The notes under the pieces are model-generated. The model made no database searches, was not told the DNA's origin, and worked only from the letters and a program-made list of their open reading frames with translations. Below are positions 1 through 64,000 of a stretch of 64,000 nt of DNA, piece after piece. Made by a program: the position numbers and the translations under genes. How positions within the stretch are numbered: the stretch's first letter is position 1; the number at the start of each line of letters is the position of its first letter. The stretch is taken from contig NZ_VTUC01000003.1 of NCBI RefSeq assembly GCF_008364555.1, positions 62,001 through 126,000 on the forward strand, given 5' to 3'. Source of the DNA: Enterobacter vonholyi. Lineage in GTDB: Bacteria > Pseudomonadota > Gammaproteobacteria > Enterobacterales > Enterobacteriaceae.

Positions 1-3000
1 GTTCGATATTGCCGGTAGCCCCGGCTACAGCAAGCAGTTCTTTATGTTTGGCCCGCGCGATCTCTACCGCCCGGGTGAAACGGTGATCCTCAACGGCCTG
101 CTGCGCGACAGTGACGGTAAGCCACTTCCGGATCAGCCCGTGAAGCTTGACGTGCTGCGTCCGGATGGACAGGTCGCGCGTACCATTGTCGTCAAGCCAG
201 AGAACGGGCTCTATCGCTTTAACTATACGCTGGACAGCGGAGCGCAGACCGGCATGTGGCATATCCGCGCCAACACGGGCGATAACCTGCAGCGTCTGTG
301 GGACTTCCATGTCGAAGACTTCATGCCAGAGCGCATGGCGCTCAACCTGAGCGGACAAAAAACGCCGCTATCACCGCAGGATAACGTCGACTTTAACGTG
401 GTGGGCTATTACCTGTATGGCGCACCGGCCAACGGTAATTCTCTGCAGGGCCAGCTTTTCCTGCGTCCGCTGCGTGACGCGGTGTCTGCGCTGCCGGGCT
501 TCCAGTTTGGCGATATCGCCGAAGAGAACCTGAGCCGCAGCCTGGATGAAGTGCAGCTTACGCTCGATGAGCAGGGGCGTGGGCAGGTTTCTACCGAAAG
601 CCAGTGGAAAGAGGTGCATTCTCCGCTGCAGCTGATATTGCAGGCCAGCCTGCTGGAGTCCGGCGGCCGTCCGGTAACGCGTCGTGCTGAGCAGGCTATC
701 TGGCCGGCGGCTGAGTTGCCGGGGATTCGTCCTCAGTTCGCCAGTAAAGCCGTTTATGACTACCGCACCGATACCACCGTCAACCAACCGATTGTTGACG
801 AGAACGGCAACGCCAGCTTCGACATCGTGTATGCCGATGCCAGCGGAGCGAAAAAAGCGGTTTCCGGGTTACAGGTTCGCCTGATCCGCGAGCGCCGCGA
901 CTACTTCTGGAACTGGTCTGAGAGCGAAGGCTGGCAGTCTCAGTTCGATCAGAAAGACCTGGTCGAAGGCGAGCAGGAGCTGACTCTCAAGGCCGATGAG
1001 ACGGGTAAAGTCACCTTCCCGGTGGAGTGGGGTTCTTATCGTCTGGAGGTGAAAGCGCCTGATGAGATGGTCAGCAGCGTGCGTTTTTGGGCGGGGTATA
1101 GCTGGCAGGATAACAGCGACGGCACTGGGGCAGCGCGCCCTGATCGCGTGACGCTGAAGCTGGATAAGCCAGCCTATCAGCCAGGCGACACCATTAATCT
1201 GCACATTGCAGCGCCGGCCGCAGGCAAGGGCTATGCGATGATCGAATCCAGCGAAGGGCCGCTGTGGTGGAAGGAGATCGACGTACCGGCAAACGGGCTT
1301 GATCTCGCTATCCCGGTCGACAAAGCCTGGAGACGTCACGATCTTTATCTGAGTACGCTGGTGGTACGTCCTGGGGATAAATCCAAATCCGCTACGCCGA
1401 AACGCGCGGTCGGCCTGCTGCATCTGCCGATGGGCGACGAAAACCGTCGCCTGAATATTGCGCTCGATAACCCACAGAAAATGCGTCCAAACCAGACGCT
1501 CTCGGTGAAGGTGAAAGCCAGCGTGAAAGAGGGTGCCGTGCCGCAGAAGGTTAACGTCCTGGTATCGGCGGTGGACAGCGGCGTGCTGAACATTACCGAT
1601 TACGTGACGCCGGATCCCTGGCAGGCTTTCTTTGGTCAGAAGCGCTACGGCGCGGATATCTACGACATTTATGGTCAGGTCATTGAAGGGCAGGGCCGCC
1701 TGGCTGCGCTGCGCTTCGGTGGTGATGGGGATGAACTGAAGCGCGGCGGCAAACCGCCGGTGAACCACGTCACCATCATTGCCCAGCAGGCACAGCCGGT
1801 CACGCTGGATGCCAACGGGGAAGGCACGATTACGCTGCCGATTGGAGACTTTAACGGTGAGCTGCGTCTGATGGCGCAGGCCTGGACGGAGGACGATTTC
1901 GGCAGCAGTGAAAGCAAGATTATTGTGGCCGCGCCGGTTATTACCGAGCTTAATACCCCACGCTTCCTGGCAAGTGGAGACACCTCGCGGCTGACCCTGG
2001 ATCTAACCAACCTGACCGACCAGCCGCAAACGCTGAACGTTGCCCTGACCGCAACAGGCAAATTATCGCTGGAAGGCGGGCAACCGCAGCCGGTGCAACT
2101 GCCCCCGGGGGCACGAACCACCCTCTTTATTCCGGTGCGTGCGCTGGAAGGCTATGGTGACGGTGAGGTGACAGCACAGGTTACCGGCCTGCAGCTTCCG
2201 GGCGAGACTTTTGCGCCACAGCAGAAGAGCTGGAAAATCGGCGTGCGTCCGGCGTTCCCGGCGCAGACGGTGAATACCGGTGCCATGCTGAACCCTGGCG
2301 AATCCTGGACCGCACCGGCGCAGCACAGTAACGGTTTCTCTCCTGCCACCCTGCAGGGGCAACTGCTGCTGAGCGGAAAACCACCGCTCAACCTGGCGCG
2401 CTACATTCGTGAGCTGCAGGCCTATCCGTATGGCTGCCTGGAGCAGACCGCCAGCGGCCTGTTCCCGTCGCTCTACACCAACGCGGCGCAGCTTACTGCA
2501 CTTGGCATCAAGGGCGACACCGATGACAAGCGCCGTGCCGCCATTGATATCGGTATTTCCCGTCTGCTGCAGATGCAGCGTGAAGACGGCGGGTTCGCGC
2601 TGTGGGATAAAAACGGTCCGGAAGAGTACTGGCTGACGGCCTACGTGACCGACTTCCTGGTGCGCGCGGGCGAGCAGGGTCACAGCGTACCTGCCGATGC
2701 GGTGAATAACGCCAATAGCCGCCTGCTGCGCTACCTGCAGGATCCGGGCATGATGTCCATTCGCTACAGCGACGATACTCAGGCCAGTAAATTTGCCGTG
2801 CAGGCCTATGCCGCTCTGGTGCTGGCACGTCAGCAAAAAGCACCGCTGGGCGCGCTGCGTGAAATCTGGGAACGTCACGCTCAGGCGGCGTCCGGGCTAC
2901 CGCTGATGCAGCTGGGCATGGCGCTCAAGCTGATGGGCGATGCGCCGCGCAGCCAGCAGGCGCTGGATCTGGCGCTCAAAACACCGCGTAACGACAGCAA

Positions 3001-3835
3001 AACCTGGATGGCCGATTACGGCAGCCAGCTTCGCGATAACGCGCTGATGCTCTCCCTGCTGGAGGAGTACAAGCTGCTGCCGGATGCGCAGAATACGCTG
3101 CTGAATGCTCTGTCTGAACAGGCCTTCAGCCAGCGCTGGCTGTCAACGCAGGAGAGCAATGCGCTGTTCCTGGCCGGACGTTCGCTGCAAACCTTGTCCG
3201 GTACATGGCAGGCGAAAACCTCTCTGTCTGAGACCGCATCAGGCGGCGATAAGTCACTGGTACAAAACGTGAGCGGCGACCAGCTTGGCGCGCTGCAGGT
3301 GACCAATACCGGCACGACTCCGCTGTGGGTGCGTCTGGACAGCACCGGCTATCCGGAATACGCCCCTCAGCCGAGCGCGAACGTGCTGCAGGTTGAACGT
3401 CATATCCTGGCAACCGACGGCAGTACTAAATCACTCTCTTCCCTGAAGAGCGGTGAGCTGGTGCTGGTGTGGCTGGAAGTTAAAGCCAGCCAGAACGTGC
3501 CGGATGCGCTGGTGGTGGATCTCCTCCCTGCGGGTCTGGAGCTGGAAAACCAGAACCTGGCAAGCAGCAGCGCCAGCCTGCAGGACAGCGGTAGTGAAGT
3601 ACAGAACCTGCTCAGCCAGATGCAGCAGGCGGACATTCAGCATATGGAATTCCGCGACGACCGCTTTGTGGCCGCCGTGCCGGTAAATGAAGGTCAGCCG
3701 GTCACGCTGGTCTATCTGGCGCGCGCCGTGACGCCGGGAACCTACCAGGTGCCGGTTCCGATGGTCGAGTCCATGTATGTGCCGCAGTGGCGGGCAACGG
3801 GGGCGGCCAGTGGCCCGCTGATTGTTGTTCCGTAA
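1..3835 (+). CDS. yfhM: Bacterial alpha-2-macroglobulin YfhM, 5' end outside window
   Basis: C-terminal ~1,277 residues of a periplasmic, normally lipid-anchored alpha-2-macroglobulin; the E. coli protein has about 1,650 residues, so roughly the first quarter is missing. The reading frame is open from base 2. The thioester bait-trap motif CLEQ is encoded at 2435-2446, following YPYG, which is the hallmark of thioester-containing macroglobulins that covalently trap attacking proteases. Macroglobulin beta domains precede it; a helical thioester domain and receptor-binding-like C-terminal domain follow. The stop codon is one base before the first possible pbpC ATG, so the pair is probably translationally coupled. 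Known role: protease defence in the periplasm, thought to act together with PbpC, which could repair peptidoglycan after envelope breach. Confidence 0.96.
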   Translation, partial: FDIAGSPGYSKQFFMFGPRDLYRPGETVILNGLLRDSDGKPLPDQPVKLDVLRPDGQVARTIVVKPENGLYRFNYTLDSGAQTGMWHIRANTGDNLQRLWDFHVEDFMPERMALNLSGQKTPLSPQDNVDFNVVGYYLYGAPANGNSLQGQLFLRPLRDAVSALPGFQFGDIAEENLSRSLDEVQLTLDEQGRGQVSTESQWKEVHSPLQLILQASLLESGGRPVTRRAEQAIWPAAELPGIRPQFASKAVYDYRTDTTVNQPIVDENGNASFDIVYADASGAKKAVSGLQVRLIRERRDYFWNWSESEGWQSQFDQKDLVEGEQELTLKADETGKVTFPVEWGSYRLEVKAPDEMVSSVRFWAGYSWQDNSDGTGAARPDRVTLKLDKPAYQPGDTINLHIAAPAAGKGYAMIESSEGPLWWKEIDVPANGLDLAIPVDKAWRRHDLYLSTLVVRPGDKSKSATPKRAVGLLHLPMGDENRRLNIALDNPQKMRPNQTLSVKVKASVKEGAVPQKVNVLVSAVDSGVLNITDYVTPDPWQAFFGQKRYGADIYDIYGQVIEGQGRLAALRFGGDGDELKRGGKPPVNHVTIIAQQAQPVTLDANGEGTITLPIGDFNGELRLMAQAWTEDDFGSSESKIIVAAPVITELNTPRFLASGDTSRLTLDLTNLTDQPQTLNVALTATGKLSLEGGQPQPVQLPPGARTTLFIPVRALEGYGDGEVTAQVTGLQLPGETFAPQQKSWKIGVRPAFPAQTVNTGAMLNPGESWTAPAQHSNGFSPATLQGQLLLSGKPPLNLARYIRELQAYPYGCLEQTASGLFPSLYTNAAQLTALGIKGDTDDKRRAAIDIGISRLLQMQREDGGFALWDKNGPEEYWLTAYVTDFLVRAGEQGHSVPADAVNNANSRLLRYLQDPGMMSIRYSDDTQASKFAVQAYAALVLARQQKAPLGALREIWERHAQAASGLPLMQLGMALKLMGDAPRSQQALDLALKTPRNDSKTWMADYGSQLRDNALMLSLLEEYKLLPDAQNTLLNALSEQAFSQRWLSTQESNALFLAGRSLQTLSGTWQAKTSLSETASGGDKSLVQNVSGDQLGALQVTNTGTTPLWVRLDSTGYPEYAPQPSANVLQVERHILATDGSTKSLSSLKSGELVLVWLEVKASQNVPDALVVDLLPAGLELENQNLASSSASLQDSGSEVQNLLSQMQQADIQHMEFRDDRFVAAVPVNEGQPVTLVYLARAVTPGTYQVPVPMVESMYVPQWRATGAASGPLIVVP

Positions 3836-3836
3836 T

Positions 3837-6161
3837 ATGCGAATGGCACGTTTGACACGCTCCCGCTGGCTCTGGCTGGCGGGAGCGCTTCTCGTTTTAT
3901 GGGGGCTAATTGTCGCCGCCGACCGCCTGTGGCCGTTGCCTCTGAAAGAGGTTAACCCTGCCCGGGTGGTGGTGGATGAGAAGGGCACGCCGCTCTGGCG
4001 TTTTGCCGATAGCGATGGGATCTGGCGCTATCCGGTGACGATCGAAGAGGTATCTCCCCGTTATCTTGAGGCGCTGATTCAGTATGAAGATCGCTGGTTC
4101 TGGGATCACCCCGGCGTAAACCCGCTTTCTGTTCTGCGCGCTGCCTGGCAGGATCTCACTTCCGGAAGAGTGGTTTCTGGCGGCAGCACGCTCACCATGC
4201 AGGTCGCGCGACTGCTGGACCCGCATCCGCGCACCGTTGGCGGCAAAATTCGCCAGCTCTGGCGTGCCATGCAGCTGGAGTGGCATCTTTCCAAGCGTGA
4301 GATCCTCACGCTCTATCTCAACCGCGCCCCGTTTGGCGGTACGCTGCAGGGCGTGGGGGCTGCAAGCTGGACGTATCTGGGCAAGCCGCCGTCGCAGCTC
4401 AGCTATTCCGACGCGGCGCTGCTGGCGGTGCTGCCGCAGGCACCGAGTCGTTTACGCCCGGACCGCTGGCCTGAGCGGGCCGAAGCGGCACGCAACAAAG
4501 TGCTCGACCGCATGGCGACGCAGGGCGTCTGGTCCGCAAAGCAGGTCAAAGAATCCCGTGAAGAATCAGTATGGCTGGCGCCCCGGCAGATGCCGCAGCT
4601 GGCGCCGCTCTTTGCACGGATGATGCTCGGCAAAAGTCGCGACACGAAAATTGTCACCACGCTGGATGCCGGACTGCAGCGGCAGCTGGAAGAGCTGGCA
4701 ATGAACTGGAAATCCCGCCTGCCGGCACGCAGCTCGCTGGCGATGATCGTGGTCGATCATACCGATATGAAAGTGCGCGGCTGGGTGGGGTCGGTGGATA
4801 TCAACGATGACACGCGTTTCAGCCACGTGGATATGGTCAATGCGATCCGATCGCCGGGATCGGTGTTAAAGCCCTTTATCTACGGCATGGCGCTGGATGA
4901 AGGACTGATCCATCCCGCCTCGCTGCTTCAGGACGTTCCAAGAAAAACCGGTGATTATCGCCCGGGAAATTTTGACAGCGGTTTCCACGGACCGGTCAGC
5001 ATGAGTGAAGCGCTGGTGCGCTCTCTCAACCTGCCGGCCGTACAGGTGCTGGAAGCCTACGGACCAAAACGGTTTGCCGGGATGCTGAGCAATGCAGGCT
5101 TGCCGCTGATCCTGCCAGCGGGGGCGCAGCCAAATCTGTCTCTGATCCTCGGCGGGGCAGGCGCGCGGCTGGCAGATATCACCGCTGCCTACAGCGCCTT
5201 TGCCCGACACGGTAGGGCGGGAAGGCTGCGCCTGCAGCCGGGCGATCCGCTGACTGAACGTCCGCTGTTATCACCGGGCTCGGCGTGGATTATTCGCCGG
5301 ATTCTTGCCAATGAAGCGCAGCCGCTGCCGGATAATGCGCTACCGCAGGTTGCGCCGCTGGCGTGGAAAACCGGCACCAGCTACGGCTACCGTGATGCCT
5401 GGGCCATCGGTCTGAATGCCCGTTACGTGATAGGCATCTGGACCGGGCGACCGGACGGTACGCCCGTGGCGGGACAGTTTGGGTTTGCCAGCGCGGTGCC
5501 GCTATTAAACCAGGTCAATAACCTGCTTCAGTCGCGCTCAACGGTAGACGAAGCCCGCCTGCCGCGCGATCCGCGTCCGGAGAGCGTCGGGAGGGGCGTA
5601 ATCTGCTGGCCGGGCGGCCAGTCGCTGCCGGAAGGCAGTGAAAACTGTCGACGTCGCCTGTCGACCTGGCTGCTGGATGGGAGTGAACCGCCCACGCTGC
5701 TCTTGCCCGAACAGGAAGGCATACGCGGGATCCGTTTCCCGGTCTGGCTGGATAAATCAGGTAAACGCGTGGCGGCAGATTGCCCGGATGCTACAGAGAA
5801 GGTCCTGGATGTCTGGCCGCTGCCGCTGGAGCCGTGGCTACCCGCAACCGAGCGTCGTGCGGTACGGGTCCCTCCTTCATCAACAACCTGTCCTCCGCTG
5901 TCGCAGGACGCACCTGCGCCACTCATTCTGACCGGCGTGCGCGAAGGGGCCGTCATCAAACGTCTGCCGGGGGAACCCCGCGTTTCGCTGCCGCTTCAGG
6001 CGACCGGCAATAGCGGTGAGCGCTGGTGGTTTTTGAACGGTGAACCGCTGAATGTGAAGGGAAGAGTTTACACATTACAGCTTGATAAACCGGGCGATTA
6101 TCAGTTACTCGTTATGGATGAGACCGGGCAGGTCGCGACGGTGAATTTTACGCTGCAGTGA
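3837..6161 (+). CDS. pbpC: Penicillin-binding protein 1C
   Basis: Bifunctional peptidoglycan glycosyltransferase/transpeptidase anchored in the inner membrane. A short basic N-terminus and one membrane segment (about residues 12-30) are followed by a GT51 domain containing YEDRWFW and SGGSTLTMQ, then a transpeptidase domain with SPGSVLKP (around residue 340; SxxK serine) and the KTGTS box, and a C-terminal PbpC-type domain. About 774 residues versus 770 in E. coli. Two in-frame ATGs (3837 and 3843) are plausible; the second aligns best with the E. coli N-terminus. Neither has a clear Shine-Dalgarno sequence, which fits coupling to the yfhM stop at 3833-3835. An in-frame TTG at 3822 would overlap yfhM and is less likely. 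Confidence 0.96.
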   Translation: MRMARLTRSRWLWLAGALLVLWGLIVAADRLWPLPLKEVNPARVVVDEKGTPLWRFADSDGIWRYPVTIEEVSPRYLEALIQYEDRWFWDHPGVNPLSVLRAAWQDLTSGRVVSGGSTLTMQVARLLDPHPRTVGGKIRQLWRAMQLEWHLSKREILTLYLNRAPFGGTLQGVGAASWTYLGKPPSQLSYSDAALLAVLPQAPSRLRPDRWPERAEAARNKVLDRMATQGVWSAKQVKESREESVWLAPRQMPQLAPLFARMMLGKSRDTKIVTTLDAGLQRQLEELAMNWKSRLPARSSLAMIVVDHTDMKVRGWVGSVDINDDTRFSHVDMVNAIRSPGSVLKPFIYGMALDEGLIHPASLLQDVPRKTGDYRPGNFDSGFHGPVSMSEALVRSLNLPAVQVLEAYGPKRFAGMLSNAGLPLILPAGAQPNLSLILGGAGARLADITAAYSAFARHGRAGRLRLQPGDPLTERPLLSPGSAWIIRRILANEAQPLPDNALPQVAPLAWKTGTSYGYRDAWAIGLNARYVIGIWTGRPDGTPVAGQFGFASAVPLLNQVNNLLQSRSTVDEARLPRDPRPESVGRGVICWPGGQSLPEGSENCRRRLSTWLLDGSEPPTLLLPEQEGIRGIRFPVWLDKSGKRVAADCPDATEKVLDVWPLPLEPWLPATERRAVRVPPSSTTCPPLSQDAPAPLILTGVREGAVIKRLPGEPRVSLPLQATGNSGERWWFLNGEPLNVKGRVYTLQLDKPGDYQLLVMDETGQVATVNFTLQ

Positions 6162-6256
6162 CCTGAAAAAAGCTTTCCGATGTGAGCTGTTGCTAAAACT
6201 CGTCTTATTTTAAAAAAATGTTACCTGAATCCATAGGCAATGTCGCCATTGCTCAT

Positions 6257-6262
6257 TATAAT
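6257..6262 (+). promoter_or_regulatory. Candidate ndk promoter -10 box
   Basis: A perfect TATAAT lies 56 bp before the ndk start. No good -35 hexamer is visible at 16-18 bp, so promoter strength or activator dependence is unclear. Confidence 0.35.
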
Positions 6263-6317
6263 CCGCGCCACACCATACTCAGGTATGCAAAACAACAGAA
6301 CATTGACAGAGGTTATC

Positions 6318-6749
6318 ATGGCTATTGAACGTACTTTTTCCATCATCAAACCAAACGCGGTGGCAAAAAACGTTATTGGCAGCATCTTCGCTCGCTTTGA
6401 ATCTGCAGGGTTCAAAATTGTTGGGACCAAAATGCTGCACCTGACCGTTGAGCAGGCTCGCGGCTTCTACGCTGAGCACGAAGGTCGCCCATTCTTTGAC
6501 GGCCTGGTTGAGTTCATGACCTCCGGTCCAATCGTGGTCTCCGTGCTGGAAGGCGAAAACGCAGTGCAGCGTCACCGCGACCTGCTGGGCGCAACCAACC
6601 CGGACAACGCGCTGGCTGGTACTCTGCGCGCTGATTATGCAGACAGCTTCACCGAGAACGGTACCCACGGTTCTGACTCTGTTGAATCTGCTGCACGCGA
6701 AATCGCTTTCTTCTTCGCTGAAGGCGAAGTGTGTCCACGTACCCGTTAA
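6318..6749 (+). CDS. ndk: Nucleoside diphosphate kinase
   Basis: Transfers the gamma phosphate between nucleoside triphosphates and diphosphates through a phosphohistidine, balancing cytoplasmic (d)NTP pools. The 143-residue protein matches the E. coli length. The start [15 protein letters not shown] is the canonical family N-terminus, and the catalytic histidine lies in GTHGSDS near residue 117. An in-frame extension to 6240 is open but unlikely, because it would include the promoter and lacks similarity to the family. An AGAGG ribosome-binding site precedes ATG 6318. It is followed by a strong terminator, so it is probably a single-gene unit. Confidence 0.98.
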
Positions 6750-6782
6750 TTTAACGGTTTCGTTTACACATTATTTTCGTAA

Positions 6783-6870
6783 ATGCCGCGTCCAGACGTG
6801 GCATCCCTGCGCCAGACTTTGTACAATGCAACGCCCCGGACGAGCAGACCGCTTTCCGGGGCGTTTCTAT
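6783..6870 (+). terminator. Tandem hairpins after ndk, second is a terminator
   Basis: A first hairpin (arms ATGCCGCGT / ACGTGGCAT, 6783-6804, one G-T pair) is followed by a GC-rich one with arms ACGCCCCGGA 6831-6840 and TCCGGGGCGT 6855-6864, ending in TTTCTATTT. The second has the form of a Rho-independent terminator for ndk. Confidence 0.75.
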
Positions 6871-6918
6871 TTAACCCTCCATGGGCCATAACGTGTAACA
6901 ACGAGGCCGGTAAATATT

Positions 6919-8085
6919 ATGTCTGAATTAGTGAATACCTCCGAAGTCGCCATTCCTGCGGTTCCCAATAAAAATGGAAAAATCAACCTGCTGGATCTGA
7001 ACCGTCAGCAGATGCGCGAGTTCTTTAAAGAGATGGGCGAAAAGCCGTTTCGTGCCGATCAGGTCATGAAGTGGATGTACCATTACTGCAGCGACAATTT
7101 TGATGACATGACTGACATCAACAAGGTGCTGCGCAACAAGCTCAAAGAAGTGGCTGAAATCCGCGCACCAGAAGTGGTGGAAGAGCAGCGCTCCGCGGAT
7201 GGCACCATCAAATGGGCGATTGCGGTTGGCGATCAGCGCGTTGAAACCGTCTACATCCCGGAAGAAGACCGCGCTACGCTGTGCGTCTCCTCCCAGGTTG
7301 GCTGCGCGCTGGAGTGCAAATTCTGCTCAACCGCGCAGCAAGGCTTTAACCGTAACCTGCGCGTTTCAGAAATTATTGGCCAGGTCTGGCGTGCCGCGAA
7401 AATCGTGGGCGCGGCAAAAGTAACCGGTACGCGTCCTATCACCAACGTGGTGATGATGGGGATGGGTGAGCCGCTGCTGAACCTGACCAACGTCGTTCCG
7501 GCGATGGAAATCATGCTGGATGACTTCGGTTTTGGTCTGTCCAAGCGTCGCGTCACGCTGTCTACTTCTGGCGTTGTGCCTGCGCTGGACAAGCTTGGCG
7601 ACATGATTGACGTCGCGCTGGCGATCTCCCTGCACGCGCCAAACGATGAAATTCGTGACGAAATTGTGCCGATCAACAAAAAGTACAATATCGAAACCTT
7701 CCTCGCTGCGGTGCGTCGCTACCTGGAGAAATCCAACGCCAACCAGGGCCGCGTCACTATCGAGTACGTGATGCTTGACCACGTCAACGACGGTACTGAA
7801 CATGCGCATCAGCTGGCTGAATTGCTGAAAGATACGCCATGCAAAATCAACCTGATTCCATGGAACCCGTTCCCGGGCGCGCCGTATGGCCGTAGCTCGA
7901 ACAGCCGTATCGACCGTTTCTCCAAGGTGCTGATGGAGTATGGTTTCACCACCATCGTGCGTAAAACCCGTGGTGATGACATTGATGCCGCATGCGGACA
8001 GCTGGCGGGCGATGTTATTGACCGTACCAAACGTACCCTGCGTAAACGCATGCAGGGCGAGACGATCGCGGTTAAAGCTGTTTGA
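6919..8085 (+). CDS. rlmN: Dual-specificity 23S rRNA/tRNA adenine-C2 methyltransferase
   Basis: Radical-SAM enzyme that makes m2A2503 in 23S rRNA and m2A37 in a subset of tRNAs, supporting translational fidelity. The 388-residue protein has the radical-SAM cluster motif CALECKFC (CxxxCxxC form) followed by [10 protein letters not shown], a GMGEPL motif for SAM binding, and a C-terminal DAACGQL segment carrying the second catalytic cysteine that forms the protein-RNA adduct. The start at ATG 6919 follows a weak GAGG-containing leader. It sits between ndk and rodZ exactly as in E. coli, and ends just before a perfect hairpin. Confidence 0.98.
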
Positions 8086-8090
8086 TTATT

Positions 8091-8126
8091 ATGCACTCAC
8101 GGCGCATTATCTGCGCCGTGAGGCAT
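8091..8126 (+). terminator. Perfect hairpin at rlmN 3' end
   Basis: Arms CTCACGGCGCA (8096-8106) and TGCGCCGTGAG (8112-8122) are perfectly complementary around a 5-base loop and are extended by ATGC/GCAT across a one-base bulge. No T-tract follows, so it may be a 3'-stabilising or Rho-associated end rather than a classical intrinsic terminator. Confidence 0.55.
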
Positions 8127-8245
8127 AGTCTTATGAATAATCAGTCAGATTCGTGATGACTGAACAATAATTACGGTGCGTTTCATCCGAGTTTCGGGCA
8201 GTATGTAACGACGTAACAACAGTTTAGCCGTACGGGCAGGGCTGT

Positions 8246-8276
8246 ACTGTCATCTCCGGGCTGACAGTCTTATACT
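8246..8276 (+). promoter_or_regulatory. Candidate rodZ promoter with overlapping inverted repeat
   Basis: A TATACT -10-like box at 8271-8276 lies directly after an inverted repeat, ACTGTCA (8246-8252) / TGACAGT (8262-8268), which would cover the -35 region. It is about 100 bp before rodZ. The repeat could be a protein-binding site; no regulator is assigned. Confidence 0.4.
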
Positions 8277-8377
8277 CTCTGTTCAAGGTTAACTGACCAG
8301 AAGTTTCGCGGTGCGGGTAGCATTGTGACTCACCGGCACCTGAACCCTTATTTTTCACGTACCAGTAGTTGTAGCGA

Positions 8378-9391
8378 ATGAATACTGAAGCCACTCACGA
8401 CCAACATGAAGCACTCTCCACTGGCGTTCGTCTTCGCAACGCCCGTGAACAACTCGGACTCAGCCAGCAAGCCGTTGCGGAACGCTTGTGCCTGAAGGTT
8501 TCCACGGTTCGCGATATTGAAGAAGATAAGGCACCTGCCGATCTGGCTTCAACGTTCTTGCGCGGTTATATCCGCTCTTACGCAAAACTGGTGCATATCC
8601 CCGAAAACGAATTACTGCCAATGATGGAGAAGCAGGCGCCGGTCCGTGCAGCAAAAGTTGCGCCGATGCAGACCTTCTCTCTGGGAAAACGTCGTAAAAA
8701 ACGTGACGGCTGGCTGATGAGCTTTACCTGGCTTGTGCTGTTTGTGGTGATCGGTCTGACCGGTGCATGGTGGTGGCAAAACCACAAGGCGCAGCAGGAA
8801 GAGATCACCACCATGGCCGATCAATCGTCTGCTGAACTCAACCAGGCCGGAAATGATAACGCCCAGAGCGTGCCGCTGAATACCGACGGTGCGGCGTCCT
8901 CCAGCGAACCACAGACCGCAGCGCCAGACGCGTCTGCAACCGGTGCGGCACAGGCTCCTGCAGCAACGGCTGACACCACTGCGCCGCAGGCTCAGGATCA
9001 AAACGCGGTTGTTGCCCCTTCTCAGGCAAATGTTGATACGGCGGCGAACGCGCCTGCGGCTACTCAGCCTGCAGACAATACCGCAGCGTCTTTGCCAACC
9101 AGCCCGGCGGATACTGCGACAGCAGCCGATCCTAACGCACTGGTGATGAATTTCAGCGCCGACTGCTGGCTGGAAGTTACTGACGCGACAGGTAAAAAAC
9201 TGTTCAGCGGCCTGCAGCGTAAAGATGGCACGTTAAATCTAATCGGCCAGGCTCCTTATAAACTTAAAATCGGCGCTCCGGCAGCGGTACAGATCCAGTA
9301 TCAAGGAAAACCTGTCGACCTGAGCCGCTTTATCAGAACTAACCAGGTTGCACGTCTTACCGTTAATGCCGAACAATCAGCAGCACAGTAA
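8378..9391 (+). CDS. rodZ: Cytoskeletal cell-shape protein RodZ
   Basis: Inner-membrane protein that links the MreB cytoskeleton to the elongation machinery and maintains rod shape. The 337-residue protein has an N-terminal helix-turn-helix of the Cro/C1 type (about residues 17-80, [19 protein letters not shown]), a basic juxtamembrane patch (GKRRKKRDG), a single transmembrane helix around 112-131, a long Ala/Pro/Thr-rich periplasmic linker (about 150-250), and a conserved C-terminal beta domain. ispG starts 26 bp downstream, so the two are co-transcribed, as in E. coli. The linker is the region most divergent from E. coli. Confidence 0.97.
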
Positions 9392-9417
9392 CAGACGGGC
9401 AACGCGGGAGATTTTTC

Positions 9418-10536
9418 ATGCATAACCAGGCTCCGATTCAACGTAGAAAATCGAAACGGATTTACGTTGGGAATGTGCCAATCGGCGATGGGGCACCTAT
9501 CGCCGTTCAGTCGATGACCAACACGCGCACCACCGATGTGGAAGCGACGGTCAACCAAATCAAAGCATTAGAGCGTGTAGGTGCGGACATTGTTCGCGTC
9601 TCCGTCCCGACCATGGATGCCGCAGAGGCGTTCAAACTGATCAAACAGCAGGTCAGCGTTCCGCTGGTGGCTGATATCCACTTCGACTACCGCATCGCAC
9701 TGAAAGTGGCCGAATACGGCGTCGATTGCCTGCGTATTAACCCGGGCAACATCGGTAACGAAGAGCGTATCCGCATGGTCGTGGACTGCGCCCGCGATAA
9801 AAATATCCCTATCCGTATTGGCGTTAACGCCGGTTCCCTGGAAAAAGACCTGCAGGAAAAATACGGCGAGCCTACGCCACAGGCGCTGCTCGAATCCGCG
9901 ATGCGTCACGTCGATCATCTTGATCGTCTTAACTTCGAACAGTTCAAAGTCAGCGTAAAAGCGTCCGACGTGTTCCTGGCGGTAGAGTCTTATCGCCTGC
10001 TTGCAAAGCAGATCGACCAGCCTCTGCACCTCGGGATCACCGAAGCGGGCGGCCTGCGCAGCGGCTCGGTAAAATCCGCGATCGGTCTTGGGCTGCTGCT
10101 CTCTGAAGGGATCGGTGACACCCTGCGCGTCTCGCTGGCGGCCGATCCGGTCGAAGAGATCAAAGTCGGTTTCGATATCCTGAAATCACTGCGTATTCGC
10201 GCCCGCGGGATCAACTTCATTGCCTGCCCAACCTGCTCACGTCAGGAGTTTGATGTGATCGGGACGGTGAATGCCCTGGAGCAACGTCTGGAAGACATTA
10301 TCACCCCGATGGACGTCTCCATCATCGGCTGTGTGGTAAACGGCCCGGGTGAAGCGCTGGTGTCAACCCTGGGTGTAACCGGCGGTAACAAGAAAAGTGG
10401 TCTCTATGAAGATGGCGTTCGTAAAGATCGTCTGGATAATAGCGACATGATCGACCAGCTTGAAGCCCGCATCCGCGCCAAAGCCGCCATGATGGACGAG
10501 ACACAGCGTATCAGCATCCAGCAGGTTGAAAAATAA
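9418..10536 (+). CDS. ispG: 4-hydroxy-3-methylbut-2-enyl diphosphate synthase
   Basis: Iron-sulfur enzyme of the MEP isoprenoid pathway that converts methylerythritol cyclodiphosphate to HMBPP in the cytoplasm. 372 residues, the same as E. coli. An N-terminal TIM barrel is followed by the [4Fe-4S] domain with [11 protein letters not shown] and GCVVNGPGE, which contribute the three cysteines and the glutamate ligand. Start ATG 9418 follows GGGAG. Downstream is a double hairpin with terminator before hisS. Confidence 0.98.
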
Positions 10537-10597
10537 CGTGATGGGAAGCGTGCAGCTTCCCATGTATGATTGAACCCATTCTTTGGGTTTTTTTTGT
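10525..10597 (+). ncRNA. Possible SroE-like small RNA region
   Basis: E. coli encodes the small RNA SroE in the ispG-hisS intergenic region. The same interval here contains two consecutive hairpins ending in a terminator, compatible with a processed 3'-UTR sRNA. Only position and structure support this; sequence identity to SroE was not checked. Confidence 0.3.
10542..10595 (+). terminator. Terminator between ispG and hisS
   Basis: The first hairpin has arms TGGGAAGC (10542-10549) and GCTTCCCA (10555-10562). A second has arms AACCCA (10573-10578) and TGGGTT (10584-10589) followed by a run of T. The second is a typical Rho-independent terminator only about 20 bp before the hisS start, so hisS expression depends on read-through or a very close promoter. 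Confidence 0.75.
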
Positions 10598-10616
10598 ATA
10601 TAGAAAGAGAATAAAC

Positions 10617-11891
10617 GTGGCAAAAAACATTCAAGCCATCCGCGGCATGAACGATTATCTGCCTGGCGAAACCGCCATCTGGCAGCGCATTGAAGGCACG
10701 CTGAAGCAGGTGCTCGGCAGCTACGGTTACAGCGAAATCCGTTTGCCGATTGTAGAGCAGACCCCGTTATTCAAACGCGCGATTGGTGAAGTCACCGACG
10801 TGGTTGAAAAAGAGATGTACACCTTTGAGGACCGCAACGGCGACAGCCTGACCCTGCGTCCGGAAGGGACGGCGGGCTGCGTACGCGCCGGCATCGAACA
10901 TGGTCTTCTGTACAATCAGGAGCAGCGCCTGTGGTATATCGGCCCGATGTTCCGCCACGAACGTCCTCAGAAAGGTCGTTATCGCCAGTTCAATCAGCTG
11001 GGTGTGGAAGTCTTTGGTCTGCAGGGCCCGGACATCGACGCCGAACTGATTATGCTGACCGCCCGTTGGTGGCGCGCCCTGGGTATCGCCGATCACGTTT
11101 CCCTTGAGCTGAACTCTATCGGTTCTCTGGAAGCCCGCGCTAACTACCGCGATGCGCTGGTGGCGTTCCTGGAACAGCATAGAGAGAAGCTGGACGAAGA
11201 CTGCAAACGTCGCATGTACAGCAACCCGCTGCGCGTTCTGGATTCCAAAAACGCGGATGTTCAGGCACTGCTGAACGATGCGCCTGCGCTGGGTGACTAC
11301 CTGGATGAAGAATCTCGCGAACACTTCGCGGGCCTGTGCAAGCTGCTTGAAGCTGCAGGCATCGCCTATACCGTGAATCAACGCCTGGTACGCGGTCTGG
11401 ACTACTACAACCGTACCGTGTTTGAGTGGGTGACCACGAGCCTCGGCTCTCAGGGCACCGTGTGCGCGGGCGGTCGTTATGACGGTCTGGTAGAGCAACT
11501 TGGCGGTCGCGCAGCACCTGCTGTTGGCTTCGCGATGGGTCTTGAGCGACTTGTTTTGCTGGTTCAGGCAGTTAATCCGGAATTTAAAGCAGATTCCGTT
11601 GTCGATATATACCTGGTGGCCTCAGGCGCGGAAACGCAGTCTGCGGCGATGCAGCTTGCCGAACGCGTGCGCGATGCGCTGCCGGGCGTTAAGCTGATGA
11701 CCAACCATGGCGGCGGCAACTTTAAAAAACAGTTTGCTCGTGCCGATAAGTGGGGCGCAAGTATTGCACTGGTGCTGGGTGAGTCCGAAGTGGCCAACGG
11801 CGAAGTGGTGGTTAAAGACCTGCGCTCTGGTGAGCAGACAACGGTAACGCAGGACGGCGTTGCGGCGCACTTGCGCACTCTATTGGGCTAA
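10617..11891 (+). CDS. hisS: Histidyl-tRNA synthetase
   Basis: Class II aminoacyl-tRNA synthetase charging tRNA-His in the cytoplasm. With the GTG start at 10617 it is 424 residues, the E. coli length, and begins with [16 protein letters not shown]. Class II motifs and the histidine-binding segment [13 protein letters not shown] are visible, as is motif 3 around GFAMGLERL; the C-terminal anticodon-binding domain follows. An in-frame extension to 10566 would run through the terminator and is rejected. yfgM starts 13 bp after the stop. Confidence 0.98.
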
Positions 11892-11904
11892 GGAGAAGGA
11901 CTGC

Positions 11905-12525
11905 GTGGAAATTTACGAGAACGAACACGATCAGGTCGACGCGATTAAGCGCTTCTTTGTTGAAAACGGCAAAGCGCTGGTTGTTGGGGTTGTTTTAGGT
12001 ATCGGTGCGCTGGTGGGCTGGCGTTACTGGAACAATCATCAGGCAGATTCCGCGCGCGGCGCGTCTCTGTCCTATGAAAATACCGTGAGCGCAATTCGTG
12101 CCGATCAGCCTCAAACGCTGACGGCGGCAGAAAAGTTTGCGGCTGACAACAAAAACACCTACGGTGCACTGGCTGCGCTGGAAGTGGCTCAGCAGTACGT
12201 TGATAAGAACGAACTGGATAAAGCCGCTGCACAGCTGTCTCAGGGCCTTGCTGCCGCCAGTGATGAAAACCTGAAAGCGGTAATCAATCTGCGCCTGGCA
12301 CGTATTCAGGTTCAGCAGAAGAAAGCTGACGATGCGCTGAAAACGCTCGATACCATCAAAGGCGAGGGCTTTGCTGCCATCGTTGCCGATCTGCGCGGTG
12401 AAGCACTGCTGAGCAAAGGTGACAAAGCGGGCGCGCGTAAAGCGTGGCAAGCTGGCGTAGAGAGCAATTCTTCACCTGCGCTGAGCGAAATGATGCAGAT
12501 GAAAATAAATAATTTGTCCGTCTGA
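11905..12525 (+). CDS. yfgM: Inner-membrane TPR protein YfgM (ancillary SecYEG translocon subunit)
   Basis: Single-pass inner-membrane protein with a periplasmic TPR-like domain, known to associate with SecYEG and the chaperone PpiD. 206 residues from the GTG at 11905, preceded by AAGGAGAAGGA, match the E. coli length and start (EIYENE). The cytoplasmic N-terminus (about 1-22), transmembrane helix (about 23-43) and helical-repeat domain are evident. It sits in the hisS-yfgM-bamB cluster. An upstream in-frame extension overlapping hisS is unlikely. Confidence 0.95.
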   Translation: MEIYENEHDQVDAIKRFFVENGKALVVGVVLGIGALVGWRYWNNHQADSARGASLSYENTVSAIRADQPQTLTAAEKFAADNKNTYGALAALEVAQQYVDKNELDKAAAQLSQGLAAASDENLKAVINLRLARIQVQQKKADDALKTLDTIKGEGFAAIVADLRGEALLSKGDKAGARKAWQAGVESNSSPALSEMMQMKINNLSV

Positions 12526-12535
12526 GAGGGACCCG

Positions 12536-13714
12536 ATGCAATTGCGTAAATTACTTCTGCCAGGACTGCTTTCTGTTACGTTATTGAGTGGTTGTTCACT
12601 GTTCAGTGGCGAAGAAGACGTTGTGAAAATGTCCCCACTGCCGACGGTTGAAAACCAGTTTACCCCATCCACCGCGTGGGATGTCTCCGTGGGCAATGGG
12701 ATTGGTGATTTCTATTCCAACCTTCATCCAGCGTATGCAGACAGCGTTGTCTATGCCGCTGACCGCAAAGGTACCGTGAAAGCGGTGAACGCCGATGACG
12801 GGAAAGAAGTGTGGTCCGTTAACCTGGCGGAAAAAGACGGCTGGTTCTCCCGTAAACCTGCACTGCTCTCTGGCGGTCTGACCGTTGCTGGTGGCCACGT
12901 CTACGTGGGTAGCGAAAAAGCGCAGGTTTATGCGCTGAACAGCAGCGACGGCTCCATTGCCTGGCAAACAACCGTGGCGGGTGAATCCCTGTCGCGTCCG
13001 GTAGTAAGCGACGGCCTGGTGCTGATTCATACCAGCAACGGCCAGCTGCAGGCGCTGAACGAAGCGGACGGTCTGGTGAAATGGACCGTTAACCTGGATA
13101 TGCCTGCGCTCTCTCTGCGCGGCGAATCCGCGCCGGCTACCGCATTTGGTGCTGCCATTGTGGGCGGTGATAACGGTCGCGTGAGCGCCGTGCTGATGCA
13201 GCAGGGCCAGATGATCTGGCAGCAGCGTATCTCTCAGGCCACTGGCTCAACGGAAATTGACCGTCTGAGCGACGTAGACACGACGCCGGTTATCGTTAAC
13301 GGTGTGGTTTACGCGCTGGCCTATAACGGCAACCTGACCGCGCTGGATCTGCGCAGCGGCCAGATCATGTGGAAACGTGAGCTGGGCTCGGTGAACGATT
13401 TCATCGTTGAGGGTAACCGTATTTATATGGTTGACCAGAACGACCGTCTGCTGGCTCTGAGCACCGAAGGCGGCGTGACGCTGTGGACGCAAAGCGACCT
13501 GCTGCACCGTCTGCTGACCGCACCGGCGCTGTACAACGGTAGCCTGGTTGTCGGCGACAGCGAAGGGTATATGCACTGGATCGATCCGGATAACGGCCGC
13601 TTTGTTGCGCAGCAAAAAGTCGACAGCTCTGGTTTCCTGACCGACCCGGTTGTGGCCGACGGCAAACTGCTGATTCAGGCAAAAGACGGCACGCTGTACG
13701 CGATCACGCGTTAA
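12536..13714 (+). CDS. bamB: Outer-membrane assembly lipoprotein BamB
   Basis: Periplasmic-side lipoprotein of the BAM complex that assembles beta-barrel outer-membrane proteins. 392 residues, as in E. coli. A short signal peptide ends in the lipobox LLSGC (lipidated cysteine near residue 20), followed by repeated PQQ-like beta-propeller blades with AlaxxGxxxW-type patterns such as ADDGKEVWSVNL and SSDGSIAWQTTV. It starts 10 bp after yfgM and ends before a terminator-like hairpin, so der may be partly uncoupled. Confidence 0.98.
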   Translation: MQLRKLLLPGLLSVTLLSGCSLFSGEEDVVKMSPLPTVENQFTPSTAWDVSVGNGIGDFYSNLHPAYADSVVYAADRKGTVKAVNADDGKEVWSVNLAEKDGWFSRKPALLSGGLTVAGGHVYVGSEKAQVYALNSSDGSIAWQTTVAGESLSRPVVSDGLVLIHTSNGQLQALNEADGLVKWTVNLDMPALSLRGESAPATAFGAAIVGGDNGRVSAVLMQQGQMIWQQRISQATGSTEIDRLSDVDTTPVIVNGVVYALAYNGNLTALDLRSGQIMWKRELGSVNDFIVEGNRIYMVDQNDRLLALSTEGGVTLWTQSDLLHRLLTAPALYNGSLVVGDSEGYMHWIDPDNGRFVAQQKVDSSGFLTDPVVADGKLLIQAKDGTLYAITR

Positions 13715-13736
13715 TTACCCGGCGGTTGTAGTATAC

Positions 13737-13768
13737 TAAACGGCTCCTGTTCACTCAGGAGCCGTTTT
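13737..13768 (+). terminator. Terminator between bamB and der
   Basis: Arms AAACGGCTCCTG (13738-13749) and CAGGAGCCGTTT (13756-13767) around a 6-base loop, ending in TTTT. A near-perfect 12-bp stem lies about 60 bp before der. Confidence 0.75.
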
Positions 13769-13826
13769 GACATTTTTAAAAACGCCGCGAAAGCGACGTT
13801 ATTTTGAATTTTATGAGGCTTCAAAC

Positions 13827-15302
13827 ATGGTACCTGTGGTCGCGCTTGTCGGGCGCCCTAACGTTGGAAAATCCACTCTTTTTAACCGTTTAACACGCAC
13901 CCGTGATGCGCTGGTTGCGGATTTCCCGGGGCTGACGCGTGACCGTAAGTACGGTCGTGCAGAGGTGGAAGGACGCGAGTTCATCTGTATTGATACCGGT
14001 GGTATTGACGGCACGGAAGACGGCGTGGAAACCCGCATGGCGGAACAGTCGCTGCTGGCGATTGAAGAAGCGGACGTGGTGCTGTTCATGGTGGATGCAC
14101 GCGCTGGCCTGATGCCGGCGGACTCCGCTATAGCTAAACACCTGCGTTCACGCGAAAAACCAACCTTCCTGGTGGCGAACAAAACCGACGGCATTGATGC
14201 CGATCAGGCCATTGCGGATTTCTGGTCTCTGGGCCTGGGTGAAATCTATCCTATCGCGGCATCGCATGGCCGTGGCGTTACCAGCCTGCTGGAAACCGTT
14301 CTGCTGCCGTGGGTTGACGAAGTGAACCCGCCGGAAGAGGTGGACGAAGACGCTGAATACTGGGCGCAGTTTGAAGACGGAGAAGAGGGCGAAGAAGAAG
14401 AGCCTGAAGACGACTTCAACCCGCAGGATCTGCCGATCAAGCTGGCTATCGTCGGTCGTCCAAACGTAGGTAAGTCTACACTTACTAACCGTATTCTGGG
14501 CGAAGAGCGCGTGGTTGTTTACGACATGCCGGGCACCACCCGCGACAGCATCTACATTCCTATGCAGCGCGATGAGCGTGAATATGTCCTCATCGACACC
14601 GCCGGGGTGCGTAAGCGCGGGAAAATCACCGATGTGGTGGAGAAATTCTCCGTTATCAAAACCCTGCAGGCGATCGAAGATGCTAACGTAGTGCTGCTCG
14701 TCATCGACGCACGCGAGGGTATCTCCGATCAGGACCTCTCTCTGCTCGGCTTTATCCTCAATAGTGGGCGCTCACTGGTTATCGTGGTCAACAAATGGGA
14801 TGGCCTGAGCAACGAAGTGCGTGAGCAGGTGAAAGAGACCCTCGACTTCCGTCTGGGCTTTATCGACTTTGCACGCGTACACTTTATCTCTGCGCTGCAC
14901 GGCAGCGGCGTGGGTAACCTGTTCGAATCCGTGCGTGAAGCTTACGATAGCTCCACCCGTCGTCAGAGCACCGCCATGCTGACCCGTATCATGAATATGG
15001 CTGCGGAAGACCATCAGCCGCCGCTGGTGCGCGGTCGTCGCGTGAAGCTGAAATACGCCCACGCCGGTGGTTATAACCCGCCAATCGTGGTGATCCACGG
15101 CAACCAGGTGAAAGACCTGCCGGACTCCTACAAGCGTTACCTGATGAACTACTTCCGTAAATCGCTGGACGTGATGGGCACGCCTATCCGTATCCAGTTT
15201 AAGGAAGGGGAAAACCCGTTCGCCAACAAGCGCAACACCCTGACGCCAAACCAGATGCGCAAGCGTAAGCGTCTGATTAAGCACATTAAGAAAAGCAAAT
15301 AA
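13827..15302 (+). CDS. der: Ribosome-assembly GTPase Der (EngA)
   Basis: Essential tandem GTPase needed for 50S ribosomal subunit biogenesis. 491 residues. Two G domains with Walker [10 protein letters not shown] (near residues 8 and 210) and DxxG/NKxD motifs are joined by an acidic linker rich in Glu/Asp (encoded around 14325-14420), followed by a KH-like domain and a basic tail ending [14 protein letters not shown]. The start [16 protein letters not shown] matches the family; an in-frame extension to 13767 would overlap the preceding terminator. Confidence 0.98.
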
Positions 15303-15318
15303 GCTTTGCTGAACACAC

Positions 15319-15350
15319 AAAAGCCCGCGACTATCGCGGGCTTTTTTTTG
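15319..15350 (+). terminator. Rho-independent terminator after der
   Basis: Arms AAGCCCGCGA (15321-15330) and TCGCGGGCTT around a CTA loop, followed by eight T. It closes the bamB/der unit. Confidence 0.9.
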
Positions 15351-15602
15351 TCCAATCATACCGCCGGTTTTCTCTGTGTGAAGTCAATCACTATTCACTT
15401 TTAACCATGTTTAAATCTAAGAAAGTAGACAATCGTCGAATTTTCATCTTAAAGTCCAGGGTCCGGTACTAGACAAAACTAGCGCCTGGTTATCAAATGG
15501 TTAACTAACTTTTCGCCGCATGTAAAAAATCGGCCAGATACGTAACTGGCCGGCGTACCTGCTGGTGTTTACAAGCACGACGACATACCTTTCGGGAGAA
15601 TT
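15351..15602 (+). other. Non-coding leader of the peptide transporter gene
   Basis: About 250 bp without a credible gene. It contains a hairpin with arms CGGCCAG (15531-15537) and CTGGCCG (15546-15552), and a looser inverted arrangement CCAGG (15456-15460) / CCTGG (15485-15489). It probably carries the promoter and 5' UTR of the POT gene, but no convincing -35/-10 pair was identified. GGGAG precedes the ATG. Confidence 0.4.
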
Positions 15603-17144
15603 ATGCAATCCACTGTTAATCAAAAAGAGAGCCGAACGTTCTTCGGCCACCCGTATCCGCTCGGTTCGCTGTTCTTCACCGAGATGTGGGAGCGTTTCTC
15701 GTTTTACGGCATTCGTCCGTTACTGATCCTGTTTATGGCCGCCACCGTCTATGACGGCGGGATGGGCCTGGCGCGTGAAAACGCCTCGGCGATTGTCGGT
15801 ATCTTTGCCGGTACCATGTACCTGGCCGCGCTGCCGGGCGGCTGGCTGGCGGATAACTGGCTCGGTCAGCAGAGAGCCGTCTGGTACGGTTCGATCCTGA
15901 TTGCGCTCGGTCACCTGTCGATTGCGCTCTCGGCGGTGATGGGGAACAACCTGTTCTTTATCGGCCTGATGTTCATCGTGCTCGGCTCCGGGCTGTTCAA
16001 GACCTGTATTTCAGTGATGGTCGGTACCCTGTATAAAAAAGGCGACGCGCGTCGCGACGGCGGTTTCTCGCTGTTCTATATGGGTATCAACATGGGCTCG
16101 TTCATCGCGCCGCTGATTTCCGGCTGGCTGATTAAAACCCACGGCTGGCACTGGGGCTTTGGTATTGGCGGTATTGGGATGCTGGTAGCGCTGATTATCT
16201 TCCGCGTGTTTGCCGTTCCGGCCATGAAACGCTATGACGGCGAAGTTGGCCTCGACTCCACCTGGAACAGCCCGGTGGTGAAGCGTAACGGCGTGGGCGT
16301 TTGGCTGCTGGCGCTGGCGGCAGGCGTGGCAACGCTCGTGACGCTGATTGCGCAGGGCGTGATTGTGATTAACCCGGTCGCGGTAGCCAGCGTGCTGGTC
16401 TACGTGATTGCGGCATCCGTTGCCCTCTACTTTATTTATCTGTTTGTTTTTGCAGGCCTGAACCGTAAAGAGCGCGCCAGGCTGCTGGTCTGCTTTATTT
16501 TGCTGATCTCCGCGGCGTTCTTCTGGTCCGCGTTTGAACAGAAGCCAACCTCGTTCAACCTGTTTGCCAACGACTACACTAACCGCATGATCGGCGATTT
16601 CGAAATTCCGGCGGTGTGGTTCCAGTCAATCAACGCCCTGTTCATCATCCTGCTGGCACCGGTGTTCAGCTGGGCGTGGCCAAAGCTGGCGAGCATGAAC
16701 ATTCGTCCGAGCAGTATCACCAAGTTTGTTATCGGTATTCTGTGTGCCGCAGCGGGCTTTGGCCTGATGATGCTGGCGGCACAGAACGTGCTGAGCAGCG
16801 GTGGGGCGGGCGTATCGCCGTTCTGGCTGGTGGGCAGCATCCTGATGTTGACGCTCGGCGAACTGTGTCTCAGCCCGATTGGCCTGGCAACCATGACGCT
16901 GCTGGCGCCGGAGAGAATGCGCGGCCAGATGATGGGGCTGTGGTTCTGTGCGAGCGCGCTGGGTAACCTGGCGGCGGGTCTGATTGGCGGCCACGTGAAG
17001 GCCGACCAGCTGGATATGCTGCCGGATCTCTTTGCGCGTTGCTCCATCGCGCTGCTGATTTGTGCTGCGGTACTGATCGTCCTCATTGTTCCGGTACGCC
17101 GCATGCTGGAAAATGCGCAGACTAAACCGGCAGCTGAAGCCTGA
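15603..17144 (+). CDS. POT/PTR-family proton-dependent oligopeptide transporter
   Basis: Inner-membrane proton symporter for di/tripeptides or related substrates. The 513-residue polytopic protein has the POT signature near the N-terminus (EMWERFSFYGIRPLL, the ExxERFxYG form) and the second family motif region with FSLFYMGINMGSFIAP; about 14 hydrophobic segments are evident. It differs clearly from DtpA-DtpD N-termini of E. coli, so it is a separate POT subgroup and no dtp symbol is given. It stands alone between der and yfgJ, where E. coli K-12 has no gene, with its own long leader; a small GC-rich hairpin follows. Substrate unknown. Confidence 0.9.
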   Translation: MQSTVNQKESRTFFGHPYPLGSLFFTEMWERFSFYGIRPLLILFMAATVYDGGMGLARENASAIVGIFAGTMYLAALPGGWLADNWLGQQRAVWYGSILIALGHLSIALSAVMGNNLFFIGLMFIVLGSGLFKTCISVMVGTLYKKGDARRDGGFSLFYMGINMGSFIAPLISGWLIKTHGWHWGFGIGGIGMLVALIIFRVFAVPAMKRYDGEVGLDSTWNSPVVKRNGVGVWLLALAAGVATLVTLIAQGVIVINPVAVASVLVYVIAASVALYFIYLFVFAGLNRKERARLLVCFILLISAAFFWSAFEQKPTSFNLFANDYTNRMIGDFEIPAVWFQSINALFIILLAPVFSWAWPKLASMNIRPSSITKFVIGILCAAAGFGLMMLAAQNVLSSGGAGVSPFWLVGSILMLTLGELCLSPIGLATMTLLAPERMRGQMMGLWFCASALGNLAAGLIGGHVKADQLDMLPDLFARCSIALLICAAVLIVLIVPVRRMLENAQTKPAAEA

Positions 17145-17159
17145 TAAAATTCACCCTGG

Positions 17160-17180
17160 CGGGGCAGTTATCTTGCCCCG
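17160..17180 (+). terminator. Hairpin between POT transporter and yfgJ
   Basis: Arms CGGGGCA (17160-17166) and TGCCCCG (17174-17180). There is no strong T-tract (ATAAAA follows), so it is only a weak terminator candidate. Confidence 0.35.
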
Positions 17181-17202
17181 ATAAAACCCAACAGGAGAGA
17201 AT

Positions 17203-17424
17203 ATGACGATTACCTGCCCGGATTGCCAGGCACCGCTTGAGCCCCTGAACGGGGTGGCACACTGCGAAAGCTGTAATAAAGATATTGTGCTTGAAGCCCG
17301 CTGCCCGGAGTGCCATCAGCCACTCCAGGTCTTAAAAGCCTGTGGGGCGGTGGATTATTTCTGCCAGAACGGCCACGGTCTTATCTCTAAAAAACGCGTG
17401 GAGTTCGTTCGGGCCGAAGGTTAA
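17203..17424 (+). CDS. yfgJ: Small zinc-ribbon protein YfgJ
   Basis: 73-residue cytoplasmic protein with three CxxC pairs (CPDCQ, CESCN, CPECH) plus a later Cys/His pair around ACGAVDYFCQNGHG, typical of the double zinc-ribbon YfgJ family (71 residues in E. coli; the C-terminal half is nearly identical). Function is unknown. RBS AGGAGAG precedes ATG 17203. Its stop codon overlaps the stop codon of the convergent emfourin gene through a shared TTAA at 17421-17424. Confidence 0.95.
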   Translation: MTITCPDCQAPLEPLNGVAHCESCNKDIVLEARCPECHQPLQVLKACGAVDYFCQNGHGLISKKRVEFVRAEG

Positions 17425-17771
17425 TCGCACACGCAGCCTTCGCCTTTCTTCCACAGCTCGACCAGCGACTCAGGCGCTTCCTGCTCCGGTACCAGCACGA
17501 TGATATCGGTGTAGTGCGCCTGATTTTGCCCGGTCCAGATAATCTGGATGCGGAAATAGCGCTGGTCGCCGCTGCCGGGTGACGAGGCCTGTCCCGGCGG
17601 CTGACCGCGTGGAAAGGCCTGCTCCAGGATGCTTACCAGGCGCTGGCGCTGGGCCTCATTGAGCGAGGAGAGCGCGATGGTGCGCTGTCCGCTCAGCTTG
17701 GGAATAAAAGCGACGCCGCCTTCCCGGGCCAGCTCAACAACGGCGTCATCCGTCAGTTCCGGAACCTGCAT
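17421..17771 (-). CDS. Emfourin-type protealysin inhibitor
   Basis: 116-residue protein without signal peptide or membrane segment, starting MQVPELTDDAVVELAREGG. Small proteins of this kind are encoded immediately downstream of protealysin genes in Serratia and other enterobacteria, and the Serratia member, emfourin, is a characterised protein inhibitor of protealysin. Here the ATG abuts the protease stop codon (TAAATG), so translation is almost certainly coupled. The assignment rests on the operon position, size and general resemblance. It should neutralise the protease in the cytoplasm or after co-secretion. Confidence 0.85.
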   Translation of the reverse strand: MQVPELTDDAVVELAREGGVAFIPKLSGQRTIALSSLNEAQRQRLVSILEQAFPRGQPPGQASSPGSGDQRYFRIQIIWTGQNQAHYTDIIVLVPEQEAPESLVELWKKGEGCVCD

Positions 17772-18791
17772 TTACAACACTCCCACCTGTTCCCATGCTT
17801 GTTTAATGGCCGCCCCCACGTCGCCGCCGGAACGTTTCTCTCCGTGCGCGATCGTCAGTTTTGCGAAAGTCTCAAAATCCGCATCCTGCGCCAGATTGCG
17901 ATCGCAAACCGTGTCGTACCAGGCATAACCCGCTTTTTTCCAGGCGTAGCCGCCGATCGCCGTTGCCGCCAGATAAAAAGCCCGGTTGGGGATGCCGGAG
18001 TTCAGATGCACGCCGCCGTTATCCTCGCGCGTTTTAATGAAATCTTTCATGTGCGCGGGCTGCGGGTCTTTGCCAAGCAGCGGATCGTTGTAGGCAGTGC
18101 CCGGTTCAGACATCGAGCGCAGCCCTTTGCCGTTGATACCTTTTGCCAGTAATCCCTCGCCAATGAGCCAGTCCGCTTTATCGGCGGTTTGCTTCAGATG
18201 GTACTGCTTAACCAGTGAGCCAAACACGTCCGACAGCGACTCGTTCAGCGCGCCGGACTGCTCAAAGTAGATAAGCCCGGCTTCGGTCTCGGTCACGCCG
18301 TGGCTCAGCTCGTGCGCCACGACGTCTATGGCGATGGTAAAGCGGTTAAATATTTCCCCGTCACCGTCGCCGAATACCATCTGCTGTCCGTTCCAGAAGG
18401 CGTTCTGATATTCCCGGCCATAGTGAACGGTGCCGGTTAAAATAAGCCCTTTATTATCGAGCGAATCGCGCTGATATTCTTTCCAGAAGAAATCATGGGT
18501 AATACCTAAATACTCGTAGGCCTCATCCACCGCTATATCGCCGTTCGACGGCTGGCCTTCGTAACGCACCTGCGTACCTGGTAGTTCCTGAGTCTGCTTC
18601 GCGTCGTAAATATCACGCTCAAGCTGCCCGGCTTTATTCACGTGCGGCGCAGCGGGTTTGCCGGGCATATGTGCCATCAGCGTCTGGACATGGGTTAAGG
18701 TCTGGCGGGCACAGCGCTGCTGCGGTTCGGAACCGCTTTCGATAATACGACGAAGAATATACGGCGGAATAACGCTATTAAGATGGGTCAT
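17772..18791 (-). CDS. Protealysin-like M4 metalloprotease
   Basis: Thermolysin-family zinc protease, 339 residues. Zinc ligands are HELSH (residues 160-164) and the glutamate of NESLSD (Glu184); the catalytic-site histidine of NGGVHLNSG is His262. No signal peptide is present; the short N-terminal propeptide (about 1-50) contains PPY at 9-11, the PPL-type motif seen in protealysin precursors, which lack the large thermolysin propeptide. Protealysins lack a classical export signal and are implicated in actin cleavage and invasion in Serratia. It follows xseA by 58 bp on the same strand and is directly followed by its inhibitor gene. Absent from E. coli K-12 at this site. Confidence 0.94.
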   Translation of the reverse strand: MTHLNSVIPPYILRRIIESGSEPQQRCARQTLTHVQTLMAHMPGKPAAPHVNKAGQLERDIYDAKQTQELPGTQVRYEGQPSNGDIAVDEAYEYLGITHDFFWKEYQRDSLDNKGLILTGTVHYGREYQNAFWNGQQMVFGDGDGEIFNRFTIAIDVVAHELSHGVTETEAGLIYFEQSGALNESLSDVFGSLVKQYHLKQTADKADWLIGEGLLAKGINGKGLRSMSEPGTAYNDPLLGKDPQPAHMKDFIKTREDNGGVHLNSGIPNRAFYLAATAIGGYAWKKAGYAWYDTVCDRNLAQDADFETFAKLTIAHGEKRSGGDVGAAIKQAWEQVGVL

Positions 18792-18849
18792 GCTGCTCTC
18801 CTTATTAAAAAAGGGAATAGCAGCAGTATAGTAAGTAACCGGCGAAGAA

Positions 18850-20253
<1,404 letters not shown>

Positions 20254-20311
20254 TTATTCAGTCGATAGTAACCTGCTGAGAGGCAATCGCAAGCTTTTTT
20301 ATAAAAAAGTG

Positions 20312-20340
20312 TAGATGCAATCGGTTACGCTCTGTATAAT
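20312..20340 (+). promoter_or_regulatory. guaB promoter with PurR-type operator
   Basis: The -10 box TATAAT is at 20335-20340. Overlapping the -35 region is ATGCAATCGGTTACGC (20315-20330), which matches the PurR consensus ACGCAAACGTTTGCGT at 11 of 16 positions. E. coli guaBA is a known PurR target with a site in this position. AT-rich palindromic DNA just upstream (around 20293-20308) may serve the divergent xseA promoter. Confidence 0.75.
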
Positions 20341-20345
20341 GCCAC

Positions 20346-20380
20346 GGCAATATTTAACCACCCAGGTCAGAGATATTGCC
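20346..20380 (+). other. Inverted repeat in the guaB leader
   Basis: GGCAATAT (20346-20353) and ATATTGCC (20373-20380) are perfectly complementary across a 19-base spacer; the second arm ends one base before the guaB ATG. Folding would occlude the start region, which lacks a strong Shine-Dalgarno sequence. Confidence 0.5.
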
Positions 20381-20381
20381 C

Positions 20382-21848
20382 ATGCTACGTATCGCTAAAG
20401 AAGCACTGACGTTTGACGACGTCCTCCTCGTTCCCGCTCACTCCACCGTTCTGCCGAATACTGCCGACCTCAGCACGCAGTTGACGAAAACCATTCGCCT
20501 GAACATTCCTATGCTCTCTGCGGCAATGGACACCGTGACTGAAGCGCGCCTGGCTATTGCCCTGGCACAGGAAGGCGGCATTGGCTTTATCCACAAAAAC
20601 ATGTCCATCGAACGTCAGGCAGAAGAAGTTCGCCGCGTGAAGAAGCATGAATCCGGCATCGTGTCTGACCCACAGACCGTTCTGCCAACCACCACCCTGC
20701 ACGAAGTGAAAGCCCTGACCGAGCGTAACGGCTTCGCCGGTTACCCGGTGGTGACCGAAGAGAACGAACTGGTTGGTATTATTACCGGTCGTGACGTGCG
20801 TTTCGTGACTGACCTGAACCAGCCTGTTAGCGTGTACATGACGCCAAAAGAGCGTCTGGTTACCGTTCGCGAAGGTGAAACCCGCGACGTGGTGCTGGCA
20901 AAAATGCACGAAAAACGTGTTGAAAAAGCGCTGGTTGTTGACAGCAACTTCCACCTGCGCGGCATGATCACCGTTAAAGATTTCCAGAAAGCAGAACGTA
21001 AGCCTAACGCCTGTAAAGACGAGCATGGCCGTCTGCGCGTCGGCGCTGCGGTTGGCGCAGGTGCCGGTAACGAAGAGCGCGTTGACGCGCTGGTTGCTGC
21101 GGGCGTTGACGTCCTGCTGATTGACTCCTCTCACGGCCACTCCGAAGGCGTTCTGCAGCGTATCCGTGACACCCGTGCCAAATACCCTGACCTGCAGATC
21201 ATCGGCGGTAACGTGGCGACGGGCGCAGGCGCTCGTGCGCTGGCTGACGCCGGCTGCAGCGCGGTGAAAGTGGGTATCGGCCCTGGCTCTATCTGTACCA
21301 CGCGTATCGTGACCGGCGTGGGCGTTCCGCAGATCACCGCGGTCTCTGACGCGGTTGAAGCGCTGGAAGGCACCGGTATTCCGGTTATCGCTGACGGCGG
21401 TATCCGCTTCTCTGGCGACATCGCGAAAGCGATCGCAGCGGGCGCAGCTGCCGTAATGGTAGGCTCCATGCTGGCCGGTACCGAAGAATCCCCGGGTGAA
21501 ATCGAACTCTACCAGGGCCGTTCTTACAAATCTTACCGCGGGATGGGCTCCCTGGGCGCGATGTCCAAAGGCTCCTCTGACCGTTACTTCCAGACCGATA
21601 ACGCCGCAGACAAACTGGTGCCGGAAGGTATCGAAGGTCGCGTTGCCTATAAAGGCCGTCTGAAAGAGATCATCCACCAGCAGATGGGCGGCCTGCGCTC
21701 CTGTATGGGTCTGACCGGCTGTGGTACCATTGACCTGCTGCGTACTAAAGCGGAATTCGTACGCATCAGCGGTGCGGGTATCCAGGAGAGCCACGTTCAC
21801 GACGTGACGATCACCAAAGAGTCCCCGAACTACCGTCTGGGCTCCTGA
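20382..21848 (+). CDS. guaB: IMP dehydrogenase
   Basis: Oxidises IMP to XMP with NAD+, the first committed step to GMP, in the cytoplasm. 488 residues from ATG 20382, the E. coli length (start [21 protein letters not shown]). A TIM barrel is interrupted by a CBS-pair (about 93-205); the catalytic cysteine lies in [15 protein letters not shown] near residue 305, and the mobile flap follows. An in-frame TTG six bases upstream is not needed. It forms an operon with guaA, with a strong hairpin in between. Confidence 0.98.
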
Positions 21849-21857
21849 TAAGTTTCC

Positions 21858-21887
21858 GCGCCCGGCTTCTGCCGGGCGCTCTGTTTT
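21858..21887 (+). terminator. Intercistronic terminator-like hairpin between guaB and guaA
   Basis: Perfect 9-bp stem GCGCCCGGC (21858-21866) / GCCGGGCGC (21871-21879), loop TTCT, followed by TCTG and five T. It could attenuate guaA relative to guaB. Confidence 0.65.
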
Positions 21888-21915
21888 TGTTTCACTTGCC
21901 TCGGAATTAGCGTCA

Positions 21916-23493
21916 ATGACGGAAAACATTCATAAACATCGCATTCTCATCCTGGACTTCGGTTCGCAGTACACTCAGCTGGTGGCGCGTCGCGTGCGTG
22001 AACTGGGCGTTTACTGTGAACTGTGGGCGTGGGATGTCACGGAAGCACAGATTCGCGAATTCAATCCAAGCGGCATCATCCTGTCCGGCGGCCCGGAAAG
22101 CACCACCGAAGAGAACAGCCCGCGCGCGCCGCAGTACGTATTCGAAGCTGGCGTGCCGGTATTTGGCGTCTGCTACGGTATGCAGACCATGGCAATGCAG
22201 CTGGGCGGCCACGTAGAAGGCTCCAGCGAGCGCGAGTTCGGCTATGCGCAGGTTGAAGTGGTTAACGACAGCGCGCTGGTGCGCGGTATCGAAGACTCCC
22301 TGACCGCAGACGGCAAACCGCTGCTGGACGTGTGGATGAGCCACGGCGACAAAGTTACCGCCATCCCGTCTGACTTCGTGACCGTTGCCAGCACCGAAAG
22401 CTGCCCGTTTGCCATCATGGCGAACGAAGAAAAACGCTTCTACGGCGTGCAGTTCCACCCGGAAGTGACCCACACTCGTCAGGGTATGCGCATGCTGGAG
22501 CGCTTCGTGCGCGACATCTGCCAGTGTGAAGCCCTGTGGACCCCGGCAAAAATTATCGACGACGCCGTTGAGCGTATCCGCCAGCAGGTTGGCGATGACA
22601 AAGTGATCCTCGGCCTCTCCGGCGGCGTGGACTCCTCCGTGACCGCGATGCTGCTGCACCGCGCCATCGGCAAAAACCTGACCTGTGTCTTCGTGGACAA
22701 CGGTCTGCTGCGTCTGAACGAAGCCCAGCAGGTTATGGACATGTTTGGTGACCACTTCGGTCTGAACATCGTTCACGTGGAAGGCGAGCAGCGCTTCCTG
22801 GACGCGCTGAAAGGCGAGAACGATCCGGAAGCAAAACGTAAGATCATCGGCCGCGTGTTCGTGGAAGTGTTCGACGAAGAAGCGCTGAAGCTGGACGACG
22901 TGAAGTGGCTGGCGCAGGGTACCATCTACCCTGACGTGATCGAGTCTGCGGCTTCCGCAACCGGTAAAGCGCACGTCATCAAATCTCACCACAACGTGGG
23001 CGGCCTGCCGAAAGAGATGAAGATGGGCCTGGTTGAACCGCTGCGCGAGCTGTTCAAAGACGAAGTGCGTAAGATCGGTCTGGAACTGGGTCTGCCGTAC
23101 GACATGCTCTACCGTCACCCGTTCCCGGGCCCGGGTCTGGGCGTGCGCGTGCTGGGTGAAGTGAAGAAAGAGTACTGCGACCTGCTGCGTCGCGCGGACG
23201 CTATCTTCATCGAAGAGCTGCACAAAGCTGACCTGTACAACAAGGTAAGCCAGGCGTTCACCGTGTTCCTGCCGGTTCGCTCCGTCGGCGTGATGGGCGA
23301 TGGCCGTAAGTACGACTGGGTTGTTTCCCTGCGTGCGGTGGAAACCATCGACTTCATGACCGCGCACTGGGCGCACCTGCCGTACGACTTCTTAGGCCGC
23401 GTGTCTAACCGCATCATCAACGAAGTGAACGGTATTTCCCGCGTGGTGTATGACATCAGCGGTAAACCACCGGCTACGATTGAGTGGGAATAA
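21916..23493 (+). CDS. guaA: GMP synthase (glutamine-hydrolysing)
   Basis: Aminates XMP to GMP using glutamine and ATP. 525 residues, identical in length to E. coli. N-terminal class I glutamine amidotransferase with nucleophile in GVCYGMQTM (near residue 86) and the FHPEVTHT histidine; ATP pyrophosphatase domain with the P-loop [10 protein letters not shown] (about 231-240); C-terminal dimerisation domain ending PPATIEWE. The start at ATG 21916 is 67 bp after guaB. Confidence 0.98.
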
Positions 23494-23515
23494 TTTCCCT
23501 CTGAATTAACCCAAA

Positions 23516-23545
23516 ACCCTCTGCCCGTGCAGGGGGTTTTTTATT
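23516..23545 (+). terminator. Terminator after guaA
   Basis: Hairpin ACCCTCTGC / GCAGGGGGT (one G-T pair) with a CCGT loop, followed by T-rich sequence. It ends the guaBA operon and marks the left edge of the inositol block. Confidence 0.85.
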
Positions 23546-23548
23546 TTC

Positions 23549-24379
23549 CTATTTCCCTTCACCCAGCCGATACGCCAGCGCCACCACCAGCGACTGCACC
23601 AGGCACAGCGTCGCCGACTGAGACCGAAACGCGTCCACCTGCGCCTCTTTCACCACAAAGCAGAGGTCGCTGAACGTCGCCAGGGGGCTTATCTGGCTGT
23701 CCGTAATCACGATCTGCCGCGCGCCGACGCTGGCGGCGGTTTCGCTGACCATCACCGTCTCTTCCGCGTACGGCGAGAAGCTGATCGACACCACGATGTC
23801 GCGCGCCTTAATGCGGCTGATCTGTTCGCGCAGCATCCCGCCCATGCCGTCGAGCAGAATAGGGCGACACTCCAGGTGGCTCAGGGCATAGGTGAGGTAC
23901 GCGGCGACGCTAAAGGAGCGGCGCAGTCCGGCGATGTAGATGGTGTCGGCCTCGGCCAGCAGCTGTACTGCGCGCTCCAGCATCTCCGGCTCGGCGCGGG
24001 CGGCCAGCTGCTGCAGCGCCTGCGCGTTCGAGCGGGCAAACTCCTGCAGGATATCGAGCGGCGTTTCCGGCACGGCCTCGCTCTCCATCTCGCGGAACAT
24101 TCGGGCGCGGTCGCTGTAGCTGGCGGTCTCCTCCACTAGGTTCATGCGAAACAGCTGTTTCATTTCGTTGAAGCCGGTGAAGTCAAAGGCGTTGGCAAAG
24201 CGGATCAGCGTCGAGGGCGGCACGTCGGCGCGTTCGGCAATGACGGCAACCGTATCAAAGGCCACGCTGTTGGTGTTGTCCAGCACGTAGCGGGAGACCT
24301 GCTGCAGCCTCTTGCTCAGGCTATCGTAGCGATCGCGGATTTGCTGCTGCAGTTCGTTCAGGCTGGTTGCTGTCGTCAT
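23549..24379 (-). CDS. iolR: RpiR-family regulator, probable inositol repressor IolR
   Basis: 276-residue regulator with an N-terminal HTH_6 domain (about 1-80; VAVIAERADVPPSTLIRFANA) and a C-terminal SIS phosphosugar-binding domain (about 125-255; ADTIYIAGLRRSFSVAAYL). In Salmonella and Klebsiella-type iol loci the repressor is an RpiR-family protein, unlike the DeoR-family IolR of Bacillus. The start at 24379 follows GGGGGA on the minus strand; an upstream in-frame ATG at 24481 would add 34 residues outside the family domain. It is divergent from iolA, and a partial copy of the iol palindrome lies upstream at 24460-24477. The ligand is likely a phosphorylated inositol-pathway intermediate (inference). 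Confidence 0.85.
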   Translation of the reverse strand: MTTATSLNELQQQIRDRYDSLSKRLQQVSRYVLDNTNSVAFDTVAVIAERADVPPSTLIRFANAFDFTGFNEMKQLFRMNLVEETASYSDRARMFREMESEAVPETPLDILQEFARSNAQALQQLAARAEPEMLERAVQLLAEADTIYIAGLRRSFSVAAYLTYALSHLECRPILLDGMGGMLREQISRIKARDIVVSISFSPYAEETVMVSETAASVGARQIVITDSQISPLATFSDLCFVVKEAQVDAFRSQSATLCLVQSLVVALAYRLGEGK

Positions 24380-24459
24380 CTTATCCCCCAAATACAGTCT
24401 TATGATTCTAAACGCAAAACCGCGTCTTTTAAATATCGGCCATCCATCTGGCAGCAAAA

Positions 24460-24477
24460 ATGAAACAGAAGATTCAG
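24460..24477 (-). promoter_or_regulatory. Candidate IolR operator upstream of iolR
   Basis: ATGAAACAGAAGATTCAG matches 12 of 18 positions of the reverse complement of the palindrome before iolA (ATGAAACAAATATTCCAT), identical over the first eight bases. It may permit autoregulation. Weak evidence by itself. Confidence 0.35.
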
Positions 24478-24589
24478 TCATTTCCTCGCCCGAGATCCCT
24501 TAATAGCGCACGTGGCGTCAGTGGTGCTGGCTGTTAACATAAAAATCCATCCTTGATCACAATAATCATCATTTATTTTATTTCAACTT

Positions 24590-24635
24590 AAAATGGAATA
24601 TTTGTTTCATGTATAGTGTTCAGTACACAGCGTTC
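24590..24635 (+). promoter_or_regulatory. iolA promoter with candidate IolR operator
   Basis: The imperfect palindrome ATGGAATATTTGTTTCAT (24593-24610) is followed by the -10-like TATAGT (24612-24617) and then CACAGCGTTCA. The same block, in the same order, occurs before iolG (28349-28397). Shared sequence at the two catabolic promoters of one locus is good evidence for a common operator/promoter. Confidence 0.6.
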
Positions 24636-24671
24636 AGGTAACAGTCACGAATCAACAGCGAGAGGTTAAGG

Positions 24672-26177
24672 ATGGAGACGGTAGCGAATTTTATTCACGG
24701 CGAATGTGTCACCGGTTCAGGCCAGCGCGTTCAGGCGATCTTCAACCCGGCCACCGGCGAGCAGATCCGCCAGGTGGTGATGAGTACGGCACAGGAAACG
24801 GAGCAGGCGATTGCCGCCGCGCAGCAGGCGTTTCCGGCGTGGGCGCGTCATGCTCCGCTTAAGCGCGCGCGCGTGATGTTCCGCTTCAAAGCGCTGCTTG
24901 AAGAGAACATGGATCGCCTGGCCCGCCTCATCAGCGAAGAGCACGGCAAGGTCTTCTCCGACGCGGTGGGCGAACTGACCCGCGGCCTGGAAGTGGTGGA
25001 GTTTGCTTGCGGCATCCCGCATCTGCAAAAGGGAGAACACTCGGCGAACGTCGGTACCGGCGTCGACAGCCACTCGCTGATGCAGCCGCTCGGCGTCTGC
25101 GCCGGGATCACGCCGTTTAACTTCCCGGCGATGGTGCCGATGTGGATGTTCCCGATTGCGCTGGCGACCGGCAACACCTTCGTGCTGAAGCCGTCGGAAA
25201 AAGACCCTTCTCTGGCGCTCGCGCTGGCGCAGCTGCTGAAAGAAGCCGGCCTGCCGGACGGCGTCTTCAACGTGGTGCAGGGCGATAAAGAGTCCGTTGA
25301 CGTGCTCCTGACCGACCCGCGCGTGCAGGCGGTGAGCTTTGTCGGCTCCACGCCGATTGCGGAATACATTTACCAGACCGCGTCCGCCCACGGCAAGCGC
25401 TGTCAGGCGCTGGGGGGCGCGAAAAACCACTGCATTTTAATGCCGGATGCCGACATGGAGATGGCGACCAACGCCATCATGGGCGCGGCCTACGGCGCGG
25501 CGGGGGAACGCTGCATGGCGCTCTCGGTAGTGCTGGCGGTGGGGGATAAAACCGCCGATGACCTCTGTACTCGGCTGGAGAAACAGATTGCCGCGCTGCG
25601 CGTCGGGCCGGGCCTGGACCAGTCGCCGGAAAACGAAATGGGGCCGCTCATCTCCTCCGCGCACCGCAGCAAGGTGCTGGGCTATATCGACAGCGGGGAA
25701 GCGCAGGGAGCAAAACTGCGCGTGGACGGTCGCGGCTTCAGCGTGAAGGGCCATGAGCAGGGCTACTTCGTTGGGCCGACGCTGTTCGATAACGTCACTC
25801 CTGAGATGACCATCTATAAAGAAGAGATTTTTGGCCCGGTGCTTTCTGTGGTGCGCGTAGCAGATTACGCCAGCGCGGTGGATCTGATTAACCGCCATGA
25901 ATATGGTAATGGTTCGGCGATCTTCACCCGCGACGGCGGCTGCGCGCGCCGCTTCTGCGAAGAGGTGCAGGCGGGCATGGTGGGGGTCAACGTGCCGATT
26001 CCGGTGCCGATGGCATTCCACAGCTTCGGCGGCTGGAAGCGTTCCATCTTCGGTGCGCTCAACGTTCACGGCAGCGACGGCGTGCGTTTCTACACCCGAA
26101 TGAAAACCATCACCGCGCGCTGGCCGGAAATGCAGCAGGAGACAGGCGCTGCGTTCTCCATGCCGACGCTGGGCTGA
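24672..26177 (+). CDS. iolA: CoA-acylating malonate/methylmalonate-semialdehyde dehydrogenase
   Basis: Last inositol-pathway enzyme, converting malonate semialdehyde to acetyl-CoA and CO2 with NAD+ and CoA. 501 residues of the aldehyde dehydrogenase superfamily; the catalytic cysteine is Cys281 in [11 protein letters not shown], and the GGAKNH segment (248-253) replaces the usual GGKNP/general-base glutamate region, a hallmark of MMSDH enzymes. RBS AGGTTAAGG precedes ATG 24672. It is the first gene of iolA-iolD, divergent from iolR. A valine-pathway MmsA would be the alternative, but the neighbours argue for IolA. Confidence 0.95.
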
Positions 26178-26188
26178 CAGGAGGCGTT

Positions 26189-28114
26189 ATGCAAACCGAA
26201 CGTATGACCATGGCTCAGGCGCTGGTCCGGTTCCTTAATCAACAGTACGTTAGCGTGGATGGCGATGAAACTCCCTTCGTGGAGGGCGTCGCCACCATCT
26301 TTGGGCACGGCAACGTGCTGGGCATTGGCCAGGCGCTGGAGCAGGATCCCGGCCATCTGCAGGTGATGCAGGGCTGCAACGAGCAGGGCATCGCCCATAT
26401 GGCGACGGGATTCGCCAAACAGCACCGTCGTCAGCGCATCTTTGCCGTCACCTCCTCCGTCGGGCCGGGCGCCGCCAATATGGTCACGGCCGCGGCAACC
26501 GCTACGGCGAACCGCATCCCGCTGCTGCTGCTTCCGGGCGATATCTACGCCAGCCGCCAGCCGGACCCGGTACTGCAGCAGATCGAGCAGTATCACGATC
26601 TCAGCATCAGCACCAACGACTGCTTCCGTCCGGTCTCCCGCTACTGGGACCGCATCTACCGTCCCGAGCAGTTGATGAGCGCAATGCTTAGCGCGATGCG
26701 AACGCTTACTGACCCGGCAGATACCGGTGCGGTTACGATTTGCCTGCCGCAGGACGTGCAGGGGGAAGCGTGGGATTACCCGCTAAGCTTCTTTGCGCGT
26801 CGCGTGCACCACATCGAGCGTCGTCCACCCGATCCGCAGCGTCTGGCGCAGGCGCGGGCGCTGATCGCCCGCAAGCGTCGCCCTCTGGTGGTGTGCGGCG
26901 GCGGGGTGCGTTATTCCGGCGCGCATGAGGCGTTTCGCGACTTTGTCGAGACGCTGCAGCTGCCGTTTGCCGAAACTCAGGCCGGAAAGGGGGCGCTGGT
27001 AAGTGACCACCCACTTAACCTCGGTGGCGTAGGGGTGACGGGCGGAATGGCGGCCAACCAGCTCGCGCCGCAGGCTGACCTGGTGATTGGCATCGGCACG
27101 CGCCTGACCGACTTTACCACCGGCTCCAAGGCACTCTTTTCCCATCCGGACGTCGAATTTCTGCTACTGAACGTGGCCGAGTTTGACGCTCTGAAGCTGG
27201 ACGCTACGGCGCTGATTGCCGACGCTCAAACCGGACTCCAGGCATTGACCCACGCGCTCGGTGATTACCGCAGCGGCTGGGGAGAGGCGATCGCTGAGGC
27301 GAAATCCGCCTGGCGCGACGAGTGCCGCCGCCTGTGGGATCGCCAGTGGCGTCCGGACGACGCACCCGAAGTGGCGGGGCACCTGGATACGCAGCTGGCG
27401 GAGTACGGCAAGACGCTCAACACCCGCCTGACCCAGACGCGGGTGCTGGGGCTGATCAACCAGCATGTGGAAGATAACGCCATCGTGGTGGGCGCGGCCG
27501 GTTCGCTGCCGGGCGATTTACAGCGCCTCTGGCAGGTCAAAACGCCGGACAGCTATCACCTGGAGTACGGCTACTCCTGCATGGGGTACGAGATTGCGGC
27601 GGCCATCGGCGCGAAGCTCGCCAGACCCGGGCTGCCGGTGTACGCCATGGTGGGAGATGGCTCCTACATGATGCTGCACTCCGAGCTGCAAACCGCCGTG
27701 CAGGAGGGTATTAAGGTTACCGTTTTGCTGTTTGATAACGCCAGCTTCGGCTGCATTAACAACCTGCAGATGGGGCACGGCATGGGCAGCTTTGGCACGG
27801 AAAACCGCCACCGCAACCCGGAAACCGGACGCCTTGACGGTCCGCTGGTGAAGGTCGATTTTGCGCAAAATGCGGAGAGCTACGGCTGCCGCGCGTGGCG
27901 GGTGAACGATGAGCAAAGCCTGCTGGCGGCGCTGGAGGCGTCCCGTGCGCATCCCGGCCCAACGCTGCTGGACATCAAGGTGCTACCGAAGACCATGACC
28001 CACGACTACGCCTCCTGGTGGCGAACCGGTGATGCGCAGGTGGCGGAATCGTCTGCCGTGCGTGAAGCCGCGGAGCAAACGCAGGCGCAGGTGATAAAAG
28101 CCCGTCAGTATTAA
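26189..28114 (+). CDS. iolD: 3D-trihydroxycyclohexane-1,2-dione hydrolase
   Basis: Thiamine-diphosphate enzyme that opens the ring of 3D-(3,5/4)-trihydroxycyclohexane-1,2-dione to give 5-deoxyglucuronate. 641 residues, with the three domains of the acetolactate-synthase superfamily: N-terminal PYR domain ([15 protein letters not shown] contains the catalytic glutamate region), a middle domain, and a C-terminal ThDP-binding domain with [12 protein letters not shown] ending in [19 protein letters not shown] precedes ATG 26189, 11 bp after iolA. The gene is followed by a 300-bp non-coding gap. Confidence 0.96.
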
Positions 28115-28155
28115 GTTTTTCCGCCGTAACGAAATTTTCATTTCATTTTTATTTT

Positions 28156-28250
28156 CCCCTCACCCCAGCCCTCTCCCCAAAGGGGAGAGGGAGAAAAGAC
28201 CGCGCCGTACCGTCCCCTCTCCCCTTTGGGGAGAGAGTTATGGTGAGGGG
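28156..28250. repeat. Inverted pair of boxC-like palindromic repeats
   Basis: Two ~37-bp GC-rich elements, 28156-28191 and 28214-28250, are reverse complements of each other; each contains the palindrome CTCTCCCCAAAGGGGAGAG and a CCCCTCACC end. They resemble the interspersed boxC family of enterobacterial genomes. A half-element recurs at 57547-57581. Transcribed, the pair would form a large stable hairpin that could end the iolAD transcript. Confidence 0.7.
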
Positions 28251-28267
28251 CACATCTTCCGCGATGT

Positions 28268-28283
28268 TGTGAGATTGATAACA
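28268..28283 (+). promoter_or_regulatory. Candidate CRP site upstream of iolG
   Basis: TGTGAgattgaTAACA matches the TGTGA-N6-TCACA CRP consensus at 9 of 10 core positions. Its centre lies about 107 bp before the presumed start site, a distance possible for class I activation. Carbon-catabolite control of inositol genes would make sense. Confidence 0.4.
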
Positions 28284-28348
28284 AAATTTATCTCATTCAT
28301 CTCAAAAGTGTTAACCCGCACTCAAAAACATAATTTTCACTATTTATA

Positions 28349-28397
28349 AAAATGAAATAAATGTTTTATTTATAGGGTCGTTAGTTCACAGCATTCA
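28349..28397 (+). promoter_or_regulatory. iolG promoter with candidate IolR operator
   Basis: ATGAAATAAATGTTTTAT (28352-28369) is followed by TATAGG (28371-28376) and CACAGCATTCA, collinear with the block before iolA at 24590-24635. Over the first ~31 bases about 25 are identical. Confidence 0.6.
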
Positions 28398-28415
28398 CCA
28401 ACACCGGGAGCCGTT

Positions 28416-29402
28416 ATGTTTAACATTGCTTTACTGGGCGCTGGCCGAATTGGCCAGGTACATGCAGCTAACATCGCCAGCCACGGCGCGACCACGCTCT
28501 GGTCCGTGGTTGACCCGAATCAGGAATTTGCCACCCGCCTCGCCACGCAGTATCAGGCCCGCCAGCAGAGCCTGGATGAAGCGATGACCGACCCTAACGT
28601 TCACGCCGTGCTGATCGCCTCTGCCACCGATACCCACGCGGACCTGATTGAAATGGCCGCCCGCCACGGCAAGGCCATCTTCTGTGAAAAGCCGGTACAC
28701 CTCGACCTCGCCCGCGTGCGCGACTGCCTGAAGGTGGTCAAAGAGTATGACGTGCCGCTGTTCATTGGCTTTAACCGCCGCTTTGACCCGCAGTTCCGCC
28801 GCGTGAAAACCGACGCGCAGGCCGGGTGCATCGGCAAACCGGAATCGTTGCTCATCATCTCCCGCGACCCGTCTCCGCCGCCTGCGGAGTACGTGCGCGT
28901 TTCCGGCGGCATGTTCCGCGATATGACCATTCACGACTTTGACATGGCCCGCTTCATCATGGGCGAAGAGCCGGTGTCGGTGTATGCCCAGGGCAGTAAC
29001 CTGGTCGATCCGGCGATTGGCGAGGCGGGGGACATCGATACCGCGTTTATCGTTCTGAAATACGCTTCCGGCGCGATGGCGACCATCGTTAACAGCCGCC
29101 GTTCATCTTACGGCTACGACCAGCGCCTGGAGCTGCACGGCTCCGAAGGGCTGCTGTGCGCGGGCAACATTCTGGAAAACCAGGTGCAGCACTACGGCAA
29201 ACAGGGCTGCACCAGCGCGCTGCCGGAACACTTCTTCCTGCAGCGCTACAAATCCGCTTACGCCGCGGAATGGGAACACTTTGTCGCGGTCCTGCGCGGC
29301 GAAGCGGTACCTGACTGCAGCGGCGATGATGGTGAACGTGCGCTGTACCTCGCGGATAAAGCGCTGGAGTCACTCCGCAGCCAGCGCGAGATCGTCCTCT
29401 AA
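28416..29402 (+). CDS. iolG: myo-Inositol 2-dehydrogenase
   Basis: First catabolic step, oxidation of myo-inositol to scyllo-inosose with NAD+. 328-residue Gfo/Idh/MocA oxidoreductase; the Rossmann motif GAGRIGQVHAANI lies at residues 8-20, the conserved EKP that contributes the catalytic lysine at about 96-98, and the substrate-domain motif GGMFRDMTIHDFDMARF at about 166-182. RBS GGGAG; start ATG 28416. Leads the iolG-ABC-oxidoreductase-iolCEB unit. The second oxidoreductase at 33014 is distinct. Confidence 0.94.
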   Translation: MFNIALLGAGRIGQVHAANIASHGATTLWSVVDPNQEFATRLATQYQARQQSLDEAMTDPNVHAVLIASATDTHADLIEMAARHGKAIFCEKPVHLDLARVRDCLKVVKEYDVPLFIGFNRRFDPQFRRVKTDAQAGCIGKPESLLIISRDPSPPPAEYVRVSGGMFRDMTIHDFDMARFIMGEEPVSVYAQGSNLVDPAIGEAGDIDTAFIVLKYASGAMATIVNSRRSSYGYDQRLELHGSEGLLCAGNILENQVQHYGKQGCTSALPEHFFLQRYKSAYAAEWEHFVAVLRGEAVPDCSGDDGERALYLADKALESLRSQREIVL

Positions 29403-29433
29403 ACACAACTACCCTACACAGAGAGACATAATA

Positions 29434-30363
29434 ATGAAAAAACTGATCGTAGCCGCCCTCATCGCCATGACGTCCGGGGCCGCCCTCGCCGAAAACGAGC
29501 AAATTGTTTTCAGTACGCCAAACCTGGCCATGCCGTTTGAAGTTCACATGCAGCGCACGGCGGTGAAAGCCGCAAAAGAGATGGGCGTGAAGCTTCAGGT
29601 ACTGGACGGGCAGGGCAGCTCGCCGAAGCAGGTTGCTGACCTGGAAAACGCCATCACCCGCGGGGCGCAGGGCTTTATCGTTTCCCCGAACGATGTGAAC
29701 GCGGTCTCCAGCGCGGTGGATGAAATTCAGGATGCGAAGCTGCCGGTGGTCACCCTTGACCGCTCCGTCGACAGCCAGAAGAAGGTGCCGCACTTTGGCG
29801 CCAACAACTACAAGGGCGGCCAGGCGATTGGCGACTTCGTTAAAACCAAATTCCCCGACGGGGCGGAGATCATTCTGCTGACCGGCCAGCCGGGCTCCTC
29901 CTCCAACATCGAACGCACCAAAGGGATCCGCGACAGCCTGAAGGCGGGCGGGGATAAGTACAAGATTGTCGCCGATCAGACCGGCAACTGGATGCGTTCT
30001 GAAGGGATGCGCATCGTGGAAAGCGTGCTGCCCTCGCTGCCGAAACGTCCTCAGGTGATCCTCTCCGCTAACGACGACATGGCGCTGGGGGCGATCGAAG
30101 CGCTGCAGAGCCAGGGCGTGAAGCCGGGCGAAATTCTGGTCACAGGCTTTGACGCGGTACCGGAAGCGCTGGCCCGCGTGCGCGACGGCTGGCTGGCGGT
30201 GACGGCGGACCAGCGTCCGGGTTTTGCGGTGCAGACGGCGATGAGCCAGCTGGTGGCCAACGTGCGCGAGAAGAAAGCCATCACCGGGGCCGACTACCCG
30301 CCGACGCTGATCACTAAAGAGAACCTGCAGCAGGCTGAGCGTATCGGTGAGGCCGGTAACTGA
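29434..30363 (+). CDS. Sugar ABC transporter periplasmic binding protein, probable inositol-binding
   Basis: Type I periplasmic binding protein of the ribose/galactose class (Peripla_BP_4), 309 residues. A Sec signal peptide of about 19 residues ends at AALA, before ENEQIVFSTP. Related sugar-binding features are ANDDMALGAIEAL and VTGFDAVPEAL. The start ATG 29434 is preceded by GAGAGA; an in-frame extension back to 29281 would overlap iolG and lacks a signal sequence. Position inside the iol locus suggests an inositol ligand, as in the Caulobacter IbpA-IatA-IatP system (inference). A 9-bp hairpin separates it from the ATPase gene. Confidence 0.88.
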   Translation: MKKLIVAALIAMTSGAALAENEQIVFSTPNLAMPFEVHMQRTAVKAAKEMGVKLQVLDGQGSSPKQVADLENAITRGAQGFIVSPNDVNAVSSAVDEIQDAKLPVVTLDRSVDSQKKVPHFGANNYKGGQAIGDFVKTKFPDGAEIILLTGQPGSSSNIERTKGIRDSLKAGGDKYKIVADQTGNWMRSEGMRIVESVLPSLPKRPQVILSANDDMALGAIEALQSQGVKPGEILVTGFDAVPEALARVRDGWLAVTADQRPGFAVQTAMSQLVANVREKKAITGADYPPTLITKENLQQAERIGEAGN

Positions 30364-30372
30364 TTTATCCGC

Positions 30373-30394
30373 AGCCGCCGCTGGCGCGGCGGCT
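30373..30394 (+). other. Intercistronic hairpin after the binding-protein gene
   Basis: Perfect stem AGCCGCCGC (30373-30381) / GCGGCGGCT (30386-30394) with loop TGGC and no T-tract. Such hairpins often protect the binding-protein mRNA from 3' exonucleases and raise its level over the membrane components. Confidence 0.55.
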
Positions 30395-30417
30395 CACTCT
30401 AAAGGAGGAGCAGACCG

Positions 30418-31965
30418 ATGTCGCAACCCTTACTGAAAGTGACCGACCTGGCAAAAAGCTTTTCCGGCGTCTGGGCGTTAAGCAGCGCCCAGCTGACCGT
30501 CGGCGCGGGCGAGATCCACGCCCTGCTGGGGGAAAACGGGGCGGGTAAATCCACGCTGCTGAAGGCGCTCGCGGGGGCGCAGCCGCAAACCCGCGGGGAT
30601 ATCTGGTTCAACGGCGAAACGCTGCCGGTGGACGACTCCCCGGTGGAGCGCCAGAACAAGGGCATTATCACCATCTATCAGGAATTTAATCTGCTGCCCA
30701 ACATGACCGTCGCGGAAAACATGTTTCTCGGGCGCGAGCCGCGTAAACGCAACCTGATCGTCGACGAAAAGGCGGTTAATCAGGAAGCGCAGGTCATTCT
30801 CGACTATCTGCAGCTGAACGTTGCGCCGACCACGCCGGTCGCCCGTCTGAGCGTTGCCCAGCAGCAGATGGTGGAGATCGCCCGGGCGCTGACCCTCAAC
30901 GCCAGGCTGATCATTATGGACGAACCTTCCGCCGCGCTGAGCGACAGCGAGGTGGAAAGCCTGCATCGCGTGGTGCGGGAGCTTAAAAACCGCGGCGTAA
31001 GCATTATTTACGTTACCCACCGCCTGCACGAAGTTTTCCAGCTCTGCGACCGCTTCACCGTTTTCCAGGACGGCCGCTTCACCGGCACCGGCGCGGTGGC
31101 GGAGACCAACGTCGAACAGCTGATCCGCCTGATGGTCGGGCGCGACGTGGCCTTTAACCGTCGTCCCGCCAGCGAAACCCATCATGAGGACAAACCCGTC
31201 CGCCTGGCGGTGAAGGGGCTGAGCCGCGAAAAGCCGCCGCTGGATCCGCACGGCATTGCCCTGCATGACATCAGCTTCCACGTTCACGCCGGGGAGGTCT
31301 TAGGCATTGCCGGACTGGTGGGCGCCGGGCGCACCGAAGTGGCCCGCTGCCTGTTTGGCGCGGACGCGTTTACCTCGGGCAGCTTTGAACTGGACGGCGT
31401 GCCGTACCAGCCGCGCGACCCGCTTTATGCGCTCGATCAGGGCGTGGCGCTGGTGCCGGAAGACCGCAAAAAAGAGGGGGCGGTGCTGGGGCTGTCGATT
31501 CGCGACAACCTGTCGCTCTCCTGCCTCTCTTCGCTGCTGCAGTGGCGCTGGTTCGTGAACACCCGCAAAGAGGACGATCTGATCGAGTCCTACCGCAAGG
31601 CGCTGCAGATCAAAATGGTCAACAGCGCGCAGGAGGTGCGCAAGCTCTCCGGTGGTAACCAGCAAAAGGTGATCCTCGCGCGCTGCATGGCGCTCAACCC
31701 GCGGGTGCTGATCGTAGATGAGCCGACGCGCGGCATTGACGTGGGGACCAAATCAGAAGTGCACCAGGTGCTGTTTGACATGGCGAAAAAGGGCGTGGCG
31801 GTGATCGTGATCTCCTCCGATCTGCCTGAAGTGATGGCGGTGTCAGACCGGATCATTACCCTGAGCGAAGGGCGAGTGACCGGCGAGATCCACGGTGACG
31901 ACGCTAACGAAGAACGGCTGATGACGATGATGGCCATCAACCACAACGCCCTGAACGCGGCATAA
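30418..31965 (+). CDS. Sugar ABC transporter ATP-binding protein
   Basis: 515-residue tandem ATPase of the RbsA/MglA/IatA class that powers import. First domain: Walker A GENGAGKST (about 39-47), signature LSVAQQQM, Walker B LIIMDEP. Second domain has the typical degenerate GLVGAGRTE in place of Walker A, with signature LSGGNQQK and Walker B VLIVDEPTRGIDVG. RBS AAGGAGGAG precedes ATG 30418. It lies 54 bp after the binding-protein gene and 11 bp before the permease gene. Confidence 0.93.
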   Translation: MSQPLLKVTDLAKSFSGVWALSSAQLTVGAGEIHALLGENGAGKSTLLKALAGAQPQTRGDIWFNGETLPVDDSPVERQNKGIITIYQEFNLLPNMTVAENMFLGREPRKRNLIVDEKAVNQEAQVILDYLQLNVAPTTPVARLSVAQQQMVEIARALTLNARLIIMDEPSAALSDSEVESLHRVVRELKNRGVSIIYVTHRLHEVFQLCDRFTVFQDGRFTGTGAVAETNVEQLIRLMVGRDVAFNRRPASETHHEDKPVRLAVKGLSREKPPLDPHGIALHDISFHVHAGEVLGIAGLVGAGRTEVARCLFGADAFTSGSFELDGVPYQPRDPLYALDQGVALVPEDRKKEGAVLGLSIRDNLSLSCLSSLLQWRWFVNTRKEDDLIESYRKALQIKMVNSAQEVRKLSGGNQQKVILARCMALNPRVLIVDEPTRGIDVGTKSEVHQVLFDMAKKGVAVIVISSDLPEVMAVSDRIITLSEGRVTGEIHGDDANEERLMTMMAINHNALNAA

Positions 31966-31976
31966 CGGAGTTTCTC

Positions 31977-33005
31977 ATGACGCAGATGATTTCTAAAACG
32001 CAGGCCCCGGTCAAACGCGCCGGACGCATCGATCCCATCGCCTTCTTCGAGCGCTTCGGGGTGCTGATTTTCATGATCTTGCTGCTGATCTTCTTTCAGT
32101 CGCAGAACAGCAATTTTTTCTCTGAACGCAATATTTTCAACATCCTGACCGAAGTCTCCATCTACGGGATCATGGCCGTGGGGATGACCTTTGTCATCCT
32201 GACCGCCGGGATTGACCTTTCCGTCGGCTCAATTCTGGCGGTCTGCGCCATGACCGCGGCGTACGTGATTAAGGGCGACAACTTCACCACCGTCGACCCG
32301 AACGCCTGGGGCGGCATGAGCTGGCTGATTGGGCTGGGGATTTGTCTGGCGATGGGCACGGCGATTGGCTTCCTGCACGGTCTGGGCGTAACCCGTCTGC
32401 GCCTGCCGCCGTTCATCGTGACCCTCGGCGGGATGACCATCTGGCGCGGCCTGACGCTGGTGATCAACGACGGCGCGCCGATTGCCGGTTTCGATCAGGG
32501 CTACCGCTGGTGGGGGCGCGGGGAGCTGCTCGGCATCTCCATTCCGATCTGGATCTTCGCCATCGTCGCCCTCGGCGGCTATCTGGCGCTGCATAAAACC
32601 CGCTGGGGCCGATTCGTCTACGCCATCGGCGGTAACCCGGAGGCGGCGCGCCTGGCGGGGGTGAACGTCAAGCGCGTGCTGGTCAGCGTCTATGTGCTGA
32701 TCGGCTGTCTGGCGGGACTGGCGGGCTTCATCCTGAGCGCGCGTCTGGGGAGCGCCGAGGCGGTGGCCGGGATCTCTTTTGAGCTGCGCGTCATCGCCTC
32801 GGTGGTGATCGGCGGTACCTCGCTGATGGGCGGCTACGGGCGCATCGGCGGCACCATTATCGGCTCCATCATCATGGGGATTCTGATTAACGGCCTTGTG
32901 CTGATGAACGTCTCGGCCTACTACCAGCAGATTATCACCGGATTAATTATCGTTCTGGCGGTGGCGTTTGATACCTACGCCAAGAGCCGTCGCGGCGCAC
33001 TGTGA
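31977..33005 (+). CDS. Sugar ABC transporter permease
   Basis: 342-residue inner-membrane permease of the RbsC/BPD_transp_2 family with about 8-10 hydrophobic segments. Family motifs include LTAGIDLSVGSILA near residue 80 and YAIGGNPEAARLAGVNV near 215-235, followed by VASVVIGGTSLMGGYGR. It works with the upstream ATPase and binding protein as a homodimeric channel. Its stop codon is eight bases before the next ATG, showing tight operon packing. Confidence 0.93.
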   Translation: MTQMISKTQAPVKRAGRIDPIAFFERFGVLIFMILLLIFFQSQNSNFFSERNIFNILTEVSIYGIMAVGMTFVILTAGIDLSVGSILAVCAMTAAYVIKGDNFTTVDPNAWGGMSWLIGLGICLAMGTAIGFLHGLGVTRLRLPPFIVTLGGMTIWRGLTLVINDGAPIAGFDQGYRWWGRGELLGISIPIWIFAIVALGGYLALHKTRWGRFVYAIGGNPEAARLAGVNVKRVLVSVYVLIGCLAGLAGFILSARLGSAEAVAGISFELRVIASVVIGGTSLMGGYGRIGGTIIGSIIMGILINGLVLMNVSAYYQQIITGLIIVLAVAFDTYAKSRRGAL

Positions 33006-33013
33006 GGATCACG

Positions 33014-34147
33014 ATGAAAGAGGTTCGTATTGGATTAATTGGCACCGGGTATATCGGCAAGGCGCACGCTATCGCCTATGCCCAGGCCCCAACGGTGTTC
33101 AACCTGCGCGGCAGGCTGGTGCGCGAGATGGTGGCGGAAGTCACGCCGGAGCTGGCGGCAGAGCGCGCGCAGGCGTTTGGCTTCAACCGCTCCACCGGCG
33201 ACTGGCGGGCGCTGGTGGCCGACCCGGCTATTGATGTGGTGGATATTTGCTCACCCAACCATCTGCATAAAGAGATGGCGCTGGAGGCGATCCGCCACGG
33301 CAAGCACGTCTACTCGGAGAAGCCGCTGGCGCTGTACGCCCACGACGCGCGGGAGATGGTTGACGCCGCGAAGCGGGCCGGGGTGAAAACGCTGGTGGGG
33401 TTCAACTACATGAAGAACCCGACGGCGCAGCTGGCGAAGGAGATTATCGCCCGCGGTGAAATTGGCGAGGTGATCCACTTCTACGGCACCCACAACGAAG
33501 ACTATATGGCCGACCCGCTGTCGCCCATTCACTGGCACTGCTTTAAAGAGACCGCCGGGCTGGGGGCGCTGGGCGACCTCGCGGCGCATATTGTCAATAT
33601 GGCCCAGTACCTGGTGGGGGATATTGAGCAGGTCTGCGGCGACCTGAAGATCGTGGTCCCGGCGCGCCCGGCGAAGGCCGGATCGTCGGACATGATTGCC
33701 GTCGAAAACGAGGATCAGGCCCACGCGATGGTGCGCTTCGCGGGCGGGGCGCAGGGCGTGATTGAAACCTCCCGCGTCGCCTGCGGCCGCAAGATGGGGC
33801 TGTCGTACGTCATCACCGGGACGAAAGGCGCCATCAGCTTCACCCAGGAGCGCATGGCGGAGCTGAAGCTCTATCGGCATGACGATCCGGTGAACCGTCA
33901 GGGATTCCGGACCTTACTCGTCGGCCCGGCGCACCCGGACTACGCCGCGTTCTGCATGGGCGCAGGACACGGGATTGGCTTTAACGATCAAAAAACGGTG
34001 GAGGTGCGCGATCTGGTGGACGGGATTGCCGCCGACGCGCCGATGTGGCCGGACTTCGAAGAGGGCTGGAAGGTATCGCGCGTGCTGGATGCAATCGCGC
34101 TCTCGCACCGGGAAGGCCGCTGGCTGAACGTGAACGACATTGTCTGA
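33014..34147 (+). CDS. Gfo/Idh/MocA-family oxidoreductase (second inositol-type dehydrogenase)
   Basis: 377-residue NAD(P)-dependent oxidoreductase with an N-terminal Rossmann motif GTGYIGKAHA, conserved EKPLA at about 97-101, and a C-terminal GFO/IDH domain containing GALGDLAAHIVNMAQYL. It differs from iolG in length and substrate domain. Likely substrates are another inositol isomer, an inosose, or a related sugar acid; the sequence alone does not decide. Start ATG 33014 follows GAGG, chosen over an in-frame GTG at 33002 that overlaps the permease stop. Confidence 0.85.
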   Translation: MKEVRIGLIGTGYIGKAHAIAYAQAPTVFNLRGRLVREMVAEVTPELAAERAQAFGFNRSTGDWRALVADPAIDVVDICSPNHLHKEMALEAIRHGKHVYSEKPLALYAHDAREMVDAAKRAGVKTLVGFNYMKNPTAQLAKEIIARGEIGEVIHFYGTHNEDYMADPLSPIHWHCFKETAGLGALGDLAAHIVNMAQYLVGDIEQVCGDLKIVVPARPAKAGSSDMIAVENEDQAHAMVRFAGGAQGVIETSRVACGRKMGLSYVITGTKGAISFTQERMAELKLYRHDDPVNRQGFRTLLVGPAHPDYAAFCMGAGHGIGFNDQKTVEVRDLVDGIAADAPMWPDFEEGWKVSRVLDAIALSHREGRWLNVNDIV

Positions 34148-34159
34148 TGAGGTATCAAC

Positions 34160-36064
34160 GTGGAAAAGCAGTTTGATGTGATATGCATGGGCCGCGTGGC
34201 GGTAGACCTCTACAGTCAGCAGATTGGTGCCCGTCTGGAGGATGTGTCGAGCTTCGCCAAATACCTCGGCGGCTCGTCCGGCAACGTGGCGTACGGCACC
34301 GCGCGCCAGGGCCTGCGCTCGTCGATGCTGGCACGCGTCGGCGATGAACATATGGGCCGCTTCCTGCGCGAAGAGCTCAACCAGGTGGGCTGCGATACCA
34401 GTCATCTGATTACCGATAAAGACCGCCTCACGGCGCTGGTGCTACTCGGCATTAAAGACCGGGACACCTTTCCTCTGATTTTTTATCGCGATAACTGCGC
34501 GGATATGGCCATTACGGCTGGCGATGTGGACGAAAGCTACATTGCCTCCGCACGTTGTCTTGCCATCACCGGGACTCACCTTTCTCATCCTCAGACCCGC
34601 GAGGCGGTGCTGACGGCGCTGGGCTATGCCCGCCGTCACGGCGTGCGCACGGTGCTGGACATCGACTACCGTCCGGTGCTGTGGGGGCTCACCGCCTTAG
34701 GCGACGGTGAAACGCGCTTTATCGCCGCCGATAAGGTCACCCGCGAGCTGCAGGAGGTGCTGCACCTCTTCGACGTCGTTGTCGGCACCGAGGAGGAGTT
34801 TCACATTGCGGGCGGCAGCACGGATACCCTGCAGGCGCTGGGGCAGGTGCGTGCAGTCAGTGACGCAGCGCTGGTCTGCAAACGCGGCGCGCTCGGCTGC
34901 TCGGTCTATACCGACGCCATTCCGCCCCGGCTGGACGACGGCCTGACGGTGACCGGCGTGCGCGTGGAGGTGCTGAACGTCCTCGGCGCAGGGGACGCGT
35001 TTATGTCCGGCCTGCTGCGCGGTTACCTGAACGACGAGGGCTGGGAGCAGGCGTGCCGCTACGCCAACGCCTGCGGCGCGCTGGTGGTTTCGCGCCACGG
35101 CTGCGCCCCGGCGATGCCGAGCAAAATCGAGCTGGATGACTATCTTTCGCGCGCTGCAGATGTGCCGCGCCCGGATCTTGACCCGCGTCTTAACCATCTC
35201 CACCGGGTGACCACCCGACGCCGCGAGTGGCCGGAGCTGTGCGTGATGGCCTTCGACCACCGCAGCCAGCTTGAGGATATGGCGATGCAGTGCGGCGCGT
35301 CGCTTAAGCGCATTCCGGCGCTGAAGCAGCTGATCCTGCAGGCCAGTCGCGAGGCGGCAAGCCGCGCCGGGCTGGAGGGCAAAGCCGGCCTGCTGTGCGA
35401 CGGAACCTTTGGTCAGGACGCGCTGAACGCCATCACCGGCGAGGGGTGGTGGATTGGCCGTCCCATCGAGCTGCCGGGCTCCAGGCCGCTGGAGATGGAG
35501 CATGGCAACATCGGCACCCAGCTCATCAGCTGGCCGCAGGAGCATGTGGTGAAGTGCCTGGTCTTCTTCCACCCGGAAGACGCTCACGGCCTGCGCCTGG
35601 AGCAGGAGCAGAAAATCGCCGAGGTGTACCACGCCTGCTGCCGGTCCGGGCATGAGCTGCTGCTGGAGGTGATATTGCCCGCCAGCATGCCGCGCAGCGA
35701 CGAGCTCTACCTGCGCGCCATCTCCCGTTTCTACAACCTCGGCATTTACCCCGACTGGTGGAAGCTGCCGCCGCTTTCCGCCGAGGGCTGGACGGCGCTG
35801 AGCGAGATTATCGAACGCCGGGACCCGCACTGCCGCGGGGTGGTGATCCTCGGCCTGGATGCCCCGGCGGAACAGCTGCGCGCCGACTTCAGGGCCGCAG
35901 CAGGGCAGACGGTAGTAAAAGGCTTCGCCGTGGGGCGCACGCTGTTTGGCGATGCCTCCCGCGCGTGGCTGAAGCACGATATTGACGATGCGCAGCTGGT
36001 GGCACGCATCCGGGACAACTACCTGCAGCTTATCGCCTGGTGGCGCGAGCGCGGACACGCATAA
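34160..36064 (+). CDS. iolC: 5-dehydro-2-deoxygluconokinase fused to DUF2090 domain
   Basis: 634-residue two-domain protein. Residues 1 to ~325 form a PfkB/ribokinase kinase with the signature GAGDAF (276-281, Asp279 catalytic base), which phosphorylates 5-dehydro-2-deoxygluconate. Residues ~355-634 are DUF2090, with FDHRSQ (365-370), VKCLVFFHPED (464-474) and PDWWKLPP (531-538). These resemble class I TIM-barrel aldolases of the LacD/DhnA type, so the domain may perform the IolJ step, splitting the phosphorylated product to malonate semialdehyde and DHAP (inference). GTG start at 34160 after GAGG. No separate iolJ is present in the window. Confidence 0.93.
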   Translation: MEKQFDVICMGRVAVDLYSQQIGARLEDVSSFAKYLGGSSGNVAYGTARQGLRSSMLARVGDEHMGRFLREELNQVGCDTSHLITDKDRLTALVLLGIKDRDTFPLIFYRDNCADMAITAGDVDESYIASARCLAITGTHLSHPQTREAVLTALGYARRHGVRTVLDIDYRPVLWGLTALGDGETRFIAADKVTRELQEVLHLFDVVVGTEEEFHIAGGSTDTLQALGQVRAVSDAALVCKRGALGCSVYTDAIPPRLDDGLTVTGVRVEVLNVLGAGDAFMSGLLRGYLNDEGWEQACRYANACGALVVSRHGCAPAMPSKIELDDYLSRAADVPRPDLDPRLNHLHRVTTRRREWPELCVMAFDHRSQLEDMAMQCGASLKRIPALKQLILQASREAASRAGLEGKAGLLCDGTFGQDALNAITGEGWWIGRPIELPGSRPLEMEHGNIGTQLISWPQEHVVKCLVFFHPEDAHGLRLEQEQKIAEVYHACCRSGHELLLEVILPASMPRSDELYLRAISRFYNLGIYPDWWKLPPLSAEGWTALSEIIERRDPHCRGVVILGLDAPAEQLRADFRAAAGQTVVKGFAVGRTLFGDASRAWLKHDIDDAQLVARIRDNYLQLIAWWRERGHA

Positions 36065-36075
36065 TGGAGAAGACA

Positions 36076-36966
36076 ATGAGTGTACAACTGGGCATTAACC
36101 CGCTGACGTGGACGAACGACGATCTGCCTTCTCTGGGCGCGGAGACGTCGCTGGAAACCTGCCTGAGCGAAGGTAAGGAGGCCGGTTTCGCCGGCTTCGA
36201 GCTGGGCAATAAGTTCCCGCGCGAAGCGCGCCTGCTCGGCCCCATCCTGCAGCGCCACGACCTGCAGCTGGTCTCCGGCTGGTACTCCGGTCGCCTGCTG
36301 GAGCGCAGCGTGGAGGAGGAGATCGCCGCCGTGCAGTCCCACCTGACGCTGCTGCGCGAGCTGGGGGCGAAGGTGCTGGTCTTTGCGGAAGTGAGCGGCT
36401 GCATTCACGGCGACCAGCAGACCCCGGTGCATCTGCGCCCGCGCTTCCCGCAGGCGCGCTGGAAGGAGTACGGTGAGAAGCTTACCGAATTTGCCCGCTA
36501 CACCCAGCAGCAGGGCGTGCAGATTGCCTACCATCACCATATGGGCACGGTGATTGAGTCCGCCGACGATGTGGACAACCTGATGACCCACACCGGCGAT
36601 GCGGTGGGGCTATTGCTCGATACCGGCCATCTGACCTTTGCCGGGGCCGATCCGCTGGCGGTGGCGCAGCGCTGGGCGTCGCGCATCAACCACGTCCACT
36701 GCAAAGACGTGCGTGCCGACGTGCTGGCGGACGTGAAAAACCGTAAAACCAGCTTCCTCGACGCGGTGCTGAGCGGCGTGTTTACCGTGCCGGGCGATGG
36801 CTGCGTCGATTACCCGCCGATTATGCGGCTGCTGAAGGCGCAGGATTATCACGGCTGGCTGGTGGTGGAGGCCGAGCAGGACCCGGCGATTGCCCATCCG
36901 CTGACCTACGCCCGTCTGGGGTATAACAATCTGAGCCGCCTGGCGCGCGACGCCGGACTGATTTGA
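36076..36966 (+). CDS. iolE: Inosose dehydratase
   Basis: Dehydrates scyllo-inosose to 3D-trihydroxycyclohexane-1,2-dione. 296 residues of the AP-endonuclease-2/xylose-isomerase TIM-barrel family, with metal-binding patterns such as GFAGFELGNKFP, EVSGCIHGDQQTP and LLLDTGHLTFAGADP. Start ATG 36076 follows GGAGA; a second ATG at 36064, overlapping the iolC stop, would add four residues. It lies between iolC and iolB, ten bases before the latter. Confidence 0.95.
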   Translation: MSVQLGINPLTWTNDDLPSLGAETSLETCLSEGKEAGFAGFELGNKFPREARLLGPILQRHDLQLVSGWYSGRLLERSVEEEIAAVQSHLTLLRELGAKVLVFAEVSGCIHGDQQTPVHLRPRFPQARWKEYGEKLTEFARYTQQQGVQIAYHHHMGTVIESADDVDNLMTHTGDAVGLLLDTGHLTFAGADPLAVAQRWASRINHVHCKDVRADVLADVKNRKTSFLDAVLSGVFTVPGDGCVDYPPIMRLLKAQDYHGWLVVEAEQDPAIAHPLTYARLGYNNLSRLARDAGLI

Positions 36967-36975
36967 GGAGGTGAC

Positions 36976-37800
36976 ATGTCACGTCTGTTATCACGCTGGC
37001 AACAGCCGAACGCGGAGGGGCGCACCCAGTCCGTCATGCCGGAAAGCGCAGGGTGGGGGTACGTCGGCTTTGAGGCGTATGAACTGCAGGAGGGGCAGAC
37101 GCTGACGCTGCCCGCCGTCCGCGAAGAGCGCTGTCTGGTGCTGGTCGCCGGGCGCGCCTCCATCACAACGCCTTCCGCGCAGTTTAACGATATTGGCGGG
37201 CGGATGAGCCCGTTCGAGCGCATCAAGCCGTGGGCGGTGTACGTCACCCCGCAGGAGACGGTACAGGTGAAGGCGCTTACGAAGCTTGAGCTGGCGGTCT
37301 GCGCCGCGCCTGGCAAAGGCACGTATCCGACGCGGCTGATTGCGCCGCAGGATATCGACGGCGAAGCGCGCGGTAAGGGCCACAATCAGCGCTACGTGCA
37401 CAACATTTTGCCGGAAGACAAGCCCGCCGACAGCCTGCTGGTGGTGGAGGTGTGGACCAATGAGGGCTGCACCAGCTCGTATCCGAGCCACAAGCATGAC
37501 ACGGATAATCCGCCGCAGGAGACGTATCTGGAGGAGACCTACTACCATCGCCTCAACCCGGAGCAGGGGTTCTGCATGCAGCGCGTCTACACCGACGACA
37601 GAACGCTGGATGAGTGTATGGCGGTCTATAACCGTGACGTGGTCATGGTGCCGAAGGGCTACCACCCGGTGGCGACGATGGCCGGGTATGACAGCTACTA
37701 CCTCAACGTGATGGCCGGGCCGGTGCGCAAATGGATGTTCACCTGGGAGGAGGACCACGCGTGGATTAATCGCGATTATCCCGCAGATGGCGGGCACTGA
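36976..37800 (+). CDS. iolB: 5-deoxy-glucuronate isomerase
   Basis: Converts 5-deoxyglucuronate to 5-dehydro-2-deoxygluconate, the substrate of IolC. 274 residues of the KduI/IolB cupin family; the metal-binding region contains SYPSHKHD (about 174-181) and the downstream EETYYHRLNP, with a final histidine in KGYHPV. RBS GAGGAGG precedes ATG 36976. Last gene of the inositol unit; a REP element follows. Confidence 0.95.
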   Translation: MSRLLSRWQQPNAEGRTQSVMPESAGWGYVGFEAYELQEGQTLTLPAVREERCLVLVAGRASITTPSAQFNDIGGRMSPFERIKPWAVYVTPQETVQVKALTKLELAVCAAPGKGTYPTRLIAPQDIDGEARGKGHNQRYVHNILPEDKPADSLLVVEVWTNEGCTSSYPSHKHDTDNPPQETYLEETYYHRLNPEQGFCMQRVYTDDRTLDECMAVYNRDVVMVPKGYHPVATMAGYDSYYLNVMAGPVRKWMFTWEEDHAWINRDYPADGGH

Positions 37801-37810
37801 GGCTATTTTT

Positions 37811-37840
37811 GCCGGGTGGCGCTGCGCTTACCCGGCCTAC
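37811..37840. repeat. REP element after iolB
   Basis: A GCCGGGTGGCGCTGCGCTTA-type palindromic unit ending CCCGGCCTAC, the common enterobacterial REP form. It marks the 3' end of the inositol locus. Confidence 0.8.
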
Positions 37841-37853
37841 AATTTACAAAATA

Positions 37854-38597
37854 TTATTTTGCTTCAATCGCCTGCTCAATCGTCCGGGCAACGATCTGCG
37901 GCTGGCTGACCATAGACACGTGGCTTGCCGCCACCTCGGTGGTTTTCGCGTGGATCGTCTTCGCCATCGCCCGTTCAAGATCGGGGTTGATCATTCGGTC
38001 ATTCTTGCTAACCACATACCAGCTCGGTTTGTCATGCCACGCCGCGTGGGGGACTTTTTCACCAAAAGCCTCAGCCTTAATTGGCCCCTGCGTGGCTGCA
38101 ATCGTATCTTGAATGGCTGGCTTCACGTCAGGCGCGAAATCCTTCCTGAGGGCTTCCGTCGGCAGGTATAAATAGCCGTCCGCCGTTTTGGCAATGACTG
38201 CGCTACCCGGCGGCGCAGGGTAGCTTCCTGCCAGGTCCGCCGTCGACTGGCCGGAATCAGGCGCGAATGCCGCCACATACACCAGCGATTTTACCCGCGC
38301 ATCGTTGCCCGCCTCGCTAATCACGGTGCCGCCCCAGGAGTGGCCCACCAGCACTACGTCACCCTGCGCGCGGGCGATGGCCCGCTTTGTGGCGGCAACG
38401 TCATCGTTGAGCGACGTGAGCGGGAGCTGGACGGCAATGACCTCGGCGTGCTGCTTCTGCAACAGGGCAATCACCTTATTCCAGCTGCTGCCGTCGGCAA
38501 ACGCGCCGTGAACCAGCACGACGCTGGTTTTACCCTGCGCAAAGGCGCTGGCGGAAAGCGCCAGCAGGCCTGCCGTTAGTACAGTCAGTGCTTTCAT
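37854..38597 (-). CDS. Exported alpha/beta hydrolase
   Basis: 247 residues with a Sec signal peptide (about 1-20, cleavage near AFA/QGK). Mature part is an alpha/beta hydrolase: oxyanion segment HGAFADGSSW (30-39), nucleophile Ser87 in GHSWGG, likely acid Asp200 (SKNDR) and histidine His226 (ASHVSM). Resembles small esterase/haloperoxidase-like enzymes; substrate unknown. It is 11 bp downstream of the DUF6130-like gene, so the two are co-transcribed and both periplasmic. Not present at this site in E. coli K-12. Confidence 0.85.
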   Translation of the reverse strand: MKALTVLTAGLLALSASAFAQGKTSVVLVHGAFADGSSWNKVIALLQKQHAEVIAVQLPLTSLNDDVAATKRAIARAQGDVVLVGHSWGGTVISEAGNDARVKSLVYVAAFAPDSGQSTADLAGSYPAPPGSAVIAKTADGYLYLPTEALRKDFAPDVKPAIQDTIAATQGPIKAEAFGEKVPHAAWHDKPSWYVVSKNDRMINPDLERAMAKTIHAKTTEVAASHVSMVSQPQIVARTIEQAIEAK

Positions 38598-38608
38598 CTT
38601 GAGACTCC

Positions 38609-39076
38609 TTAAAAATGGTGGACTTCCGCGTGGGGCGGTACGGTGAATTCAATGGTTTTGTGGTCGAGCGGCTTGTGCGTCGGGTCGGCCAGAATAATCG
38701 TCACCTTGTGTTTACCGGCGGGGAGTCCCACCAGAATTACCGGCTCTCCGCTGGCGTCAGCCCAGTGCCAGGGCGCGTCATCCACCACCACGTGAATGTG
38801 TCCGATGCGCGGGGTGACCTTGAGCGCTTCAGGTCCGAATACCGGCTCGATGCGCAGGTTTTCGGCACGGTACTGGATAAACACCGCGCCTTTGCTCAGC
38901 GGCCCGGCAAGCGGGGGATCGACGATCAGCTTTGCGGGCGGCTGCGGCTGCGCCAGCGGGGCAACGGCGGCGGGGCCGTTAACGTCCCCGGCGCTCAGGT
39001 TGTCCAGCGGCGTGGCCTGGGCATGGGCTACAGATGCCAGGACAAGCAGGGTGATAAGTGCATAACGACGGGTCAT
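38609..39076 (-). CDS. Exported DUF6130-like protein
   Basis: 155-residue protein with a signal peptide (about 1-20, ending near AHA/QAT), a Pro/Ala-rich stretch, and a beta-rich C-terminal domain with HIHVVVDDAPWHW and GLPAGKHKVTIILADPTH, as in the DUF6130 family; the ending VPPHAEVHHF is His-rich. Function unknown; the HIH and HHF clusters could bind metal (inference). First gene of a two-gene unit with the exported hydrolase; MFS gene upstream is on the same strand but 51 bp away. Confidence 0.75.
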   Translation of the reverse strand: MTRRYALITLLVLASVAHAQATPLDNLSAGDVNGPAAVAPLAQPQPPAKLIVDPPLAGPLSKGAVFIQYRAENLRIEPVFGPEALKVTPRIGHIHVVVDDAPWHWADASGEPVILVGLPAGKHKVTIILADPTHKPLDHKTIEFTVPPHAEVHHF

Positions 39077-39127
39077 CGGTCTCTCTCCTCATCGGTTCTG
39101 AATGGCGACAGGGAAAGAAAACCATTT

Positions 39128-40357
39128 TTATGTATCGGAGATATTTGCCGGAGGCGGCGTTTTGTACCCGTTTGTCAGCGTGGCGCTCTTGATACAGTGC
39201 GATACAGTTTGCTTCCCGGGACAGCGCACGATCGCTATCGCCAGCCCGGCAATCACCAGCGTCAGCCCCGTCGACACCCCCATTGCGCCAGCGATCCCCA
39301 GCGTTTTGTTCAGCCACGCATAGGCAAACGGTGAGGCTGCGGCCATAAGTTGGCCCGGGATAAGCAGCATGCCCGTACGGCGGGCATAGCTTTCGGTGTT
39401 AAACAGTTCCAGCGGCAGCGTGGCTTTCACGATGGTGACCAGCCCGTTGATGGCACCGTAACCCAACACAAATCCGGCCGCGCACCAGACAAACTGGGAA
39501 CTGCTTAGCCCAACCAGAAAGCAGAGCGGCATGGCGAGCGCGGTAAAAAGCGTGAGTTTGAAGGGGGTTAAGCGGGCGCCCGCCAGCACTTCCAGCGAGC
39601 GAGCACCCGTCTGGCCGATCCCCCACAGCATGCCGATGGCGACAGGCAGACCGAAGTGGGCAATAAACTCCGGCAGATGGGTGGACGTGCCGTTCGAAAC
39701 AAAGGTAATGAGGGCAATGAAGATGGCATAAAGCCAGCCGTGACGCCGCTCGTTGTTCAAAGGCGGCGCGGTGACCTTTGTCGTCACCGTTAGCCGCTGA
39801 CGGGGAAGCGTTCTTATCAGCGCCGCGCTCAGCAGGCCGAACAGAGCATAGACGCGCAGCGCGTCCTGCCAGCGCATAACCTGAAGCAGAGCATCGCCCA
39901 GCGGCCAGAAGACGGCGGAGGCCAGTCCACCCGCCAGCGTGACGCGTGAGATTGTTCTGCGCGCCTGCTGCCCGTAGAGGTTCACCAGCGCGGCGAACAG
40001 CGCATCGTAAAGCGACAGGCGCATGCCTGTGCCGGCGACCAGCCAGGCACAGTACCACCCAAAAAGCGTCTGGGTATACGCCATCCCTGCGCAGCTTGCG
40101 GCGATCAGCAACGTTCCGCTCATCACCACCGTCTGACCGCCAAAGCGTGCCAGCAGGCGGGCGACAAAAGGGGATACCGCCGCCATCACCAGCATCGCCA
40201 GCGTCAGGCCGAGGTAAATCTGCGGTGAAGACCATCCACGGTCAGCTGAAATGGCCAGCGCAAAGGTGCCCGGCATATAAAACGAGATCCCCCAGTTGAT
40301 GAGTTGATTACATCCGGCAGTGAGGGCGAGGTGGCGTGGCAGGGCAGGTGTTTCCAT
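39128..40357 (-). CDS. MFS transporter
   Basis: 409-residue major facilitator with about 12 hydrophobic segments, starting METPALPRHLALTAGCNQLINWG. No specific substrate motif is recognised. It is divergent from a LysR regulator, the usual arrangement for a regulated exporter or uptake system. The start at 40357 has only a weak GGAAT upstream. Possibly followed on the same strand by the DUF6130/hydrolase pair. Confidence 0.85.
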   Translation of the reverse strand: METPALPRHLALTAGCNQLINWGISFYMPGTFALAISADRGWSSPQIYLGLTLAMLVMAAVSPFVARLLARFGGQTVVMSGTLLIAASCAGMAYTQTLFGWYCAWLVAGTGMRLSLYDALFAALVNLYGQQARRTISRVTLAGGLASAVFWPLGDALLQVMRWQDALRVYALFGLLSAALIRTLPRQRLTVTTKVTAPPLNNERRHGWLYAIFIALITFVSNGTSTHLPEFIAHFGLPVAIGMLWGIGQTGARSLEVLAGARLTPFKLTLFTALAMPLCFLVGLSSSQFVWCAAGFVLGYGAINGLVTIVKATLPLELFNTESYARRTGMLLIPGQLMAAASPFAYAWLNKTLGIAGAMGVSTGLTLVIAGLAIAIVRCPGKQTVSHCIKSATLTNGYKTPPPANISDT

Positions 40358-40397
40358 TATTTTTCATTCCGCTATGCAGTTGTCCTGAGCATAACGG

Positions 40398-40443
40398 GCG
40401 CGGTATTGTGCTGGCAGGGCAGCAACCTTATGCGCGGTATAAG
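40398..40443. promoter_or_regulatory. Candidate LysR-type binding sites between MFS and LysR genes
   Basis: GCGCGGTAT occurs as a direct repeat at 40398-40406 and 40432-40440, 34 bp apart. The second copy sits in CTTAT-N7-ATAAG (40427-40443), which fits the T-N11-A pattern of LysR operators. Confidence 0.5.
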
Positions 40444-40454
40444 AGAAACTTTGA

Positions 40455-41327
40455 ATGACGACGCTTAATCTGGGCTTTCTCGCCACCTTCCGTCTGGTGA
40501 TCCAGCGCGGCAGCTTTTCAGCGGCAGCGGATGTGCTGGGTATCTCTCAGCCCGCCGTCAGCCTGCAAATACGCCAGCTGGAGCAGTTTTTGCAAACGCG
40601 GCTGGTAGAGCGTACCGGGCGAGGGATAAAGGCGACGGCTGCCGGAGAGGCATTGCTGGCGCATGGGGAGCGTATTCAGCAGGTGGTGGATGACGCTATT
40701 CGGTCCGTGAGCGCATTCAGCCACGATGTGAGCGGCACCATTACGCTTGGCACGGGGGCAACGGCCTGCATCCATTTTCTGCCGCCTCTGCTGGAGCAGC
40801 TACGACGCGACTATCCGCTCCTGAACGTGGGGGTGACGACGGGCAACACCCGCGATATCGTCAGGGCCATCGAAGAGAACCGTCTCGATATGGGGCTGGT
40901 CACGCTGCCGGTGAGTGGCAAGGCGTTGGACGTCATGCCGGTGATGGACGAAGAGTTTGTTTTTATCGCCTCGCGGGAGCTGAAGGATGTTTTCAGGGAC
41001 TTTACCCCGGATGCGCTGCACGCTCAGCCGCTGATTGCCTTTGAATCAGGTAGCGGAACCCGGACGCTGATCGATGGCTGGTTTGCGGCTAATGGATTAG
41101 CGATCGCACCGGTGATGCAGCTTGGCAGCATCGAGGCGATCAAACGCATGGTTCGCGCGGGGCTGGGCTACAGCATCGTGCCTCGAATGGCGGTAGAACA
41201 GGATGACGATCGCGAAGGACTATGCGTGATGTCGCTTACGCCCATGCTGCAGCGGCAGCTGGCGGTGGTGATGCGACAGGATAAAATCCTCAGCAAAGGG
41301 ATAGCGGCCATTATTCGGCTCGTGTAG
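40455..41327 (+). CDS. LysR-family transcriptional regulator
   Basis: 290 residues: N-terminal winged HTH (about 5-65; FSAAADVLGISQPAVSLQIRQLE) and C-terminal LysR substrate-binding domain. Likely regulator of the divergent MFS gene. The inducer is unknown. It ends 14 bp before the convergent yfgG, with no clear terminator. Confidence 0.9.
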   Translation: MTTLNLGFLATFRLVIQRGSFSAAADVLGISQPAVSLQIRQLEQFLQTRLVERTGRGIKATAAGEALLAHGERIQQVVDDAIRSVSAFSHDVSGTITLGTGATACIHFLPPLLEQLRRDYPLLNVGVTTGNTRDIVRAIEENRLDMGLVTLPVSGKALDVMPVMDEEFVFIASRELKDVFRDFTPDALHAQPLIAFESGSGTRTLIDGWFAANGLAIAPVMQLGSIEAIKRMVRAGLGYSIVPRMAVEQDDDREGLCVMSLTPMLQRQLAVVMRQDKILSKGIAAIIRLV

Positions 41328-41341
41328 CATCCTTCGGCGGT

Positions 41342-41530
41342 TTAGCGGTCAGCGGTATCGACGGTCAGGCCGGATTGCTGCGACTGGGTTTTGTCCTGAT
41401 GGTGGTACCAGGCGCCAATCGAGGAGTAAACGAAGCGGCCAAAGAAAAACAGAAAGCTTATGAGCAGTATGATGCGGGTCATTCGGGTGTTAAATCGATG
41501 TCGTTTGCGCATACGCGTGACCTGACTCAC
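41342..41530 (-). CDS. yfgG: Small membrane protein YfgG (DUF2633)
   Basis: 62-residue protein: a basic N-terminus (MRKRHRFNTRMTR), one hydrophobic segment (about 19-36, IILLISFLFFFGRFVYSS), and a short Gln/Ser-rich tail. It is collinear and highly similar to E. coli YfgG (63 residues), of the DUF2633 family, which has been linked to nickel/cobalt tolerance in E. coli. It is divergent from pdeF, as in E. coli. Confidence 0.92.
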   Translation of the reverse strand: MSQVTRMRKRHRFNTRMTRIILLISFLFFFGRFVYSSIGAWYHHQDKTQSQQSGLTVDTADR

Positions 41531-41883
41531 TCTGTTTATCCTGGGTAAGCCCTTTTGGGCGATAGGGATATTAAGGCACAGCGGGAAGAAGGGGTCAATT
41601 CTGCAGTGTGTAAATAACCGTCAATGTATACATTAATTAATGTTATTGAATTTAATTAATGCATTTACCATATTGATAATATGAAGAAAATTATTTCAAA
41701 AAAAGCGCCACAAAGAGTAATTTGCGTAAAGTAGTTTGATTTAAGTCAACGGATTCCCGGCCCTGATATTTAAAATCCTTCCTCCACACAGTTCGCCCCG
41801 CACGCCGCCGGGCGGCGCGTACGTCAGGTTGGATGCCTGTCTTTATTTTCCCTCTGGAGCGAAAGGGGTTTAACCGGGCATCT
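41531..41883. other. Non-coding yfgG-pdeF intergenic region
   Basis: 353 bp without a gene. Left two-thirds is AT-rich (41620-41720) and probably holds the yfgG promoter; the right part holds the FNR-type site and -10 box of pdeF, and a short GC hairpin (CGCCGC / GCGGCG, 41803-41817) in the presumed pdeF 5' UTR. Confidence 0.6.
41736..41776 (+). promoter_or_regulatory. FNR-type class II promoter for pdeF
   Basis: TTGATttaaGTCAA (41736-41749) matches the FNR consensus TTGAT-N4-ATCAA in 9 of 10 positions. A -10 box TAAAAT lies at 41771-41776; a start near 41783-41784 places the site centre at about -41, the class II position. E. coli YfgF is a known FNR-dependent, anaerobic phosphodiesterase. 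Confidence 0.75.
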
Positions 41884-44124
41884 ATGAACATTCTCGCTTT
41901 CCTGAAAAAAAATGAAAACCGCTGGTGGGCATTGCCGCTTATTTTGCCTGTGGTGTTACTTCCCGTGCTGAGCATCGCGAATACCTTCACGCAGCTGGGC
42001 GACGGCATTGCGGCACTCTATTATTTACCCCTCTCATTTTTGCTTTCGCTGATGATGTTCTTTGGGCTGGAAGCGCTGCCTGGGATCGTATTGTCGCTGT
42101 TTATCCGCTATTACCCCTCGGTCGGCATGTTCGAAACGGTCGCTGGTATGCTCCATTTTGTCGTCCCTTTAGTGCTGAGCTGGGGCGGCTACCGGGTGTT
42201 TGCGCCCAGACGGAATATGACCGCATACGGCGACATCCGGCTGATGGCGCAGCGCATCTTCTGGCAGGTCTTCTGCCCCGCGACGCTATTTCTGGTGCTG
42301 TTTCAGTTTGCGGTGTATTTAGGCGTGTATGAGAGCCGGCAGAGCCTTGCGGGATTAAACCCTCTTAATATTCGCACGCTCATCAACTATCAGACGCTGC
42401 TGGTCAGCGGGCTGACGGGCGTGCCGCTGAGCTATCTGCTGATCCGCCTGATTCGCCATCCGCGCTATCTCAAAAGCCTTCTCTCGCAGATCCGTGCCCA
42501 GATAGATAAAAAGGTGACGGTCATTGAGTTTCTGATGTGGGCGATTGCGCTAGGCGGGCTGCTTACGCTGCTGCTGCTCCCGATGAATGAAAACAGCTCC
42601 ATTTTCACCACGAACTACACCCTGTCGCTGCTCATGCCGGTGATGCTCTGGGGCGCGATGCGTTTTGGCTATAAGCTGATTTCGCTTATCTGGACGCCGA
42701 TACTGCTGGTATCTATTCACTATTTTTACCGCTATATCCCGGTGAACCCGGGGTATGACATTCAGCTGGCGATCACCTCTTCCAGTTACCTGGTCTTCTC
42801 GTTCGTGGTGGTTTTTATGTCGATGCTGGCAACCCGGCAGCGCGCGGTGAACAAACGCTCGCGCAGGCTGGCGCTGCTCGATCCGGTCGTCCATATGCCT
42901 AACCTGCGGGCGCTGTCGCGCGATCTGGCGAAAAACCCGTGGTCGGCGCTCTGCCTGCTGCGTATTCCGGAGCTGGAAATTCTGGGCCGAAATTACGGCG
43001 TGTTGCTGCGGATTCAGTACAAGCAGCAGCTGGCGCAGTGGGTGAACGGTACTCTCCAGCCCAACGAGCAGGTGTACCACCTGACCGGGTACGACATGGC
43101 GGTACGCCTCAACGCGGAATCGCACCAGCAGCGGATTGAAACCCTGGACGAGCATATCAAACAGTTCCGCTTTGTCTGGGACGGCATGCCGCTTCAGCCG
43201 CAGGTGGGAGTGAGCTATTGCTATGTCCGGTCCCCGGTTAACCATCTGTATCTGGTGCTGGGTGAACTGGGCGTGGTTGCCGACCTGTCGCTCGCCTCCA
43301 ACCATCCGGAAAATCTTCAGCAGCGTGGGGCCGTCCATTTGCAGCGTAACCTGAAGGATAAAGTTGCAATGATGAGCCGCCTGCAAAAGGCGCTTGATAA
43401 CGACGAATTCACCCTGCTGGTTCAACCCGTTCGCGGCCTGCGTGGCGATTGCTATCACGAAGTCCTGCTCCGGATGCCGGATGCCAACGGGCTATTGATC
43501 TCTCCCGATCGGTTCCTGCCCGTCGCGCAGGAGTTTGGCCTCTCCTCGCGGGTGGATTTGTGGGTGCTGGAGTATACTCTGCGCTTCCTGGCCGCGCATC
43601 GCGAAAGGCTGCCCGGCCAGCGTTTCGCCATTAATCTGGCCCCCTCAACCGTATGTCGGGTGCAGTTTCCGCTTGAGGTCAGTCGCCTGCTGGCGAAATA
43701 CGCCATTGAGCCGTGGCAGCTAATTTTTGAAGTGACGGAGTGCAGCACCTTTTGCAATGCGGAGCAGGCGCTACACATCCTCCGGCAGCTGCAGAAAATG
43801 GGGGTACGTATTGCGATTGATGATTTTGGCACCGGCTATGCGAGCTATGCGCGGCTGAAAAGCGTGGATGCGGATATTCTCAAGATCGACGGCAGCTTTA
43901 TCCGCAATATCGTCAACAACAGCCTGGATTATCAGATTGTGGCGTCTATCTGCCATCTGGCGCGCATGAAGAAGATGCTGGTGGTGGCGGAGTACGTCGA
44001 GACCGAAGAGATACGTAGCGCGGTTCACGCGCTAGGCATCGATTATGTGCAGGGCTATCTGATTGGCAGACCGGCGCCGCTTGAGTCGCTGCTGGAAGCT
44101 GAGGCGTCCTGCGCGGACGCCTGA
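41884..44124 (+). CDS. pdeF: Cyclic-di-GMP phosphodiesterase PdeF (YfgF)
   Basis: Inner-membrane protein degrading c-di-GMP, affecting surface remodelling and oxidative-stress survival under low oxygen in E. coli. 746 residues (E. coli 747): a MASE1-like membrane sensor of 8-10 helices (about 1-315), a degenerate GGDEF domain without the GGDEF motif (about 330-470), and an EAL domain with YHEVLLRMPD (the EAL motif read as EVL), the metal-site DDFGTGYASYARL, and KIDGSFI. Start ATG 41884 aligns with E. coli; its SD is weak, and an in-frame ATG at 41833 after AGG is possible. It converges on ppx with a 4-base gap. Confidence 0.95.
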   Translation: MNILAFLKKNENRWWALPLILPVVLLPVLSIANTFTQLGDGIAALYYLPLSFLLSLMMFFGLEALPGIVLSLFIRYYPSVGMFETVAGMLHFVVPLVLSWGGYRVFAPRRNMTAYGDIRLMAQRIFWQVFCPATLFLVLFQFAVYLGVYESRQSLAGLNPLNIRTLINYQTLLVSGLTGVPLSYLLIRLIRHPRYLKSLLSQIRAQIDKKVTVIEFLMWAIALGGLLTLLLLPMNENSSIFTTNYTLSLLMPVMLWGAMRFGYKLISLIWTPILLVSIHYFYRYIPVNPGYDIQLAITSSSYLVFSFVVVFMSMLATRQRAVNKRSRRLALLDPVVHMPNLRALSRDLAKNPWSALCLLRIPELEILGRNYGVLLRIQYKQQLAQWVNGTLQPNEQVYHLTGYDMAVRLNAESHQQRIETLDEHIKQFRFVWDGMPLQPQVGVSYCYVRSPVNHLYLVLGELGVVADLSLASNHPENLQQRGAVHLQRNLKDKVAMMSRLQKALDNDEFTLLVQPVRGLRGDCYHEVLLRMPDANGLLISPDRFLPVAQEFGLSSRVDLWVLEYTLRFLAAHRERLPGQRFAINLAPSTVCRVQFPLEVSRLLAKYAIEPWQLIFEVTECSTFCNAEQALHILRQLQKMGVRIAIDDFGTGYASYARLKSVDADILKIDGSFIRNIVNNSLDYQIVASICHLARMKKMLVVAEYVETEEIRSAVHALGIDYVQGYLIGRPAPLESLLEAEASCADA

Positions 44125-44128
44125 ACCG

Positions 44129-45667
44129 TTACGCGGCGACGTCGGCGCTCTCTTCTTCGATTTTGAGCAGCCAGCCGGTGACGGCTTCCCAGTACTGCTG
44201 TTCTTTTTCCAGGTCCAGCAGGACCAGCGCGTTCTGGCTGAACCAGTCGTGCGGGAAGCTCAGCGTCCAGTGATGGTCGTCGGTTTTAAGCTTCAGCGTG
44301 GGCGGCGTGGTGGTGGCCTGGCGCTGGTTATTGAGCAGTACGCCCAGACGCAGCAGCTGTATAAGCGGCAGGAACTGTTTTTTCTTGAACAGCGTGAAGC
44401 GCGGCAGGTCGTCGAGCTTGATGGCTTTGCGGTGATAACGCACCAGGGTCGCCATCATGGTTTGCTGCTCCTGGTTGAAGCCAGGCAGATCGCTATTTTG
44501 CAGAATGTAGGCCGAATGGCGATGCATCCCGCTGTGGTTGATGTTGAGCCCCACCTCGTGGAGCATTGCGGCCCATTTTAACAGCGCGGCAAGCTGCGGG
44601 TGCGCGAGCTTCGGATTCTGCTCTTCCCACTGCTCGTACATCTGCACCGTGGTGTCCAGCACGCGCTTCGCCTGCTCGCGGTCTATGTTGTACTGGTTAG
44701 CCAGGCTTTGTGCGGTGCGGCTGCGAATATCCTGATGGCGGAAGCGGCCTTCCATCTCATACAGCACGCCTTCGCGCAGCGCGCCGTCGGAAAGGCGCAG
44801 CTCTTTAATGGCGAGGGCATCAAACACGCCGCAGAGGATGGCCAGCCCCGGTACGAAGACCACCTTACGCTCGTCGGAAAGACCTGGCAGGCTTAAGGCG
44901 TCAAAACTTTTATGCTTCAGCACCTCTTCGGCCAGCAATGTCAGGCGTTCGGGCGTGATAAACCCGTCTTTTTCACCCATCGCCAGCAGCACTTCATGCG
45001 CCGCTTTGATGGTACCCGACGCGCCCAGCGCCACGTTCCAGCCCTGGATACGGTACTGCCAGGCCAGGTTTTCCAGCTTCTGGACGGCCGCCATCCGCGC
45101 ACGCTGGAAGTTCTCGCGGGTGATGCAACCGCCCGGGAAATACATCTGTGCGAAGCTGACGCATCCCATACGGCGGCTTTCCACCAGGCGCGGCTCAAAG
45201 TCTTCGCCGATCACAAGCTCCGTAGAACCGCCGCCGATGTCGATCACCAGCTTGCGCCCTTTTTCCGGCTGGGTGTGCTCGACGCCCATGAAGATCAGAC
45301 GCGCTTCCTCGTTGCCGGAGATGATCTCAATCGGGTAGGGGATCACCTTTTCGGCCCGCTTGAGAAACTCAGGTGCGTTCAGGGCCTGGCGTAGGGTGTG
45401 GGTGCCCACGATGCAAACGCTGGAGGGCGAGAAGCCCTGCAGGCGTTCAGCAAACAGCGACAGGCAGTTTAACCCGCGCTCCATCGCCTCTTCGCTGAGC
45501 ATGCTGCGTTCATCAAGACCATCCGCCAGGTGTACGCGCTGCTTCAGACGACCGATGATCTGCAACGCGCCATCTACCTCACGGGCGATGACCATGTGGA
45601 AACTATTAGAGCCAAGATCGACCGCGGCGAATTCCTGCGGGCGTGGGGTCTTATCATTTATCGGCAT
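44129..45667 (-). CDS. ppx: Exopolyphosphatase
   Basis: Removes phosphate from polyphosphate chain ends. 512 residues versus 513 in E. coli; N-terminal actin-like ASKHA domains with [11 protein letters not shown] and the phosphate-binding DIGGGSTEL, then an HD-like C-terminal domain ([23 protein letters not shown]). It could be confused with GppA, but the position right after ppk (three bases) settles it as Ppx. The last gene of ppk-ppx. Confidence 0.97.
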
Positions 45668-45670
45668 AGG

Positions 45671-47731
45671 TTAATCGGGTTGCTCGAGTGATTTGATATA
45701 GTCGTAAATCGCCAGTTGCGACCGCACTTTACGGCGGTTGCCGCGCGGTACATAGCGGTTACTGAGTTCTTTGTCGATATAGCGTGCTTTCACGGTATCG
45801 CTAAACAGAATCTCGATGATGTCGAGGATCTGCTGCTTCAGGCGCGGATCCAGCAGCGGTGCCGCGACTTCAATTCGGTAGTCAATATTGCGCGTCATCC
45901 AGTCTGCCGAAGAGAGATAGACCTGTTTATCACCCGCATTATCGAAAATATAGACCCGATCGTGCTCCAGGTAGCGGTCAACAATGCTGATCACGCGAAT
46001 ATTGTCGCTGATGCCTTCCAGTTCCGGGATCAGCGAGCACATGCCGCGGATCAGAAGATTAACCGGTACGCCGGAGCTGGACGCCGCATACAGCCTGTCC
46101 ACCAGCCCTTTATCGACCAGGTTGTTAAGCTTCAGCGTGATGCCGGACGACAGCCCTTTCTGGGCATTGGCGATCTCTTTATCGATCATATCGTACAGCA
46201 GACGGCGCGAGTTCTGCGGCGAGACCAGCAGATAGTCGAAGCTCACCGGACGGTACGGGTTTTCGATAAAGTTAAAGACCCGGCGCACTTCGTTAGTGAT
46301 GCGGGCATCGGCAGTTAAGAGCGAGTAGTCGGTATAAATTCGCGCGGTTTTCTCGTTAAAGTTCCCGGTACCGATGTGGGCATAACGCACCACCTCATCG
46401 CCCTCTTTACGAGAGATGAGGAACAGCTTGGCGTGAATTTTCAGCCCTGGCGCGGAGAAAATGACGTGCACACCGGCTTCCGTCAGACGACGCGCCCAGT
46501 GAATGTTCGCCTCTTCGTCGAAGCGCGCCTGCAGCTCAACCACCACTGTGACTTTTTTGGCGTTGTGCGCCGCGTGGATCATCGCATCGATGATGCGAGA
46601 ATCTTTTGCCACGCGGTAGATGTTGATTTTGATCGCCAGCACGCTCGGGTCGAACGAGGCCTGACGCAGCAGTTCCAGCACGTGCTCGAAGGTGTGGTAC
46701 GGATAGTAGAGCAGGACATCGCGTTCGCGGATGGCGTCGAATCCGTTGCGGAATTTATCGAACCAGAGATGGCGCAGGCGCGGCAGCGGCTTGTTCACCA
46801 GGTTGGCTTTGCCGACGTTCGGGAAGCCAATAAAATCTTTAAAGTTGTGGTAACGACCACCCGGAACGATGGAGTCATAGCGCGAAATGGTCAGTTTCTC
46901 ACGCAGCATCTCCACCATGGCGTCCGGCATATCGCGCTGATAGACGAAGCGCACCGGTTCAGCCGTCAGGCGCTGTTTCAGGCTGGATGACATCAGCTCC
47001 ATCAGGCTGGCTTCCATCTCGTGCACCAGGTCATATTCGGCGTCACGAGTCATTTTCATCGAGTAGGCGTTTAACGCATCGTAATCGAAGAAGCCTTTGA
47101 AGATGTCGTCCAGACAGTAGCGCAGGATGTTATCCAGCAGGATCATTGGTTTGCGTCTGCGCGGAGTTTCCGGCGGCAGGTTCACAAAGCGCGGCACCTT
47201 GTCGGATGGGATCTCCAGCAGCGCGTAACGGATAGACTCACCGCGAATAATTTCCACCGCCAGGTAGGTGTAGTCATCTTTCAAAAACTGCACCAGATCG
47301 GTTTCGCGGTTGATCAGAATGGGGGTAATGTGCTGGCGCAGATAGTGTTTGAAGTAGTGGCGCAGCCAGTTTTGTTGGTTAACGGAAAGCTGGCGTTCGT
47401 TAATCAGGAAGATTTGATTGCGCGCCATCTCCAGCAGCAGTTCGTTATACAGGCCGTCAAATTCCTGATCGGCTTTCAGCACGCGGGACTGGATTTTGCC
47501 CAGCAGATGCCGCGAGTGCGAGTTTAAGCCCTGTTCTTCGCTGATGATGATGCGTCTTTTCAGCTCGGCAAAGCGAACTTTGTAGAACTCATCCAGGTTG
47601 TTCGAATAAATACCCAAAAAACGCATGCGCTCGATCAGCGGGTTACTTTTGTCTGCCGCTTCCTGGAGTACACGTTCGTTGAATGCTAACCAGCTTAGCT
47701 CTTTCTCGATATATAACTTTTCCTGACCCAT
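45671..47731 (-). CDS. ppk: Polyphosphate kinase
   Basis: Synthesises polyphosphate from ATP reversibly; membrane associated. 686 residues (E. coli 688; two residues missing around WFDKFRNGF). The catalytic histidine is in [12 protein letters not shown] and the second essential histidine is in [18 protein letters not shown]. The N-terminus [25 protein letters not shown] is family-typical. Operon with ppx. A possible Pho box lies ~90 bp upstream. Confidence 0.97.
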
Positions 47732-47812
47732 TACAGCTCACACTCCAGTTCAATCACAGGACGTGGTAAATCCGTCTCGTCCTTATTATGGCGAGCATTT
47801 CCACGATATGTC

Positions 47813-47837
47813 CAACAGTGCCAGAAAAGTATGACAG
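47813..47837 (-). promoter_or_regulatory. Possible Pho box upstream of ppk
   Basis: On the minus strand a perfect CTGTCAT (47831-47837) is followed by CTGGCAC and CTGTTGG at irregular spacing. PhoB sites are tandem CTGTCAT-like heptamers, and ppk of related Klebsiella is phosphate-regulated, but the spacing here is not canonical. Confidence 0.3.
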
Positions 47838-47900
47838 TTATTTTTTTTATTGGGGAATTTAGAGGGTTGGGGAGGGGACATTCGGGTAATGCATCAGGCA

Positions 47901-47930
47901 GGTCGGGTAAGCGCAGAAGCGCCACCCGAC
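47901..47930. repeat. REP-like element between purN and ppk
   Basis: GTCGGGTAAGCGC...GCGCCACCCGAC palindromic unit, a REP form, located between the purN stop and the ppk upstream region. Confidence 0.7.
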
Positions 47931-47938
47931 ATAATAAA

Positions 47939-49617
<1,679 letters not shown>

Positions 49618-49675
49618 TTAAATCCCCACGCGATTGCATAGCTAGTAAGAAAAATCGGCGCAATTCTAACAGTCC

Positions 49676-49691
49676 AGGCAAACGTTTGCGA
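49676..49691 (-). promoter_or_regulatory. PurR operator of purMN
   Basis: AGGCAAACGTTTGCGA matches the PurR consensus ACGCAAACGTTTGCGT at 14 of 16 positions and is palindromic at its core. purMN is a known PurR target in E. coli. Confidence 0.85.
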
Positions 49692-49766
49692 GCCTATTCT
49701 GGACGTGGAGATCTTTTTTTCTGTGCACCCCGTGAATGCAGCCAAACTTGACTCTGTTCACGAAAA

Positions 49767-49780
49767 TGAAACCGGTTTCT
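49767..49780. promoter_or_regulatory. AscG/GalR-family-type operator O1
   Basis: TGAAACCGGTTTCT, an almost perfect palindrome. AscG of E. coli recognises TGAAACCGGTTTCA. Centre lies 57 bp from an identical copy downstream. Confidence 0.7.
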
Positions 49781-49789
49781 GAGAACTGC

Positions 49790-49818
49790 TTGCAACGGTT
49801 ATTCCCTTTGCACATCAT
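49790..49818 (+). promoter_or_regulatory. Promoter of the 6-phospho-beta-glucosidase gene
   Basis: TTGCAA (49790-49795) and CATCAT (49813-49818) are separated by 17 bp, between the two palindromic operators. A start near 49825 would place O2 over the start site. The weak -10 suggests need for an activator. Confidence 0.5.
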
Positions 49819-49823
49819 CGAAC

Positions 49824-49837
49824 TGAAACCGGTTTCT
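49824..49837. promoter_or_regulatory. AscG/GalR-family-type operator O2
   Basis: Second identical TGAAACCGGTTTCT, over the predicted transcription start. Two bracketing operators suggest repression by looping. No LacI-family regulator gene is encoded nearby, so the repressor would act in trans. Confidence 0.7.
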
Positions 49838-49841
49838 GTAA

Positions 49842-51311
<1,470 letters not shown>

Positions 51312-51312
51312 T

Positions 51313-51383
51313 TGCCGGGTGGCGCTAACGCTTACCCGACCTACACTACACGTAGGTCCGCGTAAGCGCAGCGCCACCGGGCA
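51313..51383. repeat. BIME (two inverted REP units)
   Basis: GCCGGGTGGCGCTAACGCTTACCCGA-type unit followed by an inverted CGTAAGCGCAGCGCCACCGGGC unit, directly downstream of the beta-glucosidase gene. Confidence 0.75.
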
Positions 51384-51395
51384 GAACCCGCACCC

Positions 51396-51424
51396 AAGCC
51401 GGAGTCTCGCCTCCGGTTTTTTTT
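51396..51424 (+). terminator. Terminator of the beta-glucosidase gene
   Basis: CCGGAG (51399-51404) / CTCCGG (51411-51416) with flanking AAG/TTT pairs and a run of eight T. Confidence 0.85.
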
Positions 51425-51490
51425 GTCTCTAAATCACTTTGCTTGATATACGTCAAGCAAGATGGGTATGGCCTAATCCGAAAAAAGCGG

Positions 51491-51510
51491 TATAATCCCG
51501 CGATTTTTTT
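51491..51510 (+). promoter_or_regulatory. upp promoter start with T-tract for UTP-sensitive initiation
   Basis: A -10 box TATAAT (51491-51496) lies before CCCGCGA and seven T (51504-51510). E. coli upp starts GATTTTTTT and is known to be regulated by UTP-dependent reiterative transcription at this tract. The same arrangement is present here, with the start at about 51502. Confidence 0.75.
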
Positions 51511-51538
51511 GCGGACGCCGCCTCAGAGGAGAAAGAGA

Positions 51539-52165
51539 ATGAAGATTGTGGAAGTGAAACACCCACTCGTTAAACACAAGTTGGGCCTGATGCGTGAGCA
51601 TGACATCAGCACGAAGCGTTTTCGCGAACTGGCATCTGAAGTCGGCAGCCTGCTGACATACGAAGCGACCTCCGATCTGGAAACGGAAAAAGTCACCATC
51701 GAAGGCTGGAACGGCCCGGTGCAGGTTGAGCAGATCAAAGGTAAGAAAATTACCGTGGTGCCAATTCTGCGTGCCGGTCTCGGCATGATGGAAGGCGTGC
51801 TGGAGCACGTGCCAAGCGCGCGTATCAGCGTGGTGGGTATCTACCGTAACGAAGAAACCCTTGAGCCGGTTCCTTACTTCCAGAAGCTGGTGTCTAACAT
51901 CGACGAGCGTATGGCGCTGGTGGTTGACCCGATGCTGGCGACCGGTGGTTCGATGATCGCCACCATCGACCTGCTGAAAAATGCAGGCTGTAACAGCATT
52001 AAGGTGCTGGTGCTGGTTGCGGCTCCGGAAGGGATCGCGGCGCTGGAAAAAGCGCACCCGGACGTTGAGCTGTATACCGCCTCTATCGACCAGGGCCTGA
52101 ACGAGCACGGATACATCATTCCGGGGCTCGGCGATGCCGGCGATAAGATCTTTGGTACGAAATAA
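51539..52165 (+). CDS. upp: Uracil phosphoribosyltransferase
   Basis: Salvages uracil to UMP with PRPP in the cytoplasm. 208 residues, the E. coli length, starting [24 protein letters not shown]-binding [12 protein letters not shown] is typical of type I PRTases. RBS GAGGAGAAAGAG precedes ATG 51539; an in-frame extension to 51443 would cover the promoter. First gene of upp-uraA. Confidence 0.98.
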
Positions 52166-52182
52166 TCGAATAACGATAAATA

Positions 52183-52211
52183 AGCCGACTTTGATAGTCG
52201 GCTTTTTTTTG
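52183..52211 (+). terminator. Intrinsic terminator between upp and uraA
   Basis: AGCCGACT (52183-52190) / AGTCGGCT (52196-52203) with loop TTGAT, followed by a long T-run. As it lies inside the operon, uraA would depend on partial read-through. Confidence 0.85.
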
Positions 52212-52251
52212 AATAAAACACCAACAACAATACTACTCAGAGGAAAACACT

Positions 52252-53541
52252 ATGACGCGCCGTGCTATCGGGGTGAGTGAAAGACCGCCGCTTTTACAGA
52301 CTATCCCGCTTAGTTTGCAGCACCTGTTCGCCATGTTTGGCGCAACCGTGCTGGTGCCAATCCTGTTCCACATTAACCCGGCAACCGTGCTGTTGTTCAA
52401 CGGCATCGGTACGTTGTTGTACCTCTTTATCTGTAAAGGCAAAATCCCGGCGTATCTGGGGTCAAGCTTCGCGTTTATCTCGCCGGTTTTGCTGCTGCTG
52501 CCGCTGGGTTATGAAGTCGCGCTGGGCGGCTTTATCATGTGTGGCGTCCTGTTCTGCGTGGTGTCCTTCATTGTGAAGAAAGCCGGTACCGGCTGGCTGG
52601 ACGTGATGTTCCCGCCTGCGGCGATGGGCGCCATCGTTGCGGTCATCGGTCTTGAACTGGCGGGTGTGGCGGCGAATATGGCCGGTCTGCTGCCTGCTGA
52701 CGGCCAGTCACCGGATTCCAAAACCATTATCATCTCGCTGGTAACGCTTGGCGTAACGGTGTTTGGTTCCGTCCTGTTCCGCGGCTTTATGGCGATCATC
52801 CCGATCCTGATCGGCGTGCTGGCGGGCTACGCGCTCTCCTTCGCGATGGGCGTGGTGGACACCACTCCGATTGCCGAGGCGCACTGGTTCGCGCTGCCAA
52901 CCTTCTACACCCCTCGCTTCGAATGGTTTGCGATTTTCACCATTCTGCCTGCGGCGCTGGTGGTGATTGCGGAGCACGTCGGCCACCTGGTGGTGACGGC
53001 GAACATCGTTAAGCGCGATTTGATCCGTGACCCGGGTCTACACCGTTCCATGTTTGCGAACGGTTTCTCCACCATTATCTCCGGTTTCTTTGGCTCAACG
53101 CCAAACACCACCTACGGTGAGAACATCGGCGTGATGGCGATTACCCGCGTCTACAGTACCTGGGTTATCGGCGGCGCGGCGATCATCGCCATTCTGCTCT
53201 CCTGCGTCGGCAAGCTGGCGGCAGCGATTCAGATCATCCCGGTGCCGGTGATGGGCGGCGTGTCTCTGCTGCTGTACGGGGTAATTGGTGCCTCCGGTAT
53301 TCGCGTGCTGATTGAATCCAAAGTGGATTACAGCAAGGCGCAGAACCTGATCCTGACCTCAGTAATCCTGATTATCGGCGTGAGCGGCGCGAAAGTGCAC
53401 ATCGGTGCGGCCGAGCTGAAGGGCATGGCGCTCGCGACCATCGTCGGCGTTGGCCTGAGCCTGATCTTCAAGCTGATCTCGGTGATCCGCCCTGAAGAGG
53501 TGGTACTGGACGTTGACGAAAGCGAAAAAGCGTCACATTGA
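52252..53541 (+). CDS. uraA: Uracil:proton symporter
   Basis: Inner-membrane uracil permease of the NCS2 family, 429 residues, as in E. coli, with 14 hydrophobic segments and the substrate-binding strand TPNTTYGENIGVMAITRVYS. It follows upp by 86 bp, separated by a terminator. Converts the pathway to salvage from external uracil. Confidence 0.98.
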   Translation: MTRRAIGVSERPPLLQTIPLSLQHLFAMFGATVLVPILFHINPATVLLFNGIGTLLYLFICKGKIPAYLGSSFAFISPVLLLLPLGYEVALGGFIMCGVLFCVVSFIVKKAGTGWLDVMFPPAAMGAIVAVIGLELAGVAANMAGLLPADGQSPDSKTIIISLVTLGVTVFGSVLFRGFMAIIPILIGVLAGYALSFAMGVVDTTPIAEAHWFALPTFYTPRFEWFAIFTILPAALVVIAEHVGHLVVTANIVKRDLIRDPGLHRSMFANGFSTIISGFFGSTPNTTYGENIGVMAITRVYSTWVIGGAAIIAILLSCVGKLAAAIQIIPVPVMGGVSLLLYGVIGASGIRVLIESKVDYSKAQNLILTSVILIIGVSGAKVHIGAAELKGMALATIVGVGLSLIFKLISVIRPEEVVLDVDESEKASH

Positions 53542-53550
53542 TCGAAAAGT

Positions 53551-53568
53551 CGGGCGAGGGATCGCCCG
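53551..53568 (+). terminator. Hairpin between uraA and hda
   Basis: CGGGCGA / TCGCCCG stem of 7 bp with a GGGA loop; weak T content follows. A possible terminator for uraA. Confidence 0.4.
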
Positions 53569-53637
53569 GTTCTCTCCTTGCAGGTTCCGTGTTAAACTCC
53601 TTTCCGATTTTACGTAGGATCTCTGGTTGAGGTATTT

Positions 53638-54339
53638 CTGAACGGACCGGCACAGCTCTCTCTGCCACTTTATCTCCCTGACGACGAAACTTTCGCGAGT
53701 TTCTGGCCGGGTGATAACCCCTCTTTACTGGCTGCACTGCAAAACGTGCTGCGCCAGGATCACAGCGGATACATCTATATCTGGTCACGCGAAGGCGCGG
53801 GGCGCAGCCATCTGCTGCATGCCGCCTGCGCGGAGCTTTCAGCGCGCGGTGATGCAGTAGGCTACGTGCCGCTGGATAAACGTACGTGGTTCGTGCCTGA
53901 GGTGCTGGAGGGAATGGAACATCTCTCGCTGGTCTGCATTGATAATATCGAGTGCGTGGCGGGGGACGAGCCGTGGGAAATGGCGATCTTCAACCTCTAC
54001 AACCGCATCCTGGAGTCGGGCAAAACCCGGCTGCTGATCACCGGCGATCGTCCACCGCGACAGCTGAATTTGGGGCTGCCGGATCTGGCGTCTCGTCTGG
54101 ACTGGGGGCAAATCTACAAGCTCCAGCCGCTGTCGGATGAAGATAAGCTTCAGGCGCTACAGCTGCGCGCAAAACAGCGCGGATTTGAGCTGCCGGAGGA
54201 CGTGGGACGTTTCCTGCTCAAGCGTCTGGATCGCGAAATGCGCACGCTGTTTGACACGCTCGATCAGCTCGATCGCGCCTCCATTACCGCCCAGCGCAAG
54301 CTGACCATTCCGTTTGTGAAAGATATTCTCAAGCTTTGA
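53638..54339 (+). CDS. hda: DnaA regulatory inactivator Hda, CTG start
   Basis: AAA+ protein that, with the DNA-loaded beta clamp, stimulates ATP hydrolysis by DnaA (RIDA) to prevent re-initiation. 233 residues from CTG 53638, the E. coli length. The N-terminus contains the clamp-binding motif QLSLPL; Walker A GAGRSHLL and Walker [10 protein letters not shown] lie in the AAA+ domain, ending [14 protein letters not shown]. No ATG/GTG/TTG codon occurs in frame before this position. CTG is preceded by GAGG five bases upstream, as expected for the E. coli CUG start. An alternative CTG at 53623 is in frame. Confidence 0.95.
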
Positions 54340-54346
54340 GTTTTTT

Positions 54347-54397
54347 GCCGGGAGGCGGGCGGGGTTTGTAGGCCCGGTAAGCGTAGCGCCACCGGGC
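54347..54397. repeat. REP/BIME between hda and yfgD
   Basis: GCCGGGAGGCGGGCG... followed by the inverted unit GGCCCGGTAAGCGTAGCGCCACCGGGC; the convergent hda and yfgD genes flank it. Confidence 0.7.
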
Positions 54398-54404
54398 TAA
54401 ACCA

Positions 54405-54761
54405 TCACAGGATCTCGAGCACGTCTTCCGGCGGACGTCCAATGCGCGCCTGGCCGTTCGCCACCACAATCGGGCGCTCAATCAGCTTTGGATTTTCAAC
54501 CATCGACTGGATCAGCTCAGCCTCGGTGAGACGGCTGTCATCCAGGTCGAGCGACTTATACAGATCTTCTTTCTGACGCATCAGCTCTCTAGCGCTGCCC
54601 ATTCCCAGCATGCGCAGCAGCTGGCGGAGGGTTTGCGCGTCAGGTGGTGTATCAAGGTAAAGCACCACTTCCGGCTCAACGCCGTTAGACTTCAGCAGGC
54701 TCAGGGTATCGCGGCTCTTGGAGCAGCGAGGGTTGTGATAGATTTTTACGGCGTCTGTCAT
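54405..54761 (-). CDS. yfgD: ArsC-family protein YfgD
   Basis: 118 residues of the arsenate-reductase/Spx thioredoxin-fold family. Catalytic cysteine is Cys13 in HNPRCSKSR, and the C-terminal PIVVANGQARIGRPPE has the ArsC-type arginine. Reaction with arsenate has not been shown for the E. coli homologue and no ars operon is nearby. It follows bepA (same strand) by 18 bp, suggesting one transcript. Confidence 0.9.
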   Translation of the reverse strand: MTDAVKIYHNPRCSKSRDTLSLLKSNGVEPEVVLYLDTPPDAQTLRQLLRMLGMGSARELMRQKEDLYKSLDLDDSRLTEAELIQSMVENPKLIERPIVVANGQARIGRPPEDVLEIL

Positions 54762-54779
54762 GACGTGAATTCTCCTTTA

Positions 54780-56243
54780 TTACATCTTCTCGTACGGCTT
54801 AAAGCGCTGCTGCAGGCCGCGAAGCTGATCGATACGCGCGTCGTAACGGGCCTGCTGTAGGCTACCAAGCTTGACCTGCGAGCTGGCGCTGCTGAGCGCG
54901 GAAATCGCCTGATCGAGGCGGCCCACCAGGGCAAAGCCTTCGGCACGCGCCGCAAGCTCCTGATCGCGGTTGCCGAGCTGGGCTTCCGCCTGAGCGAGCA
55001 GATCCCAGCCGTTTTGATCGTCTTTATTATTAAAGGTGTAGCGGTTCAGGATAGTCGCCGCTTCACCCGGCTGGCCGCCCTGCAGGTAAGCATTCGCCAG
55101 GTTAAGCTGCAGCACCGGGTTGGTACGGACATCTTTCGCCCCTTTCAGACGGTTAATCGCATCGGCGGTTTTCTTCTGCCCCAGATCGATATCCGTCGAA
55201 AGATCGAGATACCACGGGTTGTTCGGGTCGGCAGCCAGAAGCGGTTGCAGCGCTTTACGCGCCTCGTCGTATTTGCTGGCTTCCATCGCCTGAAGCGCCT
55301 GACCATACTGCGCGGCGTTTTTCTCACGCACGTTGCCTTTCGCCAGGGTATCCAGCAGGTCACTGGTGAGCTGGTTACGCCCGGAATTGTACATTCCAAG
55401 CGTTCTCACTTTCGCCATGTAGAAATCCTGCGAAGACTGGACCACCACAGGACGCATCTGGTTTGCACGGTTACGCGCGTCCGATAGTCGGCTTTCAGGC
55501 AGCGGGTGCGTCAGCAGGATTTCCGGCGGACGGGAAGAGTAACGCGCCTGATCGAGCAGTTTTTCCAGGAAGCTCGGCATGGCCTGCGGGTCAAAGCCCG
55601 AGCGCTGCAGCACCTGAATCCCGATGCGGTCCGCTTCCTGCTCGTTTTGTTGGGTGAAGCTGATCATCCCCTGACGCGTTCCCGCCAGCGTACCGGTCAG
55701 GGCCGCCATCCCGGCCTGCGGGCTGGCCATCGCCAGCAGAATAGAGCCCAGTGCACCCACCCAGGTGAGGGGAGCGTTACGTTTCTGGTCTTCCATCGCA
55801 CGCGCCAGGTGACGCTGTGTGACGTGCGAAATTTCGTGCGCCATTACCGAGGCCAGCTGGCTTTCGTTGTCTGAATAACGGAATAACGCTGAATGCAGCA
55901 CCACGTTACCGCCAAAGAAGGCGAAGGCGTTGATTTCGTCATTATTGATTAAATAGAAATGGAAGGGGGTCTTTACCGAGTCGGCGTGCGCTACCAGACG
56001 CATCCCCAGCCCGTTTATGTACTGCACCAGCAAAGGGTCGTTGATCAGCGGGGCGCTGCCGCGCAGTTGGCGAACATAGTAATCCCCCATTTGCATCTCT
56101 TGCCCAATAGAGAGCGTGCTTCCTGCTGTGGTGCCCATGTCCGGCAATGAATCGGACGAGTCAGCAAAAGCGGGCAACACCTGACCGACCGTCACCGCGG
56201 CAATCAGTGTTGCAACCAGTGTTTTTCTCAATTGCCTGAACAT
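54780..56243 (-). CDS. bepA: Periplasmic metalloprotease/chaperone BepA
   Basis: Degrades misassembled outer-membrane proteins, including BamA and LptD, and helps LptD maturation. 487 residues (E. coli 487): signal peptide (about 1-27), M48 zinc peptidase with HEISH ([12 protein letters not shown]) and EQEAD as the third-ligand region, then TPR repeats (about 310-487). Start ATG at 56243 (minus) chosen by homology; an in-frame extension to 56387 lacks a signal sequence. A sigma-E-like promoter lies at 56274-56300. Confidence 0.96.
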
Positions 56244-56273
56244 AACCACTGTCCTGTATGTTGGATGTGCTAA

Positions 56274-56300
56274 TTTGACCGATGAACCGGCATATCGTTC
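56274..56300 (-). promoter_or_regulatory. Candidate sigma-E promoter of bepA
   Basis: On the minus strand GAACGA (56295-56300) and TCAAA (56274-56278) are separated by 16 bp, close to the sigma-E consensus GAACTT-N16-TCTGA/TCAAA. E. coli yfgC/bepA belongs to the sigma-E regulon. Confidence 0.6.
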
Positions 56301-56464
56301 ATCTCTGCTGCCCTGCGAGTGTAGCCGTGTTGTAGCATGAAGAAAATCCCATTCATCAGGGTTTTGCGGATTGCGATCGGGATACAAAAAGCGAAAGTCT
56401 TTTTTGTGACAGTTAGATACAATTCACCGTCTCACTCCCGCCATTCGATTCAGGGAAGGGTTGT

Positions 56465-57529
56465 ATGCTCGAAATGTTAATGCAGTGGTACCGGCGTCGG
56501 TTCAGCGACCCGGAGGCCATTGCTTTGTTGGTTATTCTGGTTGCCGGGTTCGGTATTCTGTTCTTCTTCAGCGGCCTGCTCGCCCCTCTGCTGGTGGCGA
56601 TTGTGCTGGCATACCTGCTGGAGTGGCCCACGGCGCGTCTGGAACATATCGGCTGTTCCCGCCGCTGGGCGACCAGCATCGTGCTGGTGCTGTTTGTCGG
56701 CATCCTGCTGTTAATGGCTTTTGTGGTGATGCCGGTCGCCTGGCAGCAGGGAATTAACCTGATCCGCGACATGCCCGGCATGCTGAACAAGCTGTCTGAT
56801 TTTGCCGCCACGCTGCCGCGCCGTTATCCGGCTCTGATGGATGCCGGAATTATCGACGCGATGGCCGAAAATATGCGCGCTCGCATCATGACGATGGGTG
56901 ATTCGGTGGTGAAGTACTCTCTGGCGTCCCTGGTCGGACTGCTGACGCTGGCGGTTTACCTTGTGCTCGTGCCGCTGATGGTCTTCTTCCTGGTGAAAGA
57001 TAAAGATCAAATGCTCAACGCCGTGCGCCGTATTCTGCCGCGCAACCGCGGGCTGGCGGGGCAGGTCTGGGAAGAGATGAACCAGCAGATCACCAACTAC
57101 ATTCGCGGCAAGGTGCTGGAGATGATTGTCGTGGGGGTAGCGACCTGGATTGGCTTCCTGATTTTCGGCCTGAACTACTCGCTGCTGCTGGCGGTGCTGG
57201 TGGGACTGTCGGTTCTGATCCCGTACATAGGCGCGTTTGTGGTGACCATTCCGGTTGTTGGGGTCGCGCTGTTCCAGTTTGGGCTGGGGACAGAGTTCTG
57301 GAGCTGCTTCGCGGTGTACCTGATTATTCAGGGCCTGGACGGTAACCTGCTGGTGCCGGTGCTGTTCTCCGAAGCGGTGAACCTGCATCCGCTGGTGATT
57401 ATCTTATCCGTGGTGATTTTCGGCGGGCTGTGGGGATTCTGGGGCGTGTTCTTCGCCATTCCGCTGGCAACGCTGATTAAAGCCGTGGTCCACGCGTGGC
57501 CGGATGTACCGGCGGTGGAAGAGAAGTAG
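56465..57529 (+). CDS. perM: AI-2E family transporter PerM (YfgO)
   Basis: Inner-membrane protein of the AI-2E/PerM family, 354 residues (E. coli 353), with seven to eight hydrophobic segments and the family motif region DKDQMLNAVRRILPR plus GLSVLIPYIGAFV. Implicated as permease; substrate not proven. It is divergent from bepA. Start ATG 56465 follows a GGAAGG Shine-Dalgarno. Downstream: boxC half element and a bidirectional terminator. Confidence 0.95.
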   Translation: MLEMLMQWYRRRFSDPEAIALLVILVAGFGILFFFSGLLAPLLVAIVLAYLLEWPTARLEHIGCSRRWATSIVLVLFVGILLLMAFVVMPVAWQQGINLIRDMPGMLNKLSDFAATLPRRYPALMDAGIIDAMAENMRARIMTMGDSVVKYSLASLVGLLTLAVYLVLVPLMVFFLVKDKDQMLNAVRRILPRNRGLAGQVWEEMNQQITNYIRGKVLEMIVVGVATWIGFLIFGLNYSLLLAVLVGLSVLIPYIGAFVVTIPVVGVALFQFGLGTEFWSCFAVYLIIQGLDGNLLVPVLFSEAVNLHPLVIILSVVIFGGLWGFWGVFFAIPLATLIKAVVHAWPDVPAVEEK

Positions 57530-57546
57530 AGGGTGTGCGGCCTGAT

Positions 57547-57581
57547 GCCCTCACCCCGACCCTCTCCCACAGGGAGAGGGC
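57547..57581. repeat. boxC-like repeat
   Basis: GCCCTCACCCCGACCCTCTC-type GC-rich palindrome ending GGAGAGGGC; same family as the inverted pair at 28156-28250. Confidence 0.7.
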
Positions 57582-57590
57582 GAAAACACG

Positions 57591-57617
57591 AAAAACGGCA
57601 ACCTGGGTTGCCGTTTT
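57591..57617. terminator. Bidirectional terminator between perM and bcp
   Basis: Arms AAAACGGCAAC (57592-57602) / GTTGCCGTTTT (57607-57617) with CTGG loop: an A-tract on one side and a T-tract on the other serve both convergent genes. Confidence 0.85.
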
Positions 57618-57625
57618 GCTGTTTA

Positions 57626-58096
57626 TCAGGCGCTTTGTTTCAGCCAGTTCAACACCACGTCGTGGTGGTTGCTGGTTTTGAAGTCGTCAAACACGTGTTC
57701 AACTTTACCGTCAGCGTCAATCAGGAAGCTGATGCGGTGGATGCCGTCGTAGGTTTTACCCATAAACGTCTTCTCGCCCCAGACGCCGAACTGCTCGCAT
57801 ACCTGATGATCTTCATCAGAAAGCAGCGTGAAGTTCAGCAGCTCTTTTTCAGCAAATCGTGACAGCTTTTCTGGTTTATCGGTGCTGATACCCAGCACTT
57901 CCACGCCGACTTTTTTCAACTCGTCCATGTTGTCGCGTAAGCCGCAGGCCTGTACGGTGCAGCCGGGGGTCATGGCTTTCGGGTAGAAATAGACCAGAAC
58001 ACGCTGTCCCTGGAAGTCGGTCAAATTTACTTGCTCGCCGTCTTGATCCGGTAAGCTAAATTTCGGTGCGATGTCACCGGCTTTCAGTGGGTTCAT
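57626..58096 (-). CDS. bcp: Thiol peroxidase Bcp (PrxQ type)
   Basis: Peroxiredoxin reducing hydroperoxides with thioredoxin. 156 residues; peroxidatic Cys in TPGCTVQACGLRDN (near residue 46) with a second Cys five residues later. Its ATG overlaps the gcvR stop by one base (TAATG), so translation is coupled. Confidence 0.97.
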   Translation of the reverse strand: MNPLKAGDIAPKFSLPDQDGEQVNLTDFQGQRVLVYFYPKAMTPGCTVQACGLRDNMDELKKVGVEVLGISTDKPEKLSRFAEKELLNFTLLSDEDHQVCEQFGVWGEKTFMGKTYDGIHRISFLIDADGKVEHVFDDFKTSNHHDVVLNWLKQSA

Positions 58097-58665
58097 TACT
58101 CAACTCCATCCTGTTCGTGCTGCGAATAATTGACGACGCTTATACTGCCCTGCGCGTTTAATTCTGTACAGAGGGCTTTGAACGCTTGCTCGATATTTGA
58201 CGCATCCTGTGAGGCAGGGCTGTGCGCGGTAATTTGAATAAACAGCACCGGAAGACCATGGTCATCGCTTGTCTGCGTACGGGAAACCAGTTCGGCAATA
58301 TTCATCTGATGACTGTCAAAAAGCGCCGTGAAACGCTCAATCAGATGCGGAGAATCAGGCACTTCAACCTGTACCCAGACGGTAGAAGGCAGTGCCGGAC
58401 GCGGACGCGCAGTGGTGCGCTTCATGACAATCAGCAAATCCAGTTCGGCCCCTTTCAGCGGCAGGGTCGATTCAATCAACGTGATGGCGTTCCATGTCCC
58501 GGAAAGTAACATAATAAATGTGAACTCTTCGCCGAGCATCGCCAGACGGCTGTCTTCGATATTACAGCCGCAGCTGCTTACGTGGCGGGTGATGGTGTTC
58601 ACGATACCCGGCCTGTCGGCACCCAGCGCAGTGATAACCAGGTAATGTTGTGATGAGGTTGTCAA
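58096..58665 (-). CDS. gcvR: Glycine cleavage system transcriptional repressor GcvR
   Basis: Binds GcvA and, in the absence of glycine, prevents activation of gcvTHP. 189 residues with two ACT domains (about 8-90 and 95-175). The start MTTSSQHYLVITALGADRPGIVNTITR is typical. Divergent from dapA; bcp follows. Confidence 0.96.
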   Translation of the reverse strand: MTTSSQHYLVITALGADRPGIVNTITRHVSSCGCNIEDSRLAMLGEEFTFIMLLSGTWNAITLIESTLPLKGAELDLLIVMKRTTARPRPALPSTVWVQVEVPDSPHLIERFTALFDSHQMNIAELVSRTQTSDDHGLPVLFIQITAHSPASQDASNIEQAFKALCTELNAQGSISVVNYSQHEQDGVE

Positions 58666-58810
58666 ACCTGTTCTTCCTTTGCATGGTTAAGTCTTCCTAA
58701 GGAAAGCATAAAAAAAACATGCATACAACCGCCTGAGAGCCTCAGGTCGCTTGCTTTTATTACAGTTCCAAACGTAACATTGAGGCTCTTGTTCGCACAG
58801 AGGATGGCTC

Positions 58811-59689
58811 ATGTTCACGGGAAGTATTGTCGCGCTTGTTACACCGATGGATGAAAAAGGTAATGTCTGCCGGTCAAGCATGAAGAAGCTCATTGATTAC
58901 CATGTCGCCAACGGAACCTCGGCGATCGTTTCGGTAGGGACTACCGGTGAATCCGCAACGCTGAGCCACGACGAGCACGGCGATGTGGTGATGCTGACCC
59001 TGGAACTGGCTGACGGACGTATTCCGGTCATCGCGGGCACAGGGGCTAATGCAACAGCAGAAGCTATCAGCCTGACCAAACGTTTTAACGACAGCGGCAT
59101 CGTTGGCTGTCTGACGGTGACTCCTTACTACAACCGTCCTACTCAGGAAGGTTTGTTCCAGCACTTCAAAGCCATCGCTGAACATACTGACTTGCCACAA
59201 ATTCTGTATAATGTGCCGTCCCGTACCGGTTGCGATATGCTGCCGGAAACCGTTGGTCGTCTCTCGGAAGTAAAAAATATTATCGGTATTAAAGAGGCGA
59301 CAGGGAACTTAAGCCGCGTTCATCAGATCAAAGAGCTGGTTTCAGACGACTTTATCCTGTTGAGTGGTGATGATGCGACCGCGCTGGACTTTATGCAGCT
59401 CGGTGGCCATGGCGTGATCTCCGTAACGGCAAACGTTGCGGCGCGCGACATGGCTGAAATGTGCAAACTGGCCGCAGCAGGTCATTTTGATGAAGCGCGC
59501 GTCATTAATCAGCGTCTGATGCCGCTGCACAATAAATTATTTGTCGAACCCAATCCGATCCCAGTGAAATGGGCATGCAAGGAGTTGGGTCTTGTAGCAA
59601 CCGATACGCTGCGTCTGCCAATGACACCGATCACCGACCACGGTCGTGATATCGTCAGGGCTGCGCTGAAGCATGCCGGTTTGCTGTAG
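58811..59689 (+). CDS. dapA: 4-hydroxy-tetrahydrodipicolinate synthase
   Basis: Condenses pyruvate with aspartate semialdehyde, the first committed step of lysine and diaminopimelate synthesis. 292 residues, the E. coli length. Schiff-base lysine in GIKEATGN (about 161); catalytic tyrosine in NVPSRTG region and TTGESATL near the N-terminus. bamC starts 16 bp downstream. Confidence 0.98.
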
Positions 59690-59705
59690 AGTTTAGGGAG
59701 ATTTG

Positions 59706-60740
59706 ATGGCTTATTCAGTACAGAAGTCGCGCCTGGCGAAGGTTGCGAGTGTTTCGCTTGTTATGCTGCTCGCTGCCTGTAGTTCAGACTCGCGCTACAA
59801 GCGCCAGGTGAGCGGTGATGAATCCTATCTGGATGCGACCCCGCTTGCTGAACTTCACGCACCGGCTGGTATGATCCTGCCGATTCAGAACGGCGATTAT
59901 AATATTCCCGTGACCAACGGCAGCGGCCTGGTCGGTAAAGCGCTTGATATTCGTCCGCCAGCACAGCCTCTGGCGCTGGTTAGCGGGGCGCGTACCCAGT
60001 TCACCGGTGATACGGCGTCTCTGATGGTTGAGAGCGCGCGCGGTAGCAATCTGTGGCCGCAGGTTGTCAGCGTCATTCAGTCGAAGAACTACACCATCGA
60101 TAAACGCGATGACGCCAGCCAGACGTTAACCACCGACTGGATCGAATGGAACCGTCTGGATGAAGACCAGCAGTACCGTGGTCGCTATCAAGTCTCCGTT
60201 AAACCACAGGGTTATCAGCAGGCGGTCAACGTTAAGCTGTTGAACCTGGAGCAGGCTGGTAAACCGGTTGCGGATGCCGCGTCCCTGCAGCGTTACAGTA
60301 CCGAAATGTTGAACGTAATTGCCGCAGGTCTGGATAAGACCGCTACCGATGCCGCCAACGCTGCGCAGAGCCGTAACGGTGTGACCTTCGATGTTCAGAG
60401 CGGCGCGGATGATACCGGCCTGCCAATGCTGGTGGTGCGTGCACCGTTTAACCAGACCTGGCAACGTCTGCCAGCGACGCTGGAAAAAGTGGGCATGAAA
60501 GTGACCGACAGCACGCGTTCAACCGGCAGCATGACGGCAACCTATAAGCCGCTCTCCGACAGCGCGTGGCAGGAACTGGGTGCGAAAGATCCTCAGCTTG
60601 CCTCCGGTGACTACAAAATTCAGGTCGGTGACCTTGATAACCGCAGCAGTCTGCAGTTTATCGATCCAAAAGGTCACACGCTGACCCAGTCGCAGAACGA
60701 TGCGCTGGTCGCTGTCTTCCAGGCAGCATTCAGCAAATAA
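59706..60740 (+). CDS. bamC: Outer-membrane assembly lipoprotein BamC
   Basis: BAM-complex lipoprotein (NlpB). 344 residues (E. coli 344). Signal peptide and lipobox LLAACSS (cysteine near residue 25), an unstructured BamD-binding segment, then two helix-grip domains. ATG 59706 is preceded by an in-frame TTG at 59703; ATG is preferred by homology. Terminator follows directly. Confidence 0.97.
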
Positions 60741-60747
60741 ATACGAG

Positions 60748-60775
60748 GGCTGGTGAATCCAGCCCTTTTTATTTT
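60748..60775 (+). terminator. Terminator after bamC
   Basis: GGGCTGG (60748-60754) / CCAGCCC (60760-60766), loop TGAAT, then TTTTTATTTTA. Confidence 0.9.
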
Positions 60776-60781
60776 AGTGCT

Positions 60782-60805
60782 ACGCAAACGTGTGCGTGGC
60801 ATAAT
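60782..60805 (+). promoter_or_regulatory. purC promoter with PurR operator
   Basis: ACGCAAACGTGTGCGT (60782-60797) matches the PurR consensus at 15 of 16 positions. CATAAT at 60800-60805 could be the -10. E. coli purC is a PurR target. Confidence 0.85.
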
Positions 60806-60849
60806 ATCCCCAGTTTTGAACACAAATCATCACACCAGGAGTAATGAAG

Positions 60850-61563
60850 ATGCAGAAGCAAGCTGAGTTGTATCGTGGCAAAGCGAAGACCGTATACAGC
60901 ACGGAAAACCCGGATCTGTTGGTGCTCGAGTTCCGCAATGATACGTCAGCAGGGGATGGCGCACGCATTGAGCAGTTCGATCGTAAAGGCATGGTGAACA
61001 ACAAGTTCAACCACTTCATTATGACCAAACTGGCCGAAGCGGGTATCCCGACCCAGATGGAAGCGTTGCTGTCCGATACGGAATGTCTGGTGAAAAAACT
61101 GGATATGGTTCCGGTTGAGTGCGTTATTCGTAACCGTGCGGCGGGCTCCCTGGTGAAGCGTCTCGGCATTGAAGAAGGTATCGAACTGAATCCACCGCTG
61201 TTCGACCTGTTCCTGAAAAACGATGCCATGCACGATCCGATGGTCAATGATTCCTACTGCGAAACCTTCGGCTGGGTGAACAAAGAGAACCTGGCGCGCA
61301 TGAAAGAGCTGACCTACAAAGCCAACGACGTGCTGAAAAAACTGTTTGATGACGCGGGCCTGATCCTCGTCGACTTCAAGCTGGAGTTTGGTCTGTTCAA
61401 AGGCGAAGTGGTGCTGGGCGATGAGTTCTCACCAGACGGTAGCCGCCTGTGGGATAAAGAAACGCTGGATAAAATGGACAAAGACCGTTTTCGCCAGAGC
61501 CTGGGTGGCCTGATTGAAGCGTACGAAGCGGTTGCTCACCGTTTAGGCGTTAAGCTCGACTAA
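60850..61563 (+). CDS. purC: SAICAR synthetase
   Basis: Adds aspartate to CAIR in purine synthesis. 237 residues, the E. coli length, starting [18 protein letters not shown] with the conserved [13 protein letters not shown] and VDFKLEFG. An in-frame ATG at 60844 is also possible; AGGAG lies close to both, but homology favours 60850. Single-gene unit. Confidence 0.97.
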
Positions 61564-61574
61564 CTCCCTCACTT

Positions 61575-61600
61575 GCCAAAGGATGTTCGCATCCTTTGGC
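61575..61600 (+). terminator. Hairpin after purC
   Basis: Perfect 11-bp stem GCCAAAGGATG / CATCCTTTGGC with TTCG loop; T content downstream is modest. Likely purC terminator. Confidence 0.6.
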
Positions 61601-61683
61601 GTCTTACCTTTGTTTCCTATGGTAATCTTGCCGTTAACCGCCTACGATCATAGCTATTATAAATGGAATAGTTAGAGGTGGTT

Positions 61684-62550
61684 ATGCGCTGGCAAGGGCG
61701 TCGTGAAAGTGACAATGTAGAAGACAGACGCAGTGATGGCGGCGGCGGTCCTTCAATGGGTGGACCCGGCTTCCGGTTACCCAGCGGTAAGGGCGGCATC
61801 ATCCTGCTGATTGTGGTTTTAGTCGCGGGTTATTACGGCGTTGACCTCACAGGGTTGATGACCGGTCAGCCGCTGCAACAGCAGCAATCTCAGCACTCCA
61901 TCAGCCCGAATGAAGATGAAGCGGCCAAATTTACCTCCGTTATCCTCGCCACAACGGAAGACACCTGGGGTCAGCTGTTTGAGAAGATGGGGCGTACCTA
62001 CCAGCAGCCGAAGCTGGTGATGTACCGGGGCGCAACCCGCACCGGATGCGGCACCGGACAGTCCGTGATGGGGCCGTTCTACTGCCCGGCGGACGGCACC
62101 GTCTATATCGATCTCTCCTTTTACGATGACATGAAACGCAAGCTTGGCGCTGACGGTGATTTTGCCCAGGGCTACGTGATCGCGCATGAAGTCGGCCATC
62201 ACGTGCAAAAGCTGCTGGGGATTGAGCCTAAGGTGCGCCAGCTGCAGCAAAATGCCTCGCAGGCAGAAGTTAACCGACTGTCCGTCAAAATGGAGCTGCA
62301 GGCGGACTGCTTCGCGGGCGTCTGGGGCCACAGCATGCAGCAGCAGGGCGTTCTGGAATCCGGCGATCTTGAGGAGGCGTTAAACGCCGCTCAGGCTATC
62401 GGTGACGACCGTCTTCAGCAGCAGAGCCAGGGGCGCGTCGTGCCGGACAGCTTCACTCACGGTACCTCACAGCAGCGCTACAGCTGGTTCAAACGCGGCT
62501 TCGATAGCGGCGACCCGGCGCAGTGTAATACCTTCGGCAAAGCGATGTAA
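61684..62550 (+). CDS. ypfJ: Predicted zinc metallopeptidase YpfJ
   Basis: 288 residues (E. coli 287): a Gly-rich cytoplasmic N-terminus, one transmembrane helix (about 38-57, [17 protein letters not shown]), and a periplasmic zincin domain with HEVGHHVQ and an Asp in [13 protein letters not shown] (third-ligand region). Function in cells not established. Start ATG 61684 chosen over an ATG two codons upstream, by homology. The stop overlaps the tmcA start. Confidence 0.95.
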
Positions 62551-64000
62551 TGCTGGCGTTTGAACAGCTGATACGCGAGCTTGAGCGCACCGGCCATCGT
62601 CGGCTGGTGGTGCTCAGCGGCGAGGCGCAGTGGACGTTAACCCAGGCACTTGCCCTGCGTGCTGCCTTGCCCGGAGACTGGGTTTGGCTGGAAGAACACC
62701 CTTCAAAAGCCATCAGCGGCCTGCTGGGACGCGAGTTCCGGCATGCTGTTTTTGACGCCAGCGCCGGGTTTGATGTCGCCGCGTTTGCCGCCCTGAGCGG
62801 AACGCTGAGTGCCGGAAGCCTTCTGGTGCTAAGGGTTCCGCCACTCGACGCGTGGGCCGGGTTGCCAGACAGCGATTCACTGCGCTGGAGCGACAGCGCG
62901 GAAGCAATAGCCACGCCGCATTTTGTCCACCATTTCTCCCGGACGATTGCAGCCGATCCCGACGCGATTGTCTGGCTTCAGGGCCGCGCGTTATCCCTTC
63001 CGCCTTTACCCGGCGCGCCAGACTGGCAGCCTGCCAGCGGCGCCCCGCAGCGCGAGCAGGCTGAGATCCTGGATGTGCTGCAGGGGATGTCGGGTGGCAT
63101 CGTGGCCGTCACCGCCGCGCGCGGGCGCGGAAAATCAGCCCTGGCAGGAATGTTGCTAAGCCGCATTGCTGGCAGCGCCGTGGTTACCGCGCCGTCGAAG
63201 GGGGCAACGGATATCATCGCCCGCTTTGCCGGAGAGCGTTTTCATTTTATGGCCCCGGACGCGCTGCTTGCCTCTTCGCGCCAGGCAGACTGGCTGATTG
63301 TTGATGAAGCCGCTGCGATCCCCGGACCTCTGCTGGAAAAGTTAGTTGCCCGTTTCCCCCGCGTGCTGTTGACCACCACGGTGCAGGGCTATGAAGGGAC
63401 GGGCCGCGGATTTTTGCTTAAATTCTGCGGTCGGTTTGCCGGGCTGCAGCGCTACAGCTTATCTACACCTGTACGCTGGGCGGCGGGCTGCCCGCTTGAG
63501 CGTATCGTCGCCAGCGCGCTGCTGTTTGACGATACGCTGATCGACCGTCGCCCTGAAGGAGAGGTGCATTTAACGTCTCTGGCGCCGACGGCATGGGAAA
63601 GCCGCCCGGCGCTTGCCGCGAGCGTGTATGAGCTCCTCTGTGCGGCGCATTACCGCACCTCGCCGCTCGATTTGCGCCGCATGATGGACGCGCCCGGGCA
63701 GCAGTTTGCCGTTGCCGAAACGAACCCGGTTATCGCCGGGGCGCTATGGCTGGTGGAGGAGGGCGGGCTGTCCCCTGAGCTTAGCCGCGCCGTGTGGGCG
63801 GGGTTCCGGCGTCCGCGCGGGAACCTGGTGGCGCAGTCTCTGGCGGCACACGGCGGCTCTCCGCTGGCGGCGACGCTCAGAGGACGGCGGGTGACCCGCA
63901 TTGCCGTGCACCCTCGCCGTCAGCGGGAAGGGATTGGCCAGGCGCTTGTTCGCAGCGCCTGCGGCGAAGATTATCTGTCGGTGAGCTTTGGTTACACCGA
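62550..64000 (+). CDS. tmcA: tRNA(Met) cytidine acetyltransferase, 3' end outside window
   Basis: Forms ac4C at the wobble position of elongator tRNA-Met using acetyl-CoA and ATP. The first ~483 codons are visible: an N-terminal DUF1726-like domain (about 1-170), a RecD-like helicase domain with Walker A ARGRGKSA and Walker B VDEAAAIP, and the GNAT start with IAVHPRRQREGIG just before the window end. ATG 62550 overlaps the ypfJ stop (TAATG). The N-terminal ~100 residues are notably divergent from E. coli. Confidence 0.95.
   Translation, partial: MLAFEQLIRELERTGHRRLVVLSGEAQWTLTQALALRAALPGDWVWLEEHPSKAISGLLGREFRHAVFDASAGFDVAAFAALSGTLSAGSLLVLRVPPLDAWAGLPDSDSLRWSDSAEAIATPHFVHHFSRTIAADPDAIVWLQGRALSLPPLPGAPDWQPASGAPQREQAEILDVLQGMSGGIVAVTAARGRGKSALAGMLLSRIAGSAVVTAPSKGATDIIARFAGERFHFMAPDALLASSRQADWLIVDEAAAIPGPLLEKLVARFPRVLLTTTVQGYEGTGRGFLLKFCGRFAGLQRYSLSTPVRWAAGCPLERIVASALLFDDTLIDRRPEGEVHLTSLAPTAWESRPALAASVYELLCAAHYRTSPLDLRRMMDAPGQQFAVAETNPVIAGALWLVEEGGLSPELSRAVWAGFRRPRGNLVAQSLAAHGGSPLAATLRGRRVTRIAVHPRRQREGIGQALVRSACGEDYLSVSFGYT

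What the first reader, a model, noticed from the sequence alone, without database searches (positions are those of the whole stretch)
23549..37800. Complete inositol catabolic locus with its own ABC importer and no iolI or iolT
All genes for inositol to acetyl-CoA are present (iolG, iolE, iolD, iolB, iolC, iolA), with a Caulobacter-like binding protein/ATPase/permease trio instead of the IolT-type MFS carriers used by Salmonella. It is inserted between guaA and yfgG, where E. coli K-12 lacks it. The architecture differs from the Salmonella iol island and suggests a distinct lineage.
Basis: partly seen in the sequence, partly recalled or inferred. Interest (0 to 1): 0.7.

Follow-up and report, generated by a model that had tools for sequence, protein, structure and literature searches.

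The report
Common Enterobacter inositol-use operon

Summary
Window 23549-37800 holds an intact 11-gene myo-inositol locus: iolR, iolA, iolD, iolG, binding protein, ATPase, permease, a second Gfo/Idh dehydrogenase, iolC, iolE, iolB. The importer is of the inositol type: its binding protein matches Mannheimia 4rxm and Caulobacter IbpA 4irx far better than ribose proteins and groups with them, apart from the genome's own RbsB and MglB. The binding protein occurs in 23 of 61 genomes of the genus, all downstream of guaA. A Salmonella type (MFS carriers, iolI, reiD) and a Klebsiella type (a different ABC transporter) are alternative enteric versions in the records read. Small additions: a conserved IolR-like operator, and an altered substrate pocket in the second dehydrogenase. 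Ordinary; low interest.

The parts
23549..24379 (-). iolR, RpiR-family repressor (HTH_6 + SIS); start uncertain, the longest ATG ORF begins at 24481
24593..24610 (+). candidate IolR operator ATGGAATATTTGTTTCAT, upstream of iolA
24672..26177 (+). iolA, CoA-acylating (methyl)malonate-semialdehyde dehydrogenase
   Evidence: TIGR01722
26189..28114 (+). iolD, trihydroxycyclohexanedione acylhydrolase
   Evidence: TIGR04377
28352..28369 (+). candidate IolR operator ATGAAATAAATGTTTTAT, upstream of iolG
28416..29402 (+). iolG, inositol 2-dehydrogenase
   Evidence: TIGR04380
29434..30363 (+). periplasmic inositol-binding protein (IbpA-like)
30418..31965 (+). ABC ATPase (IatA-like by position and family)
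31977..33005 (+). ABC permease (IatP-like by position and family)
33014..34147 (+). second Gfo/Idh/MocA dehydrogenase (here iolG2), scyllo-inositol dehydrogenase-like
34160..36064 (+). iolC: 5-dehydro-2-deoxygluconokinase fused to DUF2090 aldolase
36076..36966 (+). iolE, inosose dehydratase
36976..37800 (+). iolB, 5-deoxy-glucuronate isomerase
   Evidence: KduI/IolB

Best explanation
An IolR-repressed myo-inositol utilisation locus. The binding protein captures inositol in the periplasm and the ATPase/permease import it. IolG oxidises it to scyllo-inosose, then IolE, IolD, IolB, the IolC kinase domain, the IolC DUF2090 aldolase domain and IolA carry it to acetyl-CoA and a triose phosphate. IolR sits at two operators, one before iolAD and one before iolG-ABC-iolG2-iolCEB, and an inositol intermediate relieves it. 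Shown here: gene content, family membership, collinearity, conserved operator-like sites, aldolase-like fold of the DUF2090 model. Inferred: substrate, repression, inducer, and the role of the second dehydrogenase (probably another inositol isomer such as scyllo-inositol). The reaction order is established knowledge of the pathway, recalled.
For: Curated family scores. Binding protein phmmer E 6.4e-135 to 4rxm and 1.1e-71 to Caulobacter 4irx, against 1.6e-39 for ribose-binding protein 1dbp; 25 rows, window, 4rxm and IbpA among them, form one side of a branch, support 99/98. In a family sample 35 of 35 genomes with this binding protein also have iolD, against 65 of 357 without it (Fisher p about 1e-23). 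Ten plus-strand genes in this order in 44 of 80 named loci, 42 of them with divergent iolR (the 80 are the best hits only). Operator-like site at no more than 2 mismatches upstream of iolA in 43 of 44 and of iolG in 44 of 44; 2 matches in the whole own genome, both here. The motif resembles the Caulobacter IolR-linked GGAA-N6-TTCC (passages). All 5 Providencia ABC trios, which have no iol genes in the fetched flanks, also carry the site upstream. DUF2090 model matches class I tagatose-bisphosphate aldolase LacD, E 1.3e-11. Price 2022 reports IolC-DUF2090 fusions important for inositol growth in nine bacteria (passages). Deleting Aeromonas iolR raises iol transcription (passages).
Against: No experiment on this organism. 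The motif was read from the window's own two sites and near relatives, so its conservation is not independent of ancestry, and the shuffle control for the relatives keeps only base composition. It is missing upstream of the importer in the 24 more distant loci L074-L082 and L084-L098 and in L072 (exact GGAA-N6-TTCC also absent there), so those 40-51% identical homologs may serve other regulons. The ligand of 4rxm was not shown by any search (recalled as myo-inositol). Seven of the 25 rows of the clade are such distant homologs of unknown substrate, and several paralog branches are long (warns). The ATPase and permease were not placed in a tree.
Confidence: 0.93

Rival explanations
1. The ABC trio imports another sugar (ribose- or galactose-type) and only happens to lie inside the iol locus.
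For: NCBIfam's best hits for the three proteins are ribose and arabinose equivalogs.
Against: None of the sugar models shown passes its curated cut-off (RbsB 169 vs 337 bits; AraG 530 vs 689; ribose permease 281 vs 398). The genome has its own RbsB and MglB over their cut-offs. Tree and PDB search place the binding protein with IbpA; 35 of 35 carriers have iolD.
Confidence: 0.04
2. The locus serves several inositols or related polyols: iolG2 oxidises an isomer other than myo-inositol and the importer is broad. (Compatible with the best explanation, an extension of it.)
For: iolG2's best PDB matches are scyllo-inositol/L-glucose dehydrogenase. The catalytic Lys, Asp and His and the pocket His318 are kept, but two inositol-contact residues, Tyr163 and Arg178, are His in all 23 aligned sequences.
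Against: No substrate data. iolG2 matches only as a 57-residue stretch in Brenneria salicis L057, so it seems dispensable there. It scores below the cut-offs of all 10 models listed.
Confidence: 0.45
3. A recently acquired mobile island at the guaA site rather than an old genus locus.
For: Patchy in the genus (23 of 61); plasmid copies in E. coli and Y. ruckeri; the guaA-to-yfgF interval is variable. That guaA is an integration site of islands is recalled; one search shows 26 papers holding the words (listing only).
Against: No second copy of the last 25 bases of guaA in the window at up to 4 mismatches. Presence is clustered on the guaA tree: 6 changes against 10.6 shuffled, 0 of 500 as low (41 of the 61 genomes, window included, 12 with and 29 without). 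23 of 23 copies lie 5.9-50 kb from guaA.
Confidence: 0.15

Closest known systems
iol cluster of epidemic Aeromonas hydrophila (PMC3835674, passages read)
   Same: 11-ORF iol cluster with an iolR and transport genes (one called rbsA); growth on inositol shown. The A. cavernicola contig L055 shows the same order over the part it covers.
   Different: That paper found no aldolase gene in the cluster; here the step is assigned to the IolC DUF2090 domain. I did not fetch A. hydrophila's cluster itself.
Caulobacter ibpA-iatA-iatP and iol genes (PMC2597717, passages read)
   Same: Binding protein/ATPase/permease inositol importer, a sugar-responsive IolR next to the iol genes, palindromic operator.
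   Different: In Caulobacter the importer and the catabolic genes are at separate sites; here one locus. Binding protein clearly diverged (E 1.1e-71).
Salmonella-type iol island (L188 from E. coli, L190 from a Salmonella plasmid)
   Same: Core catabolic enzymes, IolC-DUF2090 fusion (domain 61% identical).
   Different: IolT1/IolT2 carriers, iolI1, reiD, srfJ, different order; IolD about 61% identical.
Klebsiella pneumoniae iol locus (L189, one record)
   Same: Core enzymes and an ABC transporter next to them.
   Different: Transporter is a different kind: one binding protein, one ATPase, two permeases and a phosphodiesterase gene; IolD about 62% identical.

Membership tests
myo-inositol catabolic cluster (IolCatGC, Weber & Fuchs 2022: at least 3 of iolB, C, D, E together) | core genes iolB, iolC, iolD, iolE within 10 kb of each other | tested here: met
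   all four in 26189-37800; definition passages
myo-inositol catabolic cluster | inositol dehydrogenase and malonate-semialdehyde dehydrogenase | tested here: met
   TIGR04380 and TIGR01722 over cut-off
myo-inositol catabolic cluster | DKGP aldolase step | tested here: met
   by sequence and fold only: NF047869 over cut-off, DUF2090 493 bits, LacD-like fold, invariant Lys and Glu 38 residues apart as in LacD Lys126/Glu164; activity not tested
Caulobacter-type inositol ABC importer (IbpA-IatA-IatP) | binding protein groups with IbpA and not with ribose/galactose proteins | tested here: met
Caulobacter-type inositol ABC importer (IbpA-IatA-IatP) | ATPase and permease group with IatA and IatP | not tested
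   no tree was made of them
Caulobacter-type inositol ABC importer (IbpA-IatA-IatP) | required for growth on inositol / binds inositol | not testable with these tools
   needs an experiment
Salmonella-type iol island | IolT MFS carriers | tested here: not met
   best own match 33% identical
Salmonella-type iol island | iolI present | tested here: inconclusive
   no match in own genome, but the search had no positive control
scyllo-inositol dehydrogenase (Pl-scyllo-IDH) for iolG2 | Arg178 and Tyr163 substrate contacts | tested here: not met
   both are His in all 23 rows

The most novel reading that the evidence does not exclude
The second dehydrogenase, kept between the permease and iolC in all 44 collinear loci, is an uncharacterised subclass of the scyllo-inositol dehydrogenase group with a His/His-altered pocket, and opens the pathway to an inositol isomer or related polyol that neither Salmonella-type nor Bacillus-type loci handle in this way.
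Probability: 0.3. Interest if true: 0.35.

Novelty: already known. Interest (0 to 1): 0.12.

Why it matters
It shows that enteric bacteria use at least three alternative uptake arrangements around the same inositol enzymes, and that the version here is a standard one. The IolR-like operator and the conserved second dehydrogenase give simple, testable predictions, but neither changes how inositol catabolism is understood.

Tried and rejected
Rejected: ribose/galactose specificity of the ABC trio. Rejected: a missing aldolase step (IolC-DUF2090). Rejected: an att-type duplication of the guaA 3' end around the locus (one hit per sequence, the gene itself, in the window and all 40 fetched loci). 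Considered and not settled: gain versus loss in the genus (one search counts changes, not direction, and holds 41 of the 61 genomes). Earlier I thought several Enterobacter copies lay away from guaA because guaA was missing from 10-kb flanks; one search shows that all 23 are downstream of guaA, with up to about 44 kb of other DNA in between. A second structure prediction, of iolG2, was not run.

Paper searches. I saw passages of PMC3835674, PMC2597717, PMC9007349, PMC5969746 and PMC7239862, and the abstract, passages and sections 6 and 9 of PMC9430895; the rest as search listings. I make no claim that the operator or the iolG2 subclass is absent from print.

Full report
What is there. The window lies on contig C33 of a 4.59-Mb genome. 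Its genus contains strains labelled Enterobacter: by matching coordinates, G429 is the contig of L019 (E. sichuanensis) and G405 that of L023 (labelled Lelliottia nimipressuralis). From 23549 to 37800 it carries iolR on the minus strand and ten genes on the plus strand: iolA, iolD, iolG, binding protein, ATPase, permease, a second dehydrogenase, iolC, iolE, iolB. Gaps between them are 8-54 bp except about 0.28 kb between iolR and iolA (the start of iolR is uncertain) and 301 bp between iolD and iolG, which suggests two operons, iolAD and iolG-to-iolB, each with its own control region. Family scores are given under the observation check.

Pathway. IolC here is a 634-aa fusion: PfkB kinase at the N terminus, DUF2090 at the C terminus. 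A model of the DUF2090 domain (17 rows, mean pLDDT 78.6, pTM 0.79) finds class I tagatose-1,6-bisphosphate aldolase LacD as the best PDB match (E 1.3e-11, TM about 0.69, 13% identity). Lys146 and Glu184 of the domain are invariant in 20 rows and 38 residues apart, the spacing of LacD Lys126/Glu164 reported by Price et al. 2022, who propose DUF2090 as the missing aldolase and show that IolC-DUF2090 fusions matter for inositol growth (passages). The same fusion occurs in the Salmonella-type and Klebsiella-type loci read.

Importer. By phmmer the binding protein scores E 6.4e-135 with 4rxm from Mannheimia and 1.1e-71 with 4irx, Caulobacter IbpA; next come 4zjp (named only monosaccharide-transporting ATPase) at 6.5e-42 and ribose-binding proteins at 1.6e-39 and weaker. 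The organism names of 4rxm and 4irx, and that 4rxm was solved with myo-inositol, are recalled; in the tree 4rxm coincides with the Mannheimia locus L068. In that 32-row tree, 25 rows form one side of a branch (99/98) against own RbsB-, MglB-, XylF-, YtfQ- and LsrB-like proteins, one more paralog, and 2ioy; within it window, 4rxm, 4irx and the Comamonadaceae rows form an 18-row group (98/94) apart from seven distant homologs. RbsB and MglB were confirmed by curated models; the other labels are my own. Several paralog branches are long, as the tool warned. The ATPase and permease were not put in trees. In a sample of 392 genomes of the family, the binding protein occurs in 35, iolD in 100, and all 35 have iolD. 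Thus about a third of iolD carriers in that sample have this importer.

How common. Of the other 36: L048 and L055 are cut by contig ends; L057 lacks a full iolG2; five Providencia loci have the trio alone; four Pasteurellaceae loci are rearranged; five Comamonadaceae loci have another order; the remaining 19 (L079-L082, L084-L098) have the binding protein with all or part of the trio and no close iol match beside it, some of them on short contigs. The module is also on an E. coli plasmid, with IS and group II intron genes on the iolR side, on an E. coli chromosome next to fimbrial genes with the binding-protein gene annotated as frameshifted, and, from iolA on, on a Y. ruckeri plasmid (the stretch read ends 326 bp before iolA, so iolR was not seen). 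In E. coli, 57 of 5426 genomes match iolD; 49 at 80-90% (this type in the two read) and 8 at 60-80% (Salmonella type in the one read). Weber and Fuchs 2022 report iol clusters in 29.8% of species and 39% of 594 Enterobacteriaceae species.

Place. In the genus 23 of 61 genomes have the binding protein. All 23 have it on the same contig as guaA, downstream and 5.9-50 kb away: 7 under 6.1 kb, which is direct adjacency as in the window, 19 within 16 kb (coordinates). Of 40 genomes read at this site 11 have iol and 29 do not; those 29 have, between guaA and yfgF, all or some of the abh-DUF6130-MFS-LysR genes, nothing that matches, or other DNA of up to about 15 kb; one holds an RND efflux pump pair and a two-component system, named by me from the sequence. 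So the interval is a variable site. Presence is clustered on the guaA tree (6 changes; shuffles average 10.6; 0 of 500 as low), which fits mainly vertical inheritance with several losses or exchanges. I found no duplicated guaA end.

Control. Comparing relatives with the window (20 before iolA; 19 rows seen before iolG, the output being cut) showed one conserved block in each region. Together they read ATGRAATAWWTGTTTYAT, an imperfect palindrome. In the window it occurs at these two sites only at up to 3 mismatches (4 rows, two of them the reverse reading; 0.19 expected by shuffles), and the whole genome holds just these two at up to 2 mismatches, with none for the reversed control pattern. 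Among the 44 collinear loci, 43 have a site before iolA (L032 has one only at 3 mismatches) and 44 before iolG, against 0.2% and 0% for shuffles that keep base composition only. All five Providencia importer operons have one too; with dinucleotide shuffles L061 (3 matches, two of them before the importer, 0.22 expected) stands out, L070 (1 match, 0.12 expected; 12 of 100 shuffles reach it) hardly does. The Pasteurellaceae give 3 of 4 at 2 mismatches, without a chance estimate. The 24 more distant loci (L074-L082, L084-L098) give none. Caulobacter's IolR-linked motif is GGAA-N6-TTCC; ours is GGAA-N6-TTTC before iolA and GAAA-N6-TTTT before iolG, similar but not identical. IolR binding is inferred. 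In A. hydrophila, iolR deletion raises iol transcription.

Second dehydrogenase. iolG2 is closest in the PDB to scyllo-inositol dehydrogenase with L-glucose activity (5ya8, E 9.2e-99). By that alignment the catalytic Lys106, Asp191, His195 and the pocket His318 of that enzyme are kept as Lys103, Asp188, His192 and His319, while Tyr163 and Arg178 are both His (160, 175) in all 23 aligned rows. Its substrate is open; another inositol isomer is the simplest guess.

Verdict. A correct reading of an ordinary locus. The claim of a distinct lineage holds only against Salmonella's island, not among enteric bacteria at large.

Noticed in passing
L061, L062, L063, L070, L083 (up to 10 kb around the match): Providencia carries the inositol-type ABC trio with no iol match within the fetched flanks, yet with one or two IolR-like sites upstream: a possible unlinked member of the same regulon.
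   Followed up: partly
L189:18982-24104: The Klebsiella pneumoniae iol locus has another kind of ABC set (one binding protein, one ATPase, two permeases) with a phosphodiesterase gene inside, perhaps for a phosphodiester such as glycerophosphoinositol.
   Followed up: no
L111:7011-15269: In an iol-negative genome of the genus the guaA-abh interval holds what looks like an RND pump, its adaptor and a two-component system: guaA side as a variable cargo site.
   Followed up: partly
L057:13730-13900: iolG2 matches only over a 57-residue stretch in Brenneria salicis while the rest of the operon is kept.
   Followed up: no
window 37854-41327: Alpha/beta hydrolase, DUF6130 protein, MFS and LysR genes follow iolB and stay together in many genomes of the genus with or without iol; relation to inositol unknown.
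   Followed up: partly
L066: Edwardsiella anguillarum has the ten-gene operon but no iolR match in the fetched flank.
   Followed up: no
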